From assembly GCA_012861695.1 (NCBI GenBank), contig JAAOOA010000170.1, positions 265,001-329,000 of the forward strand: a stretch of 64,000 bases of DNA, written 5' to 3'. Position numbers and translations under genes: made by a program. Origin of the DNA: Trematomus loennbergii (Eukaryota > Chordata > Actinopteri > Perciformes > Nototheniidae). Shown here piece after piece: positions 1 through 64,000 of this stretch (position 1 is the stretch's first letter; each line of letters starts with the position of its first letter). The notes under the pieces are model-generated. The model had not been told where the DNA came from. It saw only the letters and a program-made list of their open reading frames with translations, and did not search any database.

Positions 1-164
1 GATTGGTGCACCGTCGTGTCTTTTCGGCCGTGCCGACACTTTTTTTGGCCGAAAACCTACCGATTCGGCATGTAAGGGAAGTTATTGTCATTTGTTCTGG
101 GAATGTCATTTTCGAGCCTGAGACCTGAAAAACAGGCTTGGGGCTAAACAGGTTGAATCCACGA
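1..164 (+). mobile_element. Fragments of a Harbinger-like and a piggyBac-like element
   Basis: Bases 1-73 resemble part of the Harbinger-like element at 43559-43625 (shared 'gtgccgacac' and 'cgattcgg' words). Bases 74-160 match the right end of the piggyBac-like element at 29820-29898, including the words 'gagcctgagacctgaaaaac' and 'aggct'. The last bases read 'aacaggttga', so the TTAA expected at the end is altered. Both pieces are short non-coding relics. Confidence 0.6.
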
Positions 165-1689
165 AATTCATATTTGTATAACCCCCATTATACCCCCATT
201 TTTCTGATTATGCATTTTCACAGTTTTACCACAAATTACATCACAGTTAGTGGCGTCACTAAATGTAACTTCTGATCTCTTTCTTATTATACATTTTCAG
301 TCGTGGTTTCATCAGTTTTACCAGAAACTGCGACTTCTCGTAAAATATGACTTTCTAATCTTACAGAAAACCCAAATCTTTCTTTACCTTAAAACATTGT
401 TTTACTCGTAAATGTCCCAATTTCTCCAGATTGCTTTACAATAATCCCACAGAACGTTTGTTCTCGAACATTTCTTAATGTTTTTTCACGTAAATATACG
501 ACTTAAAACTTGGAAACTCATAATTGTATAAACCCCATCAGAGAAAGTTGTGAAGTCACTTATGCGACCTTAAGGTTTTTTTTTATTTGTTGTAATTTGC
601 ATGGTTTTGCGTTTCGGCATTTATAATCTCAAGAATGTCCAAAACATTTTATGTAAACATATCATTTTGTGATTTGGTTGGTAACGTAGATTCTGAGTTT
701 TATAGCCCCATAAGAGCACTTAACAAACTCCGAAATCTTTCTCTCTTATATTTTCACTCTCAGTTTTTCCACAAACTTCGACCTGAAGCACATTTTCATC
801 TTTGAAATGCACAAACATCATATCTGTAAATTCAAACGGGTTTTATCCGCCTCTCGCTGTAATCTGCTGCACAACATGAATGAATTTAGATTTCTAGATA
901 AATTCCAACGATCAGCAGCACCCGACTCTGATTGGATACTTCCAGCCCCAGTGCACTCTGGGACATGTAGTTGACCCCTCATTCAGTTGTTTTAAACTCT
1001 GTGGCTTATTGCATGAAGTTACTTTTTCAGCTCATATTAAAACAAATATGAATCTGACAAAAAATCATTAAGCGCAGATTTTAAAAATGAATTAAAAAAC
1101 CAGCGCTCTTTGTTTTAGTTTTTCTGTTCAACAGTTTTGTCATCAATGAACTTCCATACAAATTAAAATGAGAGCGTCGCTTTTCGTGGTGTTTTCTGAG
1201 TTTTGGCTGAAGTGATATTTTTATATTTCGGAGGTAAAATATATTTATGTTGAAGGATCACTCAGTTTGTGTTTCTGCCGTCATTCATCCCATGAAATAT
1301 AATAAATCTGTGAACTGTGTATTTATATTTATTATTGGAACATTCTCAGGATCAGAATACCTTCGTCCCACAGAGGGGAAATGTACATAGTTACAGCAAA
1401 TGTGAAGATAGAGACAACACATTAATAAATAAAACACTATTAGATTAAGGTCACATTCACACCAGCCTTGTTTAGTCCGGTTGAATCGAACCCTGGTGAG
1501 TTTACCCGCTTTGTGCAGTTCGTTTGGGTTTTTGTGAACGCAGTCCGAGACCCCTGAAGTGAACTAAACAACCGGACTCTGGTCCGCCTACATTCTTTTT
1601 AGCCTTTGCTGACCATTTACACGCAGTAACACCTGTAGAACTACAGGAGAGGAACACCACAGAAGAAGAAGGGCCTCTTCACCCAAACA
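165..1689. other. AT-rich DNA with no supported gene
   Basis: No coding region, RNA gene or complete transposon could be recognised. The segment around 1450-1600 has the look of a short fish interspersed repeat ('aaggtcacattcacaccagc' onward), but no paired end was found in the window. Confidence 0.5.
951..972 (-). promoter_or_regulatory. Possible ZNF143-like promoter motif
   Basis: On the minus strand the bases read AACTACATGTCCCAGAGTGC, close to the vertebrate ZNF143/SBS promoter element (ACTACAATTCCCAGCATGC type). A CCAAT-like 'gattgg' lies about 20 bp away at 930-935. No transcript or coding exon can be tied to it here, so it may be chance. Confidence 0.25.
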
Positions 1690-1901
1690 CAGCCACACTT
1701 AGTTAGTATAAATACGGCACATGTTGGTACATCGGGAACCCTTCCTCCGACCGCTGCTTTAATCGTGTTTCTTCTTTCTTGGTAAAGTAAATTAGAAATT
1801 AGACATTTGGTCAAAGTTACCGCGGCTCGTTAATGAAGTCCCTGAGGTCAGAGGTCAGTCAGACCGTCAACATGTTTGTTTGTCATGTTGAACAGTTTCC
1901 A
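1690..1901 (+). repeat. Direct repeat, left copy (about 215 bp)
   Basis: Runs from 'cagccacactta' to 'gaacagtttcca' and is nearly identical to 2312-2537. The two copies flank the L1-type RT fragment. The right copy has a few extra bases near its start and a duplicated 'agaggtc' inside. Confidence 0.85.
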
Positions 1902-2021
1902 GTACCTTAGAGGTCTGCCACTCCTTCGGTCTCAATTAAGTGCATTGAAACTATCTATCAAAATCCCACAGCTAGAATAAAAATGAATGGTAGTCTAACA
2001 GAAAGAATAGTATTAAAAAGA

Positions 2022-2302
2022 GGCAGGTTGTTTGTCCCCACTCCTCTTCGCTCTATACATTGAACCTCTAGCACAGGCTATACGGCAAAGTGAAGAGCTG
2101 CAGGGAATTAGGATTAAAGGACAGGAACACATAGTGAGTCTATTGGCGGATGATACTATAATATATCTCAAAAAAACCCCAATAGAAGCTTTATCCAGCT
2201 GATGAACCTTATACAAATATATGTGACCATTCAGGATACAAGGTGAATGTTAATAAAACACAGATGTTGGCCTTTAACTATACCCCCACTCAAGGAATGA
2301 AG
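2022..2302 (+). pseudogene. L1-type LINE reverse transcriptase fragment
   Basis: Conceptual translation from 2022 gives an L1-type RT core: [20 protein letters not shown] at the thumb-side motif, then a catalytic LADD (usual form FADD) about 30 residues later, then a stop at 2199-2201. This is the central piece of ORF2; the endonuclease and C-terminal parts are absent. It lies between two ~215-bp direct repeats, so it was probably caught in, or caused, a local duplication. Assignment to the L1 clade rests on memory of the motif spacing. Confidence 0.7.
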
Positions 2303-2311
2303 AGCAACTTC

Positions 2312-2537
2312 CAGCCACACTTTAGTATAAGTTAGTATAAATACGGCACATGTTGGTACATCGGGAACCCTTCCTCCGACCGCTGCTTTAATCGTGTTTC
2401 TTCTTTCTTGGTAAAGTCAATTAGAAATGAGACATTTGGTCAAAGTTACCGCGGCTCGTTAATGAAGTCCCTGAGGTCAGAGGTCAGAGGTCAGTCAGAC
2501 CGTCAACATGTTTGTTTGTCATGTTGAACAGTTTCCA
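2312..2537 (+). repeat. Direct repeat, right copy
   Basis: Second copy of 1690-1901. It is much longer than a normal target-site duplication, so a tandem duplication with a LINE fragment between the copies is more likely than a simple insertion footprint. Confidence 0.85.
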
Positions 2538-2597
2538 ATAACCCCCCCGAGCCGAGGACCAGAGGGACCAATCAGAGTCCGGTAATGACCTCCCCTC

Positions 2598-2633
2598 GGA
2601 CACACACACACACACCACACAGACACAGACACA

Positions 2634-2702
<69 letters not shown>
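2598..2702. repeat. (CA)n microsatellite
   Basis: About 100 bases of CA dinucleotide with a few interruptions ('ccacacagacacagacaca'). The long C/V-rich reading frames across it are artefacts. Confidence 0.97.
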
Positions 2703-2705
<3 letters not shown>

Positions 2706-3513
2706 CCAGGGTTATCATCCTAATTAGACTCCTACTGTCCTCACCAACTAAATGAAGAACAATAAACTTTGGGATAAACTGAAACTTTCCGAGGTAAATA
2801 ACGAGTAACACATGAAGGTGAATATATTCCAATAGAGAGAGAAAGCTAAAGAATTCCAACATTAAACATTACGGGCGTTTATACGTAGTTCATTCACATA
2901 TACATATACATTATTTACATTTCGTTTAAACCTACAACTGAATATATAAACACTAGGGCTATGATCTGGAAACCTTAACGCTTTAATAAAACATTACGAA
3001 GATGAATCATATCAACAAGTTTGACCCAAATGTCCTCCCGTAACTCCAGGGCGGATTTCTACCATGAATCAAGGGGCAGTGAAAATGCAAAAAAAAGCAG
3101 AGAAACTGGTCGACACCGTCTTGGTTTTTTGGAACCTAACAATCACAGCTAGCCCGCCCTAAAGCACATGATACTATGTTGTTTATTTGAGTCTAAATTT
3201 GAATATAACTCACAAAATGAACACTGTTTTGAAGTGATTACTACCATCAACTTATCAGGAAGTTCTCCTGAAGTATGAACCCAGTGAGAAGCAGTAAACA
3301 AAACATGGCGTCTGATGCCGGATGTCTCTGAATCAGAAACAGGTTTATCACCAGATAGGTTTACACATACGAGGAATTTGACTTGACGTCATAGACAGAG
3401 CATACATAAAAATGTATGCAATAAAACATGAATGAATCTGTCTGGGGCTCTGCGATCAGAGATGGGGTCGTTACTAAAAAAAAAATATATTACATATTAC
3501 TTTAAAAAAAAAG
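2703..3513. other. AT-rich DNA with no supported gene
   Basis: No coding or structured element recognised. An A-rich run near 3476-3512 ('atatattacatattacttt') resembles ends of fish DNA transposons but has no visible partner. Confidence 0.5.
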
Positions 3514-4738
3514 ATGAGATGGATCCCCAAGACCGGGAGAAAACTGCTTTTTCCACCCCACTTGGCCTGTTTGAGTTTGAGCGCATGCCCTTTGGACTTT
3601 AATGCGCCTGCAACATTCCAACGGTTGATGCAACAGTGTTTAAGTGGTCCATTGGCAGAGTCTCTTTCAGTGTACTTGGATGACATTATATTTATTCAAC
3701 TGATTTATCCTCTCACCTGCAGCATTTGGATGAGGCTTTCCAAAGGCTGTGACAGTATGGATTGAAACTACGGCTGGACAAATGTAAGCTCCTTCAACAC
3801 GAGGTGACGTTTTTGGTCCATTTGGTGGACCAGGACCTGTCCCTGACAAAATAACAGCTGTACTTGACTGGCCGGTACCCGCCACCGTAAGACAAGTAAG
3901 AGCCTTTTTAGGACTCGCTGGTTATTACAGACGCTTTGTTGCTGGTTTTGCTAAAATTGCACGCCCTTTGAATACTCTACTGACAGGCATCCTAGCTGAT
4001 AAGAAATCAGGGACACGTAAAGTACAGTGGTCCTCTGAGTGTCAAACAGCATTTGATGCATTAAAGACTGCACTGATGCAAGCACCTGTTTTGGCATATG
4101 CAGACTATTCCTTGCCATTTATAGTCTACACAGATGCCAGCAACCAAGGCTTAGGAGCAGTTCTGTCCCAAGTGCAAGAGGGGCAAGAGCGAGTGATAGC
4201 CTATGCCAGCCGCAGCCTACACCCCACTGAACGGAACAATGCCAACTACAGCTCATTCAAGCTTGAACTGTTGGCCCTGAAGTGGGCAGTGACAGAGAAA
4301 TTCAAGGACTACCTAACTGGGTGCAGGTCAATAACCCTATATGTCAATAACCCTGTTGCTCATCTACAGACGGCTCGCCTGGGTGCCGTAGAACAGCGCT
4401 GGGTTGCACAACTCGCCTCTTTCAACTACGAAATAAAGTTTCGCTCGGGTAAGAGCAACGCTAATGCAGACGCATTATCAAGATGTCCAGTTGCCTCCTT
4501 GTCTTCTAGGGCTCCAGACGAGGAGTGTGTTACAAGACCAGCTGCAACCACAGCAGCCATTGAGTTAACACCTGGAGGACAGGATGAGTTGGCCAGCAGT
4601 GACTGGGAAGAGGCACAAGGACCCCAACATACAGACAGTTAGGAGGTATGTGGAAAACCGGCTGGCACCCAAAGGACCAGAACGCCAGGCCTTGTCCTGC
4701 AAAACACAGAAAATATTGCAAAAATTGAAGAAATTGCA
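3514..4738 (+). pseudogene. Ty3/Gypsy pol fragment: RT and RNase H
   Basis: Relic of a Gypsy polymerase. The RT part (3520-3960) shows the NAPATFQRLMQQCL segment and the catalytic YLDDII, but needs several frame changes. From 3968 to 4642 one frame stays open for 224 codons and covers the connection and RNase H regions: [16 protein letters not shown] holds the first catalytic Asp, ELLALKWAV follows, and the region ends with NADALSRCP as in other Gypsy elements. A further frame (4584-4740) reads into the linker before the integrase and stops where the piggyBac-like element begins. Protease, gag, integrase and LTRs are missing. The integrase scrap at 25010-25400 has the sequence expected next and may belong to the same family. 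Confidence 0.85.
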
Positions 4739-5886
4739 AGGTCTCAGGCTCGAAAATTACCATTCCCAGAACAAATGACCATATCTTCCCTTCTAAAAGG
4801 GGAAAATGAATAATCTTTATTCTCAAAGTAATGATAAACCTGTGAGTTGGATGTAGAGAAGTCAGAATCAATATAGATGTTTTTATTTTAAAGAAAATTC
4901 AGATTGAACATAGTAAAAAACTGTAAATTATAGTGTCCGTCCAAAAATTCTTTTTTACTTATAGTGAAAACTACCCTTGGATGATGGGTTAGTAGACTAA
5001 AAGCTTTAGGAATCCAAAGTACAACATATAATAAGTACCCTGTATCAAGATTGATGCAAAACAAGTGACATTTGACCTTTTTAGAGAGATTTAGCAAAAG
5101 AAACCACCTCTGGGGTCATTTGGGTGGAAATGGGCGTTTTTGCCGTTTCTCTGGAACCCATTGGTCGATTTTGATGATTGACATCTCTTTTGAACCGTTA
5201 GAGCCAATAGAATCGAAAGGAAATTTCCACATACACACCAACGTTACCATTGAGAAGTGGGGGCTATGCGCACGCAGTTTGCCCAAAGCGAAAGCTATCT
5301 TACGCTCTGAAATCTGAAAACTGAAAACTAGTTTAATTGCTGATGGATTATCAGTAATAATTTCAAAGTGACACAGACACATTGGATTAACCTATGGATT
5401 AACCTTCAGCAGCGTTTTTATCGTTTTAATGCCATTGAAGACCACTTTTGATCAGACAACGACAAAGGTAAGACATATTGCCGTGTTTGCTACCTAATGC
5501 CACGTGTTGTGATGTCTGTTTTTGTTTCTAATGTAGCGAGTTCTGATCATGGAGTGACGATATAGATACCTATCGATTCTGTGTATTCTCACGATGCTAA
5601 TCGATATGTTGGATGTGCAGTTACGATAATTAATAAGGGTGTTATACCGTGAGTTCTGTGCTAACGGCGTTAGCATTCTTTCGCTCAGGGCTAATTCAGA
5701 GGCTCAGTGTTAGCCTTGTGTTTTTTTTTGCTAAAAAATAAATAAATCATCAGTTAGCTGAGTTTCTTCCCGTTACATGGATATGAAACATTCATAGTTT
5801 ATTCAATCTTAAGAAGCCCTCAGACACTGTTGCTTGCAGATGTTGTGGTTTCGGACCCGCCGAAGGGTCTGTGGGGCTTAAGAGGA
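4739..5886 (-). mobile_element. piggyBac-like non-autonomous element, diverged copy
   Basis: Reverse-complement relative of the element at 28728-29898: shared stretches include 'gacatttgacctttttagag', the 'gtttttatcgttttaatgcc' segment and the terminal 'ggggcttaagagg' at 5874-5886. The end near 4739 is truncated (starts at 'ggtctcaggctcg') and no TTAA duplication remains. It joins a plus-strand Gypsy pol relic on one side and a minus-strand gag relic on the other. No transposase is encoded. Confidence 0.75.
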
Positions 5887-6415
5887 GTTTCTCCCTCTGC
5901 AACTCCAACCTAGCCTGCTCAGTTTCCTGCCTCAATTTTTCCAAAGACACCGCTCTTTCTAGCTCAATGCCCTGTTGCATCTTCTCCACGGCCAACTCCT
6001 TTTCCGTCTCCAACTGTAAGCTTCATTTGAGTAACTCCTTCTGTTGCTCGAAATTCAAAACGGCACTTTGACCCGCCATTTCTATTGTGCGCCCGGGGAC
6101 AGGTGTATCCGCTTCAGTGTCGAACACCTTACTTTTTAGCAGCCAAGCCCTCAAATTTGCTTTCACTGACTCTTTCACTCTCTTATCGCCAACTACAAAC
6201 CCATAATACTGAGCTATTTTCACTAACTGATCCTTGGTGCACTGATCCAAAAATCCTTCAGACGGTGCAGCAACAAACGCCCCCACAATATCCTCCATAT
6301 TTACCCAATAATAGCTATTTTTACAGAGGAAATGCAATTTCTTAGCCCACCTGTGCACACAGTAGGAATGAGCAGCCCCGCTAGCTGACTTCTTAAGCAC
6401 AAACTTAATAGGCAA
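5792..6415 (-). pseudogene. Gypsy gag-like N-terminal region, frameshifted
   Basis: Read from 6415 leftwards. The first frame (130 codons, 6415-6023) includes MEDIVGAFVAAPSEGFLDQC followed by a helical KDQLVKIAQYYG...GDKRVKESVK segment of the type seen at the N terminus of fish Gypsy gag proteins. A second frame (6013-5792) continues with a Glu/Gln/Leu-rich coiled coil (ERAVSLEKLRQETEQARLEL) and then reads into the piggyBac-like element. One indel near 6020 separates the two frames. The nucleocapsid is not present. Its strand, the LTR at 7684-9684 and the primer site at 7670 fit one element. Confidence 0.65.
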
Positions 6416-6974
6416 CTCCCCCCCTAGTCTTCATGAGGCGTAGCGGTGGGTATTTATGCACTTAAAGCCCGCTGGACCGAGAGAGGCGACCAGGTAACCG
6501 GCAACCCCCCTGAACCACGGAAGTGCTCCCGAGCAAGTTTAGGGAAAAGGGAAGCTCTAACCGCCGTACCCCAACACTATCAAGGCCCCCCCCCAGACGA
6601 AACCCAAAGAGGAAACGTCTCTTGAACCTACCACGGGAAACACTCCTACAGGTATTGAATACACAGGCGGGACACCACTACCTCCTATGTTTCAGCGAAT
6701 ATTAAGAAAAAAGATCACAGCTACCGGACAAAAACAAACAAATCTCATCAATCCACAAAAATCCGGGACCATACGCATTCCAAAGTAACGTCTAGGCACC
6801 CCTAGAGTGCATACACATCACCATATAAGGCCACATATACGTCACTGTCATCTGAGGGAATCCCCGACACGTGACGTAACATTCACATGGTCGATACGTG
6901 CTCCCTTGCACCACTTCCCCCCAAAAAAAACTCTGGCTACCAACTAGCCGAACACAGGCTAATTCAGGTACAGC
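6416..6974 (-). other. Gypsy leader region, non-coding
   Basis: Lies between the gag start and the inserted hAT element on the minus strand. It contains C-rich stretches such as the run at 6581-6596. No gene seen; read as the 5' untranslated leader of the minus-strand Gypsy. Confidence 0.5.
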
Positions 6975-7624
6975 TAGGGTTGCAAAGGGGTGGAAAGTTT
7001 CCGGTACATTTCCGGAAAGTTTCCATGGGAAGTTAAGCTGGGGAATTTTGGAAATATTCGATGCAAAATTAAACAAAAAACATGACATTTCAACAGATTT
7101 TTTTTTTAAAAGTAAAACAGAACAAGTTTTAATTATTTTATTGAACAATTATTTGTTTCATTGAAGAACGAAAACAGGAATGTTGAGTTAAATATTACTC
7201 ATCCCCCCCAACCCCACTCATTAAAAAATGAACAAAAATGCACCCCCCATCCAAAAATCCCCACAAAGTCCCATTCAAAATGTTAAATGAAAAGATATGG
7301 CTTCATTTGTCTTGTGCTTTGGGCTCAAGAGTGTGATCCAGTCTTCTCGAAATCATCTGTGCATGTGATGGAGGAATGCACAGTGCCTGTAGGGGGTGTG
7401 GTCTCAATAGCCATGCAGTAAGCAGTGCGCTATGGCATGGATATTCAAGTGTACTTGAATGGCATCTGTTTGTTTTAGTCAAGATTATGCTAAAATATAC
7501 TTTCCCCAAATATATTTAAGTTCCCTATGAAGAGCCAACCTTCAATTTTGAAAATTCCCAGTTTATTCCCATGGAAAGTTTCCATCTTTGAAAATTCCCG
7601 GAATTTTGCAACCCTAGGTACAGC
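6967..7624. mobile_element. hAT-type non-autonomous element (642 bp) with 8-bp TSD
   Basis: The element proper spans 6975-7616. It begins TAGGGTTGCAAA and ends TTTGCAACCCTA, and both ends continue into imperfect inverted repeats containing 'ggaaagtttcc' and 'ttccatggga'. It is flanked by an exact 8-bp duplication GGTACAGC (6967-6974 and 7617-7624), the length typical of hAT. No transposase is encoded. It sits in the leader of the minus-strand Gypsy, so it inserted after that element. Confidence 0.92.
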
Positions 7625-7669
7625 TAACGCCAAAACAGCCCAACTAACTCCCGGTTCATACTCACGATA

Positions 7670-7681
7670 GACGAGCCCCCA
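7670..7681 (-). promoter_or_regulatory. Primer binding site, tRNA-Pro type
   Basis: On the minus strand the bases TGGGGGCTCGTC follow the LTR end (...CATAACA) by two bases. They match the first 12 bases of the proline-tRNA primer site used by many retroelements (TGGGGGCTCGTCCGGGAT); downstream bases diverge. This fixes LTR orientation and the 5' side of the element. Confidence 0.8.
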
Positions 7682-7683
7682 GT

Positions 7684-9684
7684 TGTTATGACCGGCCCGT
7701 AGGCCACAACATGAAAACAGAGAGACGTTCGAGGGTTCCAAAAACCACGGCACTTTTATTGTGATAGTTCCAAACACAACACCGGAAACATGAGAGGGTG
7801 GGCGAGGGGAAAGGATCCCGGCGAGAGACCTCCTGCAGCAGGCTCGGAGAGAGTCATGAAGGCCAAGACAGCATTCCCTCTCGCCTTCTCAGTGATGTTT
7901 TTTATTCAGTCGGAGCAAGTATTTTATTACTTTTAAACACCTCTCTTAGCTCAGGATGTGTCCCAGCTGCCTTCAAACATGCCATGGTTAAGCCACTACT
8001 TAAAAAGAAAAATGTCGACCCTTCCATTCTCGCAAATTTTAGGCCCATCTCCCAGCTACCTTTTTTATCAAAAGCCCTGGAGCGAGTAGTCTACGCCCAG
8101 CTGCAGTCTTTTTTAACCATGCATGGAATCCATGAAAAGTTTCAGTCTGGCTTCAAACCCATGCACAGCACTGAAACAGCCCTTTGAAGAGTTTTTAATG
8201 ATCTGCTCCTAGCCGCCGACTCAGGTAGCCCAGCTGTCTTGGTGCTGTTAGACCTGACAGCTGCCTTCGATACTGTGGACCATAGCATCCTGCTGTCACG
8301 GCTTGAACAGTCCGCTGGCATCACAGGCTCTGCCCTTGCATGGTTCAGGTCCTACCTGACAGACCGTAGCTTCTCGGTACAGCTAGGTGCCTTCTCCTCT
8401 GCCAAAGCCCCTCTTACCTGTGGGGTTCCCCAAGGCTCGATTCTGGGCCCCATCCTTTTTCTACTGTACATACTGCCCCTAGGTTCAATTCTCACTAAAC
8501 ACAATATTCCCTTCCACTGCTACGCTGACGATGTACAGATATATCTGCCTCTCAAAGCAAATGTCAAACACTCACTACAGCAGTTGATGGACTGCTTAAC
8601 AGAGATAAAATCCTGGCTGAGCAAAAACTTTCTCAACCTCAACGAGAGCAAGACTGAGGTCATCTTTTTTGGACCCCAACCTCCAGCCTCTCCGGTTGAT
8701 ATTCTGGGCTCTCTCAAAAAAAACATCCTCCCCTCGGTCATGAACCTTGGAGTGACCTTCACTAGCACTTTTAAATTCGACAAGCAGGTCAGCACCGTAG
8801 TCAAATCCTGCTTTTTTAAAATAAGACTATTGGCCAAAACCAAGTCGTATTTATCTTTTAAAGACTTAGAAAGGGTTATTAACGCCTTTGTAACCTCGAG
8901 ACTGGACTATTGCAACGCTCTGTATGTGGGTATGGACCAGGCCTCAATTAAACGCTTACAGCTAGTCCAAAACGCAGCTGCACATTTGCCGACTGGCCAC
9001 AAAAAGCATGACCACATCACCCCTATTCTGGCCTCACTACACTGGCTTCCAGTTCGGTTCAGAATTGATTTAAAAATCCTTTTATTTGTTTTTAAAGCAC
9101 TAAATGGGCTGGCTCCGGCCTATATAGCTGAACTCCTCCAGCGCTACACCCCAGCCAGAGCTTTAAGGTCTGCTGACCAGCTGCTGCTGGTAGTGCCCAA
9201 GACCAGGCTCAAAACCAGAGGGCACCGAGCCTTCTCAGCAGCTGGCCCGAGGCTCTGGAACACTCTGCCCCTCCATGTGAGGTCGGCCCAGACCCTAGGG
9301 GTTTTTAAATCTACACTAAAAACTCACTTCTTCTCCCTGGCCTTCTAGTCAGAGCGGAGCACGACTCCTGACTTTTCCTTGTGTTTTTTTATTTTTATTT
9401 TTTATATATATCTGTTGTAATTTATTGTCTTTTATTGTGATTGTAGTAATGTGTTTTTATTACATGTACAGCACTTTGGCTTGACCAAAAATCGCTTTTA
9501 AATGTGCTTTATAAATAAAACCTGATTTTGATTTGATGTGACTCCGGGCAACTGGGCTTAAGTAGCACCTCGGCTCCGGCCAGGTGTCCCCGGTCATGCT
9601 GATTGGCCTCTTCAGCTCCACCCCCATCGCAGGACCTGCAACACACCTGCACACTCATAGGCCCCAGGCTCTGGGACCGTCACA
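7684..9684 (-). mobile_element. Gypsy 5' LTR split by an L2 LINE
   Basis: In minus orientation the LTR starts TGTGACGGTCCC at 9684 and ends GGTCATAACA at 7684. Its two parts (9684-9538 and 7866-7684) total about 330 bp and are separated by the LINE at 7867-9537. Near the 3' part an AATAAA signal lies at about 7757 (minus strand) before 'agtgccgtggtttttgg'. No 3' LTR partner was found in the window. Confidence 0.8.
7867..9537 (+). pseudogene. L2/Maui-type LINE, 5'-truncated, one nonsense codon
   Basis: Reverse transcriptase part of an L2-clade (CR1 superfamily) LINE. The frame reads from 7868 to the stop at 9346-9348, interrupted only by TGA at 8185-8187, where the sister copy at 31.2-33.2 kb has Leu. 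Landmarks are LLDLTAAFDTVDHSILLSRL, CGVPQGSILGPILF, the catalytic YADDVQIY and the C-terminal WNTLPLHVRSAQTLGVFKS. The endonuclease is missing through 5' truncation. The 3' UTR ends with the family's short GATTTGAT-type repeats at 9526-9537. It is inserted in the Gypsy LTR; no clear target duplication was seen. Confidence 0.92.
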
Positions 9685-9835
9685 GTATGTATATATATAT
9701 ATATGTGTGTATGTGTATGTGTATATGTGTATGTATATGTGTATGTAAATGTGTGGGTATGGGGGTATGTATGTACATATATATATGTGTATGTGTATAT
9801 GTGGGTATACATATGTGAGTATATAGGTATATGTG
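9685..9835 (+). repeat. (TATG)n / (TA)n microsatellite
   Basis: Alternating 'tatgtgta' and 'tata' words over about 150 bases directly next to the outer end of the Gypsy LTR. Confidence 0.95.
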
Positions 9836-10277
9836 TTATTGTTATTATTCTTTATTTCCTTATCTCTTACATTTTTTTAAATAATTTTTGACATTACTTT
9901 ATTTTTACCTATGTATTTATTTATTTATCTACTTTACTATGTAGGACCGGGAGGGGGGGGGAAATGGAAAAATATAGACCGTATAATGTAACTCATTGTG
10001 CGTGACTCAATAAAAAGGTAGGGAACTAGAAAAAAAAAAAATAATAATAAAAAATATAGTAAAATATAACAGTATTTATATTGCAATGGAATGGAATGAA
10101 AAAAGGAATAAAATATGAATACAAATCGGCAGTAATAAAAAAGACATGAAAACAGATATAGTGTATATTGTGTGTGCATTAATGTAATGCATACTGATAA
10201 AAACGATTTTACTCAAAATCTCTTCTTTTATTTAATGTGTAACTTGAATTTGCAAGTAATTTTGTAACTTCATTTTG
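9836..10277. other. AT-rich DNA with no supported gene
   Basis: T- and A-rich sequence with a G-run at 9950-9961. Nothing recognisable. The left boundary of tyrosine recombinase element A follows. Confidence 0.5.
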
Positions 10278-10480
10278 ATGAGGGAATGCTCTGGTTTTTG
10301 TACAAAATTAACATGGGATCACTCCCGTCACCGGACGTACTTCGTCTCACTGGAATATTAACGGCCATAGTGAATATAAAATCGTCCCCATGTATCCGGC
10401 CAATGACGGGAGAGTTTTGAAAGAGACAAAACACTGTTCCATACATTTAAAAACACTTAAACAATTAAACAATGTTTACC

Positions 10481-10712
10481 CCAGGATTCAGGCACCTTCC
10501 CTGGCTTGTAAAGTGCAGTTATGCGCCCTGGAGGTATTGCACTATTTACAAAATGTATACCCAGGATTGAGGCACCTTCCCTGGCTTGTAAAGTGCAGTT
10601 ATGCGCCCTGGAGGTATTGCACTATTTACAAAATGTATACCCAGGATTGAAGCACCTTCCCTGGCTTGTAAAGTGCAGTTATGCGCCATGGAGGTATTCT
10701 GCTATTTACAAA
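10481..10712 (+). repeat. 80-bp tandem repeat, copy A (about 3 units)
   Basis: Unit begins 'cccaggattgaggcacc' and includes 'ctggcttgtaaagtgcagtt' then 'atgcgccctggaggtattgc'. Period is 80 bases with few differences. Reading frames across it are artefacts of the repeat. Inverted copies of the unit core occur at 17414-17452 and 17988-18026. Confidence 0.92.
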
Positions 10713-11521
10713 ATGTAGCACTCTGTTTATTTCACACCTCCAGGGCGGAGACCGGGAAAATCACCTCTCTCTGCCCGCTCACAGAGCCCCGAAGGACGGA
10801 CTAGAGACCTCCAGCACCAGTCCCTAACAGTGGGACTCTGGTTATTTCACACCTCCAGGAGAGACCAGGGGGAAATCACCTCTCTCTGCCCGCTCACAGA
10901 GCCCGAAGGACGGACTAGAGACCTCCAGCAGCAGTCCCTAACAGTGGGACTCTGGTTATTTCACACCTCCAGGAGAGACCAGGGGAAATCACCTCTCTCT
11001 GCCCGCTCACAGAGCCCCGAAGGACGGACTAGAGACCTCCAGCAGCAGTCCCTAACAGTGGGACTCTGGTTATTTCACACCTCCAGGAGAGACCAGGGGG
11101 AAATCACCTCTCTCTGCCCGCTCACAGAGCCCCGAAGGACGGACGAGAGACCTCCAGCAGCAGTCCCTAACAGTGGGACTCTGTTTATTTCACACCTCCA
11201 GGAGAGACCAGGGGAAAATCACCTCCCTCTGCCCGCTCACAGAGCCCCGAAGGACGGACGAGAGACCTCCAGCAGCAGTCCCTAACAGTGGGACTCGGTT
11301 TATTTCACACCTCCAGGAGAGACCAGGGGAAAATCACCTCCCTCTTCCCGCTCACAGAGCCCCGAAGGACGGACGAGAGACCTCCAGCAGCAGTCCCTAA
11401 CAGTGGGACTCAGTTTATTTCACACCTCCAGGAGAGACCAGGGGGAAATCCACCTATCTTTGCCCGCTCACAGAGCCCCGAAGGACGGACTAGAGACCTC
11501 CAGCAGCAGTCCCTAACAGTG
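10713..11521 (+). repeat. 114-bp tandem repeat array, copy A (about 7 units)
   Basis: Unit contains 'tttcacacctccaggagaga', 'ctgcccgctcacagagcccc' and 'cagtccctaacagtgggact'. Period is 113-116 bases because of single-base indels. One frame stays open for 151 codons, but that follows from the 114-bp (38-codon) period, not from coding. Confidence 0.93.
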
Positions 11522-12239
11522 GCACCTCCATAACCTTGCACACCGTGAGTCCCGGGCCCCCACAGTTAAGCACTCCCCCACGGACTAAACACAGGTATTG
11601 ACACCCACCAGAACCTCGTGCCCCTGGTGACCCTACAAGGGGGGTGGATTTTGTGGTGCTTTTATGTCCGCCCATCAGCATCCAAATTCGGCCTTCTTAT
11701 TGGCACCACCACCCCCCTTCTGGGCTGGAGGTTCAAACACTTTTACTTTTTTTCACCCTCCTCTGGCTTACACCTCCTCCGCCAACACTTGAGCGCTCAT
11801 CACAGGGTTCAGCACCAAGGAGAGTGCCTCCCCGGTGCTGATGGAAAGTGGCACTTTATCTGCCCCTGGGAACCATCAAGGTTATTGTTTTTTCTTTTGT
11901 TTTTTTATTTTAACAAAAACCACAGTACACACAGCTAAAACATCAACTATTTACACGTTGCAGGAACAAAAACCACAGTACACACAGCCTAAAACATCAA
12001 CTATTTACACGTAGCAGTACTGCTGCTATAACAGTACTACTAATTTTTACCCTACGTTTTAAAGTGCAGTTATGCGCCCTGGAGGTGTTGCACTATTAAC
12101 AAAATGTATGCCCAGGATTCTGGCACCTTCCCTGGCTTGTAAAGTGCAGTTATGCGCCCTGGAGATATTGTACTATTTACAAAATGTATACACAGGATTA
12201 TAATAATAATTATATACACGGTATACATATTCACAATGT
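11522..12239. other. Spacer of element A between arrays and recombinase gene
   Basis: The part to 11890 ('ggtggattttgtggtgcttt' and 'ctcctctggcttacacctcc') is shared with B and C. Bases about 11910-12016 hold two ~60-bp repeats with 'ccacagtacacacag' and 'catcaactatttacacg'. Two 80-bp units follow at 12058-12197. A microsatellite-like 'ataataataattatata' precedes the gene end. No coding region. Confidence 0.7.
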
Positions 12240-13660
12240 TTAGCGGGATTCAGGGGACCAAATTAGGCGTCTAATTCTTACGGTGCACCAGGGCAAACAG
12301 GTTGAGTCCACGGCCCCTGCCCCATCATCAGGAGTGTCAACCAGCCCCGGTCCCGACTTCATTGGCCTCTTTCCCTCCCGCTTCCGCTTCCGCTGCTGCT
12401 GCCGCTCCAATGACCCATCAGGTGAAGATGGTAAAGCAGTACTGTTATAGCAGCCCTCTTCGGAGGTCTCCCCATCTGACAGCGGTAGACATCCTTCTGA
12501 TGATGATGCAGCTGCTGCCGCATCTGATGACGCCCTGAACATGGAGCGGATTCTCAATGCCTCCTTTATTCCCGGCGCATTCGCGTAGAACCGGTCCGCC
12601 GTGGTTACGTCGTGACACATAAACCTGGCGAGAATCGACCGGCTTTCTGGATCTTGGTGATGCTTGATATTGTCAGCCAGGGCAGTGCGCAGGATTGTGA
12701 AGGTGACGGCTGTTTCTAGCCCAGCATCAGCCCATGCCCTCTTCAAGTGAGCGTTCAGGTTCTTGGAGGCCCGATTCCCCCTTGTGAAAAGGAAGAATTC
12801 ATTCTGAGGACCCAGCAATGCCTTTTAATCCCCATCCACCGCATGACCCAGCTAAACTCCTCTACTGTAAGCGCCAGCTGTGCTTCGCCATATGTCTTGG
12901 CCGTCTTGTGATCCTGCACATGGATGATGTAGCCCTCAGCAGTTCCCCTTATGGCTGCCTCTAAGACCTCACTGTTTTTCATGTTTGCGTACACGCCCGT
13001 ACGGTGGCCATACAGGAGGCTCCAATGGAGGGTGAGATAGCCATAGAGAAGCTTCTGGGTGGTTGAGGTCGGCGTGCCGGCCATCAGGTCGAGGAGCTCC
13101 GGGATGCGCTTCTCAGCGGCCGCCATGGCGGCGAGAAGCTCCGCCTGGCTCGGCAGACGATCCAGTTTGTTCCTCTTCACCTTAAACTGATGTAGAGTGA
13201 CTGCCTTATTCAAGTGTTTCATGTTGGCTTTCACCTCTCTCATTATGTGGGTCATATCAGACTGGGTGAGCTTGCACCCCCGGGGCTTTGACTCAGACAT
13301 GTACCCCATGAACTGGTGCACATTCTTCAGGAAGAACTCTGATGTTGTGACTGCCCCGGCCCGGCTTTACAATATACTCGCTCCAGCCACGGATCATCTT
13401 CATGTTTCTTAGGAACAGCCAGTCTGACAGGCGGTTAACACCATGGGCCATGTATACTATGAAGTTCTTTATCCGGCTGATCTTCGACACAACATTGTCT
13501 TTCTGTTTTACTGTCGGAGCGACACCCAAACAATGATCCAAGTATGTCTGAAGGTACGCCTCCATGCTTCTAGGCAACGTGATTTCACGCATGGTATTCC
13601 CCCGTCCACACCCAGTGGACCAGTAATTTGAGGGAGAGGGCAAGTCATTAGCCAGCTTAG
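12240..13660 (-). pseudogene. Tyrosine recombinase domain, copy A, frameshifted
   Basis: Same protein as the open copy at 60624-62348 but in three frames: 13895-13293, 13321-12755 and 12818-12240. Relative to copy C there is one extra C at about 13353 (gactgccccgg against gactgcccgg) and one missing T near 12824 in a T-run. All catalytic positions are still encoded: HRTGVYANM (Arg), DHKTAKTYG (Lys), TILRTAL (Arg), CHDVTTADRFY (His and Tyr). Two single-base indels are the only breaks, so this is either recent decay or sequence error. Confidence 0.85.
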
Positions 13661-13669
13661 AGGCATACA

Positions 13670-14560
13670 GGGTCTCGCTACCGGAGGCTACTGCAAACAT
13701 GACAGTTTCCACCGGGGTCTTCACAGGGGTCTCGCTACCGGAGGCTACTGCAAACATGACAGTTTCCACCGGGGTCTTCACAGGGGTCTCGCTACCGGAG
13801 GCTACTGCAAACATGACAGTTTCCACCGGGGTCTTCACAGGGGTCTCGCTACCGGAGGCTACTGCAAACATGACAGTTTCCACCGGGGTCTTCACAGGGT
13901 CTCGCTACCGGAGGCTACTGCAAACATGACAGTTTCCACCGGGCTCTTCACAGGGTCTCGCTACCGGAGGCTACTGCAAACATGACAGTTTCCACCGGGC
14001 TCTTCACAGGGTCTCGCTACCGGAGGCTACTGCAAATGACAGTCTTCACACGGGCTCTTCACAGGGGTCTCGCTACCGGAGGAAACTGGTAATATGACAG
14101 TCTTCACTGGGCTCTTCACAGGGTTCTTGACCGTACTCTTCCCACCGGAGGCTACTGCAAGCATGACAGTCTTCACTGGGCTCTTCACAGGGTTCTTTAC
14201 CGGTCTCTTCCCACCGGAGGCTACTGCAAGCATGACAGTCTTCACCGGGCTCTTCACAGGGTCTCGCTACCGGAGTTACTGGGGACTGCATGACAGTCTT
14301 CACCGGGCTCTTCACAGGGGTCTCGCTACCGGAGGTTACTGGGGACTGCATGACAGTCTTCACCGGGCTCTTCACAGGGGTCCCGCTACCGGAGGTTACT
14401 GGGGACTGCATGACAGTCTTCACCGGGCTCTTCACAGGGGTCCCGCTACCGGAGGTTACTGGGGACTGCATGACAGTCTTCACCGGGCTCTTCACAGGGT
14501 CCCGCTACCGGAGGTTACTGGGGACTGCATGACAGTCTTCACCGGCTCTTCACAGGGGTA
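13670..14560 (-). repeat. In-gene tandem repeats (57 and 60 bp), copy A
   Basis: Two neighbouring arrays within the recombinase gene. The 57-bp units at about 13680-14030 encode the 19-residue repeat TPVKTPVETVMFAVASGSE; the 60-bp units at about 14270-14560 encode TPVKSPVKTVMQSPVTSGSG. Mixed units lie between. Units are nearly identical in DNA. Copy A has more 57-bp units than B (3) or C (5), but several have lost bases ('cacagggtctcgc' for 'caggggtctcgc'), which breaks the frame. Confidence 0.9.
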
Positions 14561-15165
14561 TTGCTGCCTGAGGCTACTGTGTTTATGCCGGAGGTACTTG
14601 GGATTGCCAGGCCCTTAAATCGTATACATTCGTCCTCTTCCTCAAGCACAGCAGCACTCTGCTTCCTGGGTTTTAGCTCCTTTTTCAGCCTGGAGCGCAG
14701 GGTCTTCACCTCATCATCCTTCTGAGCCCTCAATGCCACATTTTCCAGCATCACCTGCCTGCAGTCCTCGTTGTCACACTCGGTATGTGGGGAGAAGGGT
14801 GGAGGGTGCCCGGGGTATTCCTCCTCATTGTCTATATCCAATGATGTAGCCATTCCAATGATGGGGTTAGTCTCACGGAGGTCATGGAGCAACTGCAGTG
14901 CCACACTATGCTTCAGCCTTGCCATGACCTGCTGTGCCTCATGTCGGGACAACTCAGGGTGGTCATGTTTTACATGACGGTCCAGTCTCTTCCCAGTGTA
15001 CGAACACCCAGCGATGGGACAGGGTTTGGTCCGAACATTTATCCTTCCACTGGCTATTTTCAGGAGGATTCCCCTCTCCTCCAAGTTCCGCACTGCATGC
15101 TTGCGCTTAAGGTGTTTGTTCAATGCCAGATAGAAGAGTCTGCACACCGGGCATTCAGATGACAT
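14561..15165 (-). CDS. Zinc-finger and coiled-coil N-terminal region, copy A
   Basis: N-terminal part of the recombinase protein. Start chosen at the ATG at 15165 (MSSECPVCRLF), because it directly precedes the first finger and a splice-acceptor-like 'tgtgtgtttcag' lies just upstream. Two C2H2-like fingers: CPVC...LNKHLKRKH and CPIAGCSYTGKRLDRHVKHDH. An acidic linker follows (DIDNEEEYPGHPPPFSPH), then CDNEDC, then a coiled coil around LENVALRAQK and VKTLRSRLKKELKPRK. The frame continues into the tandem repeats. Compared with B, three codons are missing in the coiled coil (QKDDEV against QKDALNDEV). DNA binding is inferred from the fingers only. Confidence 0.75.
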
Positions 15166-15239
15166 CCTTACTGAAACACACACAATGAATTTGATCAAAA
15201 TGATGTTATAGTTCTCCGTTTATATGCGTTAGCGTGATC

Positions 15240-15510
15240 GGTGGTTGCGACACTGGGTCCGATGCATCAATTCATGGTGCATGGACCAAGGGAGGTATTG
15301 GGTTACCACCGGGTCAGATGGTCCCACCTCCGCACCAACGCGGGGCTGGTGATGGCAACATTGGGTCCGATGCATCAATTCATGGTGCACAGACCAAGGG
15401 AGGGCTTGGGTTACCACCGGGTTGGATGGTCCCACCTCCGCACCTGCTGATGGCAACATTGGGTCCGATGCATCAATACATGGTGCCCCGACCATGAGAG
15501 GGTTTGGGGT
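15240..15510 (+). repeat. ~109-bp tandem repeat, copy A (about 3 units)
   Basis: Repeated 'tgggtccgatgcatcaattc' spaced about 109 bases apart (15255, 15364, 15461; the third is shortened). It lies just upstream of the zinc-finger gene start, where a promoter would be expected, and copy B has the same arrangement. Confidence 0.88.
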
Positions 15511-15699
15511 ACCCCGGAACCAGGCACCACCCCAGCAGGAAACGGGTTGTATGGTCAAAGGAGGAAAGAGTGATAGAACCGGGGTAAAGCAAAGAAAGTG
15601 TCCGACAATAGTGACTTGTGAGGCGGCCAGAGAGTCTGTCATATCTCGGTCCTATCCTCCAGGCAACGCTGTGGCCAAAACTGGGCTAAAAACAAAAAA

Positions 15700-16330
15700 A
15701 AATAAAAATATTTCATCCAGGGAAATTTGGGTGAAAATGAAAAAAAGTACCCGGAAATAGTGCCTCATGACCCCGCAGGAGTCCCCTGTCGACTCCCCTG
15801 GCTTTCCTCCATGGGCGAAATGATCAAACTCAACTTTTGTGAGAACCAGGCAAAGGGTCAAAATGTAAAAATTATGCCCCAAAATAGTGCTTCAAAATCG
15901 GGTAGAGTCACCTGCAAAGTGCCTTTGCATTCCTCCATGGGTCAAAATGTCAAACTTAAAGTATTTGGAGAACCAGGGAATAGGGTGAAAATGTAAAAAT
16001 TGTACCCCAAAATAGTGCCTCATGACCCCGCAAGAGAGTCTGTCATCTCTCGGTCATATCCTCCAGGGTCACTAGAAGGGTCCAAGCCATCACCAGTCCG
16101 TGTTTAAATTGAGAAAATGTATCCCAAAATAGTGCCTCAAATGCGGGTAGAGTCCCCTGTCGACTGCCCTTGCATTCCTCCAGGGTCACAATAATCCAAC
16201 TCAACTTTTGTGAGAACCAGGCAAAGGGGTCAAAATGAAAAAATTGTGTCCCAAAATAGTGCTTCAAATTCGGGTAGAGTCCCCTGCAAAGTGCCCTTGC
16301 ATTCCTCTGTCGAACTTAAAGTATTTGGAG
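15700..16330 (+). repeat. ~125-bp degenerate tandem repeat, copy A
   Basis: Recurring words are 'ccccaaaatagtgcctcatg', 'agtcccctgtcgactcc', 'ttcctccatgggcaaaatga' and 'ttttgtgagaaccagg'. Units are more diverged than in the other arrays. Copy B has the same array (55900-56770) and copy C a single displaced unit (63500-63620). Confidence 0.8.
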
Positions 16331-16339
16331 AACCAGGCT

Positions 16340-17330
16340 GGGGGGTCTCAAGGCATCAAATTCATCCGACCCAAAGTGCACTCTCATCGGATACATTCTT
16401 CCAAGATTTGCAACAGCCGTTTTTTTTCTGAGTGCACCCAAAAACTGGGTTTCCGATTTCGTGCAGACGGTAGTCTGAAAAGTATGGATGAATCTTTTTC
16501 ACAGGGAAGGGGAAATGAAGCCCAGGGACCTTTCCCCTTCTCCGTTGCACCAACCATCGGAGAAGGGGAAAAAACGGCCCGAAGCGCCAAACACCTGGCC
16601 CCTTCTCCCGTTGGCACTCTGTCATTTTTTTGACAATTTTTCAAAACTTCATTTTTGATTATTTTAAGATATAATTAACCGTTTTCTCACTTTCTTTTGG
16701 TTTCCACGGGTGGGGGCGCCTGGCAGGCCGCCTATGAGCACCCAAATTCGGCTGGATCATCCAGGATTTGTGGGCTAAGCTCCATAAACTGACTAAATCA
16801 CCCAGAGAGGTCACCTTTCTAGCCCAAAATATATAATACAAATACATTTAAATAGTAAAAGGTGCAATTGTGCTCTGCATTACCCGGAATTTGATTTTCA
16901 TAGCCCCATGATAGTGATTAAAAATATTTTCATGGGAAAAAGTGTTAAAACGCTGATTAAATTATATGCAGGGCCCCAGTGAGCTCCAGACTATGTGCAT
17001 TGTGTTGGGGAACCATATAAATGATAGAATAAATGCATTTAAATGCAAAAATAATGATTTAAAATTATTTTAGGGGGACAATTGTGGAGAGGAGCCTGAA
17101 AATGACTCTGCAGCACCCCGGATAACTACCAGTTCATCTGGTTTAAATGTGGTGGTGATAGTGGCATTAACTAGTACCCAGTACTGGGAGAGAACCAGGC
17201 TACAGCACATGTCTTTTCAACCCAGGAAATAGTGCTCAAAACGTGGGTAAAAGTGTGTTGAAAAGTGGGTGAACATGTTTCAAATGACAGCAACTGCTGC
17301 TTGTTGGCAGGCTGACTCAGTTCACTTGTC
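16340..17330. other. Element A segment without genes
   Basis: The part to about 16720 is shared with copy C (63620-64000), including 'caaattcatccgacccaaag'. The part 16720-17330 has no second copy in the window. No coding region seen; a T-run-rich stretch follows the hairpin. Confidence 0.55.
16531..16571. repeat. Hairpin with 14-bp stem
   Basis: The arms TTTCCCCTTCTCCG and CGGAGAAGGGGAAA are separated by 13 bases. The same hairpin with the same loop is kept in copy C near 63814-63854. Confidence 0.85.
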
Positions 17331-17503
17331 TCACACACACCCAGGGGGGGAAAGATAACACTTGTACCCAGGAATAAGTGTTTGAAAGGCGGGGAAAAGT
17401 TGTTTGAAATAGTATAATACCTCCAGGGCGCATAACTGCACTTTACAAGCCAGAAATAATGTTTAAATGGTCGGGGAAAGTATTTTTAAATGTCTGGAAG
17501 AGA

Positions 17504-17628
17504 GTTTTAGCCAGTCATTTTGCACGATATCATTTAACATTGACGCTCTCCTGAAAATGCACAGAATATGTACATTTTCAGGAGAGCCTCAATGTTAAAT
17601 GATATCGTGCAAAATGACTGACTAAAAC
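17504..17628. repeat. Large hairpin (arms about 56 bp) in element A
   Basis: Left arm from 'gttttagccagtcattttgc' to 'ctcctgaaaatg' (17504-17559); right arm from 'cattttcaggag' to 'gactgactaaaac' (17573-17628). The loop is about 13 bases. A second copy of the hairpin at 18075-18468 is split by a retroposed insert and a third is at about 63187-63308. Arms differ at only a few bases. Confidence 0.9.
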
Positions 17629-18133
17629 CCCGGAATAAGTGTTTGAAAGGCGGGGAAAAGTTGTTTAAAATAGTCTGATACCTCCAGGGCGCATAACATG
17701 GGTAAAAGTGTGTTGAAAAGTGGGGGAACATGGTTCAAATGACAGCAGAGTGCTGCTTGTTGGCAGGCTGACTCACTTCACTTGTCTCACACACACCCAG
17801 GGGGGTGAAAGAGGACACATTGACCCAGGAAATAGTGCTCAAAACGTGGGTAAAGGTGTGTTGAACAGTGGGGGAACATGGTTCAAATGACAGCAGAGTG
17901 CTGCTTGTTGGCAGGCTGACTCACTTCACTTGTCTCACACACACCCAGGGGGGGTGAAAGAGGACGCATTGACCCAGGAGAAAGTGTAATACCTCCAGGG
18001 CGCATAACTGCACTTTACAAGCCAGAAATAATGTTTAAATGGTCGGGAAAGTATTTTTAAATGTATGGAAGAGAGTTTTAGCCAGTCATTTTGCACGATA
18101 TCATTTAACATTGACGCTCTCCTGAAAATGCAC

Positions 18134-18420
18134 AGAATATGTGCATTTTTACTTGTCTGGTTTTTATTTTTATTTTTTATTTATTTATTTTTTGGTTCTA
18201 TTTTTTCCTTTTCCTTTTTATGTTTATTTTCATGGCTCTGTTGTTTAAGTTATATTGATAAGCTTTTTTTGGTTTTGCCTGTGCGGGTATGTGTGGGTGG
18301 AGGGAGGGGGGGAGTGTAGTGAGTGTACTGTGATATTACAATATAAATGAAATGGCATCGATTATTGTACACTATAATGAAATAAAAAGACTTGTAAAAA
18401 AAAAAGAATATGTGCATTTT
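18134..18420 (+). mobile_element. Retroposed LINE 3' tail in a hairpin loop, 16-bp TSD
   Basis: The insert 18150-18404 is T-rich at its start, contains AATAAA at about 18381 and ends in a run of A (18396-18405). It is flanked by a 16-bp duplication AGAATATGTGCATTTT (18134-18149 and 18405-18420). This is the footprint of target-primed reverse transcription by an L1-like machinery. The insertion point is the loop of the large hairpin. Confidence 0.88.
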
Positions 18421-18660
18421 CAGGAGAGCCTCAATGTTAAATGATATCGTGCAAAATGACTGACTAAAACCCCGGAATAAGTGTTTGAAAGGCGGGGAAA
18501 AGTTGTTTAAAATAGTCTGATACCTCCAGGGCGCATCACCAAAAATGTACAAGCCAGGGAAGGTGCCTGAATCCCGGATACTTTAGGTCTGTCACTTAGG
18601 GTGACCGCACCACTCCGACGCTCCCGGAGTGGACGTCCATTATTTGTAAGGCACCTAAGA

Positions 18661-18922
18661 CAGAAAAGGGCCGGATACTCCTTCGAGTTCTGAGTGACAG
18701 TATATCAATGTGTTTCTGTGCCTGCTTTGTTAATTTAACGGATGTATGTGCAGTATTTGTTAAAATCATTGTAAACTGTAGATTAATCATTGCTTGTATC
18801 AGACAACAGAAAAAATAAATCTGTCTGCCCCTGTTGTTTAGGTCAAAAGGACACCTAGTGGGTAAAAATGGTAATTACAGTGCTTTGAGTTATGTATTGT
18901 ACTTCAGTGTTGCCGTACAGAT
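18661..18922. other. Unassigned DNA right of element A
   Basis: No gene recognised. An AATAAA lies at about 18814. The segment ends at the 5-bp target duplication of the sushi-type Gypsy. Confidence 0.5.
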
Positions 18923-18927
18923 GTAGC

Positions 18928-19644
18928 TGTGAAGATTTGCAGTATCTCCCTCCTTCTTCTCCCCTTTGTTTTGTGTTTGTTATTGTCTGTTTGTCTGTGT
19001 GTCTGTCTTCCTGGCTGGGCGTGGCTGACCCACTTCTGTTTCCCGCCAACTCACCTCCTCAGCTGTGGCTCATCATCCGGATACACTAATCACCTTCACC
19101 TGCATATATACCCTGGTCCTCCATCCAGTATTCACCAGTTCGTCGTTTCACCACGCTGTATCCATCTGCATACTCCTCTGCCTGCCACGTCCAGCCTCCA
19201 ACTCCTCGTCTGAGTTTCCCTCCGTGCTTCCACGCACACCAGCTCGATCCTGTCTACTCTCGTGAGCTCTGGATCCCCGGCTCACCTCACCGGTGTTCCC
19301 TCCGTGCTTCCACGCACACCAGCTCGATCCTGTCTACTCTCGTCAGCTCTGGATCCCCGGCTCACCTCGCCGGTATTCCCTCCGTGCTTCCACGCACACC
19401 AGCTCGTTCCTGTCTACTCTCGTCAGCTCTGGATCCCCGGCTCACCTCGCCGGAATTACCTCCGTGCATCTCCGCACCTCCGTTGGTGACAAAACCCTGG
19501 CCCGGATTAAGTGGACATTAAATCTCTCTGTTGTTTCCCGAAGAGTTTTCTGGTTTAATAAACCTTTTTACCAACAAAGCTCTGTGTCCTCTTCCTGGTG
19601 TTAGCATTTGGAGTTCAGTCCTGTAGGCTCGTGAGAGCGTAACA
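18928..19644 (+). repeat. 5' LTR of the sushi-type Gypsy
   Basis: Starts TGTGAAGATTTGCAG and ends GAGAGCGTAACA. A TATATA box lies at 19105-19110, and the predicted RNA start is about 29 bases on, at ACCAGTTCGT (19134-19143). The U5-side part holds a 79-80-bp tandem repeat (three units from about 19216, 'ttccctccgtgcttccacgc'). AATAAA occurs at about 19557 ('tttaataaacc'). Confidence 0.95.
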
Positions 19645-19646
19645 GT

Positions 19647-19656
19647 ACGAACTGGT
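19647..19656 (+). promoter_or_regulatory. Self-priming site of the sushi-type Gypsy
   Basis: ACGAACTGGT, two bases after the 5' LTR, is the exact complement of ACCAGTTCGT at 19134-19143, which is the predicted 5' end of the RNA. The first bases of the transcript can therefore fold back as primer, as shown for Tf1 and proposed for sushi-ichi. No tRNA match was seen. Confidence 0.8.
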
Positions 19657-19660
19657 CAAA

Positions 19661-20663
19661 ATGAACTCCGCTGACACTGGATCGGATCCCGCCGCTGTTC
19701 AGCACGCCCTTTCCCTTCAGGGAAATCTTCTGGGCCAACATGAGCAGATGATCCGAGCTTTAGTAGAAAGCAATCAGTCCATAGCACTACACATCTCGAA
19801 CCTTGCTGCTCAGATCTCTACCCTGACGTCTTCTGCTGCATTTCCTGCTCCTTCCAATCCACCTCTGGATTCTACTCCATGCCGGGATTTCCCCATTGCC
19901 GACCCTGAGCCTTTCCATGGAGAGGTGGAGAAATGCAGAGGATTTCTGTTTCAATGCAACAAGGTATTTCGCCAGCGCCCCTTTTTTTTCTTCTGAGGTG
20001 ACTAAAATTAACTATGTGTTAAGTTTGTTTCGTGGAAGAGCTTTAACCTGGGCCGAAGCATTGAGTTCTTCAGTGGATTATGACACTCTTTCCTTTGGAG
20101 TTTTTTCTGAATATGTTTCCACTGTTTTTGATCATCCCGAACACTCTGGCTCAGCTGCTAGTCGTCTGCTAAATCTACAACAAGGGACTCGAACCGTTGC
20201 AGATTACTCTATCGAGTTTCGCACACTGGCGGCAGAAGCCCGATGGGACGAATCGGCTTTAAGGGCTGTGTTTGTTAGGGGATTGAAGGATCAACTGAAG
20301 GATGAGCTGGCTGCAAGAGAGGAGCCTGCTGACCTCCAATCCTTAATCTCCTGGGTGTCTCGCCTCGACAGCCGGCTGCGGGAGCGCCGTGCGGAGCGTG
20401 CGCAGCGTTCACCTTTTGTTTTGCCTAATAAGCCAAACAGCTCTCCCAAGCTTGCCCCCTCTGTGTCCAGACCATCTGACTTCACCTCACCACCTCGCGT
20501 GTTCACCGTAGCTAAGGAGGAAGCTATGCAGTTGGGACGTGCTGGATTATCCCCTGAGGAGCGCCTTCGACGCATGAGGTCTGGAGAGTGCTTGTATTGT
20601 GGTAAGGTTGGGCATATCCTTTCTGGTTGTCCTGTCCGCCCAAACGCAGGGGCTCATCAGTGA
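19661..20663 (+). pseudogene. Sushi-type gag, frameshifted
   Basis: Starts at the ATG 17 bases after the LTR (MNSADTGSDPAAVQHALSLQ). The first frame ends at 19996 and the second runs 19896-20663; the break falls at the T-run 19981-19988. Capsid features are ADPEPFHGEVEKCRGFLFQC and, in the second frame, VADYSIEFRTLAAEARWDES and FVRGLKDQLKDELA. The C terminus has one CCHC knuckle, CLYCGKVGHILSGC. Total about 330 residues, usual for this group. Related gag sequences were domesticated in mammals as PEG10 and RTL genes. Only one indel breaks it. Confidence 0.9.
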
Positions 20664-23600
20664 ATTTGGGGGTCCTGACGAGTCCGCAACCTACAACTAT
20701 TGTAGCCCCAACTTTGAGTCGTTCCTGATTCCTGCCAGACTTTGTACTAACTCTCAGACCTTGCCCCTCTCTGCCCTCATTGACTCTGGTGCTGAGGATA
20801 GCTTTGTGGACTGTGAACTAGCCAAGCAGCTGGGTCTTAAACTTGGAAACTTTACTGGAACCTTTGACTGCTTATGCCTTAAATGGTAAAAGCATTTCTA
20901 AGGTTACACAGCAGACACAACCCGTAACCCTGTTAATTTCTGGTAATCACAGAGAAGAAATCCAACTGAAGGTTATTTCCGCTCCTGCTACACCTTTGGT
21001 TCTTGGTTACCCTTGGCTTCGCACCCACAATCCGCATATTGATTGGGCCGGAGGGAGAATCTTAGAATGGAATCAGTCGTGCCACCTTAACTGTTTACAG
21101 TCTGCTGTGCCTCCCGTCCCTGTAGATCCTATGCCTGCTCCATGTGTCTCAGCTGTAGTAGACTTGTCTGGTGTTCCTGAGGTTTACCACAGCCTGAGTG
21201 GGGCCTTCAATAAGGATAAAGCTCTCTCTCTCCCTCCTCATCGTCCCTATGATTGTCCCATCGATCTGCTACCTGGAGCTCCTCTACCTACCAGCAGACT
21301 TTATAATCTGTCTCGGCCTGAGAGAGAGGCCATGGAGAAATACATCAGTGACTCCCTTGCTTCAGGAATTATTCGTCCTTCTTCCTCTCCTCTGGGTGCG
21401 GGGTTTTTCTTCGTGGACAAGAAGGATAAATCACTCCGACCCTGTATTGACTTTCGTGGGTTAAATAACATTACAGTTAAAAACAAATACCCACTTCCTC
21501 TGATAAACTCAGCTTTTGAACCTCTCCAAGGTGCCACCATCTTCTCCAAACTCGACCTCAGGAATGCCTACCACCTTGTTCGAATTCGCCAAGGAGATGA
21601 GTGGAAGACAGCCTTCAACACCCCCTTGGTCACTTTGAATATCTCGTCATGCCCTTTGGACTCTCTAATGCCCCAGCTGTTTTCCAGGCCCTTGTTAATG
21701 ATGTTCTACGAGATTTCCTCAACCGTTTCGTTTTTGTTTACATTGACGACATCTTGATCTTTTCTAAGAGTCAGGAGGAACATCAGGACCACGTCAGTCA
21801 GGTTCTACAAAGGCTGCTTGAGAACAAGCTGTTCGTCAAGGCTGAGAAGTGCGAGTTTCACCAGGAGCGGGTCAGCTTCCTTGGATATATCATCAGGCAA
21901 GGCAAGTTGGAGGCTGATCCAGGAAGATTTTAGCTGTCTCTGAGTGGCCAGTCCCCACTACTCGGAAGGAGCTGCAGAGGTTCCTGGGTTTTGCTAACTT
22001 CTATCGCCGGTTCATCAGGAACTATAGCAAGGTAGCAGCTCCACTCTCCAGTCTCACTTCTGTCAAGATCAAGTTTTCCTGGACTACAGATGCAAACAGG
22101 CCTTTCTTCTTCTCAATCCCTGTTCACTTCTGCCCCCATACTCATCCAGCCGGACTCAAGCAAGCAGTTTGTTGTGGAGGTAGATGCATCTGACATCGGG
22201 GTTGGCGCTGTTCTGTCCCAGTCTGCAGGCCAGACAATAAGCTTCACCCTTGTGCTTTTTCTCTCGCCGTCTTTCACCTGCTGAGAGGAATTATGATGTG
22301 GGAAACAGAGAGCTTCTGGCGGTGAAGATGGCCTTGGAGGAGTGGCGACACTGGCTCGAGGGCAGTGAACAGCCTTTTCTTGTTTGGACTGACCACAAGA
22401 ACCTCGAATACATCCAGTCTGCCAAACGACTAAACTCCCGACAAGCCAGATGGGCCCTCTTTTTTGGTCGTTTCAATTTCTCCTTGACATATCGCCCTGG
22501 TTCGAAGAATGCCAAACCTGATGCCCTGTCCAGATCGTTTCCTTCTGAGGGTCCTGTAACCTCTTTGGACTCTATTCTCCCCCGGAGTTGTGTGGTGGGT
22601 GCCCTCACCTGGGAGATTAGTAACTCGATCCGGGAGGCGCTGTTGGATCAACCTGACCCTGGTAGCGGTCCGCCAAATCGTCAGTTTGTCCCAACTCAGT
22701 CCGTTCTCAAGTTCTGCAGTGGGTCCACAGCTCCCGTTTTTCCAATCACCCAGGTGCTAACCGCACATTCACCCTTCTCCGGAGACGTTTTTGGTGGCCA
22801 ACTATGGACAGGGACACTAAGGAGTACGTTTCTGCCTGTACTACATGTGCTAGGAGCAAGGCCTCTCATCAGAGACCTGCAGGATTGCTTCAGCCCCTTC
22901 CAATCCCTAGTCGACCTTGGTCTCACATAGCTCTGGACTTTGTCACTGGCCTACCTCCCTCTCAGGGTAACACAACCATACTTACAGTTGTAGACCGTTT
23001 TTCTAAATGTGCCCATTTTGTTGCTCTGCCGAAGCTCCCCTCAGCCCTGGAGACCTCCCAGCTTCTCACCCTGCATGTTTTCCGCCTGCATGGTATCCCG
23101 GCAGACATCGTCTCCGACCGTGGTCCTCAATTCACCTCCCAGGTCTGGAAGACTTTTTGTCAATCTCTCGGTGCATCTGTCAGTCTGACTTCAGGTTATC
23201 ACCCCCAGTCAAACGGCCAAACTGAAAGGGCTAATCAGGATTTGGAATCTGCTCTCCGTTGTGTTGCCAACCATAACCAGTCAACCTGGAGTTCCCATCT
23301 ACCGTGGATTGAGTATTCCCACAATGCTCTCACCTCTTCTGCTACTGGTGTCTCTCCATTCGAAGCCTCCTTAGGGTACCAGCCACCCCTGTTTCCTGAA
23401 GAGGAGAATGAGTTGTCTGTTCCATCCGTCCAACAACACATTCTGCGTTGCCGTAAGGTTTGGAGGGACACTCGCTCAGCCTTCTTCGGACTTCCTCCAG
23501 GAATCAGAGATCTGCTAATCGCCACAGACATGTCGCTCCCCCTTATGCCCCTGGACAGTCAGTTTGGTTGTCTTCGAAGGATGTTCCCCTCCTTACGGAG

Positions 23601-24009
23601 TCGAAGAAGTTGTCCCCTCGGTTCATTGGTCCCTTTCCCATTGAACGCATCATCAACCCCTCTGCTGTCCGTCTGAAGCTCCCCAGGACCATGAAGATTC
23701 ATCCAACGTTTCATGTGTCAGATCAAGCCAGTCCACACCAGTGACCTGTGCCCTCCAACCATTCCCCCTCCTCCCCCCCGAGTCATCGATGATCATCCTG
23801 CCTACACCGTGCGTCGGCTCATGGATGTCAGGCGCCGGGGCAGGGGCTTTCAGTACCTGGTTGATTGGGAGGGTTACAACCTGGAGGAGCGTTGCTGGGT
23901 GCCTCGGTCACGCATCATGGACCCTGTCATGGTGAGGGAGTTCCACAGGGCACACCCTGACAAGCCTGGTGGTCGCCAGGAGGCTCCCGTTGAGGGGGGG
24001 GTACTGTGA
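20640..24009 (+). pseudogene. Sushi-type pol: PR, RT, RNase H, integrase, chromodomain
   Basis: Domains in order: protease with LSALIDSGAEDSFVD (about 20775); RT with [32 protein letters not shown] and catalytic [11 protein letters not shown] (about 21740); RNase H with [17 protein letters not shown] and ELLAVKMAL; integrase zinc region ending [12 protein letters not shown]; catalytic core with [18 protein letters not shown] and [10 protein letters not shown] giving D-D-E; C-terminal chromodomain [20 protein letters not shown]...[10 protein letters not shown]. Frame changes occur near 20860, 21630, 21930, 22260, 22800, 23560 and 23720. All look like single-base or few-base indels; no large deletion was noticed. 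The enzyme as written cannot be translated whole. Confidence 0.92.
23988..24004 (+). promoter_or_regulatory. Polypurine tract before the 3' LTR
   Basis: The purine run 'gaggggggggta' sits directly before TGTGAGGATT of the 3' LTR, in the place of the plus-strand primer. Confidence 0.8.
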
Positions 24010-24720
24010 GGATTTGCAGTATCTCCCTCCTTCTTCTCCCCTTTGTTTTGTGTTTGTTATTGTCTGTTTGTCTGTGTGTCTGTCTTCCTGGCTGGGCGTG
24101 GCTGACCCACTTCTGTTTCCCGCCAACTCACCTCCTCAGCTGTGGCTCATCATCCGGATTACACTAATCACCTTCACCTGCATATATACCCGGGTCCTCC
24201 ATCCAGTATTCACCAGTTCGTCGTTTCACCACGCTGTATCCATCTGCCTACTCCTCTGCCTGCCACGTCCAGCCTCCGACTCCTCGTCTGAGTTCCCTCC
24301 GTGCTTCCACGCACACCAGCTCGATCCTGTCTACTCTCGTGAGCTCTGGATCCCCGGCTCACCTCACCGGTGTTCCCTCCGTGCTTCCACGCACACCAGC
24401 TCGATCCTGTCTACTCTCGTCAGCTCTGGATCCCCGGCTCACCTCGCGGTATTCCCTCCGTGCTTCCACGCACACCAGCTCGTTCCTGTCTACTCTCGTC
24501 AGCTCTGGATCCCCGGCTCACCTCGCCGGAATTACCTCCGTGCATCTCCGCACCTCCGTTGGTGACAAAACCCTGGCCCGGATTAAGTGGACATTAAATC
24601 TCTCTGTTGTTTCCCGAAGAGTTTTCTGGTTTAATAAACCTTTTTACCAACAAAGCTCTGTGTCCTCTTCCTGGTGTTAGCATTTGGAGTTCAGTCCTGT
24701 AGGCTCGTGAGAGCGTAACA
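24005..24720 (+). repeat. 3' LTR of the sushi-type Gypsy
   Basis: 716 bases against 717 in the 5' LTR. Differences seen include gaggatt/gaagatt, ggattacac/ggatacac, cccgggtcc/ccctggtcc, ctgcctac/ctgcatac, cctccgac/cctccaac, gagttccc/gagtttccc and ctcgcggt/ctcgccggt. It is followed by the target duplication GTAGC. Confidence 0.95.
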
Positions 24721-24725
24721 GTAGC

Positions 24726-25009
24726 ACCTCATTTCGGACGCCCCCTACCCATGTGGGTCCGTGATCTGCACGGGGGGGCCCTCGCTTTTATCATCATTTT
24801 AATCATCTTCACCACGATCATTTATGTTTATGTTCACCGAATTGACATGAAAGCACTGACAAATATGAATATACTGTAGTCAACTTCATTAAAACTTTAT
24901 TAACGTGCCTAAACTCAGTAATTCACTAAAAATAGGTTTTATTTTTAAGGAAAATAAACTGTGTTGTAAGATGATTGACAAGCACACCATGAAGTACACT
25001 ACCAGATTG
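24726..25009. other. Unassigned DNA after the sushi-type Gypsy
   Basis: No gene or complete repeat seen. It continues the sequence left of the Gypsy insertion. Confidence 0.5.
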
Positions 25010-25400
25010 TGTGTCCAAGCTCCAGGTACCAGGAAGTCTGGGAGAAATTCCACGAAGCTGCTGCCCATGCTGGTGTGGACAAGACCCTCCCCGGATGCGT
25101 CAGCACTTTTACTGGCCAAACATGGAGGGGGAGGTACGTCGGTTCCATCAGGGTTGTGTCACCTGCATTCTGCAAAAGGTAAGGGTAGAACCAAAGGCCC
25201 CACTAAAAACCTATTGCTGTATCTTACCCCCTGGAGGTCATAGGTTTAGATTTTTTGACCCTCCGTAGACCCACAGACGCATACCAAAACCTCCTTGTTG
25301 CAACTGACCTGTTCACTAAGTTCTGTTGGGCCATATCCACCATGACCAGACAGCACACACAACAGTTAAAGCTTTGTGGACACATGTAATTCAGCCATTT
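25010..25400 (+). pseudogene. Gypsy integrase fragment
   Basis: Frames around 25020-25250 give the zinc-binding and linker part of a Gypsy integrase: PRMRQHFYWPNMEGEVRRF, then the two-cysteine HQGCVTCILQKV. Bases 25263-25390 give part of the catalytic core (NLLVATDLFTKFCWAI with the first Asp). The second Asp and the Glu are missing because the sequence ends at the segmental duplication boundary. Several indels. It could be a displaced piece of the family whose RT and RNase H lie at 3514-4738. Confidence 0.8.
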
Positions 25401-25411
25401 GGTTGTTGGTG

Positions 25412-25620
25412 TATCACGCAGTCTGTCTTCCGGTTGTTGCCTGTTTTGAATGACGAATACACACTACCGCCGCCTGCTGGTAAAGAGAGTTATTGCGGCT
25501 GAAGTCTTTGCGGTGTGTTCCAGTGCGACACATGGCCAAGACGCAGAGATGCGAGGCGACACAACAGTCGGGGGTCCGTCTGTGTCAGTTCTTTGGTGTC
25601 AGCTTGGTGTGTCCGGGCCT
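25412..25620. mobile_element. Right part of a Harbinger-like element
   Basis: Matches the right part of 43483-44123. It ends with AGCTTGGTGTGTCCGGGCCT, followed by TTA at 25621-25623. The left end is missing: the sequence joins a Gypsy integrase scrap at about 25411. Confidence 0.75.
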
Positions 25621-25623
25621 TTA

Positions 25624-26560
25624 GCTTCAGTCAAGCCTTCCAGGAAAGGGGGTCATTGAGCCAGGCCTGACATCCGACTTAGAGTGCCCTTTCCTGGGTC
25701 ATTCCCAGCCTGACCCCCACCCTTCCCCTGGAGTGAAAGGAGTGAAAGTATCTTCAGGATGCTTCATTCTGATCAAGAAATTAGCCATAGGGCTCTTTGA
25801 GGTACTTACACTGTAGAGGGAGTTCAGTGGAAACACTTCAAAGAGGGGGCCTTCTGGTGGATTTGTGCAAAAATGCCTAAAAGAGCCCAAACTTTGAAAA
25901 TATCAATTTTGCAAAGGAAGGTGCTTTAACCTTGCTTTCTTTCCAATGGTGCCCAATAGAAAAACGAGTCAATGTAGGGACCCTTCACTGATCTATGGGT
26001 CTTGGAACTTTCCCCCAAGGGAGTGTTTATCAGCATCAATGCGGAAGAAGCAAACCCATTTAAACCTTGGCTATCCAAAGGTTGGACAGTCACTTTCTCC
26101 GTCTTTGCACATTGCCACCTTGGTTTTGGAGCGTCACCCTCGTGGTTCTTGGCTGACACCATCTGGGTTTTGGTTCGTTCAGTGATGCTGTCTGAAGTGT
26201 TTGAGACAATCTTTTACCTGGGACATTTTTACTGAGATAAGTGCAAGACATTTAACAAAAACATCTTTGAGGTTTCACATCAGTCAGTAATGATCAGAAA
26301 CCAGATGTTCTTGAGGTCTGTCCAGTGAAACCACTCCCACGCTGTGTCCCCCCCCTCCACATATTGTCAGATAGTAAGGTCCCTGTCATGAGCTCTGGCC
26401 ATGACTCCAGCTCAGGTGTAGCAGGTGAAACACAACTGTTGTCTGACATTTGTTTTACATTTGACACAGGTTTCTGTTGTTGGATGTATAGTTGTTGAAT
26501 AATGCTTTATCTGTGCTCATCTTTAACATAATGTTCTAAATCTTTAACAACAGGAGGATC
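25624..26560. other. Upstream region of odorant receptor copy 1
   Basis: No coding region supported. A pyrimidine-rich stretch and 'ctttaacaacag' just before the receptor ATG look like a 3' splice site, the usual arrangement of a non-coding first exon in receptor genes. Confidence 0.5.
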
Positions 26561-27481
26561 ATGGTTACTCTACGGAAGCTTCCTATTTTATACTGACTGC
26601 ATACTCTGACACCGGGGTTTTTAAATACCTATATTTCCTGATCATTCTGGCTTTGTATATTTGTATTATAGGTGCCAATATGTTGCTGATTGTGGTTATC
26701 TGTGTGAACAGGAGCTTACATGAACCTATGTACCTTTTTCTGTGCAGCCTGTTTGTAAATGAACTGTATGGTAGTACAGGGTTGTTTCCATTCCTTCTGG
26801 TTCAGATCCTCTCTGACATTCACACTGTTTCTGCTCCGCTCTGCTTCCTGCAGGTTTTCTCTGTGTATACATATGGAAATGTACAGTTTTATATTTTAAC
26901 CGTCATGTCTTATGACAGATATCTTGCTATCTGTTATCCTCTGCAATATAACACATATATGACATCTAACAAAGCTTCCTTTCTTATTACAGTGTCATGG
27001 TTTTTCCCTTTTCTTGAATTGTTGTTATGATATTCCTGACTCTGTCTTTGCAGCTGTGTGGGAACATACTTAATACAGGTACTGTGGGAATTACTCCATT
27101 GTTAAGCTGGCCTGCTCTGACACCAGGGTCAATAACATTTATGGACTCTTTTACACGGTTCTCCATCATCATTCCTCTGCTTTTAATCCTCTACACGTAC
27201 ATGAGGATCCTCAGAGTGTGTTTCTCTGGCTCCAAACAGACCAGACAGAAAGCTCTCAGTACCTGCACACCTCACCTCGCTTCCTTGCTTAACTTCTTTT
27301 TTGGAGCTTTTTTCCAGATATTACAGAGCAGGTTTGATATGAGCAGTGTTCCCAACATTCTGTGCGTTTTATTATCCCTGTACTTTCTAACATGCCACCT
27401 CTCTTTACCCCAGTCCTGTACGGGCTGAAGATGTCTAAAATCCGCATCATATGTAAGCGTCTGTTGTACGGAGAAGTGTAG
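26561..27481 (+). pseudogene. Odorant receptor pseudogene, copy 1
   Basis: Seven-helix odorant receptor related to copy 2 at 45069-45993. Open part 26653-27030 covers TM1 to TM4 with IGANMLLIVVICVNRSLHEP, MYLFLCSLFVNELYG and the TM3 end MSYDRYLAICYPLQY. A second frame (27100-27430) covers TM5 to TM7. Lesions against copy 2 are one missing base just after the start codon (atggttactc for atggttaactc), one near 27017 (cttgaattg for cttgcaattg), a small change near 27075, one at about 27396 (ccacctc for ccaacctc), and the shared TM5 break near 27164. Membrane receptor for odorants when functional; not functional as written. Confidence 0.93.
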
Positions 27482-28723
27482 GTCATCAAGAGATTGCAGA
27501 GAAAGAGAATGAAAGGACCCTGACTTCAGCAGTATTAACTCTAATGACGTGTCTAGTTCACTGTGTGCAGAGGAAGGAAATGAAACGTGCAGCTGTACAT
27601 GTGCTGAGCTTGATGCTGCTCTCTCTTCTGTTTCTTATCTTGCTTTTCACTTTTCATATCAGCCTCAGTGATTTTAGGAGAACCCTGAAAGGTCCATGAG
27701 TCAGGACGTTAGGAGTGAAACTGAAGTTATAGCTGAATGAAGCTTCTCGCTGTGAACAGACACAGAGCAGCTTCATATCAACTAAGTTCCCAATATGTTG
27801 ATAGTATTTTCACCATTGTATTCTCTCACATGTAATGTGTCCCAAATATACATCCTGTGTACAAATCTGCTGTTAGCTTTCACATCACCTGTGACCTTAT
27901 GAGTATAAATCAATGCAGCGTTGTACTACACTGAATAAATAACACACACAGCGGTTTGTATTGTCTTTTTCATATCATGCAAAGTAATGGTTCTGATCCT
28001 TACGGGATGCACAACATTGACCTGTCATGTAGTATTTTTGTACTTTATTGAATTTGTACTTTTACTAAAGTAAAGGATCTTCTTCCAGCTTTAATGAATC
28101 TAAAGTGACTCCCACTGAGAGCTTCTGCAGGCTGTAATACCTGTTGAAACATCAGTCATTTAACATTACAAAGAAATCAAAGGCAGTAGCTGTGCCAAAA
28201 GAAATAGAAGCCTGGAAGTCATGATCTATGATTATAGAGTCAGTTTGAGGTGCCCCAATACATTTCACATGATTTGCAGCTTATTTTGTCTAAAATATGA
28301 TGCTGTCCTTTTCAAATACTATGAATTGGATTTACCCTTACTTTCAACCCCATTCATTTGTAATTTGGGTAACACTTTATATTAAGGTACACAAATTCAC
28401 CATCAACTAGTTGTTAATTAACATGCGTATTAGCAGTATATTGGCTCTTCATTAGTCATTATAAAACACTTATTAATGCCTTACTCTACATGACCATATT
28501 CTACAAGTAATAAGCCATTAGTTGAGAGTTTTTCCTCAATAACCCTCTAATTAGAGCTTATTTATTGCAAGTAAGGAAGTTGTGGTACATGAGTTTGGTC
28601 TTAATATGCTCTGCTCAATATGGGCCTAATAAGGCAGTAGTAACACAAGAATAGTAATACTTCCATAATAACACTTAACAAATATGATCTATTCTCATGT
28701 ACCAAGACATGAAACTATAAGTG
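27482..28723. other. Downstream region of odorant receptor copy 1
   Basis: Non-coding. The stretch from about 28372 ('aacactttatattaaggtac') has the style of fish interspersed DNA-transposon sequence. Bases 28690-28727 form, with 29903-29960, the left half of an inverted repeat whose right half is 30955-31045. Confidence 0.5.
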
Positions 28724-29902
28724 TTAACCTGTTAAGCCCGAGAGACCCCGGTACCGGGGCACTGCCGCAACATCTTGCAGGAAACAGTGTCTGAGGGCAT
28801 GTTCATTTAATAAACAATGAATGTTTTATATCCATGTTACGGGAAGAAACTCATCTAACTGATCATTTTTTTTTTTTTTTTCAAAATAAAACCCACAATG
28901 CTAACGCTGAGCCTCTGAATTAGCAACGAGCGAAAAATGCTAACAGATTACTGCACCGAAAATCACTCACAAAACCTTATTATTTATCTCTTCACCACAT
29001 CCATGACATCGTCTCACATCGTGAGGTGACACAGAATCGAAGGGTACCCTCAAAATCACTCAATTATACGAAATCGCGACGTTATAAACAAAAACAGACA
29101 TCAAAACATGTGGCGCTAGTAGCTAAAAATGCTAACATGGTTTACCTTGTCTCTGTATCTGCTCAAAAGTGGTCTTCAATGGCATTAAAACGATAAAACG
29201 CTGCTGAAGTTAATCCAAGGTTAATCCAATGTGTCTGTGTCCCTTTGAAATGATTTCTGATAATCCATAAGCAATAAGACTGCTTTTCCGTTTCTAGATA
29301 TCAGAGCGAGAGATAGCTTCACTCTCATGCAAAACTACATGCGCAAAGACCCACCTTTTTGTTTTACAACGTGTGTGTGTGGGGGAATCCCCCTTCGATT
29401 CTATTGGCTCTAACGGTCAGAAAGAGGTGTCAACCATCAAAATCGACAAAGGGGGGCCAGAGATATGGAAAAAAAAACATTTCCACCCAAATCACCTCAG
29501 AGGTGGAGTGGTTTTGGCCAAATCTCTCTAAAAAGGTCAAATGTCACTTGTTTTGCATCAATCTTGATACAGGGTACTTATTATATGTTGTACTTTGGAT
29601 TCCTAAAGCTTTTACTCTACTAACCCATCATCCAAGGGTAGTTTTCACTATAAGTAAAAAAGAATTTTTGGACGGACACTATAATTTACAGTTTTTTACT
29701 ATGTAAAATCTGAATTTTCTTTAAAATAAAAAACATCTATATTGTTCTGACTTTTCTAAATCCAACTCACAGGTTTATCATTACTTTGAGAAAAAAGATT
29801 ATTAATTTAACCCTTTTAGAAGGAAAGATATGGTCATTTGTTCAGGGAATGTCATTTTAGAGCCTGAGACCTGAAAAACAGGCTCAGGGCTTAAGAGGTT
29901 AA
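28724..29902 (+). mobile_element. piggyBac-like non-autonomous element with TTAA duplication
   Basis: Element 28728-29898 (1171 bp) starts CCTGTTAAGCCC and ends GGGCTTAAGAGG, a 12-bp inverted repeat with one mismatch, and is bounded by TTAA on both sides (28724-28727 and 29899-29902). The unoccupied site is preserved in segmental copy 2 at 47221-47230 as 'gttaattgtg' with one TTAA at 47222-47225. Internal ORFs are small and none resembles a transposase. TTAA duplication and the ends fit piggyBac-type mobilisation in trans. Confidence 0.93.
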
Positions 29903-30187
29903 TTGTGTCTAAATAACTCAAAATTAGGTATTTATATCTAAGAATATGTTTTGGGGTATTGACAGTTCAGCTACCAATAGCAAGGTGATATTGACCTGTA
30001 TTTTTCATATTTGCACATTTATATTTTTGTAAAATGTGTACTGAAGGTTAGACAGGAAACCGGGTACAGGAAGTAGGAGAAAGTGAACTGAATAGCATGG
30101 CAGTAGACATCCATGAGTAGACTGCTACTAATTGTCCCTTTGCAACCTGAAGAGTAAAAGGGTCAAGTCCGTCAGAAAGCAATGACT

Positions 30188-30224
30188 GCAAGTGTAAGTG
30201 TAAGCCTTACACTTACACTGTAAG
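30188..30224. repeat. Small perfect palindrome specific to segmental copy 1
   Basis: GTGTAAGTGTAAG and CTTACACTTACAC lie head to head in 'gactgcaagtgtaag...'. Copy 2 reads straight from 'gactgcaa' to 'ggattag' at about 47503-47515, so these bases were added in copy 1. Confidence 0.85.
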
Positions 30225-30954
30225 GATTAGTAACATGTATTGTGTTTACGTGATGACATTTGGAGATGTTTAAACTCAATGAGAAAATGCGTTAGCATTC
30301 GCGCTAGCGTTAGCATACACGTTAGTGTTAGCCATACTAGCCTGTATACATGCTTATTGCACAGCTAGCATTAGCTATATTCACCTTGTTTACACTTATC
30401 GGTCCTATGTGTTAATCTGTGTATGTTACATTGCATGTATGAGATCATTAAGTGCCTTGTAACTTATTTTTTTATAGTTTCACTCCGTTTGAATGTCAGT
30501 GGACTGCAAATAAGTCAATAAAGGAGCATGGCTGCTCATTCCCTGGCTCTCAAAAGAGTTTGGCTGGCTCTTTAATCTATGTTCACACTGAGACAGTAAA
30601 ACACATAGAGAGAACAGTGCACCTATTGTGTAAGTACATACAAGCAGGTCCCACAGTATGATTTTGGTATGTGTCTGAACCTCTCTTTAGTGGTTCATTA
30701 TTAAAACAGATATTTCAACATGGGCCTACTTTGTTCATGTACTCTTGAGGTAGTTGTGTACTATCATGTATTTACAAAGTGTGAAGAGGAGGCAACTTTA
30801 GAATAGGGAACCTGTTCAGGTCAATTAGAGTCAAACTACTAGCTTATTGGTTATGAACAAGACTTCACTTTGAAATAGAGAAATATTCTTAGATAGAAAT
30901 ACCTAATTAGAGTCGAACTACTAACTTATTGGTTATGAACAATACTTCACTTTA

Positions 30955-31045
30955 AAATAGGGAACATATTCTTAGATATAAATACCTAATTTTGAGTTAT
31001 TTAGACTTAATTAACACTTATAGTTTCATGTCTTGTTACAGTAGT
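30955..31045 (-). repeat. Inverted copy of the sequence around the piggyBac insertion site
   Basis: Reverse complement of 28690-28727 joined to 29903-29960: 'tatttagacttaattaacac' pairs with the pre-insertion sequence. The two arms bracket about 1 kb, so an older inverted-repeat transposon or local inversion is possible. Confidence 0.75.
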
Positions 31046-31224
31046 AGTAATGATACCCCTTCCATCACATTAGTATGCATAAAAAGTGACAGGTCACATC
31101 CCCCACGAATTATGCTAATGATCCCCTTTGATATGCTAATGAGCCCCTTTGTTCGAGGTGTTATCGCGTGTAGGTGTGATATCACAGATAGGTGTGATAT
31201 CCTTTGATGTGAGGTGTTGTAACA

Positions 31225-33207
31225 TGTAAATCAAATCAAATCAAATAAGGTTTTATTTATAAAACACATTTTAAAAGCGATTTTTGGTCGAGCCAAAGTG
31301 CTGTACATGTAATAAAAAACACATTACTACAAAACACAATAAACAACAATAAATTACAACAGATATAACTATAACAGATATAAAACACACGGAAAAGTCA
31401 GGAGTCATGCTCCGCTCTAATTAGAAGGCCAGAGAGAAGAAGTGTGTTTTTAATGTGGATTTAAAAACCCCTAGGGTCTGGGCCGACCTCACATGGAGGG
31501 GCAAAGTGTTCCAGAGCTGGGCCAGCTGCTGAGAAGGCTCGGTGCCCTCGGGTTTTTAGCCTGGTCTTGGGCACTACCAGCAGCAGCTGGTCAGCAGACC
31601 TTAAAGCTCTGGCTGGGGTGTAGCGCTGGAGCAGTTCAGTTATATAGGCCGGAGCCAGCCCATTTAGTGCTTTAAAAACAAATAAAAGGATTTTAAAATC
31701 AATTCTAACCGAACTGGAAGCCAGTGTAATGAGGCCAGAATTGGGGTGATGTGGTCATGCTTTTTGTGGCCAGTCAGCAAATGTGCAGCCGCGTTTTGGA
31801 CTAGCTGTAAGCGTTTAATTGAGGCCTGGTCCATACCCACATACAGAGCGTTACAATAGTCCAGTCTCGAGGTTACAAAGGCGTTGATAACCCTTTCCAA
31901 GTCTTTAAAAGATAAATACGACTTGGTTTTGGCCAATAGTCTTATTTTAAAAAAGCAGGATTTGACTACGGTGCTGACCTGCTTGTCAAATTTAAAAGTG
32001 CTGGTGAATGTCACTCCAGGTTCATGCGAGGGGAATGTTTTTTTGAGAGAGCCCAGAATATCAACCGGAGAGGCTGGAGGTTGCGGTCCAAAAAAGATGA
32101 CCTCAGTCTTGCTCTCGTTGAGGTTGAGGAAGTTTTTGCTCAGCCAGGATTTAATCTCTGCTAAGCAGTCCATCAGCTGCTGTAGTGAGTGTGTGACATT
32201 TGCTTTTAGAGGCAGATATATCTGTACATCGTCGGCGTAGCAGTGGAAGGGAATGTTATGTTTTGTGAGTATTGAACCTAGGGGCAGTATGTACAGTAGG
32301 AAAAGGATGGGGCCCAGAATCGAGCCTTGGGGAACCACACAGGTAAGAGGGGCTTTGGCAGAGGAGAAGGCACCTAGCTGTACCGAGAAGCTACGGTCTG
32401 TCAGGTAGGACCTGAACCATGCAAGGGCGGAGCCTGTGATGCCAGCGGACTGTTCAAGCCGTGACAACAGGATGCTATGGTCCACAGTGTCAAAGGCAGC
32501 TGTCAGGTCTAACAGCACCAAGACAGCTGGGCTACCTGAGTCGGCGGCTAGGAGCAGATCATTAAAAACTCTTAAAAGAGCTGTTTCAGTGCTGTGCATG
32601 GGTTTGAAGCCAGACTGAAACTTTTCATGGATTCCATGCGTGGTTAAAAAAGACTGCAGCTGGGCGTAGACTACTCGCTCCAGGGCTTTTGATAAAAAAG
32701 GCAGCTGGGAGATGGGCCTAAAATTTGCGAGAATGGAGGGGTCGAGATTTTTCTTTTTAAGGAGTGGCTTAACCACGGCATGTTTGAAGGCAGCTGGGAC
32801 ACATCCTGAGGTAAGAGAGGTGTTTAAAAGTAATAAAATACTTGCTCCAACTGATTCTAAAACATCTCTGAGAAGGCGAGAGGGAATGCTGTCTGAGGTG
32901 CAGTTCGTCGGCCGCAGGTGCTTGACTACATCCGAGAGAGAAGAGAGGGATACAGGGTCAAAGTGGTCGAGGACAGCAGGGCACAGAAAAGGAGCAGGAT
33001 CTGGGGTAGCACTAGTGTGGGCTAGCCTAAGAGCAGATACCTTTTCAATAAAAAATTTAAGAAACTTATCACAGAGAGTAGTCGATGGGACAATAGAAGA
33101 AACATCACAGGGATTAATGATAGAGTTGAGGACATTAAAAAGAACCTGAGGTTTATGGCTGTTTTTGGAGATGAACAGAGAAATGTGCTCTGTTTTTGGC
33201 TGCTTGT
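31225..33207 (-). mobile_element. L2/Maui-type LINE inserted in a tandem repeat
   Basis: Minus-strand LINE. Its 3' end is at 31225-31243, where three AATCAAATC-type units form the family's terminal repeat. The 5' truncation point is near 33207. Both sides continue as the same tandem repeat ('gttgtaacatgta' and 'ggtgtgatattcc'), so the pre-insertion site is clear. The target duplication is very short or absent. Confidence 0.92.
31433..33206 (-). pseudogene. L2/Maui LINE ORF2, RT region, one frameshift
   Basis: Open from about 33206 to 31664 in one frame, longer than the copy at 7867. It starts inside the linker between endonuclease and RT (CPAVLDHFDPVSLSSLSDVV), followed by VVKPLLKKKNLDPSILANFR, LLDLTAAFDTVDHSILLSRL, YADDVQIYLPLK, and KSCFFKIRLLAKTKSYLSFK. 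A single missing base near 31710 ('cggttagaattg' against 'cggttcagaattg') shifts the frame; the remaining 85 or so residues continue to about 31433 in another frame, ending THFFSLAF. CGVPQG is changed to CVVPQG. The endonuclease is lost. Confidence 0.9.
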
Positions 33208-33605
33208 AGGTGTGATATTCCCCATTGTAGTAGATCCTTTGTTGTCTAATCTAATTAGCCTTTGATGTCTGCCCCTTTGTTGTCTAATCTAATTAGCCCT
33301 TTGATGTCAGTCCTTTGATGTGAGGGGTGAGGTGTTGTAACATGTAGGTGTGATATTCCCCTTTGTAGTAGATCCTTTGTTGTCTAATCTAATTAGCCTT
33401 TGATGTCTGCCCCTTTGTTGTCTAATCTAATTAGCCCTTTGATGTGAGGGGTGAGGTGTTGTAACATGTAGGTGTGATATTCCCCCTTGTAGTAGATCCT
33501 TTGTTGTCTAATCTAATTAGCCTTTGATGTCTGCCCTTTGTTGTCTAATCTAATTACCTTTGATGTCTGTCCTTTGATGTGAGGGTGGTGAGGTGTTGTA
33601 ACATG
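33208..33605 (+). repeat. ~130-bp tandem repeat with TCTAATCTAATTAG words
   Basis: About three units containing 'gtgtgatattcccc', 'cctttgttgtctaatctaat' and 'gaggtgttgtaacatgtagg'. A further partial unit lies left of the LINE at about 31175-31225. It forms the outer left flank of the Polinton palindrome, and similar words are at 41690-41730 in inverted form. Confidence 0.85.
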
Positions 33606-33749
33606 TAGGTGTGATATCACACGTGTTCCTTTAGCTGTGATGTCAGAAGATAGTGAGGGGTGGAGTTAGGTAAAAAAGAAATCCGTGCAAACTAGATAAA
33701 AAGCCAGTCATTTCCACTCACAAAGTCACCTAAACTTTCAAAAACGAAA

Positions 33750-33896
33750 ATGGCAAAGAGACGCATCGATATGGGTTTAATCAGCGAGACGCCTGTGACA
33801 GTCGGGAGCGCCAGTCAAGAAACGGGTGCAGTGTCTGTGCCGGGTTCAGACCCTCCGTCTGAGGCTCTTCATGAAAAATGGAGTCTGGATGTGTGA
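33750..33896 (+). CDS. Small conserved ORF, left arm (48 residues)
   Basis: Starts MAKRRIDMGLISETPVTVGS and ends with a stop after KWSLDV. The mirror copy at 41302-41448 has the same length and is also open, although the two differ at several bases. A promoter-like AT-rich run 'gataaaaag' lies about 55 bases upstream. I do not recognise the family. It could be a small gene of the Polinton-like element or the first exon of a longer one. Confidence 0.5.
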   Translation: MAKRRIDMGLISETPVTVGSASQETGAVSVPGSDPPSEALHEKWSLDV

Positions 33897-34846
33897 GACT
33901 GTCTCCCCTCACACCCCCCTCCCACCCCTCCCCTCCCCCAGCCGGTCACCTCCTGATTTTGCTATCAGCCATTAATTCTCATTCACTAAGTCACCTAAAA
34001 AATTTGATTAGTTTTTAATATGATTTGTGTTAACTATGGATGTTCTCTTAAGTTGTAAGGCTTGTGAACTAATGTTTAATTACTTTACTAACTACAAGGG
34101 ACTCTCTTTTTGAAAAGAGGGTAATACTAATTAAAAAAGAGTTAATGACCCCTGATATTGTATTTGTAATGTTTAATTACTTCACACAACTTTAAAAGCC
34201 CCTATGAAGTTGTTATTAACTAAGGATGTTCTTTGAAAATGTATGGCTTGTGAACTGGATGTTTAATTACTTTACTACAACGAAGTCTCTTTGAAGAGGG
34301 TAATAATAATTTAAAGATCTTAATGACCCCTTGATCTTGTCTTTTTATTGTTTAATTACTTTATTAACTATAAGGAAGATTTACTGGTGTGCTTCCCTAG
34401 ATGATGTAAATAGTCTACATGCCATGTTAGGGGGACATTACGGAACTTAGGAGTCCGCCCTTGGAGGCTTGGAGAGCGGATAAAGAGAGGTGTATTTACT
34501 GGTGTTGAGCCCTGGATGATGTAAATAGTCCAAGGGCCATGGTAGGGGGGCATTACGGAACTCAGGAGTCTGCCCTTTGAGGCGTTGTTAACATTAATGC
34601 TTTTTGCTTTTGTTTTTGTTACTAAGATACTTTTTAGATACACTTTCGAAGTGAGCAACACTTTACAACTGGTAGAAAGTTAAGTACTTTGTATGGAATT
34701 GGGTTTTCTTTAGAGCTGTTTTCAGTGAGACAATGCAGTTTTTGATCATTTTAAGTTTCAAGTTTCAAGGCTTTATGGCGTATGCCCATTAGCTACAGTG
34801 TAGATATGTCAATGAAAAACATAGGTCACAGGCTCCTCCAACAGTG

Positions 34847-34853
<7 letters not shown>

Positions 34854-34877
<24 letters not shown>
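34854..34877. repeat. (AT)n microsatellite, left arm
   Basis: Twelve AT units; the mirror tract in the right arm (40911-40940) is slightly longer. Confidence 0.9.
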
Positions 34878-36544
34878 GAGCACATAAAACAGATAAATAC
34901 TGCAATAGAATGTTTTGATATGACAGATTTGTGCGTAATTCACGTTTATGTATGGGAAACTTTATAACTTGATAAAATATTCATTCATTTGTAATGAATT
35001 ACTTGACTAACATTACTTTTTTTTTAAATATATGTTTTTAGATGCTTTACTTTTGATTTCTTTCATGTTATTTTAACACAACATTACTCTTTTCATATTT
35101 TTCAACATATTTGTTTTTTCTCTGCTTTTTCCATTATATCTTTGAATATACAGACACTCAACGCAATAAGTCCCACCCCAATCAGCAAATCATCCAAACT
35201 AAGGACCCCCACTAAGACGACCAGATTTTCTTTAAGACTGTGACTCTTAAAGGCACTTTGGGATTTTAGTAAGACAATCCAGTTTTCTGGAAATAACTTA
35301 AATGATTTTAGTTTTTTCTCCTACAAAGATACTTATAGTTACACTTTAATGGATGCAAAACTTTATAACTTGCTAAAATATTCATTAATTTGTAATGAAT
35401 TGAGATTCTTAAAGAATCAAACTCTAAATGGAGAGTTTGTGATTTTAACACTGTTTCGATGAAACAATGCAGTTTTGATAACTTCACTTGACTAACATTA
35501 CTTTTTTAAATATATGTTTTGTTAGATGACTTTTCTGATTTTTGCTTTTTTCTTCCTTGCTTTTGTTTGTGTTACTAAGATACTTTTAGATACACTTTGA
35601 AGTGTGCAACACTTTACAACTGATAGAATAGTACTTTGTAAGGAATTTGTTTTCTTGGTAGAATATAAAGTACTTTGTAAGGAATTGGGTTTCTTAACAA
35701 TCCTGCTCCACCATTAAATCACTTAATCTGCTACTTCCGGCAAAGCTTTAAAACTAGTATCGTGTATTAAGTCATGTCTTGGCAAAAATGAGAGTCCTGG
35801 TGCTTTAAAACATTTCTGAGAACATTTTGATATATTCAAACACATAATGAACTGCATGACTCTGGCTCACTGCTGCATCAAATTTATTTTACACTGTTGT
35901 GAGGACAAGACTGTGAGACTCTCAGACCCTTTGTTGTCAATCTAATTAGCCTTGATCTATAAAAAGTCACCTACTACTTTTATTTGTCCTCTCTAAATTA
36001 GATTTAGGGTTTTTTAAATTCTGAAAAGGCGTGTTGTGAGGGGGAAAAAACAGATGTATGTATGCGGTTTTGAATGGTGGTTGGTTGATGAAAACTGATC
36101 CAAAATAAGGGTCAGGAATAATATGGCTTGAAATATGAGCAATAATGTTTAATAGCTACAGATACGGTAAAGTACTACAACAACACATAGGAGTGCTTAT
36201 ACTGCATGCAAAAAAAACAAAAAACTCATAGTATTTCATGTCAATGTTATGTTAACACAAACAAAAGTTCTGTTTTATGTTGAAATATAATTAAAAAACA
36301 ACGATATAGTATTTTCAAGTCTTACTTTAGTATGGCAATTTTAAGAATGAGTCACATTAAAGTTTGTCATGATTTTCCGTAAAAAAGTCAGTTAGTTTTT
36401 CAAAGAATATGAAAAAATCATTTTGTAGAGTAGTATGTTGAAAATCTCAGTGTTTAACTGAACACACCTACATGTGATAACACCTCGAACAAAGGGTAAT
36501 TAACATACAAAGGGGGGTCACTAGCATCAGTAGGGGAAAGGTGC

Positions 36545-36770
36545 TACGAAAATTAACTTTAAGGAGGGGGAACTTGTAAGAATTTCCAAGGTGAGAGGGG
36601 GTCTTTGATAAAAATATGAACAGAGTTATACCGACGAATTATTTACGGCGTCCAAACGCATACCTCGTCAACCATCTGTTTACAAACTCAAAGATTATGA
36701 TGGAGAAGAGATCAAGGGGACTTTTTATGAGAAAGAGTTACAAAAAGTGAAGGTAGTACTTTTTTCTGAA
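36545..36770 (+). pseudogene. Polinton-type integrase C-terminal fragment, left arm
   Basis: Degenerate mirror copy of 38575-38840. GELVRISK is followed by a frameshift in the G-run at 36583-36590; later codons give YKLKDYDGEE-like and ELQKVKVV-like segments in other frames. No catalytic core in the window. Confidence 0.6.
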
Positions 36771-36936
36771 CAGATTTTCTTTAAGACTGTGACTCTTAAA
36801 GGCATTTTCTAGTAAGACAATCCAGTTTTCTGGAAATAACTTAAATGATTTTTGTTTTTTCTCCTACAAAGATACTTATAGTTACACTTTAATGGATGCA
36901 AACTTTATAACTTGGTAAAATATTCATTAATTTGCA

Positions 36937-37324
36937 GAGGTGGGACCAGTCATTGTTTTGCAAGTCAAGTCTCAAGTCTTTGCGCTCAAGTCCGAGTCAA
37001 GTCTCAAGTCTTTGCGCTCAAGTCCAAGTCAAGTCCAAGTCCTAAACTTTGACAAACGAGTCTTAACAAGTCCTTATGTGCTTTTCACCAAATGTAATGA
37101 CATCGATCAACAGAATAATACTTAATAATCAAACTGCTCTTTATTAGTCACATTAATAATTTAATAATCAATTTTCTCTCTGCTGGTAAAGTAACGTGTT
37201 TTTTCTTCTATTGTAAGAGGGATCAGTAAGGTAAGACTTGAATAGTACTGCCGGAATGAACGATATCCAACATTTCTTCTAGTTTACAAACTTCAGCCAT
37301 TCTGTTTACACGGGGATCACTACT
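36937..37324 (+). mobile_element. hAT-like end with AAGTC repeats, truncated
   Basis: Begins CAGAGGTGGGACCAGTCATT, followed by many 'caagtcaagtctcaagtc' words, a combination typical of a widespread fish hAT-like family. The matching right end was not found; the sequence is cut by the LTR at 37325. It inserted at the inner edge of the left palindrome arm. Confidence 0.6.
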
Positions 37325-37629
37325 TGTGGCAGCGGGGTGTGGTTAGGGCGCCGGCTGCTGGTGTGAAGGGAGTGGCTCGGCCGGAGGCCAGACAGCTGAT
37401 CAGAATCAGGTAATCAATCACTGAATAAAAGCATGTGGTAACCTGGTTCTGCTCTGTCTTGCAGTAGGCAGGATCCTGGGAGGTCGCCGAAGGACCTGTG
37501 AAGGATCCCACACGGGCAACGTTTTGCAACCCGTGTTGTACACTTTGTTTTGGTGCTAATAAACGCCTGTGTTCAACCAAACCCTGCTCTTTCCGTCCCT
37601 CTTTGAACCTGTGTGAGCAGAGAGGCTCA
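37325..37629 (+). mobile_element. Probable solo LTR
   Basis: Starts TGTGGCAGCGGGGTGTGG and ends near GAGAGGCTCAC. CTACT occurs immediately on both sides (37320-37324 and about 37630-37634). An AATAAA lies at 37557-37562, before 'cgcctgtgttcaacc'. The end bases are not the canonical CA, so the exact right limit is uncertain. No internal retroelement region is attached. Confidence 0.55.
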
Positions 37630-37803
37630 CCTACTCATTCTGTTTTCAATCGTCATCAACAACACACTTATTAAACAGGTATTGACTGCATTCTGATAGA
37701 TATATACAGATTGTTTTCCATAGTAGTTACCCATTTTTATTTTACTTTAAAGAAAAGTCAAAGTATCGAAAAAAAATCCCTGGCTTCAATCAACCGCTGG
37801 TTA

Positions 37804-38202
37804 TTAGTCTTCTTCCTCTCCATCCAGCTCGGCATGGATCTTTTCAAGTCTCTCCTTGAGGCGTCTGCAGTTTTTGAGATTGTGCAGAAAAGCCTCTGAA
37901 GCGCCTTGGATCCTCCATTCAGCCGTGTAAATGTTTTTATCATTAAGACTCTGGTCAATCGCAGTAATGAAGTCGGCGAGCCAAAGTCTTTTCATTAACG
38001 CGTAGTAATTGTTTCTGAAGAAATATTCTGGAATGTCATTCAGACAATCGTGTTGCCTCTGGCCGGGGTGACTGACTCGGCATCCATTGCAGATTTCTTC
38101 TCTGTACCGATGCAGCACCCTCTCCAGAATATCAACCAAAATATTGTATAATGTATTAGTTGCATGTTGTATTTTGATAAAAATCACTGTGTAGTTTTTC
38201 AA
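37804..38202 (-). CDS. Cys/His-cluster protein in the palindrome spacer
   Basis: 132-codon frame read leftwards from 38202. A Cys/His cluster, CNGCRVSHPGQRQHDCL, sits at about residues 38-54 (C-x2-C-x3-H-x5-H-x-C), suitable for zinc binding. The rest is helical, with WLADFITAIDQSL and an acidic C terminus ending LDGEEED. The first 20 residues may not be native because the frame there enters arm sequence. My impression is that similar proteins occur in fish Polinton/Maverick or adintovirus-like elements, which fits the neighbouring integrase relics, but this is from memory and needs a search. Confidence 0.5.
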   Translation of the reverse strand: MKNYTVIFIKIQHATNTLYNILVDILERVLHRYREEICNGCRVSHPGQRQHDCLNDIPEYFFRNNYYALMKRLWLADFITAIDQSLNDKNIYTAEWRIQGASEAFLHNLKNCRRLKERLEKIHAELDGEEED

Positions 38203-38574
38203 AAATATAATGGAAAAAAGGAGAGAAAAACAAATATCACAGTATGTTGAAAAATATGAAAAAAGTAATGTTGTGTTAAAATAACATGAAAGTCAAAGCA
38301 TCTAAAAACATATATTTAAAAAAAAGTTATGTTAGTCAAGTCAAGTTATCAAAACCGCATTGTTTCATCGAAACAGTGTTAAAATCACAAACTCTCCATT
38401 TAGAGTTTGATTCTTTAAGAAACTCATTTCATTACAAATTAATGAATATTTTACCAAGTTATAAAGTTTTGCATCCATTAAAGTGTAACTATAAGTATCT
38501 TTGTAGGAGAAAAAACAAAAATCATTTAAGTTATTTCCAGAAAACTGGATTGTCTTACTAGAAAATGCCTTTAA

Positions 38575-38840
38575 GAGTCACAGTCTTAAAGAAAATCTGT
38601 TCAGAAAAAAGTACTACCTTCACTTTTTGTAACTCTTTCTCATAAAAAAGTCCCCTTGATCTCTTCTCCATCATAATCTTTGAGTTTGTAAACAGATGGT
38701 TGACGAGGTATGCGTTCGGACGCCGTAAATAATTCGTCGGTATAACTCTGTTCATATTTTTTATCAAAGACCCCTCTCGCCTTGGAAATTCTTACAAGTT
38801 CCCCCTCCTCAAAGTTCATTTTCGTAGCACCTTTCCCCAC
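38575..38840 (-). pseudogene. Polinton-type integrase C-terminal fragment, right arm
   Basis: Read leftwards from 38840. MNFEEGELVRISKARGVFDK is followed by YEQSYTDELFTASERIPRQP and YKLKDYDGEEIKGTF, then an indel and YEKELQKVKVV. This is the SH3-like tail of the retrovirus-type integrases of Polintons/Mavericks as I know the family. The DDE core and zinc domain are absent. A fragment, not a working enzyme. Confidence 0.7.
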
Positions 38841-40908
38841 TGATGCTAGTGACCCCCCTTTGTATGCTAATTACCCCTTTGTTCGAGGTGTTATCACATG
38901 TAGGTGTGTTCAGTTAAACACTGAGATTTTCAACATACTACTCTACAAAATGATTTTTTCATATTCTTTTGACAAACTATACTTGACTTTTTTACGGAAA
39001 ATCATGACAAACTTTAATGTGACTTATTCTTAAATTTGCCATACTAAAGTAAGACTTGAAAATACTATATCGTTGTTTTTTAAATTATATTTCAACATAT
39101 AAAACAGAACTTTTGTTTGTGTTAACATAACATTGACTGGCTTTTCCTTGATCATTTCAACATGAAATACTATGAGTTTTTTTTTTTTTTTAATGATATT
39201 TTAATATAGCATATTGGCGGAGATAATATTTACGGGCCCTTTGAGTAGAATGTTAAAAAGTAAGCTAGTCCCTGACTGTAGGCCCACTCCTTAGGTTGGC
39301 TCCACTTAGGTTAAATTACTTTAGTTAAAATGAGGACATTCTAAATATGGTTAAAGTGGAGTAATTTGAGTTGTCTGATGCACACAAGCCTGTTTTTTGT
39401 TTGTTTGCACTGCTGTGTGCACTTAAATTGATGTTGATGGTTAAATTAGTTATTGGTTCAAATGTACTGAGTTCTGAACATGTCATCTAAATGTAGAAAT
39501 GCCTTGGGCATATGGTTCTTGTTTCAAAAACAATGCAGCATTTTATTTATTTGTTTGTCCTGCTTTTACAACATACAGTATAAGCACTCCTATGTTGTTG
39601 TTGTAGTACTTTACCGTATCTGTAGCTATTAACATGATTGCTCATATTTCAAGCCATATTATTCCTGACCCCTTATTTTGGATCAGTTTTCATCAACCAG
39701 CCACCATTCAAAACCGCATACATACATCTGTTTTTTCCCCCTCACAACACGCCTTTTCAGAATTTTAAAAACCCTAAATCTAATTTAGAGAGGACAAATA
39801 AAAGTAGTAGGTGACTTTTTTATAGATCAAGGCTAATTAGATTGACAACAAAGGGTCTGAGAGTCTCACAGTCTTGTCCTCACAACAGTGTAAAATAAAT
39901 TTGATGCAGCAGTGAGCCAGAGTCATTGCAGTTCATTATGTGTTTGAATATATCAAAATGTTCTAAGAAATGTTTTAAAGCACCCAGGACTCTCATTTTT
40001 GCCAAGACATGACTTAATACACGATGCAAGTTTTAAAGCTTTGCCTGGAAGTAGCAGATTAAGTGATTTAATGGTGGAGCAGGATTGTTAAGAAACCCAA
40101 TTCCTTACAAAGTACTTTATATTCTACCAAGAAAACGAATTCCTTACAAAGTACTATTCTATCAGTTGTAAAGTGTTGCACACTTCAAAGTGTATCTAAA
40201 AGTATCTAGTAACACAAACAAAAGCAAGGAAGAAAAAAGCAAAAATCAGTAAAGTCATCTAACAAAACATATATTTAAAAAAGTAATGTTAGTCAAGTCA
40301 AGTTATCAAAACGCATTGTTTCATCGAAACAGTGTTAAAATCACAAACTCTCCATTTAGAGTTTGATTCTTTAAGAATCTCAATTCATTACAAATTAATG
40401 AATATTTTACCAAGTTATAAAGTTTTGCATCCATTAAAGTGTAACTATAAGTATCTTTGTAGGAGAAAAAAAAAATCATTTAAGTTATTTCCAGAAAACT
40501 GGATTGTCTTACTAAAATCCCAAAGTGCCTTTAAGAGTCACAGTCTTAAAGAAAATCTGTTCGTCTTAGTGGGGGTCCTTAGTTTTGGATGATTTGCTGA
40601 TTGGGGTGGGACTTATTGCGTTGAATGTCTGTATATTCAAAAATATAATGGAAAAAGGAGAGAAAAAACAAATATCACAGTATGTTGAAAAATATGAAAA
40701 AAGTAATGTTGTGTTAAAATAACATGAAAGAAATCAAAAGTAAAGCATCTAAAAACATATATTTAAAAAAAGTAATGTTAGTCAAGTAATTCATTACAAA
40801 TGAATGAATATTTTACCAAGTTATAAAGTTTTCCATACATAAACGTGAATTACGCACAAATCTGTCATATCAAAACATTCTATTGCAGTATTTTATCTGT
40901 TTTATGTG

Positions 40909-40910
<2 letters not shown>

Positions 40911-40940
<30 letters not shown>
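40911..40940. repeat. (AT)n microsatellite, right arm
   Basis: Mirror of 34854-34877, expanded by a few units. Confidence 0.9.
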
Positions 40941-40946
<6 letters not shown>

Positions 40947-41301
40947 CACTGTTGGAGGAGCCTGTGACCTATGTTTTTCATTGACATATCTACACTGTAG
41001 CTAATGGGCATATGCCATAAAGCCTTGAAACTTGAAACTTAAAATGATCAGAAACTGCATTGTCTCACTGAAAACAGCTCTAAAGAAAACCCAATTCCAT
41101 ACAAAGTACTTAACTTTCTACCAGTTGTAAAGTGTTGCTCACTTCAAAAGTGTATCTAAAAAGTATCTTAGTAACAAAAACAAAAGCAAAAAGCATTAAT
41201 GTTAACAACGCCTCAAAGGGCGGACTCCTGAGTTCCGTAATGTCCCCCTACCATGGCACTTGGACTATTTACATCATCCAGGGGTGTGAGGGGAGACAGT
41301 C

Positions 41302-41448
41302 TCACACATCCAGACTCCATTTTTCATGAAGAGCCTCAGACGGAGGGTCTGAACCCGGCACAGATACTGCACCCGTTTCTTGACTGGCGCTCCTGACTGT
41401 CACAGGCGTCTCGCTGATTAAACCCATATCGATGCGTCTCTTTGCCAT
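41302..41448 (-). CDS. Small conserved ORF, right arm (48 residues)
   Basis: Mirror copy of 33750-33896: same length, start and stop, with few substitutions (for example gtcaggagc against gtcgggagc). Both copies remain open. Confidence 0.5.
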   Translation of the reverse strand: MAKRRIDMGLISETPVTVRSASQETGAVSVPGSDPPSEALHEKWSLDV

Positions 41449-41572
41449 TTTCGTTTTTGAAAGTTTAGGTGACTTGGTGAGTGGAAATGACTGGCTTTTT
41501 ATCTAGTTTGCACGGATTTCTTTTTTACCTAACTCCACCCCTCACTATCTTCTGACATCACAGCTAAAGGAA

Positions 41573-41828
41573 GGGGGGTGACAGAAGAGGTGAGAGGGGG
41601 ACGGGGTGGGAGGAGGACGGGGTGCGAGACAGTCTCACACAACTTCAAAGAGACTGTCTTAATACTAGTTACAAACACTGATCAAAGGACATACATCAAA
41701 GGGCTAATTAGATTGACATCAAAGGCTTATAACACTAAAAAATAAAAATAAATAAATACTCACCCTACCACATATGTGGCATATGTATGTAAAACATACA
41801 AAGAGATTGGAAACCAGGGTGAAATGAC
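41573..41828. other. G-rich edge of the palindrome and flanking DNA
   Basis: Purine-rich 'gagagggggacggggtggga' is followed by inverted traces of the TCTAATCTAATTAG repeat ('gggctaattagattgacatc'). No gene. Confidence 0.5.
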
Positions 41829-42388
41829 TCTATAGGCAGGGGTGCACATAACTTTTTCAGTGAGGTACTCACCCTCTGGAATGCACTTCCTCTCGAGATC
41901 CGGAACGCTGCCTCACTGGACATCTTCAAATCCTCACTAAAAACGCACCTGTTCACCATGGCCTTCGGAGCCTAGTCCTTTCCTGGTCCACTGGCTTCCT
42001 TTATTTTATTTAGTAGTAGTAGCTAGTGGAGTACTTCAGGAAAGTCGACGGGGGGGGGGGGGGCTAGTGGAGTACTTCGTGACCACAGAGCGTGAACGTT
42101 GTGATCAGCTGTTTTAGCGCAGTTCTCCAGTGAAGGGGGGGAATCTCCCTCCGCAGCCGGTTGGCGTAGTTTTGGCACAATTCCGTTGTACAGACCGACG
42201 TTAACAGCAGCCCTGTCTGTGCACACGGAGACCGACTCTGTCGTCCGGTGATCTAACCGCCTTCTGGAAAAGCTTCACAAGTACGTCGGTACGCAAATGC
42301 GCTTTGTGAAACAAGTGACGGTACGCATTTCAGATTGTTGCCGCGCATGCGTACCTGCGTGCCAGTTATGTGCACCCCTGTCTATAGG
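41829..42388. mobile_element. hAT-type element (544 bp) with 8-bp TSD
   Basis: The element 41837-42380 starts CAGGGGTGCACATAAC and ends GTTATGTGCACCCCTG, a perfect 16-bp inverted repeat. It is flanked by the exact 8-bp duplication TCTATAGG (41829-41836 and 42381-42388). No transposase is present. It carries an internal L2-type LINE scrap and a run of 14 G at about 42049-42062. Confidence 0.95.
41868..41975 (+). pseudogene. LINE ORF2 C-terminal scrap inside the hAT element
   Basis: 36 codons reading LTLWNALPLEIRNAASLDIF then KSSLKTHLFTMAFGA and a stop. This corresponds to the C terminus of the two L2 copies in the window (WNTLPLHVRSAQTLGVFKS...THFFSLAF) but is a different family member. It lies between the hAT ends, so it inserted into, or was captured by, the element. 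Confidence 0.85.
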
Positions 42389-43479
42389 AAGTGCCAAAGA
42401 CACAGTTACAAAACTGTAAGAGCTCCAAAAGAAAATCTGCTCCAAATTGACCAAACATCTGAAGATGCTCTCAAGCTAACACCTTGAGATGCCATATTCT
42501 ACAGGCCCAATCTAGACCCGAGGAGGGACATTTTGAGTCCCCAGGAGACAGTGTTTGTTCATTTTTGGAAATCATTGTGATTCTCAAAGTCTTATGGACC
42601 CGGGATGAGGAATACAGAGGGTCATATCCCCAGAATGCTAATGGCTATACCCCTATAACTTTGGAATGGCCATCCCTCAGGACAGATCTCCCATGGTCTC
42701 AAACTTAAAGCAAATCGGAATAACTTAATTTTTTGCAGATAATTGGCCGGAAAAGGGTAAAAGTCAAAGGTTGTCCAATCGTCTTTAGTTTAACACAACT
42801 GAATCCTTGGGTTGGCTTGATAGCACATTCACATTTCAACCCCTAACTCTAGTCATTGTGAAGATAGGACCCTCAGAATTCCAAGTACCGTGGGCCTACG
42901 TTATGGTATTTTGAACAGACGTTCCCAATACCGTACCACAGGGCCTCGGGTATTTGAAATGTACAGAGTCTTACTTTTAAGGTGCTTTTGCTTGGGGGCT
43001 ACAACTCACAGGGCACAATACACCAAACCCTTGCCAGTGTGTTTAGGGGTGCTAGACTGAAGAGAGGTCCTTTAAGAGTGGGTCGCATGTTTGGCTGGTG
43101 GACGGAGGTCCAGGAGGCTCCAGGGGCCTGATTGGAGGTTCTTTGGGGTTCTCTGTCTGTCTGGGGCATGGTTGGGCTGGGCCTCTCATGTTAAGTCAAG
43201 ACATCCAGAAAGGGGGTGACTGAGCCAGGCCCATCAGCTGGCTTTGACCACCCTTTCCTGGCCAAGCACAGCTTGACCACCTTCCTACTGGTCTTCTGAA
43301 TTTTCTTAAAGTGAAATGCTTTTTCAATTGGACATACTGACTGCAGGACCTCAGGTCCTTGGCTTGTACAGGGGCTGCGTCTTCAAGGTGCATGCCCCCA
43401 TGAGGCCGAACCTTACAGGACACGTTCCTGGGCCCCCAGAGACCAACATCTCCAAGTTTCAGAACTCAGTCCATTTGTC
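42389..43479. other. Unassigned DNA
   Basis: No gene recognised. Bases 43190-43420 ('ccagaaagggggtgactgag' and the following 'ccctttcctgg') resemble 44138-44215, so part of the receptor upstream region exists in an older, diverged duplicate here. Confidence 0.5.
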
Positions 43480-44126
43480 TTAAGGCCCGGACACACCAAG
43501 CCGATTTTGGCCGTCGATGGGCGTCAGGCCGACGATGAGCGTCGACACGCCCTATTCAGATTGGTGTGTCCCGCACCGTCGTGTCTTTTCAGCCGTGCCG
43601 ACACCTTTCCATGTCGAATCGGTGGGCAGTCGGCCAAAGGCTGTCGGCAAAAGAAATCACTCTGATTGGCTGTTCAGCTAGCGAATCAGTGCATGAGAAG
43701 CGAAACGGAGTGAGGGACCCAAACAAACTATTAAGAAGGCAAATCTGAGATTTCATTTAACTCCAGCTCTCGACACAGGTTCGGGAAAGCCCATGAGCTT
43801 CTCGCTGTAGAGTGAAAATGGAACGCACACGCTATTTGTTGTTTGTATATATCACGCAGTCTGGTCTTCTTCTCTCGTTATCACGCAGTCTGTCTTCCGG
43901 TTGTTGTCTCTTTTGAATGACGAATACACACTACCGCCGCCTGCTGGTAAGGAGTTATTGCCACTCACGCATGCGCAGTTCGTATGTGATTCTTGGCCGT
44001 CGGCTGAAGTCTTTGCGGTATGTTCCAGTGCGACACATGGCCAAGACGCAGAGACACGAGGCGACACAACAGTCGGGGGTCCGTCTGTGTCAGTTCTTTG
44101 GTGTCAGCTTGGTGTGTGGGCCTTTA
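43480..44126. mobile_element. Harbinger-like non-autonomous element with TTA duplication
   Basis: Element 43483-44123 (641 bp). The left end AGGCCCGGACACACCAAGC is the reverse complement of the right end, best seen in segmental copy 1 (GCTTGGTGTGTCCGGGCCT at 25602-25620); in this copy the right end has lost two bases. TTA flanks both sides (43480-43482 and 44124-44126), fitting the 3-bp duplication of PIF/Harbinger. No transposase. Confidence 0.8.
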
Positions 44127-45068
44127 GCTTCAGTCAAGACTTCCAGGAAAGGGGGCCATTGAGCCAGGCCTGACATCCGACTTAGAGTGCCCTTTCCTGG
44201 GTCATTCCCAGCCTGACCCCCACCCTTCCCCTGGAGTGAAAGGAGTGAAAGTATCTTCAGGATGCTTGATTCTGCTCAAGAAATTAGCCATAGGGCTCTT
44301 TGAGGTACTTACACTGTAGAGGGAGTTCAGTGGAAACACTTCAAAGAGGGGGCCTTCTGGTGGATTTGTGCAAAAATGCCTAAAAGAGCCCAAACTTTGA
44401 AAATATCAATTTTTGCAATGGAAGGTGCTTTAACCTTGCTTTCTTTCCAATGGTGCCCAATAGAAAAACGAGTCAATGTAGGGACCCTTCACTGATCTAT
44501 GGGTCTTGGAACTTTCCCCCAAGGGAGGTTTTATCAGCATCAATGCGGAAGAAGCAAACCCATTTTACACCTTGGCTATCCAAAGGTTGGACAGTCACTT
44601 TCTCCGTCTTTGCACACTGCCACCTTGGTTTTGGAGCGTCACCCTCGTGGTTCTTGGCTGCCACCATCTGGGTTTTGGTTCGTTCAGTGATGCTGTCTGA
44701 AGTGATTGAGACAATCTTTTACCTGGCACATTTTTACTGAGATAAGTGCAAGACATTTAACAAAAACATCTTTGAGGTTTTCACGTCAGTCAGTAATTAT
44801 TAGAAACCAGATGTTCTTTGAGGTCTGTCCAGTGAAACCACTCCCACGCTGTGTCCCCCCCCCCTCCAATATTGTCAGATAGTAAGGTCCCTGTCATGAG
44901 CTCTGGCCGTGACTCCAGCTCAGGTGTAGCAGGTGAAACACAACTGTTGTCTGACATTTGTTTCACATTTGACACAGGTTTCTGTTGTTGGATGTATAGT
45001 TGTTGAATAATGCTTTATCTGTGCTCATCTTTAACATAATGTTCTAAATCTTTAACAACAGGAGGATC
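44127..45068. other. Upstream region of odorant receptor copy 2
   Basis: Collinear with 25624-26560. The splice-acceptor-like 'ctttaacaacag' is conserved just upstream of the ATG. No coding region supported. Confidence 0.5.
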
Positions 45069-45993
45069 ATGGTTAACTCTACGGAAGCTTCCTATTTTAT
45101 ACTGACTGCATACTCTGACACCGGGGTTTTTAAATACCTATATTTCCTGATCATTCTGGCTTTGTATATTTGTATTATAGGTGCCAATATGTTGCTGATT
45201 GTGGTTATCTGTGTGAACAGGAGCTTACATGAACCTATGTACCTTTTTCTGTGCAGCCTGTTTGTAAATGAACTGTATGGTAGTACAGGGTTGTTTCCAT
45301 TCCTTCTGGTTCAGATCCTCTCTGACATTCACACTGTTTCTGCTCCGCTCTGCTTCCTGCAGATTTTCTCTGTGTATACATATGCAAATGTACAGATTTA
45401 TATTTTAGCCATCATGTCTTATGACAGATATCTTGCTATCTGTTATCCTCTGCAATATAACACATATATGACATCTAACAAAGCTTCCTTTCTTATTACA
45501 GTGTCATGGTTTTTCCCTTTTCTTGCAATTGTTGTTATGATATTCCTGACTCTGTCTTTGCAGCTGTGTGGGAACATACTTAATATAGTTTACTGTGGGA
45601 ATTACTCCATTGTTAAGCTGGCCTGCTCTGACACCAGGGTCAATAACATTTATGGACTCTTTTACACGGTCCTCCATCATCATTCCTCTGCTTTTAATCC
45701 TCTACACGTACATGAGGATCCTCAGAGTGTGTTTCTCTGGCTCCAAACAGACCAGACAGAAAGCTCTCAGTACCTGCACACCTCACCTCGCTTCCTTGCT
45801 TAACTTCTTTTTTGGAGCTTTTTTCCAGATATTACAGAGCAGGTTTGATATGAGCAGTGTTCCCAACATTCTGTGCGTTTTATTATCCCTGTACTTTCTA
45901 ACATGCCAACCTCTCTTTACCCCAGTCCTGTACGGGCTGAAGATGTCTAAAATCCGCATCATATGTAAGCGTCTGTTGTACGGAGAAGTGTAG
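45069..45993 (+). pseudogene. Odorant receptor, copy 2, one frameshift in TM5
   Basis: Fish odorant receptor, a G-protein-coupled receptor of olfactory neurons. The first frame (45069-45803) has an N-terminal glycosylation site (MVNSTEAS), TM1 IIGANMLLIVVICVN, TM2 MYLFLCSLFVNELYG, the TM3 motif MSYDRYLAICYPLQY, and extracellular loop 2 with Cys residues (YCGNYSIVKLACSDTRVNNI). The second frame (from about 45675 to 45993) gives the rest: IIIPLLLILYTYMRILRVCF, KALSTCTPHLASLLNFFF and TM7 FLTCQPLFTPVLYGLKMSKI. The shift lies in 'gtcctccatcatc' near 45670. Copy 1 has the same shift, so it predates the duplication or is a shared error. Apart from this the gene looks complete, about 307 codons. Confidence 0.93.
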
Positions 45994-47800
45994 GTCATCA
46001 AGAGATTGCAGAGAAAGAGAATGAAAGGACTCTGACTTCAGCAGTATTAACTCTAATGACGTGTCTAGTTCACTGTGTGCAGAGGAAGGAAATGAAACGT
46101 GCAGCTGTACATGTGCTGAGCTTGATGCTGCTCTCTCTTTCTGTTTCTTATCTTGCTTTTCACTTTTCATATCAGCCTCAGTGATTTTAGGAGAACCCTG
46201 AAAGGTCCATGAGTCAGGACGTTAGGAGTGAAACTGAAGTTAAAGCTGAATGAAGCTTCTCGCTGTGAACAGACACAGAGCAGCTTCATATCAACTATGT
46301 TCCCAATATGTTGACAGTATTTTCACCATTGTATTCTCTCACATGTAATGTGTCCCAAATATACATCCTGTGTACAAATCTGCTGTTAGCTTTCACATCA
46401 CCTGTGACCTTATGAGTATAAATCAATGCAGCGTTGTACTACACTGAATAAATAACACACACAGCGGTTTGTATTGTCTTTTTCATGTCATGCAAAGTAA
46501 TGGTTCTGATCCTTTACGGGATGCACAACATTTACCTATCATGTAGTATTTTTGTACTTTATTGAATTTTTACTTTTACAAAAGTAAAGGATCTTCTTCC
46601 AGCTTTAATGAATCTAAAGCGACTCCCACTGAGAGCTTCTGCAGGCTGTAATACCTGTTGAAACATCAGTCATTTAACATTACAAAGAAATCAAAGGCAG
46701 TTGCTGTGCCAAAAGAAATAGAAGCCTGGAAGTCATGATCTATGATTATAGAGTCAGTTTGAGGTGCCCCAATACATTTCACATGATTTGCAGGTATTTT
46801 GTCTAAAATATGATGCTGTCCTTTTCAAATACTATGAATTGGATTTACCCTTACTTTCAACCCATTCATTTGTAATTTGGGTAACACTTTATATTAAGGT
46901 ACACAAATTCACCATCAACTAGTTGTTAATTAACATGCGTATTAGCAGTATATTGGCTCTTCATTAGTCATTATAAAACACTTATTAATGCCTTATTCTA
47001 CATGACCATATTCTACAAGTAATAAGCCATTAGTTGAGAGTTTTTCCTCAATAACCCTCTAATTAGAGCTTATTTATTGCAAGTAAGGAAGTTTGGTCTT
47101 AATATTCTCTGCTCAATATGGGCCTAATAAGGCAGTAGTAACACAAGAATAGTAATACTCCCATAATAACACTTAACAAATATGATCTATTCTCATGTAC
47201 CAAGACATGAAACTATAAGTGTTAATTGTGTCTAAATAATTCAAAATTAGGTATTTATATCTAAGAATATGTTTTGGGGTATTGACAGTTCAGCTACCAA
47301 TAGCAAGGTGATATATGTTTCATATTTGCACATTTATATTTTTGTAAAATGTGTACTGAAGGTTAGACAGGAAACCGGGTACAGGAAGTAGGAGAAAGTG
47401 AACTGAATAGCATGGCAGTAGACATCCATGAGTAGACTGCTACTAATTGTCCCTTTGCAACCTGAAGAGTAAAAGGGTCAAGTCCGTCAGAAAGCAATGA
47501 CTGCAAGGATTAGTAACATGTATTGTTTTTATTTTGAGACATTTGGAGATGTTTAAACTCAATGAGAAAATGCGTTAGCATTCGCCTAGCGTTAGCATAC
47601 ACGCTAGTGTTAGCCATACTAGCCTGTATACATGCTTATTGCAGAGCTAGCATTAGCTATATTCACCTTGTTTACACTTAGCGGTCCTATGTGTTAATCT
47701 GTGTATGTTACACTTGCATGTATGAGATCATTAAGTGTCTTGTAACTTCTTTTTTTATAGTTTCACTCCGTTTGAATGTCAGTGGACTGCAAATAAGTCA
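45994..47800. other. Downstream region of odorant receptor copy 2
   Basis: Non-coding and collinear with 27482-30515 except for the absent piggyBac-like element. The empty site is at 47222-47225. Confidence 0.6.
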
Positions 47801-48432
47801 ATAAAGGCAACCCAGTCTCACGGCATTTTGTGTTATAGTCACAAAATTAATCTATTGATTCGTGTTCACCAACACGATTTCGACATTTTTTTCGTGTCAC
47901 ACAGAACGATTTTAAAAGCAATGTAAATAATAACAAATTAGAAGGAAAAAGACATTTAAAAAAATACAGATTGAAGTATTCTGACACAGAACGATTTTAG
48001 AAGCAATGTATTTCTATTGGTAGTATGTTTCGTGCCTGCACCAAATAATAACAAATTAGAAGGAAAGAAAGATGACATTAAATACAGATGTCAGTATTCT
48101 GAGGCTCTGAGCATTTCTTTTCCTCACTGATGGCAAAAAAACTCCGACATTATGCAATTCAAAATAAAAGGGATAGGGTTAGGCTTAGGGTAAGATATTG
48201 AGTAAGAACATGTTTTTATGAACCACACAGCTTCTGGTATTCTAAGACCCGACCGGACAAAAAGACGTGTTGCAGGCACGAAACATACTACCAATAGAAA
48301 TACATTGCATTTAAAATCGTTCTGTGTGACACGAAAAAAAATGCGAAAATCGTGTTGGTGAACACGAATCAATAGATTAAATTAATTTCGTGACTAATAA
48401 CACGAAATGCCGTGAGACTGGGTTGATAAAGG
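47801..48432. mobile_element. Long-TIR non-autonomous transposon (618 bp)
   Basis: Element 47808-48425 starts CAACCCAGTCTCACGGCATT and ends with its reverse complement (CCGTGAGACTGGGTTG). The inverted repeat runs about 120 bases per side, with a further inverted segment ('ctattggtagtatgtttcgt' and its complement) closer to the centre. It is flanked by ATAAAGG (47801-47807 and 48426-48432). Segmental copy 1 has the empty site at about 30513-30530. A 7-bp duplication, possibly part of a longer one, leaves the superfamily open. Confidence 0.92.
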
Positions 48433-49165
48433 AGCATGGCTGCTCATTCCCTGGCTCTCAAAAGAGTTTGGCTGGCTCTTTAATCTATGTTCACACTGAG
48501 ACAGTACAACACATAGAGAGAACAGTGCACCTATTGTGTAAGTACATACAAGCAGGTCCCACAGTATGATCACAAATACATACAATCTGTTAAAAATCTG
48601 TTTTTATTAAAAAGTACAGGCTGCATGTGTTCTCAGCCTTGGAGAAACTTGACTTGTTTTGGTATGTGTCTGAACCTCTCTTTAGTGGTTCATTCATAAA
48701 ACAGATATTTCAACGTGTGCCTACTTTGTTCATGTGCTGTTGAGGTTAATTTCAGTAGTTGTGTGCTATCATGTATTTACAAAGTGTGAAGAGGAGGCAA
48801 CTTTAGATGAGGGAATGCTCTGGTTTTTGGACAAAGTTAACATGGGATAACTCCCGTCACCGGACGTACTTCGTCTCACTGGAATATTAACGGCCATAGT
48901 GAATATAAAATCATCCCCATGTATCCGGCCAATGGCGGGAGAGTTTTTGAAAGAGACAAAACAATGTTCCATACATTTAAAAACACTTAAACAATTAAAC
49001 AATGTTTACCCCAGGATTCAGGCACCTTCCCTGGCTTGTAAAGTGCAGTTATGCGCCCTGGAGGTATTGCACTATTTACAAAATGTATACCCAGGATTGA
49101 GGCACCTTACCTGGCTTGTAAAGTGCAGTTGTGCGCCATGGAGGTATTCTGCTATTTACAAAATG

Positions 49166-52100
49166 TAGCACTCTGTTTATTTCACACCTCCAGGGCGGAG
49201 ACCGGGAAACCACCTCTCTTTGCCCGCTCACAGAGCCCCGAAGGACGGACTAGAGACCTCCAGCACCAGTCCCTAACAGTGGGACTCTGTTTATTTCACA
49301 CCTCCAGAGAGACGAGGGGAAAATCACCTCTATTTGCACGCTCACAGAGCCCCGAAGGACGGACTAGAGACCTCCAGCACCAGTCCCTAACATGGGACTC
49401 TGTTTATTTCACACCTCCAGGGCGGAGACCGGGAAAACCACATCTCTTTGCCCGCTCACAGAGCCCCGAAGGACGGACTAGAGACCTCCAGCACCAGTCC
49501 CTAACAGTGGGACTCTGTTTATTTCACACCTCCAGGAGCGAGACCGGGAAATCACCTCTCTTGCCCGCTCACAGAGCCCCGAAGGACGGACTAGAGACCT
49601 CCAGCACCAGTCCCTAACAGTGGGACTCTGTTTATTTCACACCTCCAGGGCGGAGACCGGGAAATCCACCTCTCTTTGCCCGCTCACAGAGCCCCGAAGG
49701 ACGGACTAGAGACCTCAGCACCAGTCCCTAACAGTGGGACTCTGTTTATTTCACACCTCCAGGGCGGAGACCGGGAAAACCACCTCTCTTTGCCGCTCAC
49801 AGAGCCCCAAGGACGGACTAGAGACCTCCAGCACCAGTCCCTAACAGTGGGACTCTGTTTATTTCACACCTCCAGGAGAGACGAGGGGGAAATCACTCTC
49901 TCTGCCCGCTCACAGAGCCCCGAAGGACGGACTAGAGACCTCCAGCACCAGTCCCTAACAATGGGACTCTGTTTATTTCACACCTCCAGGGCGGAGACCG
50001 GGAAAACCACCTCTCTTTGCCCGCTCACAGAGCCCCGAAGGACGGACTAGAGACCTCAGCACCAGTCCCTAACAGTGGGACTCTGTTTATTTCACACCTC
50101 CAGGAGAGACAAGGGGGAAATCACCTCTCTCTGCCGCTCACAGAGCCCTGAAGGACGGACTAGACCTCCAGCACCAGTCCCTAACAGTGGGACTCTGTTT
50201 ATTTCACACCTCCAGGGAGACAAGGGAAATCAACTGTCTCTGCCCGCTCACAGAGCCCCGAAGGACGGACTAGAGACCTCCAGCACCAGTCCCTAACAGT
50301 GGGACTCTGTTTATTTCACACCTCCAGGGCGGAGACCGGGAAAATCACCTCTCTTTGCCCGCTCACAGAGCCCCGAAGGACGGACTAGAGACCTCCAGCA
50401 CCAGTCCCTAACAGTGGGACTCTGTTTATTTCACACCTCCAGGGCGGAGACCGGGAAAACCATCTCTTTGCCCGCTCACATAGCCCCGAAGGACGGACTA
50501 GAGACCTCCAGCACCAGTCCCTAACAGTGGGACTCTGTTTATTTCACACCTCCAGGAGAGACGAGGGGGAAATCACCTCTCTCTGCCGCTCACAGAGCCC
50601 CGAAAGACGGACTAGAGACCTCCAGCACCAGTCCCTAACAGTGGGACTCTGTTTATTTCACACCTCCAGGAGCGGAGACGGGAAATCACCTCTCTTGCCC
50701 GCTCACAGAGCCCCGAAGGACGGACTAGAGACCTCCAGCACCAGTCCCTAACAGTGGGACTCTGTTTATTTCACACCTCCAGGAGAGACGAGGGGAAAAT
50801 CACCTCTATTTGCGCGCTCACAGAGCCCCGAAGGACGGACTAGAGACCTCCAGCACCAGTCCCTAACAGTGGGACTCTGTTTATTTCACACCTCCAGGGC
50901 GAGACCGGGAAAACACCTCTCTTTGCCCGCTCACAGAGCCCCGAAGGACGGACTAGAGACCTCCAGCACCAGTCCCTAACAGTGGGACTCTGTTTATTTC
51001 ACACCTCCAGGAGAGACAAGGGGAAAATCACCTCTCTCGCCGCTCACAGAGCCCCAAAGGACGGACTAGAGACCTCCAGCACCAGTCCCTAACAGTGGGA
51101 CTCTGTTTATTTCACACCTCCAGGAGAGACAAGGGAAAATCACTGTCTCTGCCCGCTCACAGAGCCCCGAAGGACGGACTAGAGACCTCCAGCACCAGTC
51201 CCTAACAGTGGGACTCTGTTTATTTCACACCTCCAGGAGGACAAGGGAAAACACCTCTCTTTGCCGCTCACAGAGCCCCAAGGACGGACTAGAGACCTCC
51301 AGCACCAGTCCCTAACAGTGGGACTCTGTTTATTTCACACCTCCAGGGCGGAGACCGGGAAAACCACATCTCTTTGCCTGCTCACATAGCCCCGAAGGAC
51401 GGACTAGAGACCTCCAGCACCAGTCCCTAACAGTGGGACTCTGTTTATTTCACACCTCCAGGAGACGAGGGGGAAATCACCTCTCTCTGCCCGCTCACAG
51501 AGCCCCGAAGACGGAATAGAGACCTCCAGCACCAGTCCCTAACAGTGGGACTCTGTTTATTTCACACCTCCAGGGCGGAGACCGGGAAAACCACCTCTCT
51601 TTGCCCGCTCACAGAGCCCCGAAGGACGGACTAGAGACCTCCAGCACCAGTCCCTAACAGTGGGACTCTGTTTATTTCACACCTCCAGGAGAGACGAGGG
51701 GAAAATCACCTCTATTTGCGCGCTCACAGAGCCCCGAAAGGACGGACTAGAGACCTCCAGCACCAGTCCCTAACAGTGGGACTCTGTTTATTTCACACCT
51801 CCAGGGCGGAGACCGGGAAAACACCTCTCTTTGCCCGCTCACAGAGCCCTGAAGGACGGACTAGAGACCTCCAGCACCAGTCCCTAACAGTGGGACTCTG
51901 TTTATTTCACACCTCCAGGAGAGACAAGGGGGAAATCACCTCTCTCTGCTCGCTCACAGAGCCCCAAAGGACGGACTAGAGACCTCCAGCACCAGTCCCT
52001 AACAGTGGGACTCTGTTTATTTCACACCTCCAGGGCGGAGACCGGGAAAACCACCTCTCTTTGCCCGCTCACAGAGCCCCGAAGGACGGACTAGAGACCT

Positions 52101-52905
52101 CCAGCACCAGTCCCTAACAGTGGGACTCTGTTTATTTCACACCTCCAGGGCGGAGACCGGGAAAACCACCTCTCTTTGCCCGCTCACAGAGCCCCGAAGG
52201 ACGGACTAGAGACCTCCAGCACCAGTCCCTAACAGTGGGACTCTGTTTATTTCACACCTCCAGGAGAGTCCGGGAAAATCACCTCTCTTTGCCCGCTCAC
52301 AGAGCCCCGAAGGACGGACTAGAGACCTCCAGTACCAGTCCCTAACAGTGGGACTCTGTTTATTTCACACCTCCAGGAGAGACGAGGGGGAAATCACCTC
52401 TCTCTGCCCGCTCACAGAGCCCCGAAGGACGGACTAGAGACCTCCAGCACCAGTCCCTAACAGTGGGACTCTGTTTATTTCACACCTCCAGGGCAGAGAC
52501 CGGGAAACCACCTCTCTTTGCCCGCTCACAGAGCCCCGAAGGACGGACTAGAGACCTCCAGCACCAGTCCCTAACAGTGGGACTCTGTTTATTTCACACC
52601 TCCAGGAGAGAGTCCGGGAAAATCACCTCTCTTTGCCCGCTCACAGAGCCCCGAAGGACGGACTAGAGACCTCCAGCACCAGTCCCTAACAGTGGGACTC
52701 TGTTTATTTCACACCTCCAGGAGAGAGTCCGGGAAAATCACCTCTCTTTGCCCGCTCACAGAGCCCCGAAGGACGGACTAGAGACCTCCAGCACCAGTCC
52801 CTAACAGTGGGACTCTGTTTATTTCACACCTCCAGGAGAGAGTCCGGGAAAATCACCTCTCTTTGCCCGCTCACAGAGCCCCGAAGGACGGACTAATGAC
52901 CACCA
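49166..52905 (+). repeat. 114-bp tandem repeat array, copy B (about 33 units)
   Basis: The same unit as in A but expanded to about 3.7 kb. Two sub-variants alternate irregularly: 'cctccagggcggagaccggg' and 'cctccaggagagacgagggg'. Many units differ by single missing bases ('cctcagcacc', 'gccgctcac'). Confidence 0.95.
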
Positions 52906-53292
52906 GCATGTCCCCATAACAGTGGCACCTCCATAACCTTGCACACCTTGAGTCCCCGGGCCCCCGCAGTTAAGCACTCCCGCACGGACTAAACACAGGT
53001 ATTCACACCCACCAGAACCTCGTGCCCCTGGTGACCCTAAAGGGGGGTGGATTTTGTGGTGCTTTTATGTCCGCCCATCAGAATCCAAATTCGGCCTTCT
53101 TATTGGCACCACCACCACCCTTCTGGGCTGGAGGTTCAAACACTTTAACTTTTTTTCACCCTCCTCTGGCTTACACCTCCTCCGCCAACACTTGAGCGCT
53201 CATCACAGGGTTCAGCACCAAGGAGAGTGCCTCCCCGGTGCTGATGGAAAGTGGCACTTTATCTGCCCCTGGGAACCATCAAGGTTATTGTT
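52906..53292. other. Element B spacer
   Basis: Matches 11522-11890 of A and ends 'ggttattgtt'. In A and C a further ~0.95 kb (60-bp repeats, 80-bp units and the 3' part of the recombinase gene) follows; here it is deleted. Confidence 0.8.
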
Positions 53293-54110
53293 CCCCATCC
53301 ACCGCATGACCCAGCTAAACTCCTCTACCGCTGTGCTTCGCCATATGTCTTGGCCGTCTTGTGATCCTGCACATGGATGATGTAGCCCTCAGCAGTTCCC
53401 CTTATGGCTGCCTCTAAGACCTCACTGTTTTTCATGTTTGCGTACACGCCCGTACGGTGGCCATACAGGAGGCTCCAATGGAGGGTGAGATAGCCATAGA
53501 GAAGCTTCTGGGTGGTTGAGGTCGGCGTGCCGGCCATCAGGTCGAGGAGCTCCGGGATGCGCTTCTCAGCGGCCGCCATGGCGGCGAGAAGCTCCGCCTG
53601 GCTCGGCAGACGATCCAGTTTGTTCCTCTTCACCTTAAACTGATGTAGAGTGACTGCCTTATTCAAGTGTTTCATGTTGGCTTTCACCTCTCTCATTATG
53701 TGGGTCATATCAGACTGGGTGAGCTTGCACCCCCGGGGCTTTGACTCAGACATGTACCCCATGAACTGGTGCACATTCTTCAGGAAGAACTCTGATGTTG
53801 TGACTGCCCGGCCCGGCTTTACAATATACTCGCTCCAGCCACGGATCATCTTCATGTTTCTTAGGAACAGCCAGTCTGACAGGCGGTTAACACCATGGGC
53901 CATGTATACTATGAAGTTCTTTATCCGGCTGATCTTCGACACAACATTGTCTTTCTGTTTTACTGTCGGAGCGACACCCAAACAATGATCCAAGTATGTC
54001 TGAAGGTACGCCTCCATGCTTCTAGGCAACGTGATTTCACGCATGGTATTCCCCCGTCCACACCCAGTGGACCAGTAATTTGAGGGAGAGGGCAAGTCAT
54101 TAGCCAGCTT
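53293..54110 (-). pseudogene. Tyrosine recombinase, copy B, catalytic end deleted
   Basis: The frame 54431-53325 contains the repeats, the core-binding region (LPRSMEAYLQTYLDHCLG) and the first catalytic Arg and Lys (HRTGVYANM, DHKTAKTYG), then ends. The TILR, His and Tyr segments are removed by the deletion that joins the spacer at 53292/53293. A second loss of 14 bases at about 53329 ('ctctaccgctgtgc' for 'ctctactgtaagcgccagctgtgc') shifts the residual frame. The product cannot cleave DNA, although it could still bind it. Confidence 0.88.
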
Positions 54111-54740
54111 AGAGGCACGGGTCTTCCGGCATACAGGGGTCTCGCTACCGGAGGCTACTGCAAACATGACAGTTTCCACCGGGGTCTTCACAGGGGTCTC
54201 GCTACCGGAGGCTACTGCAAACATGACAGTTTCCACCGGGGTCTTCACAGGGGTCTCGCTACCGGAGGCTACTGCAAACATGACAGTTTCCACCGGGGTC
54301 TTCACAGGCGTCTCGCTACCGGAGGAAACTGGTAATATGACAGTCTTCACTGGGCTCTTCACAGGGTTCTTGACCGGTCTCTTTCCACCGGAGGCTACTG
54401 CAAGCATTACAGTCTTCACTTGGCTCTTCACAGGGTCTCCTACCGGAGGCTACTGCAAGCATGACAGTCTTCACCGGGCTCCTCACAGGGGTCCCGCTAC
54501 CGGAGGTTACTGGGGAATGCATGACAGTCTTCACCGGGGTCTTCACAGGGGTCCCGCTACCGGAGGTTACTGGGGAATGCATGACAGTCTTCACCGGGGT
54601 CTTCACAGGGGTCCCGCTACCGGAGGTTACTGGGGAATGCATGACAGTCTTCACCGGGGTCTTCACAGGGGTCCCGCTACCGGAGGTTACTGGGGACTGC
54701 ATGACAGTCTTCACCGGGGTCTTCACAGGGGTATTGCTGC
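54111..54740 (-). repeat. In-gene tandem repeats, copy B
   Basis: Three 57-bp units (54140-54310) and four to five 60-bp units (54480-54740) with mixed units between. A deletion at about 54434-54440 ('gggtctcctaccgg') changes frame between the two arrays; copy C is intact at that place. Confidence 0.9.
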
Positions 54741-55335
54741 CTGAGGCTACTGTGTTTATGCCGGAGGTACTTGGGATTGCCAGGCCCTTAAATCGTATAC
54801 ATTCGTCCTCTTCCTCAAGAACAGCAGCACTCTGCTTCCTGGGTTTTAGCTCCTTTTTCAGCCTGGAGCGCAGGGTCTTCACCTCATCATTGAGGGCATC
54901 CTTCTGAGCCCTCAATGCCACATTTTCCAGCATCACCTGCCTGCAGTCCTCGTTGTCACACTCGGTATGTGGGGAGAAGGGTGGAGGGTGCCCGGGGTAT
55001 TCCCCCTCATTGTCTATATCCAATGATGTAGCCATTCCAATGATGGGGTTAGTCTCACGGAGGTCATGGAGCAACTGCAGTGCCACACTATGCTTCAACC
55101 TGCTGTGCCTCATGTCGGGACACTCAGGGTGGTCATGTTTTACATGACGGTCCAGTCTCTTCCCAGCGTACGAACACCCAGCGATGGGACAGGGTTTGGT
55201 CCGAACATTTATCCTTCCACTGGCTATTTTCAGGAGGATTCCCCTCTCCTCCAAGTTCCGCACTGCATGCTTGTGCTTAAGGTGTTTGTTCAATGCCAGA
55301 TAGAAGAGTCTGCACACCGGGCATTCAGATGACAT
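54741..55335 (-). CDS. Zinc-finger and coiled-coil N-terminal region, copy B
   Basis: Same region as 14561-15165; start at the ATG at 55335 (MSSECPVCRLF). Fingers: CPVC...LNKHLKHKH and CPIAGCSYAGKRLDRHVKHDH. The frame remains open from 55368 to 54316 (350 codons), showing that fingers, coiled coil (LENVALRAQKDALNDEVKTL) and repeats belong to one protein. Compared with A, an in-frame loss after HPECPDMRH removes the AQQVMA segment. Confidence 0.78.
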
Positions 55336-55403
55336 CCTTACTGAAACACACACAATGAATTTGATCAAAATGATGTTATAGTTCTCCGTTTATATGCGTT
55401 AGC

Positions 55404-55720
55404 GTGAGCGGTGGTTGCGACACTGGGTCCGATGCATCAATTCATGGTGCATGGACGAAGGGAAGTATTGGGTTACCACCGGGTCAGATGGTCCCACTTC
55501 CGCACCAACGCGGGGCTGGTGATGGCAACATTGGGTCCGATGCATCAATTCATGGTGCACAGACCAAGGGAGGGCTTGGGTTACCACCGGGTTGGATGGT
55601 CCCACCTCCGCACCAACGCGGTGCTGGTGATGGCAACATTGGGTCCGATGCATCAATACATGGTGCCCCGACCATGAGAGGGTTTGGGGTGCCCCGGAAC
55701 CAGGCACCACCCCAGCAGGA
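55404..55720 (+). repeat. ~109-bp tandem repeat, copy B (3 units)
   Basis: The same units as at 15240-15510, with 'tgggtccgatgcatcaattc' at about 55426, 55533 and 55641; the third unit is complete here. Located just upstream of the zinc-finger start. Confidence 0.9.
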
Positions 55721-55849
55721 AACGGGTTGTATGGTCAAAGGAGGAAAGAGTGATAGAACCGGGGTAAAGCAAAGAAAGTGTCCGACAATAGTGACTTGTG
55801 AGGCGGCCAGAGAGTCTGTCATATCTCGGTCCTATCCTCCAGGCAACAC

Positions 55850-56771
55850 TGTGGCCAAAACTGGGCTAAAAACAAAAAATATATATATTTCATCCAGGGA
55901 AATTTGGGTGAAAATGAAAAAAAGTACCCGGAAATAGTGCCTCATGACCCCGCGGGAGTCCCCTGTCGACTCCCATGGCTTTCCTCCATGGGCAAAATGA
56001 TCAAACTCAACTTTTTGAGAACCAGGAAAAGGGGTCAAAATGAAAAATTGTACCCCAAAATAGTGCCTCATGACCCCGCAGGAGTCCCCTGTCGACTCCA
56101 TGGCTTTCCTCCATGGGCAAAATGATCAAACTCAACTTTGTGAGAACCAGGAAAAGGGGTCAAAATGGAAAAATTGTACCCCAAAATAGTACCTCATGAC
56201 CCCAAGAGAGTCTGTCATCTCTCGGTCATATCCTCCAGGGTCACTAGAAGGGTCCAAGCCATCACCAGTCCATGTTTAAATTGAGAAATGTATCCCAAAA
56301 TAGTGCATCAAATGCGGGTAGAGTCCCCTGTCGACTGCCCTTGCATTCATCCAGGGTCACAATAATCAAACTCAACTTTTGTGAGAACCAGGCAAAAGGG
56401 GTCAAAATGCAAAAATTGTGTCCCAAATAGTGCCTCATGACCCCGCAGAGTCCCCTGTCGACTCCGTGACATTCCTCCATGAGCAAAATCATCAAACTCA
56501 ACTTTTGTGAGAACCAGGAAAACGGGTCAAAATGGGAAAATTGTACCCCAAAATAGTGCCTCATGACCCCGCAGGAGTCCCCTGTCGACTCCCGTGACAT
56601 TCCTCCATGGGCAAAATCATCAAACTCAACTTTTGTGAGAACCAGGCAAAGGGGTCAAAATGGGAAAATGATGCCCCAAAATAGTGCTTCAAATTCGGGT
56701 AGAGTCCCCTGCAAAGTGCCCTTGCATTCCTCCATGGGTCAAAATGTCGAACTTAAAGTATTTGGAGAACC
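55850..56771 (+). repeat. ~125-bp degenerate tandem repeat, copy B
   Basis: About seven units with 'ccccaaaatagtgcctcatg' and 'aaaatcatcaaactcaactt'. The last unit stops at 'ggagaaccaggga', where copy C begins. Confidence 0.85.
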
Positions 56772-57150
56772 AGGGATAAGGGAATGCTCTGGTTTTCGGA
56801 CAAAATTAACATGGGATCACTCCCGTCACTGGACGTACTTCGTCTCACTGGAATAGTAACGGTCATAGTCAATATAAAATCGTCCCCATGTATCCGGCCA
56901 ATGACGGGAGAGTTTTGAAAGAGACAAAACTGTTCCATACATTTAAAAACACTTAAACAATTAAACAATGTTTACCCCAGGATTCAGGCATCTTCCCTGG
57001 CTTGTAGAGTGCAGTTATGCGCCTTGGAGGTATTGCAATATTACAAAATGTATACCCAGGATTATGGCCCCTTCCCTGGCTTGTAAAGTGCAGTTATGCG
57101 CCATGGAGGTATTCTCCAGATCCCTCAGATAATTAGGAAGTCATTCTGCC

Positions 57151-57178
57151 AGTTCTGCTTACCAATGTAAGCAGAACT
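57151..57178. repeat. Perfect 12-bp stem, 4-base loop hairpin
   Basis: AGTTCTGCTTAC, loop CAAT, GTAAGCAGAACT. It is found only in copy C, at the left edge of the GC-rich insert. Confidence 0.9.
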
Positions 57179-57182
57179 GATG

Positions 57183-57432
57183 GCTTAGGGAGCCCATCCC
57201 AGGCATATATGGTGGCGGGGTACACATATGGCCGGGAGCGCACCCCCCCCAACGTTTTCCCGACGGGCGGACCCTCGGGGGTGTCGGGGGGTCCCCGGGC
57301 CTCCGGGAGTCTCGACCCCGGACCCCAGAGACCCCCCCACGATTTTAGGGGCCACGTCGACCGATACTTACCCAGAAAACAGGGCTCTGATCAGGGCTAA
57401 AGTCTTGTTAGAAACTGGTGAATCTGTTTAAA
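57183..57432. other. GC-rich insert in copy C
   Basis: Base composition is unlike its surroundings: runs such as 'gggggtgtcggggggtcccc' and 'agacccccccacgatttt'. It replaces the start of the 114-bp array found in A and B. No ORF or known RNA was recognised. Confidence 0.6.
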
Positions 57433-57436
57433 TGCA

Positions 57437-59270
57437 GGAGACCTCCAGCAGAAGTCCCTAACAGTGGGACTCTGGTTATTTCACAGCTCCAGAGAGACCA
57501 GGGGAAAATCACCTGTCTGTGCCCGCTCACAGACCCCAAAGTACGGACTCATGACCTCCAGGATGGCTCCCTAACAGTGGGACTCTGTGCATTTCACAGC
57601 TCCAGCAGAGACCAGGGGAAAATCACCTGTCTGTGCCCGCTCACAGACCCCAAAGTACGGACTCATGACCTCCAGGATGGCTCCCTAACAGTGGGACTCT
57701 GTGCATTTCACAGCTCCAGAGAGACCAGGGGAAAATCACCTGTCTGTGCCCGCTCACAGACCCCAAAGTACGGACTCATGACCTCCAGGATGGCTCCCTA
57801 ACAGTGGGACTCTGTGCATTTCACAGCTCCAGCAGAGACCAGGGGAAAATCACCTGTCTGTGCCCGCTCACAGACCCCCAAAGTACGGACTCATGACCTC
57901 CAGGATGGCTCCCTAACAGTGGGACTCTGTGCATTTCACAGCTCCAGAGAGACCAGGGGAAAATCACCTTCTGTGCCCGCTCACAGACCCCAAAGTACGG
58001 ACTCATGACCTCCAGGATGGCTCCCTAACAGTGGGACTCTGTGCATTTCACAGCTCCAGCAGAGACCAGGGGAAAATCACCTCTTTTGCCCGCTCACAGA
58101 CCCCCAAAGTACGGACTCATGACCTCCAGGATGGCTCCCTAACAGTGGGACTCTGTGCATTTCACAGCTCCAGAGAGACCAGGGGAAAATCACCTGTCTG
58201 CCCGCTCACAGACCCCCAAAGTACGGACTCATGACCTCCAGGATGGCTCCCTAACAGTGGGACTCTGTGCATTTCACAGCTCCAGGAGAGACCAGGGGAA
58301 AATCACCTGTCTGTGCCCGCTCACAGACCCCCAAAGTACGGACTCATGACCTCCAGGATGGTCCCTAACAGTGGGACTCTGTGCATTTCACAGCTCCAGA
58401 GAGACCAGGGGAAAATCACCTGTCTGTGCCCGCTCACAGACCCCCAAAGTACGGACTCATGACCTCCAGGATGGCTCCCTAACAGTGGGACTCTGTGCAT
58501 TTCACAGCTCCAGCAGAGACCAGGGGAAAATCACCTCTGTGCCCGCTCACAGACCCCCAAAGTACGGACTCATGACCTCCAGGATGGCTCCCTAACAGTG
58601 GGACTCTGTGCATTTCACAGCTCCAGAGAGACCAGGGGAAAATCACCTGTCTGTGCCCGCTCACAGACCCCCAAAGTACGGACTCATGACCTCCAGGATG
58701 GCTCCCTAACAGTGGGACTCTGTGCATTTCACAGCTCCAGCAGAGACCAGGGGAAAATCACCTCTTTTGCCCGCTCACAGAGCACCGAAAGACGGACTCA
58801 TGACCTCCAGGATGGCTCCCTAACAGTGGGACTCTGTGCATTTCACAGCTCCAGAGAGACCAGGGGAAAATCACCTGTCTGTGCCCGCTCACAGACCCCC
58901 AAAGTACGGACTCATGACCTCCAGGATGGCTCCCTAACAGTGGGACTCTGTGCATTTCACAGCTCCAAGAGAGACCAGGGGAAAATCACCTTCTGTGCCC
59001 GCTCACAGACCCCCAAAGACGGACTCATGACCTCCAGGATGGCTCCCTAACAGTGGGACTCTGTGCATTTCACAGCTCCAGCAGAGACCAGGGGAAAATC
59101 ACTCTTTTTGCCCGCTCACAGAGCACCGAAAGACGGACTAGAGACCTCCAGGATGGCTCCCTAACAGTGGGACTCTGTGCATTTCACAGCTCCAGGAGAG
59201 ACCAGGGGAAAATCACCTGTCTGTGCCCGCTCACAGAGCCCCGAAGGACGGACTCATGACCTCCAGCATG
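57437..59270 (+). repeat. 114-bp-type tandem array, copy C variant (about 16 units)
   Basis: Homologous to the A and B arrays, but most units carry their own changes ('catttcacagctccag', 'cagaccccaaagtacggact', 'ctccaggatggctccctaac'). The last units before 59270 are intermediate, with 'agcaccgaaagacgg' and finally 'agccccgaaggacgg'. Confidence 0.95.
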
Positions 59271-59379
59271 TCCCCATAACAGTGGGACCTCCATAACCTT
59301 GCACACCCTGAGTCCCCGGGCCCCCACACTTAAGCACTCCCCCACGGACTAAACACAGGTATTCACACCCACCAGAACC

Positions 59380-59710
59380 TCGTGCCCCTGGTGACCCTAA
59401 AGGGGGTGGATTTTGTGGTGCTTCTATGTCCGCCCATCAGCATCCATAGTCGGCCTTCTTCACGGCACCACCACCCCTTCTGTTGAGGGTATTCTCGTGC
59501 CCCTGGTGACCCTAAAGGGGGTGGATTTTGTGGTGCTTCTATGTCCGCCCATCAGCATCCATAGTCGGCCTTCTTCACGGCACCACCACCCCTTCTTGAG
59601 GGTATTCTCGTGCCCCTGGTGACCCTAAAGGGGGTGGATTTTGTGGTGCTTCTATGTCCGCCCATCAGCATCCATAGTCGGCCTTCTTCACGGCACCACC
59701 ACCCCCCTTC
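59380..59710 (+). repeat. ~115-bp spacer segment repeated three times, copy C
   Basis: 'ctcgtgcccctggtgaccct' to 'cacggcaccaccacccc' occurs three times, against once in A and B. Confidence 0.92.
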
Positions 59711-60044
59711 TGGGCTGGAGGTTCAAACACTTTAACTTTTGTTCACCCTCCTCTGGCTTACACCTCCTCCGCCAACACTTGAGCGCTCATCACAGGGTTC
59801 AGCACCCCGGTGCTGATGGAAAGTGGCACTTTATCTGCCCCTGGTAACCATCAAGGTTATTGTTTTTTTTAATTTTTTATTTTATTTGAACACACACCCT
59901 AAAACATCAACCACACACCCTAAAACATCAACTATTTACACGTTGCAGTAACAAAAATGACAGTACACACAGACTAAAACATCAACTATTTACACGTACT
60001 ACTGCTGCTATAACAGTACTACTAAATTTCTTAACCTACGTTTT

Positions 60045-60560
60045 AAAGTGCAGTTATGCGCCCTGGAGGTGTTGCACTATTAACAAAATGTATGCCCAGG
60101 ATTCTGGCACCTTCCCTGGCTTGTAAAGTGCAGTTATGCGCCCTGGAGGTGTTGCACTATTAACAAAATGTATGCCCAGGATTCTGGCACCTTCCCTGGC
60201 TTGTAAAGTGCAGTTATGCGCCCTGGAGGTGTTGCACTATTAACAAAATGTATGCCCAGGATTCTGGCACCTTCCCTGGCTTGTAAAGTGCAGTTATGCG
60301 CCCTGGAGGTGTTGCACTATTAACAAAATGTATGCCCAGGATTCTGGCACCTTCCCTGGCTTGTAAAGTGCAGTTATGCGCCCTGGAGGTGTTGCACTAT
60401 TAACAAAATGTATGCCCAGGATTCTGGCACCTTCCCTGGCTTGTAAAGTGCAGTTATGCGCCCTGGAGGTGTTGCACTATTAACAAAATGTATGCCCAGG
60501 ATTCTGGCACCTTCCCTGGCTTGTAAAGTGCAGTTATGCGCCCTGGAGATATTGTACTAT
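60045..60560 (+). repeat. 80-bp tandem repeat, copy C (about 6.5 units)
   Basis: Almost perfect 80-base units ('gtgcagttatgcgccctgga', then 'cccaggattctggcaccttc'). Copy A has two at the equivalent place. The array lies 60-600 bases downstream of the recombinase stop codon. Confidence 0.95.
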
Positions 60561-60623
60561 TTACAAAATGTATACACAGGATTATAATAATAATTATATA
60601 CACGGTATACATATTCACAATGT

Positions 60624-62348
60624 TTAGCGGGATTCAGGGGACCAAAGGCGTCTAATTCTTACGGTGCACCAGGGCAAACAGGTTGAGTCCACGGCCCCTG
60701 CCCCATCATCAGGAGTGTCAACCAGCCCCGGTCCCGACTTCATTGGCCTCTTTCCCTCCCGCTTCCGCTTCCGCTGCTGCTGCCGCTCCAATGACCCATC
60801 AGGTGAAGATGATGGAGCAGTACTGTTATAGCAGCCCTCTTCGGAGGTCTCCCCATCTGACAGCGGTAGACATCCTTCTGATGATGATGCAGCTGCTGCC
60901 GCATCTGATGACGCCCTGAACATGGAGCGGATTCTCAATGCCTCCTTTATTCCCGGCGCATTCGCGTAGAACCGGTCCGCCGTGGTTACGTCGTGACACA
61001 TAAACCTGGCGAGAATCGACCGGCTTTCTGGATCTTGGTGATGCTTGATATTGTCAGCCAGGGCAGTGCGCAGGATTGTGAAGGTGACGGCTGTTTCTAG
61101 CCCAGCATCAGCCCATGCCCTCTTCAAGTGAGCGTTCAGGTTCTTGGAGGCCCGATTCCCCCTTGTGAAAAGGAAGAATTCATTCTGAGGACCCAGCAAT
61201 ACCTTTTTAATCCCCATCCACCGCATGACCCAGCTAAACTCCTCTACTGTAAGCGCCAGCTGTGCTTCGCCATATGTCTTGGCCGTCTTGTGATCCTGCA
61301 CATGGATGATGTAGCCCTCAGCAGTTCCCCTTATGGCTGCCTCTAAGACCTCACTGTTTTTCATGTTTGCGTACACGCCCGTACGGTGGCCATACAGGAG
61401 GCTCCAATGGAGGGTGAGATAGCCATAGAGAAGCTTCTGGGTGGTTGAGGTCGGCGTGCCGGCCATCAGGTCGAGGAGCTCCGGGATGCGCTTCTCAGCG
61501 GCCGCCATGGCGGCGAGAAGCTCCGCCTGGCTCGGCAGACGATCCAGTTTGTTCCTCTTCACCTTAAACTGATGTAGAGTGACTGCCTTATTCAAGTGTT
61601 TCATGTTGGCTTTCACCTCTCTCATTATGTGGGTCATATCAGACTGGGTGAGCTTGCACCCCCGGGGCTTTGACTCAGACATGTACCCCATGAACTGGTG
61701 CACATTCTTCAGGAAGAACTCTGATGTTGTGACTGCCCGGCCCGGCTTTACAATATACTCGCTCCAGCCACGGATCATCTTCATGTTTCTTAGGAACAGC
61801 CAGTCTGACAGGCGGTTAACACCATGGGCCATGTATACTATGAAGTTCTTTATCCGGCTGATCTTCGACACAACATTGTCTTTCTGTTTTACTGTCGGAG
61901 CGACACCCAAACAATGATCCAAGTATGTCTGAAGGTACGCCTCCATGCTTCTAGGCAACGTGATTTCACGCATGGTATTCCCCCGTCCACACCCAGTGGA
62001 CCAGTAATTTGAGGGAGAGGGCAAGTCATTAGCCAGCTTAGAGGCACGGGTCTTCCGGCATACAGGGGTCTCGCTACCGGAGGCTACTGCAAACATGACA
62101 GTTTCCACCGGGGTCTTCACAGGGGTCTCGCTACCGGAGGCTACTGCAAACATGACAGTTTCCACCGGGGTCTTCACAGGGGTCTCGCTACCGGAGGCTA
62201 CTGCAAACATGACAGTTTCCACCGGGGTCTTCACAGGGGTCTCGCTACCGGAGGCTACTGCAAACATGACAGTTTCCACCGGGGTCTTCACAGGGGTCTC
62301 GCTACCGGAGGCTACTGCAAACATGACAGTTTCCACCGGGGTCTTCAC
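60624..62348 (-). CDS. Tyrosine recombinase (Crypton-like), open copy
   Basis: 574 open codons. The frame begins inside the repeats (GTG-initiated in the conceptual frame), so the true N terminus is upstream across a one-base lesion at 62351. Residues 1-95: five 19-residue repeats TPVKTPVETVMFAVASGSE. Residues about 124-215: helical core-binding region. Catalytic domain about 300-465: Arg322 (GHRTGVYANM), Lys354 (VQDHKTAKTYG), Arg427 in TILR (Thr424 takes the usual His place of HxxR), His452 (CHDVTTADRF) and Tyr461 as nucleophile. Spacings of 25 and 9 residues fit tyrosine recombinases. The C-terminal tail (466-574) has an acidic/Ser part and a basic nuclear-signal-like RQQQRKRKREGKRP. No RT nearby, so Crypton rather than DIRS is inferred. 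Confidence 0.88.
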   Translation of the reverse strand: MKTPVETVMFAVASGSETPVKTPVETVMFAVASGSETPVKTPVETVMFAVASGSETPVKTPVETVMFAVASGSETPVKTPVETVMFAVASGSETPVCRKTRASKLANDLPSPSNYWSTGCGRGNTMREITLPRSMEAYLQTYLDHCLGVAPTVKQKDNVVSKISRIKNFIVYMAHGVNRLSDWLFLRNMKMIRGWSEYIVKPGRAVTTSEFFLKNVHQFMGYMSESKPRGCKLTQSDMTHIMREVKANMKHLNKAVTLHQFKVKRNKLDRLPSQAELLAAMAAAEKRIPELLDLMAGTPTSTTQKLLYGYLTLHWSLLYGHRTGVYANMKNSEVLEAAIRGTAEGYIIHVQDHKTAKTYGEAQLALTVEEFSWVMRWMGIKKVLLGPQNEFFLFTRGNRASKNLNAHLKRAWADAGLETAVTFTILRTALADNIKHHQDPESRSILARFMCHDVTTADRFYANAPGIKEALRIRSMFRASSDAAAAASSSEGCLPLSDGETSEEGCYNSTAPSSSPDGSLERQQQRKRKREGKRPMKSGPGLVDTPDDGAGAVDSTCLPWCTVRIRRLWSPESR

Positions 62349-62770
62349 AGGCTCTCGCTACCGGAGGAAACTGGTAATATGACAGTCTTCACTGGGCTCT
62401 TCACAGGGTTCTTGACCGGTCTCTTTCCACCGGAGGCTACTGCAAGCATTACAGTCTTCACTTGGCTCTTCACAGGGTTCTTTACCGGTGTCTTCCCACC
62501 GGAGGCTACTGCAAGCATGACAGTCTTCACCGGGCTCCTCACAGGGGTCCCGCTACCGGAGGTTACTGGGGAATGCATGACAGTCTTCACCGGGGTCTTC
62601 ACAGGGGTCCCGCTACCGGAGGTTACTGGGGAATGCATGACAGTCTTCACCGGGGTCTTCACAGGGGTCCCGCTACCGGAGGTTACTGGGGAATGCATGA
62701 CAGTCTTCACCGGGGTCTTCACAGGGGTCCCGCTACCGGAGGTTACTGGGGACTGCATGACAGTCTTCAC
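62050..62770 (-). repeat. In-gene tandem repeats, copy C
   Basis: Five 57-bp units (about 62060-62345), two mixed units, then four to five 60-bp units (about 62530-62770). The only break is 'cacaggctctcgc' at about 62347-62353, where B reads 'cacaggcgtctcgc'. Confidence 0.92.
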
Positions 62771-62989
62771 CGGGGTCTTCACAGGGGTATTGCTGCCTGA
62801 GGCTACTGTGTTTATGCCGGAGGTACTTGGGATTGCCAGGCCCTTAAATCGTATACATTCGTCCTCTTCCTCAAGAACAGCAGCACTCTGCTTCCTGGGT
62901 TTTAGCTCCTTTTTCAGCCTGGAGCGCAGGGTCTTCACCTCATCATTGAGGGCATCCTTCTGAGCCCTCAATGCCACATTTTCCAGCAT
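62771..62989 (-). CDS. Coiled-coil segment of the recombinase protein, copy C
   Basis: The frame 62989-62345 starts at LENVALRAQKDALNDEVKTL and runs on through EEEDECIRFKGLAIPSTSGI into the repeats. The zinc fingers are missing: at 62990 the sequence joins a segment equivalent to about 17325 of copy A. Confidence 0.8.
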
Positions 62990-63496
62990 CAGGCTGACTC
63001 ACTTCACTTGTCTCACACACACCCAGGGGGGGAAAGATAACACTTGTACCCAGGAATAAGTCTTTGAAAGGCGGGGAAAAGTTGTTTGAAATAGTATAAT
63101 ACCTCCAGGCCGCTTAACTGCACTTTACCACCCAGAAATAATGTTTAAATGGTTGGGGAAAGTATTTTTAAATGTCTGGAAGAGAGTTTTAGACAGTCAT
63201 TTTGCACGAAATTATTTAACATAGACGCTCTCCTGAAAATGCACAGAATATGTGCTTTTCAGGAGACCGTTAATGTTAAATGATTTCTTGCAAAATGACT
63301 GGCTAAAACCCCGGAATAAATGTTTGAAAAGCTGGGAAAAGTTGTTAAAAATAGGCTGATATCTCCAGGGCGCATCTCCAAAAATGTACAAGCCAGGGAA
63401 GATGCCTGAATCCCGGATACTTTAGGTCTGTCACTTAGGGTGACCGCACCACTCCGACGCTCCCGAGAGCGGACGTCCATTGTTTGTAAGGCACCT
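62990..63496. other. Displaced far-end segment in copy C
   Basis: Equivalent to A 17325-18655 without the retroposed insert and with only one hairpin (about 63187-63308). More diverged from A than the coding parts are. Contains 'cctccagggcgcatctccaa', an inverted 80-bp-unit core. Confidence 0.75.
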
Positions 63497-64000
63497 AAGA
63501 GGGAATAGGGTGAAAATGTAAAAAATGTGACCCAAAATAGTGCATCAAAATCGGGTAGAGTCACCTGCAAAGTGCCCTGCATTCCTCCATGTCGAACTTA
63601 AAGTATTTTGAGAACCAGGCTGGGGGGGTCTCAAGGCATCAAATTCATCCGACCCAAAGTGCACTCTCATCGGATACATTCTTCCAAGATTTGCAACAGC
63701 CGTTTTTTTTCTGAGTGCACCCAAAAACTGGGTTTCCGATTTTGTGCAGACGGTAGTCTGAAAGTATGGATGAATCTTTTTCCCAGGGAAGGGGAAATGA
63801 AGCCCAGGGACCTTTTCCCCTTCTCCGTTGCACCAACCATCGGAGAAGGGGAAAAAAACGGCCCGAAGCCCCAAACAGTTGGCCCCTTCTCCCGTTGGCA
63901 CTCAGTCATTTTTTTCACAATTTTTCAAAACCTCATTTTTGATTTTTTAAGATATAATTAACCGTTTTCTTCACTTTTCTTTGCTTTCCACGGGTGGGGG
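63497..64000. other. Displaced ~125-bp unit and hairpin segment in copy C
   Basis: From 'gggaatagggtgaaaatg' on, this equals A 15974-15990 and then 16230-16720, including the 14-bp-stem hairpin at 63814-63854. It is cut by the window end. Confidence 0.75.

Follow-up and report, generated by a model that had tools for sequence, protein, structure and literature searches.

We found that the genome of Trematomus loennbergii very probably harbours a high-copy DNA transposon with one recognised gene, for a predicted tyrosine recombinase (YR) that has zinc-finger motifs at its N-terminus; the likely form in which the element travels is a double-stranded circle, inserted conservatively at GA-NAARG-like sites. 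Animal Crypton ends and landing sites are little documented in the literature excerpts examined, and here one genome gives both ends, the joined-end sequence, a target rule, and empty sites, as well as open genes in a family of hundreds of similar copies. A plasmid assay can thus put the excision and integration of a vertebrate YR transposon to a direct test, a natural recombinase whose target rule is short is on offer, and a transposon is tied to the birth of tandem arrays.

Copies in the window and in the genome

The window, by which we mean the whole 64,000-nt stretch of DNA analysed, contains three copies of the element (A, B, and C), all defective (Table 1). Copy C, with the termini GATAAGGG (left) and CACCTAAGAGG (right), is nested in copy B; its joined flanks align with the uninterrupted repeat of copy A over 122 columns, and the alignment shows seven substitutions besides two additional bases, GG, that are part of the right end of the element. 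The zinc-finger part of copy C has been lost, its position 62990 running on as position 17308 of copy A, and its coiled coil lies in a frame other than that of its YR. Frames for zinc fingers and coiled coil are found at 14539-15219 in copy A and at 54316-55389 in copy B.

Table 1. Coordinates of the element and related features in the window
Feature	Position	Strand	Remarks
Copy A	10277-18662	-	ends by comparison with B and C; GATGAGGG...CACCTAAGACA type
Copy B, left part, split by copy C	48806-56774	-	copy comparison
Copy B, right-hand remainder, from copy C to window edge	63503-64000	-	copy comparison
Copy C, nested in copy B	56775-63502	-	both ends present; zinc-finger part deleted
Copy A gene	12243-15219	-	broken by frameshifts
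Copy B gene	53292-55389	-	C-terminal YR part lost; match to gene ends at 53292
Copy C frame, 577 aa	60624-62357	-	repeats, tyrosine recombinase, C-terminal tail
Predicted tyrosine recombinase domain	60918-61973	-	R325, K357, T427, R430, H455, Y464
Tandem-repeat linker (copy C)	62062-62808	-	units 57-69 bp, one frameshift
Predicted coiled-coil region (copy C)	62809-62990	-	other frame
Tandem-repeat linker (copy A)	13670-14579	-	
Long helix, likely coiled coil (copy A)	14674-14769	-	model residues 133-164, block pLDDT ~56-77
Zinc-finger motif 2 (copy A)	14959-15021	-	CX4CX9HX4H
Zinc-finger motif 1 (copy A)	15097-15153	-	CX2CX9HX4H
Left subterminal 80-bp repeats	10481-10717	.	inverted relative to right end
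Right subterminal inverted counterpart	18510-18580	.	
Uninterrupted counterpart, in copy A, of copy C target	15974-15985	.	CAGGGAATAGGG
Paralogous empty site of copy B	30799-30808	.	TAGAATAGGG

The element was followed through the 1.2-Gb assembly containing the window. The left end, allowing up to 2 mismatches, was found at 899 places (control 12) and the exact right end at 562 (control 2); the end types of copy A recur elsewhere in the same genome in a pattern search. Among the matches listed, 14 left-right pairs agreed in position and strand, spanning 7.1-13.8 kb with a median of ~10 kb. At one further locus (L019) both ends lie ~1.3 kb apart, the right one with one mismatch, and this is likely a non-autonomous derivative. 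A first look for the gene gave 4,089 candidate matches, and 76 were scored. These are 98-100% identical, 74 are without internal stop, and 30 of the 76 have open frames of 905-981 aa. Several fish annotate the gene as an ordinary 'uncharacterized protein', as might be expected of a domesticated gene whose copies are moved by other elements; such an origin is barely conceivable, however, considering the identity and intactness of the scored copies and the position of the gene between the ends of the element in copies A-C.

The gene and the arms of the element have diverged unequally. Between copies A and C, 87 of 1,364 aligned arm bases differ, as against 5 of 1,533 in the YR region with its 113-bp trailer (Fisher 2e-23); the left end alone has 7 differences in 182 (1e-4), and some of the arm stretches adjoin repeats. 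A second alignment of the A and C genes gave 4 differences, none of them silent, over ~333 silent sites, and the B and C genes differ at one, silent, position. In its left arm and its YR, the copy C64 is identical to copy C; its differences from copy A there are 3.8% and 0.35%, respectively. Across the copies, divergence is 0-0.6% in the gene (12130-14753, 60514-62990) and ~2-8% in the arms. Purifying selection was considered for the near-identical genes and dropped, since silent sites, which selection on the protein does not explain, are just as conserved. The unchanged gene would be accounted for by gene conversion, or by two subfamilies that differ in their arms having exchanged the gene.

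Ends, target sites, and junctions

Copies begin with GATRAGGG and finish with CACCTAAGAGG or CACCTAAGACA, GA alone being the terminal repeat of the element. The 80-bp unit near the left end of copy A has exact inverted matches near the right end of 27/27 and 17/17 bases (E 6.7e-12 and 6.2e-6), and comparison of the left 444 with the right 401 bases gave no direct repeat. The arms carry arrays of ~80, 115, and 126 bp.

The 114-115-bp array has 32.8 units in copy B (49170-52908), 16.1 in copy C (57455-59288), and 7.0 in copy A (10720-11522), and we read it as a transposon-borne satellite seed. An imperfect palindrome of ~125 bp lies near the right end of the element (17504-17628 and 63186-63309, 93% and 86% self-complementary). 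Copy A also contains an insert of ~255 bp (18150-18404) with a poly-A end and the repeated flank AGAATATGTGCATTTT, likely a retroposed fragment.

Right flanks were taken at 52 exact ends, and 42 were kept once exact duplicates and joints with the element's own end had been removed. CACCTAAGA is followed by GGGA in 40 of these 42 and by CAGA in 2, and the next positions are A (40/42), R (40/42), R (37/42), and G (23/42). When flanks sharing any 7-mer were collapsed (n = 29), the corresponding counts were 28 for GGGA, then 28, 27, 25, and 15. Left flanks are nearly free, with G before GAT in 21 of 35, or 15 of 25 after collapsing. These counts indicate that the target and the left end have GA-NAARG in common, a rule with which the left end GATAAGGG of the element itself complies. 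A target duplication at copy C, which has GGGA on both sides, was considered and dropped, since 40/42 right flanks have GGGA whatever the target; the target of copy C has GG ahead of GA, which accounts for the GGGA on either side.

Unoccupied counterparts of the insertion sites were also found. The left flank of copy B (48657-48815) matches the duplicated stretch 30662-30810 up to the left end of the element, where the latter goes on as the unoccupied TAGAATAGGG. On the plus strand of the window GAATAGGG occurs three times, always at junctions or empty counterparts, and on the minus strand twice, with no link to the element. Furthermore, two joined flank pairs with a single GA were searched genome-wide as predicted empty sites, with reversed controls giving zero. 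The first was found at 2 places, one exact and one with 3 mismatches, where 800 joined bases align at 93-95%, and the second at 172 places. Judged from these joints, insertion is conservative in the cases examined, with GA as the 2-bp common core and no duplication beyond GA.

Head-to-tail junctions of the element were found at 156 places (control 0). The exact right-to-left junctions read CACCTAAGA-GG-GA-TAAGGG or CACCTAAGA-CA-GA-TGAGGG; among the 100 listed, 92 are GG-GATAAGGG, 6 CA-GATGAGGG, and 2 GG-GATGAGGG. Seven pairs of neighbouring junctions lie 9.3-12.3 kb apart (C1, C91, C1041, C1409, C1796, and two on C2068), and such spacing on one contig indicates arrays of whole elements. A satellite or a segmental duplication, instead of a transposon, might be suspected from these arrays, from arms full of tandem repeats, and from the location of the locus inside duplicated DNA. 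It is nevertheless extremely unlikely, considering that the fixed ends border on numerous flanks with no relation to one another (25 on the left and 29 on the right once strictly collapsed), that predicted empty sites were found, and that one copy is nested in another at a target site.

Structure of the encoded protein

The 577-residue frame of copy C, measured from stop to stop, exceeds the longest frame of 288 residues in 1,000 mononucleotide shuffles of 60624-62989. The catalytic residues listed in the first-pass annotation as R322, K354, R427, H452, and Y461 are R325, K357, R430, H455, and Y464 in this frame, a numbering shift of three. The frame is predicted to fold as a YR, so the assignment of the catalytic domain in that annotation is borne out by the structural model; the top matches in a viral structure library were integrases and Vlf-1. 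The VIA-align table contains no structure derived from a Crypton, such as yeast Ndc10, an absence that carries no weight. Sequence searches gave less. PF00589 (Phage_integrase) matched the window protein at E 0.0083-0.015, below the Pfam cut-off, and its best value among 15 members was 0.0037. An NCBIfam profile search of the family gave nothing relevant, a PDB search by sequence found no recombinase, and of the stretches fitting a pattern in viral contigs (8) and prokaryote genomes (27) none was confirmed as a relative.

The annotation had also supposed one protein of about 900 residues, with zinc fingers, coiled coil, repeats, and recombinase in that order, and both suppositions agree with an uninterrupted version elsewhere in the genome: L073, the sole long frame translated in full, has 937 aa and contains all four parts. 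C2H2 fingers usually have a spacing of 12 between the second C and the first H, and the spacing is shorter in the motifs of this family. In an alignment of 13 rows, the first C is the one finger ligand of eight that varies, and only slightly; the other seven are invariant. The N-terminal model places one helix inside each finger motif and is without significant structural match. The linker varies between families and is repetitive in several of them, with lengths of 164 aa (P0001), 31 (P0002), 154 (P0003), and 135 (P0005); its repeats are of a VPLEEQP type in Melanotaenia and short in Scophthalmus.

Protein searches returned 22 proteins, 21 with parts of this YR protein; the 22nd, a gene model resembling alpha-tectorin, matches the finger part over a short stretch. 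The named sources are teleosts: Gymnodraco, Pseudochaenichthys, Chaenocephalus, Melanotaenia, Brachyistius, Scophthalmus, Fundulus, Xiphophorus, Danio, and Cirrhinus. The annotation had proposed a search of other teleosts for the zinc finger-repeat-YR architecture, and zinc finger-YR relatives with both parts in one protein were found in several of them. The residues R-K-T-R-H-Y are absent in 5 of the 21, namely P0011 and P0019, which are without the C-terminal half, P0020, an early fragment, and P0018 and P0021, which are decayed. Among homologs in which the other five residues are intact, all 16 have Thr427 in place of the first His of HxxR. Because R-K-T-R-H-Y is kept in 16 of the 21 relatives, this Thr is, by alignment, a family trait and no defect. 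In a tree of the YR, the window protein joins P0001, P0003, and P0005, near icefish and dragonfish proteins; the tree consists of family members without a Crypton reference, and some nodes near the icefish and dragonfish proteins have low support.

Proposed mechanism

The joined ends read CCTAA-GAGGGA-TAAGG or CCTAA-GACAGA-TGAGG, which in our own reading may represent two imperfect inverted half-sites around 6 bp. For comparison, the usual YR site has half-sites of 11-13 bp around 6-8 bp, according to excerpts from PMC3212892. The fold and its residues, together with the conservative joints and the sequence of the joined ends, lead us to infer that the element would be excised to a double-stranded circle, that Tyr464 would attack the DNA beside GA, and that the recombinase would insert the circle at GA-NAARG by conservative recombination. 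The fingers may bind the 80-bp subterminal repeats or pair both ends, the coiled coil may join subunits, and the repeats could serve as a flexible tether. A circle may also land at the end of a resident copy, where GA-TAAGGG fits the target rule, and this would give rise to head-to-tail arrays. The 156 precise junctions are what circles would leave, which is consistency and not proof.

Relationship to Cryptons and other YR elements

The first-pass description of an RT-less YR DNA transposon stands: the YR is the only transposition enzyme recognised, and neither a reverse transcriptase (RT) nor a DDE transposase was. Pfam scans of copy A covered 30 stop-to-stop frames, each 80 aa or longer, and gave no RT; tblastn with the window's own RT and RNase H proteins as queries found nothing in copies A, B, and C; and RT was absent from the 10 frames scanned among the 12 non-gene frames, each 110 aa or longer, in pieces around the C64 gene. 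Sub-threshold Pfam matches in the arms, namely MLVIN_C in one arm frame of the C64 pieces (26.4 vs 29.2), Orthopox_C10L (21.7 vs 25), zf-RAG1 (18.2 vs 22), and KPP10_Orf10 (19.6 vs 25), were taken as repeat-driven, which is a judgement.

DIRS and Ngaro elements also have a eukaryotic YR, and they integrate without target duplication. A degenerate member that had lost its RT is an explanation to which the zinc-finger motifs in some Gag proteins of such elements and the MLVIN_C match lend something, and these YR carriers make up 2.1% of the zebrafish genome in an excerpt from PMC9341512. However, the RT, RNase H, and methyltransferase that mark DIRS/PAT elements were not found in the window copies or in 10 of the 12 C64-piece frames, nor were the RT and split direct repeats of Ngaro, the direct repeats being compared in the ends of copy A, which have none. 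With the 30 copy A frames and the 10 scanned C64-piece frames free of RT, and fingers and YR within one protein in several species, a DIRS or Ngaro origin is contradicted for the copies examined, and we consider it very unlikely. From the Tn916/Tn1549-type and phage integrases the present element differs in being eukaryotic, with one recognised gene and predicted zinc fingers.

With Cryptons the element shares the lack of RT, a YR as sole recognised enzyme, and the absence of long terminal repeats. Of the R-H-R-Y tetrad by which Cryptons were judged, R, R, and Y are retained and the first His is Thr. In scans of 10 proteins of the family (E up to 10), no match was obtained to C48 peptidase or to GCR1_C, a diverged form of which could be missed, and none to PF12012 (DUF3504), a result that excludes nothing. 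In the excerpts available, the 2011 survey (Kojima and Jurka 2011, PMC3212892) proposes a circular intermediate for Cryptons; it reports that those of animals lack terminal repeats as well as a C-terminal domain, and that medaka alone of the fish it covered has multiple copies. Unlike CryptonA and CryptonI, the present element has N-terminal zinc fingers and a coiled coil, Thr for the first His, a tandem-repeat linker, resolved ends, subterminal inverted repeats, and head-to-tail arrays, at a length of 7.1-13.8 kb in the 14 position-paired copies. CryptonF and CryptonS likewise have a YR, and their short terminal direct repeats are taken as recombination substrates, the common core here being only GA. 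Fungal Cryptons have direct repeats of 4 or 6 bp at their termini; in the present element GA is what the two sides have in common in general, and GGGA at copy C. We call the element Crypton-like in its working and assign it to no named group (A/F/I/S/V), because one tetrad residue is replaced and the YR phylogeny is without Crypton references.

The literature and PMC passages searched, a set that leaves Repbase, Repbase Reports, Dfam, and most subscription journals outside, contain no description of this architecture. The chances are evenly balanced that we are dealing with a separate lineage of vertebrate YR transposons, zinc-finger armed, with R-K-T-R-H-Y, recently active, in ~900 copies, conservative at GA-NAARG, landing at its own ends, and forming arrays that seed satellite DNA. 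Alternatively, and with a chance somewhat short of even, it is a catalogued Crypton family, e.g. a vertebrate Crypton of Repbase or Dfam, merely absent from the literature searched. Homologs in many teleosts would fit a catalogued family, and excerpts from three papers point the same way: Repbase names CryptonA/F/I/S/V (PMC5753468), some CryptonV families are target-specific (PMC8869645), and zebrafish DNA is 0.9% Cryptons (PMC9341512), so that Cryptons are no rarity in fish, and Repbase or Dfam may contain an entry for this family, whatever its name. Against this, the literature excerpts searched, Repbase and Dfam aside, mention no fingers, TxxR motif, or resolved attachment sites for animal Cryptons, and the 2011 survey, as excerpted, has them without terminal repeats (PMC3212892).

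Neighbouring DNA

Other repeats surround the element in the window. A Gypsy-type LTR retrotransposon lies to the right of copy A (18923-24723), with LTRs 98.9% identical and with RT and integrase domains, and LINE-type RT frames are found outside the element at 8188-9348 (RVT_1 E 6.9e-23) and 31664-33250. A segmental duplication joins 25496-30810 and 44001-48815, with 3.2 kb at 97.7% identity, and contains frames that resemble olfactory receptors.
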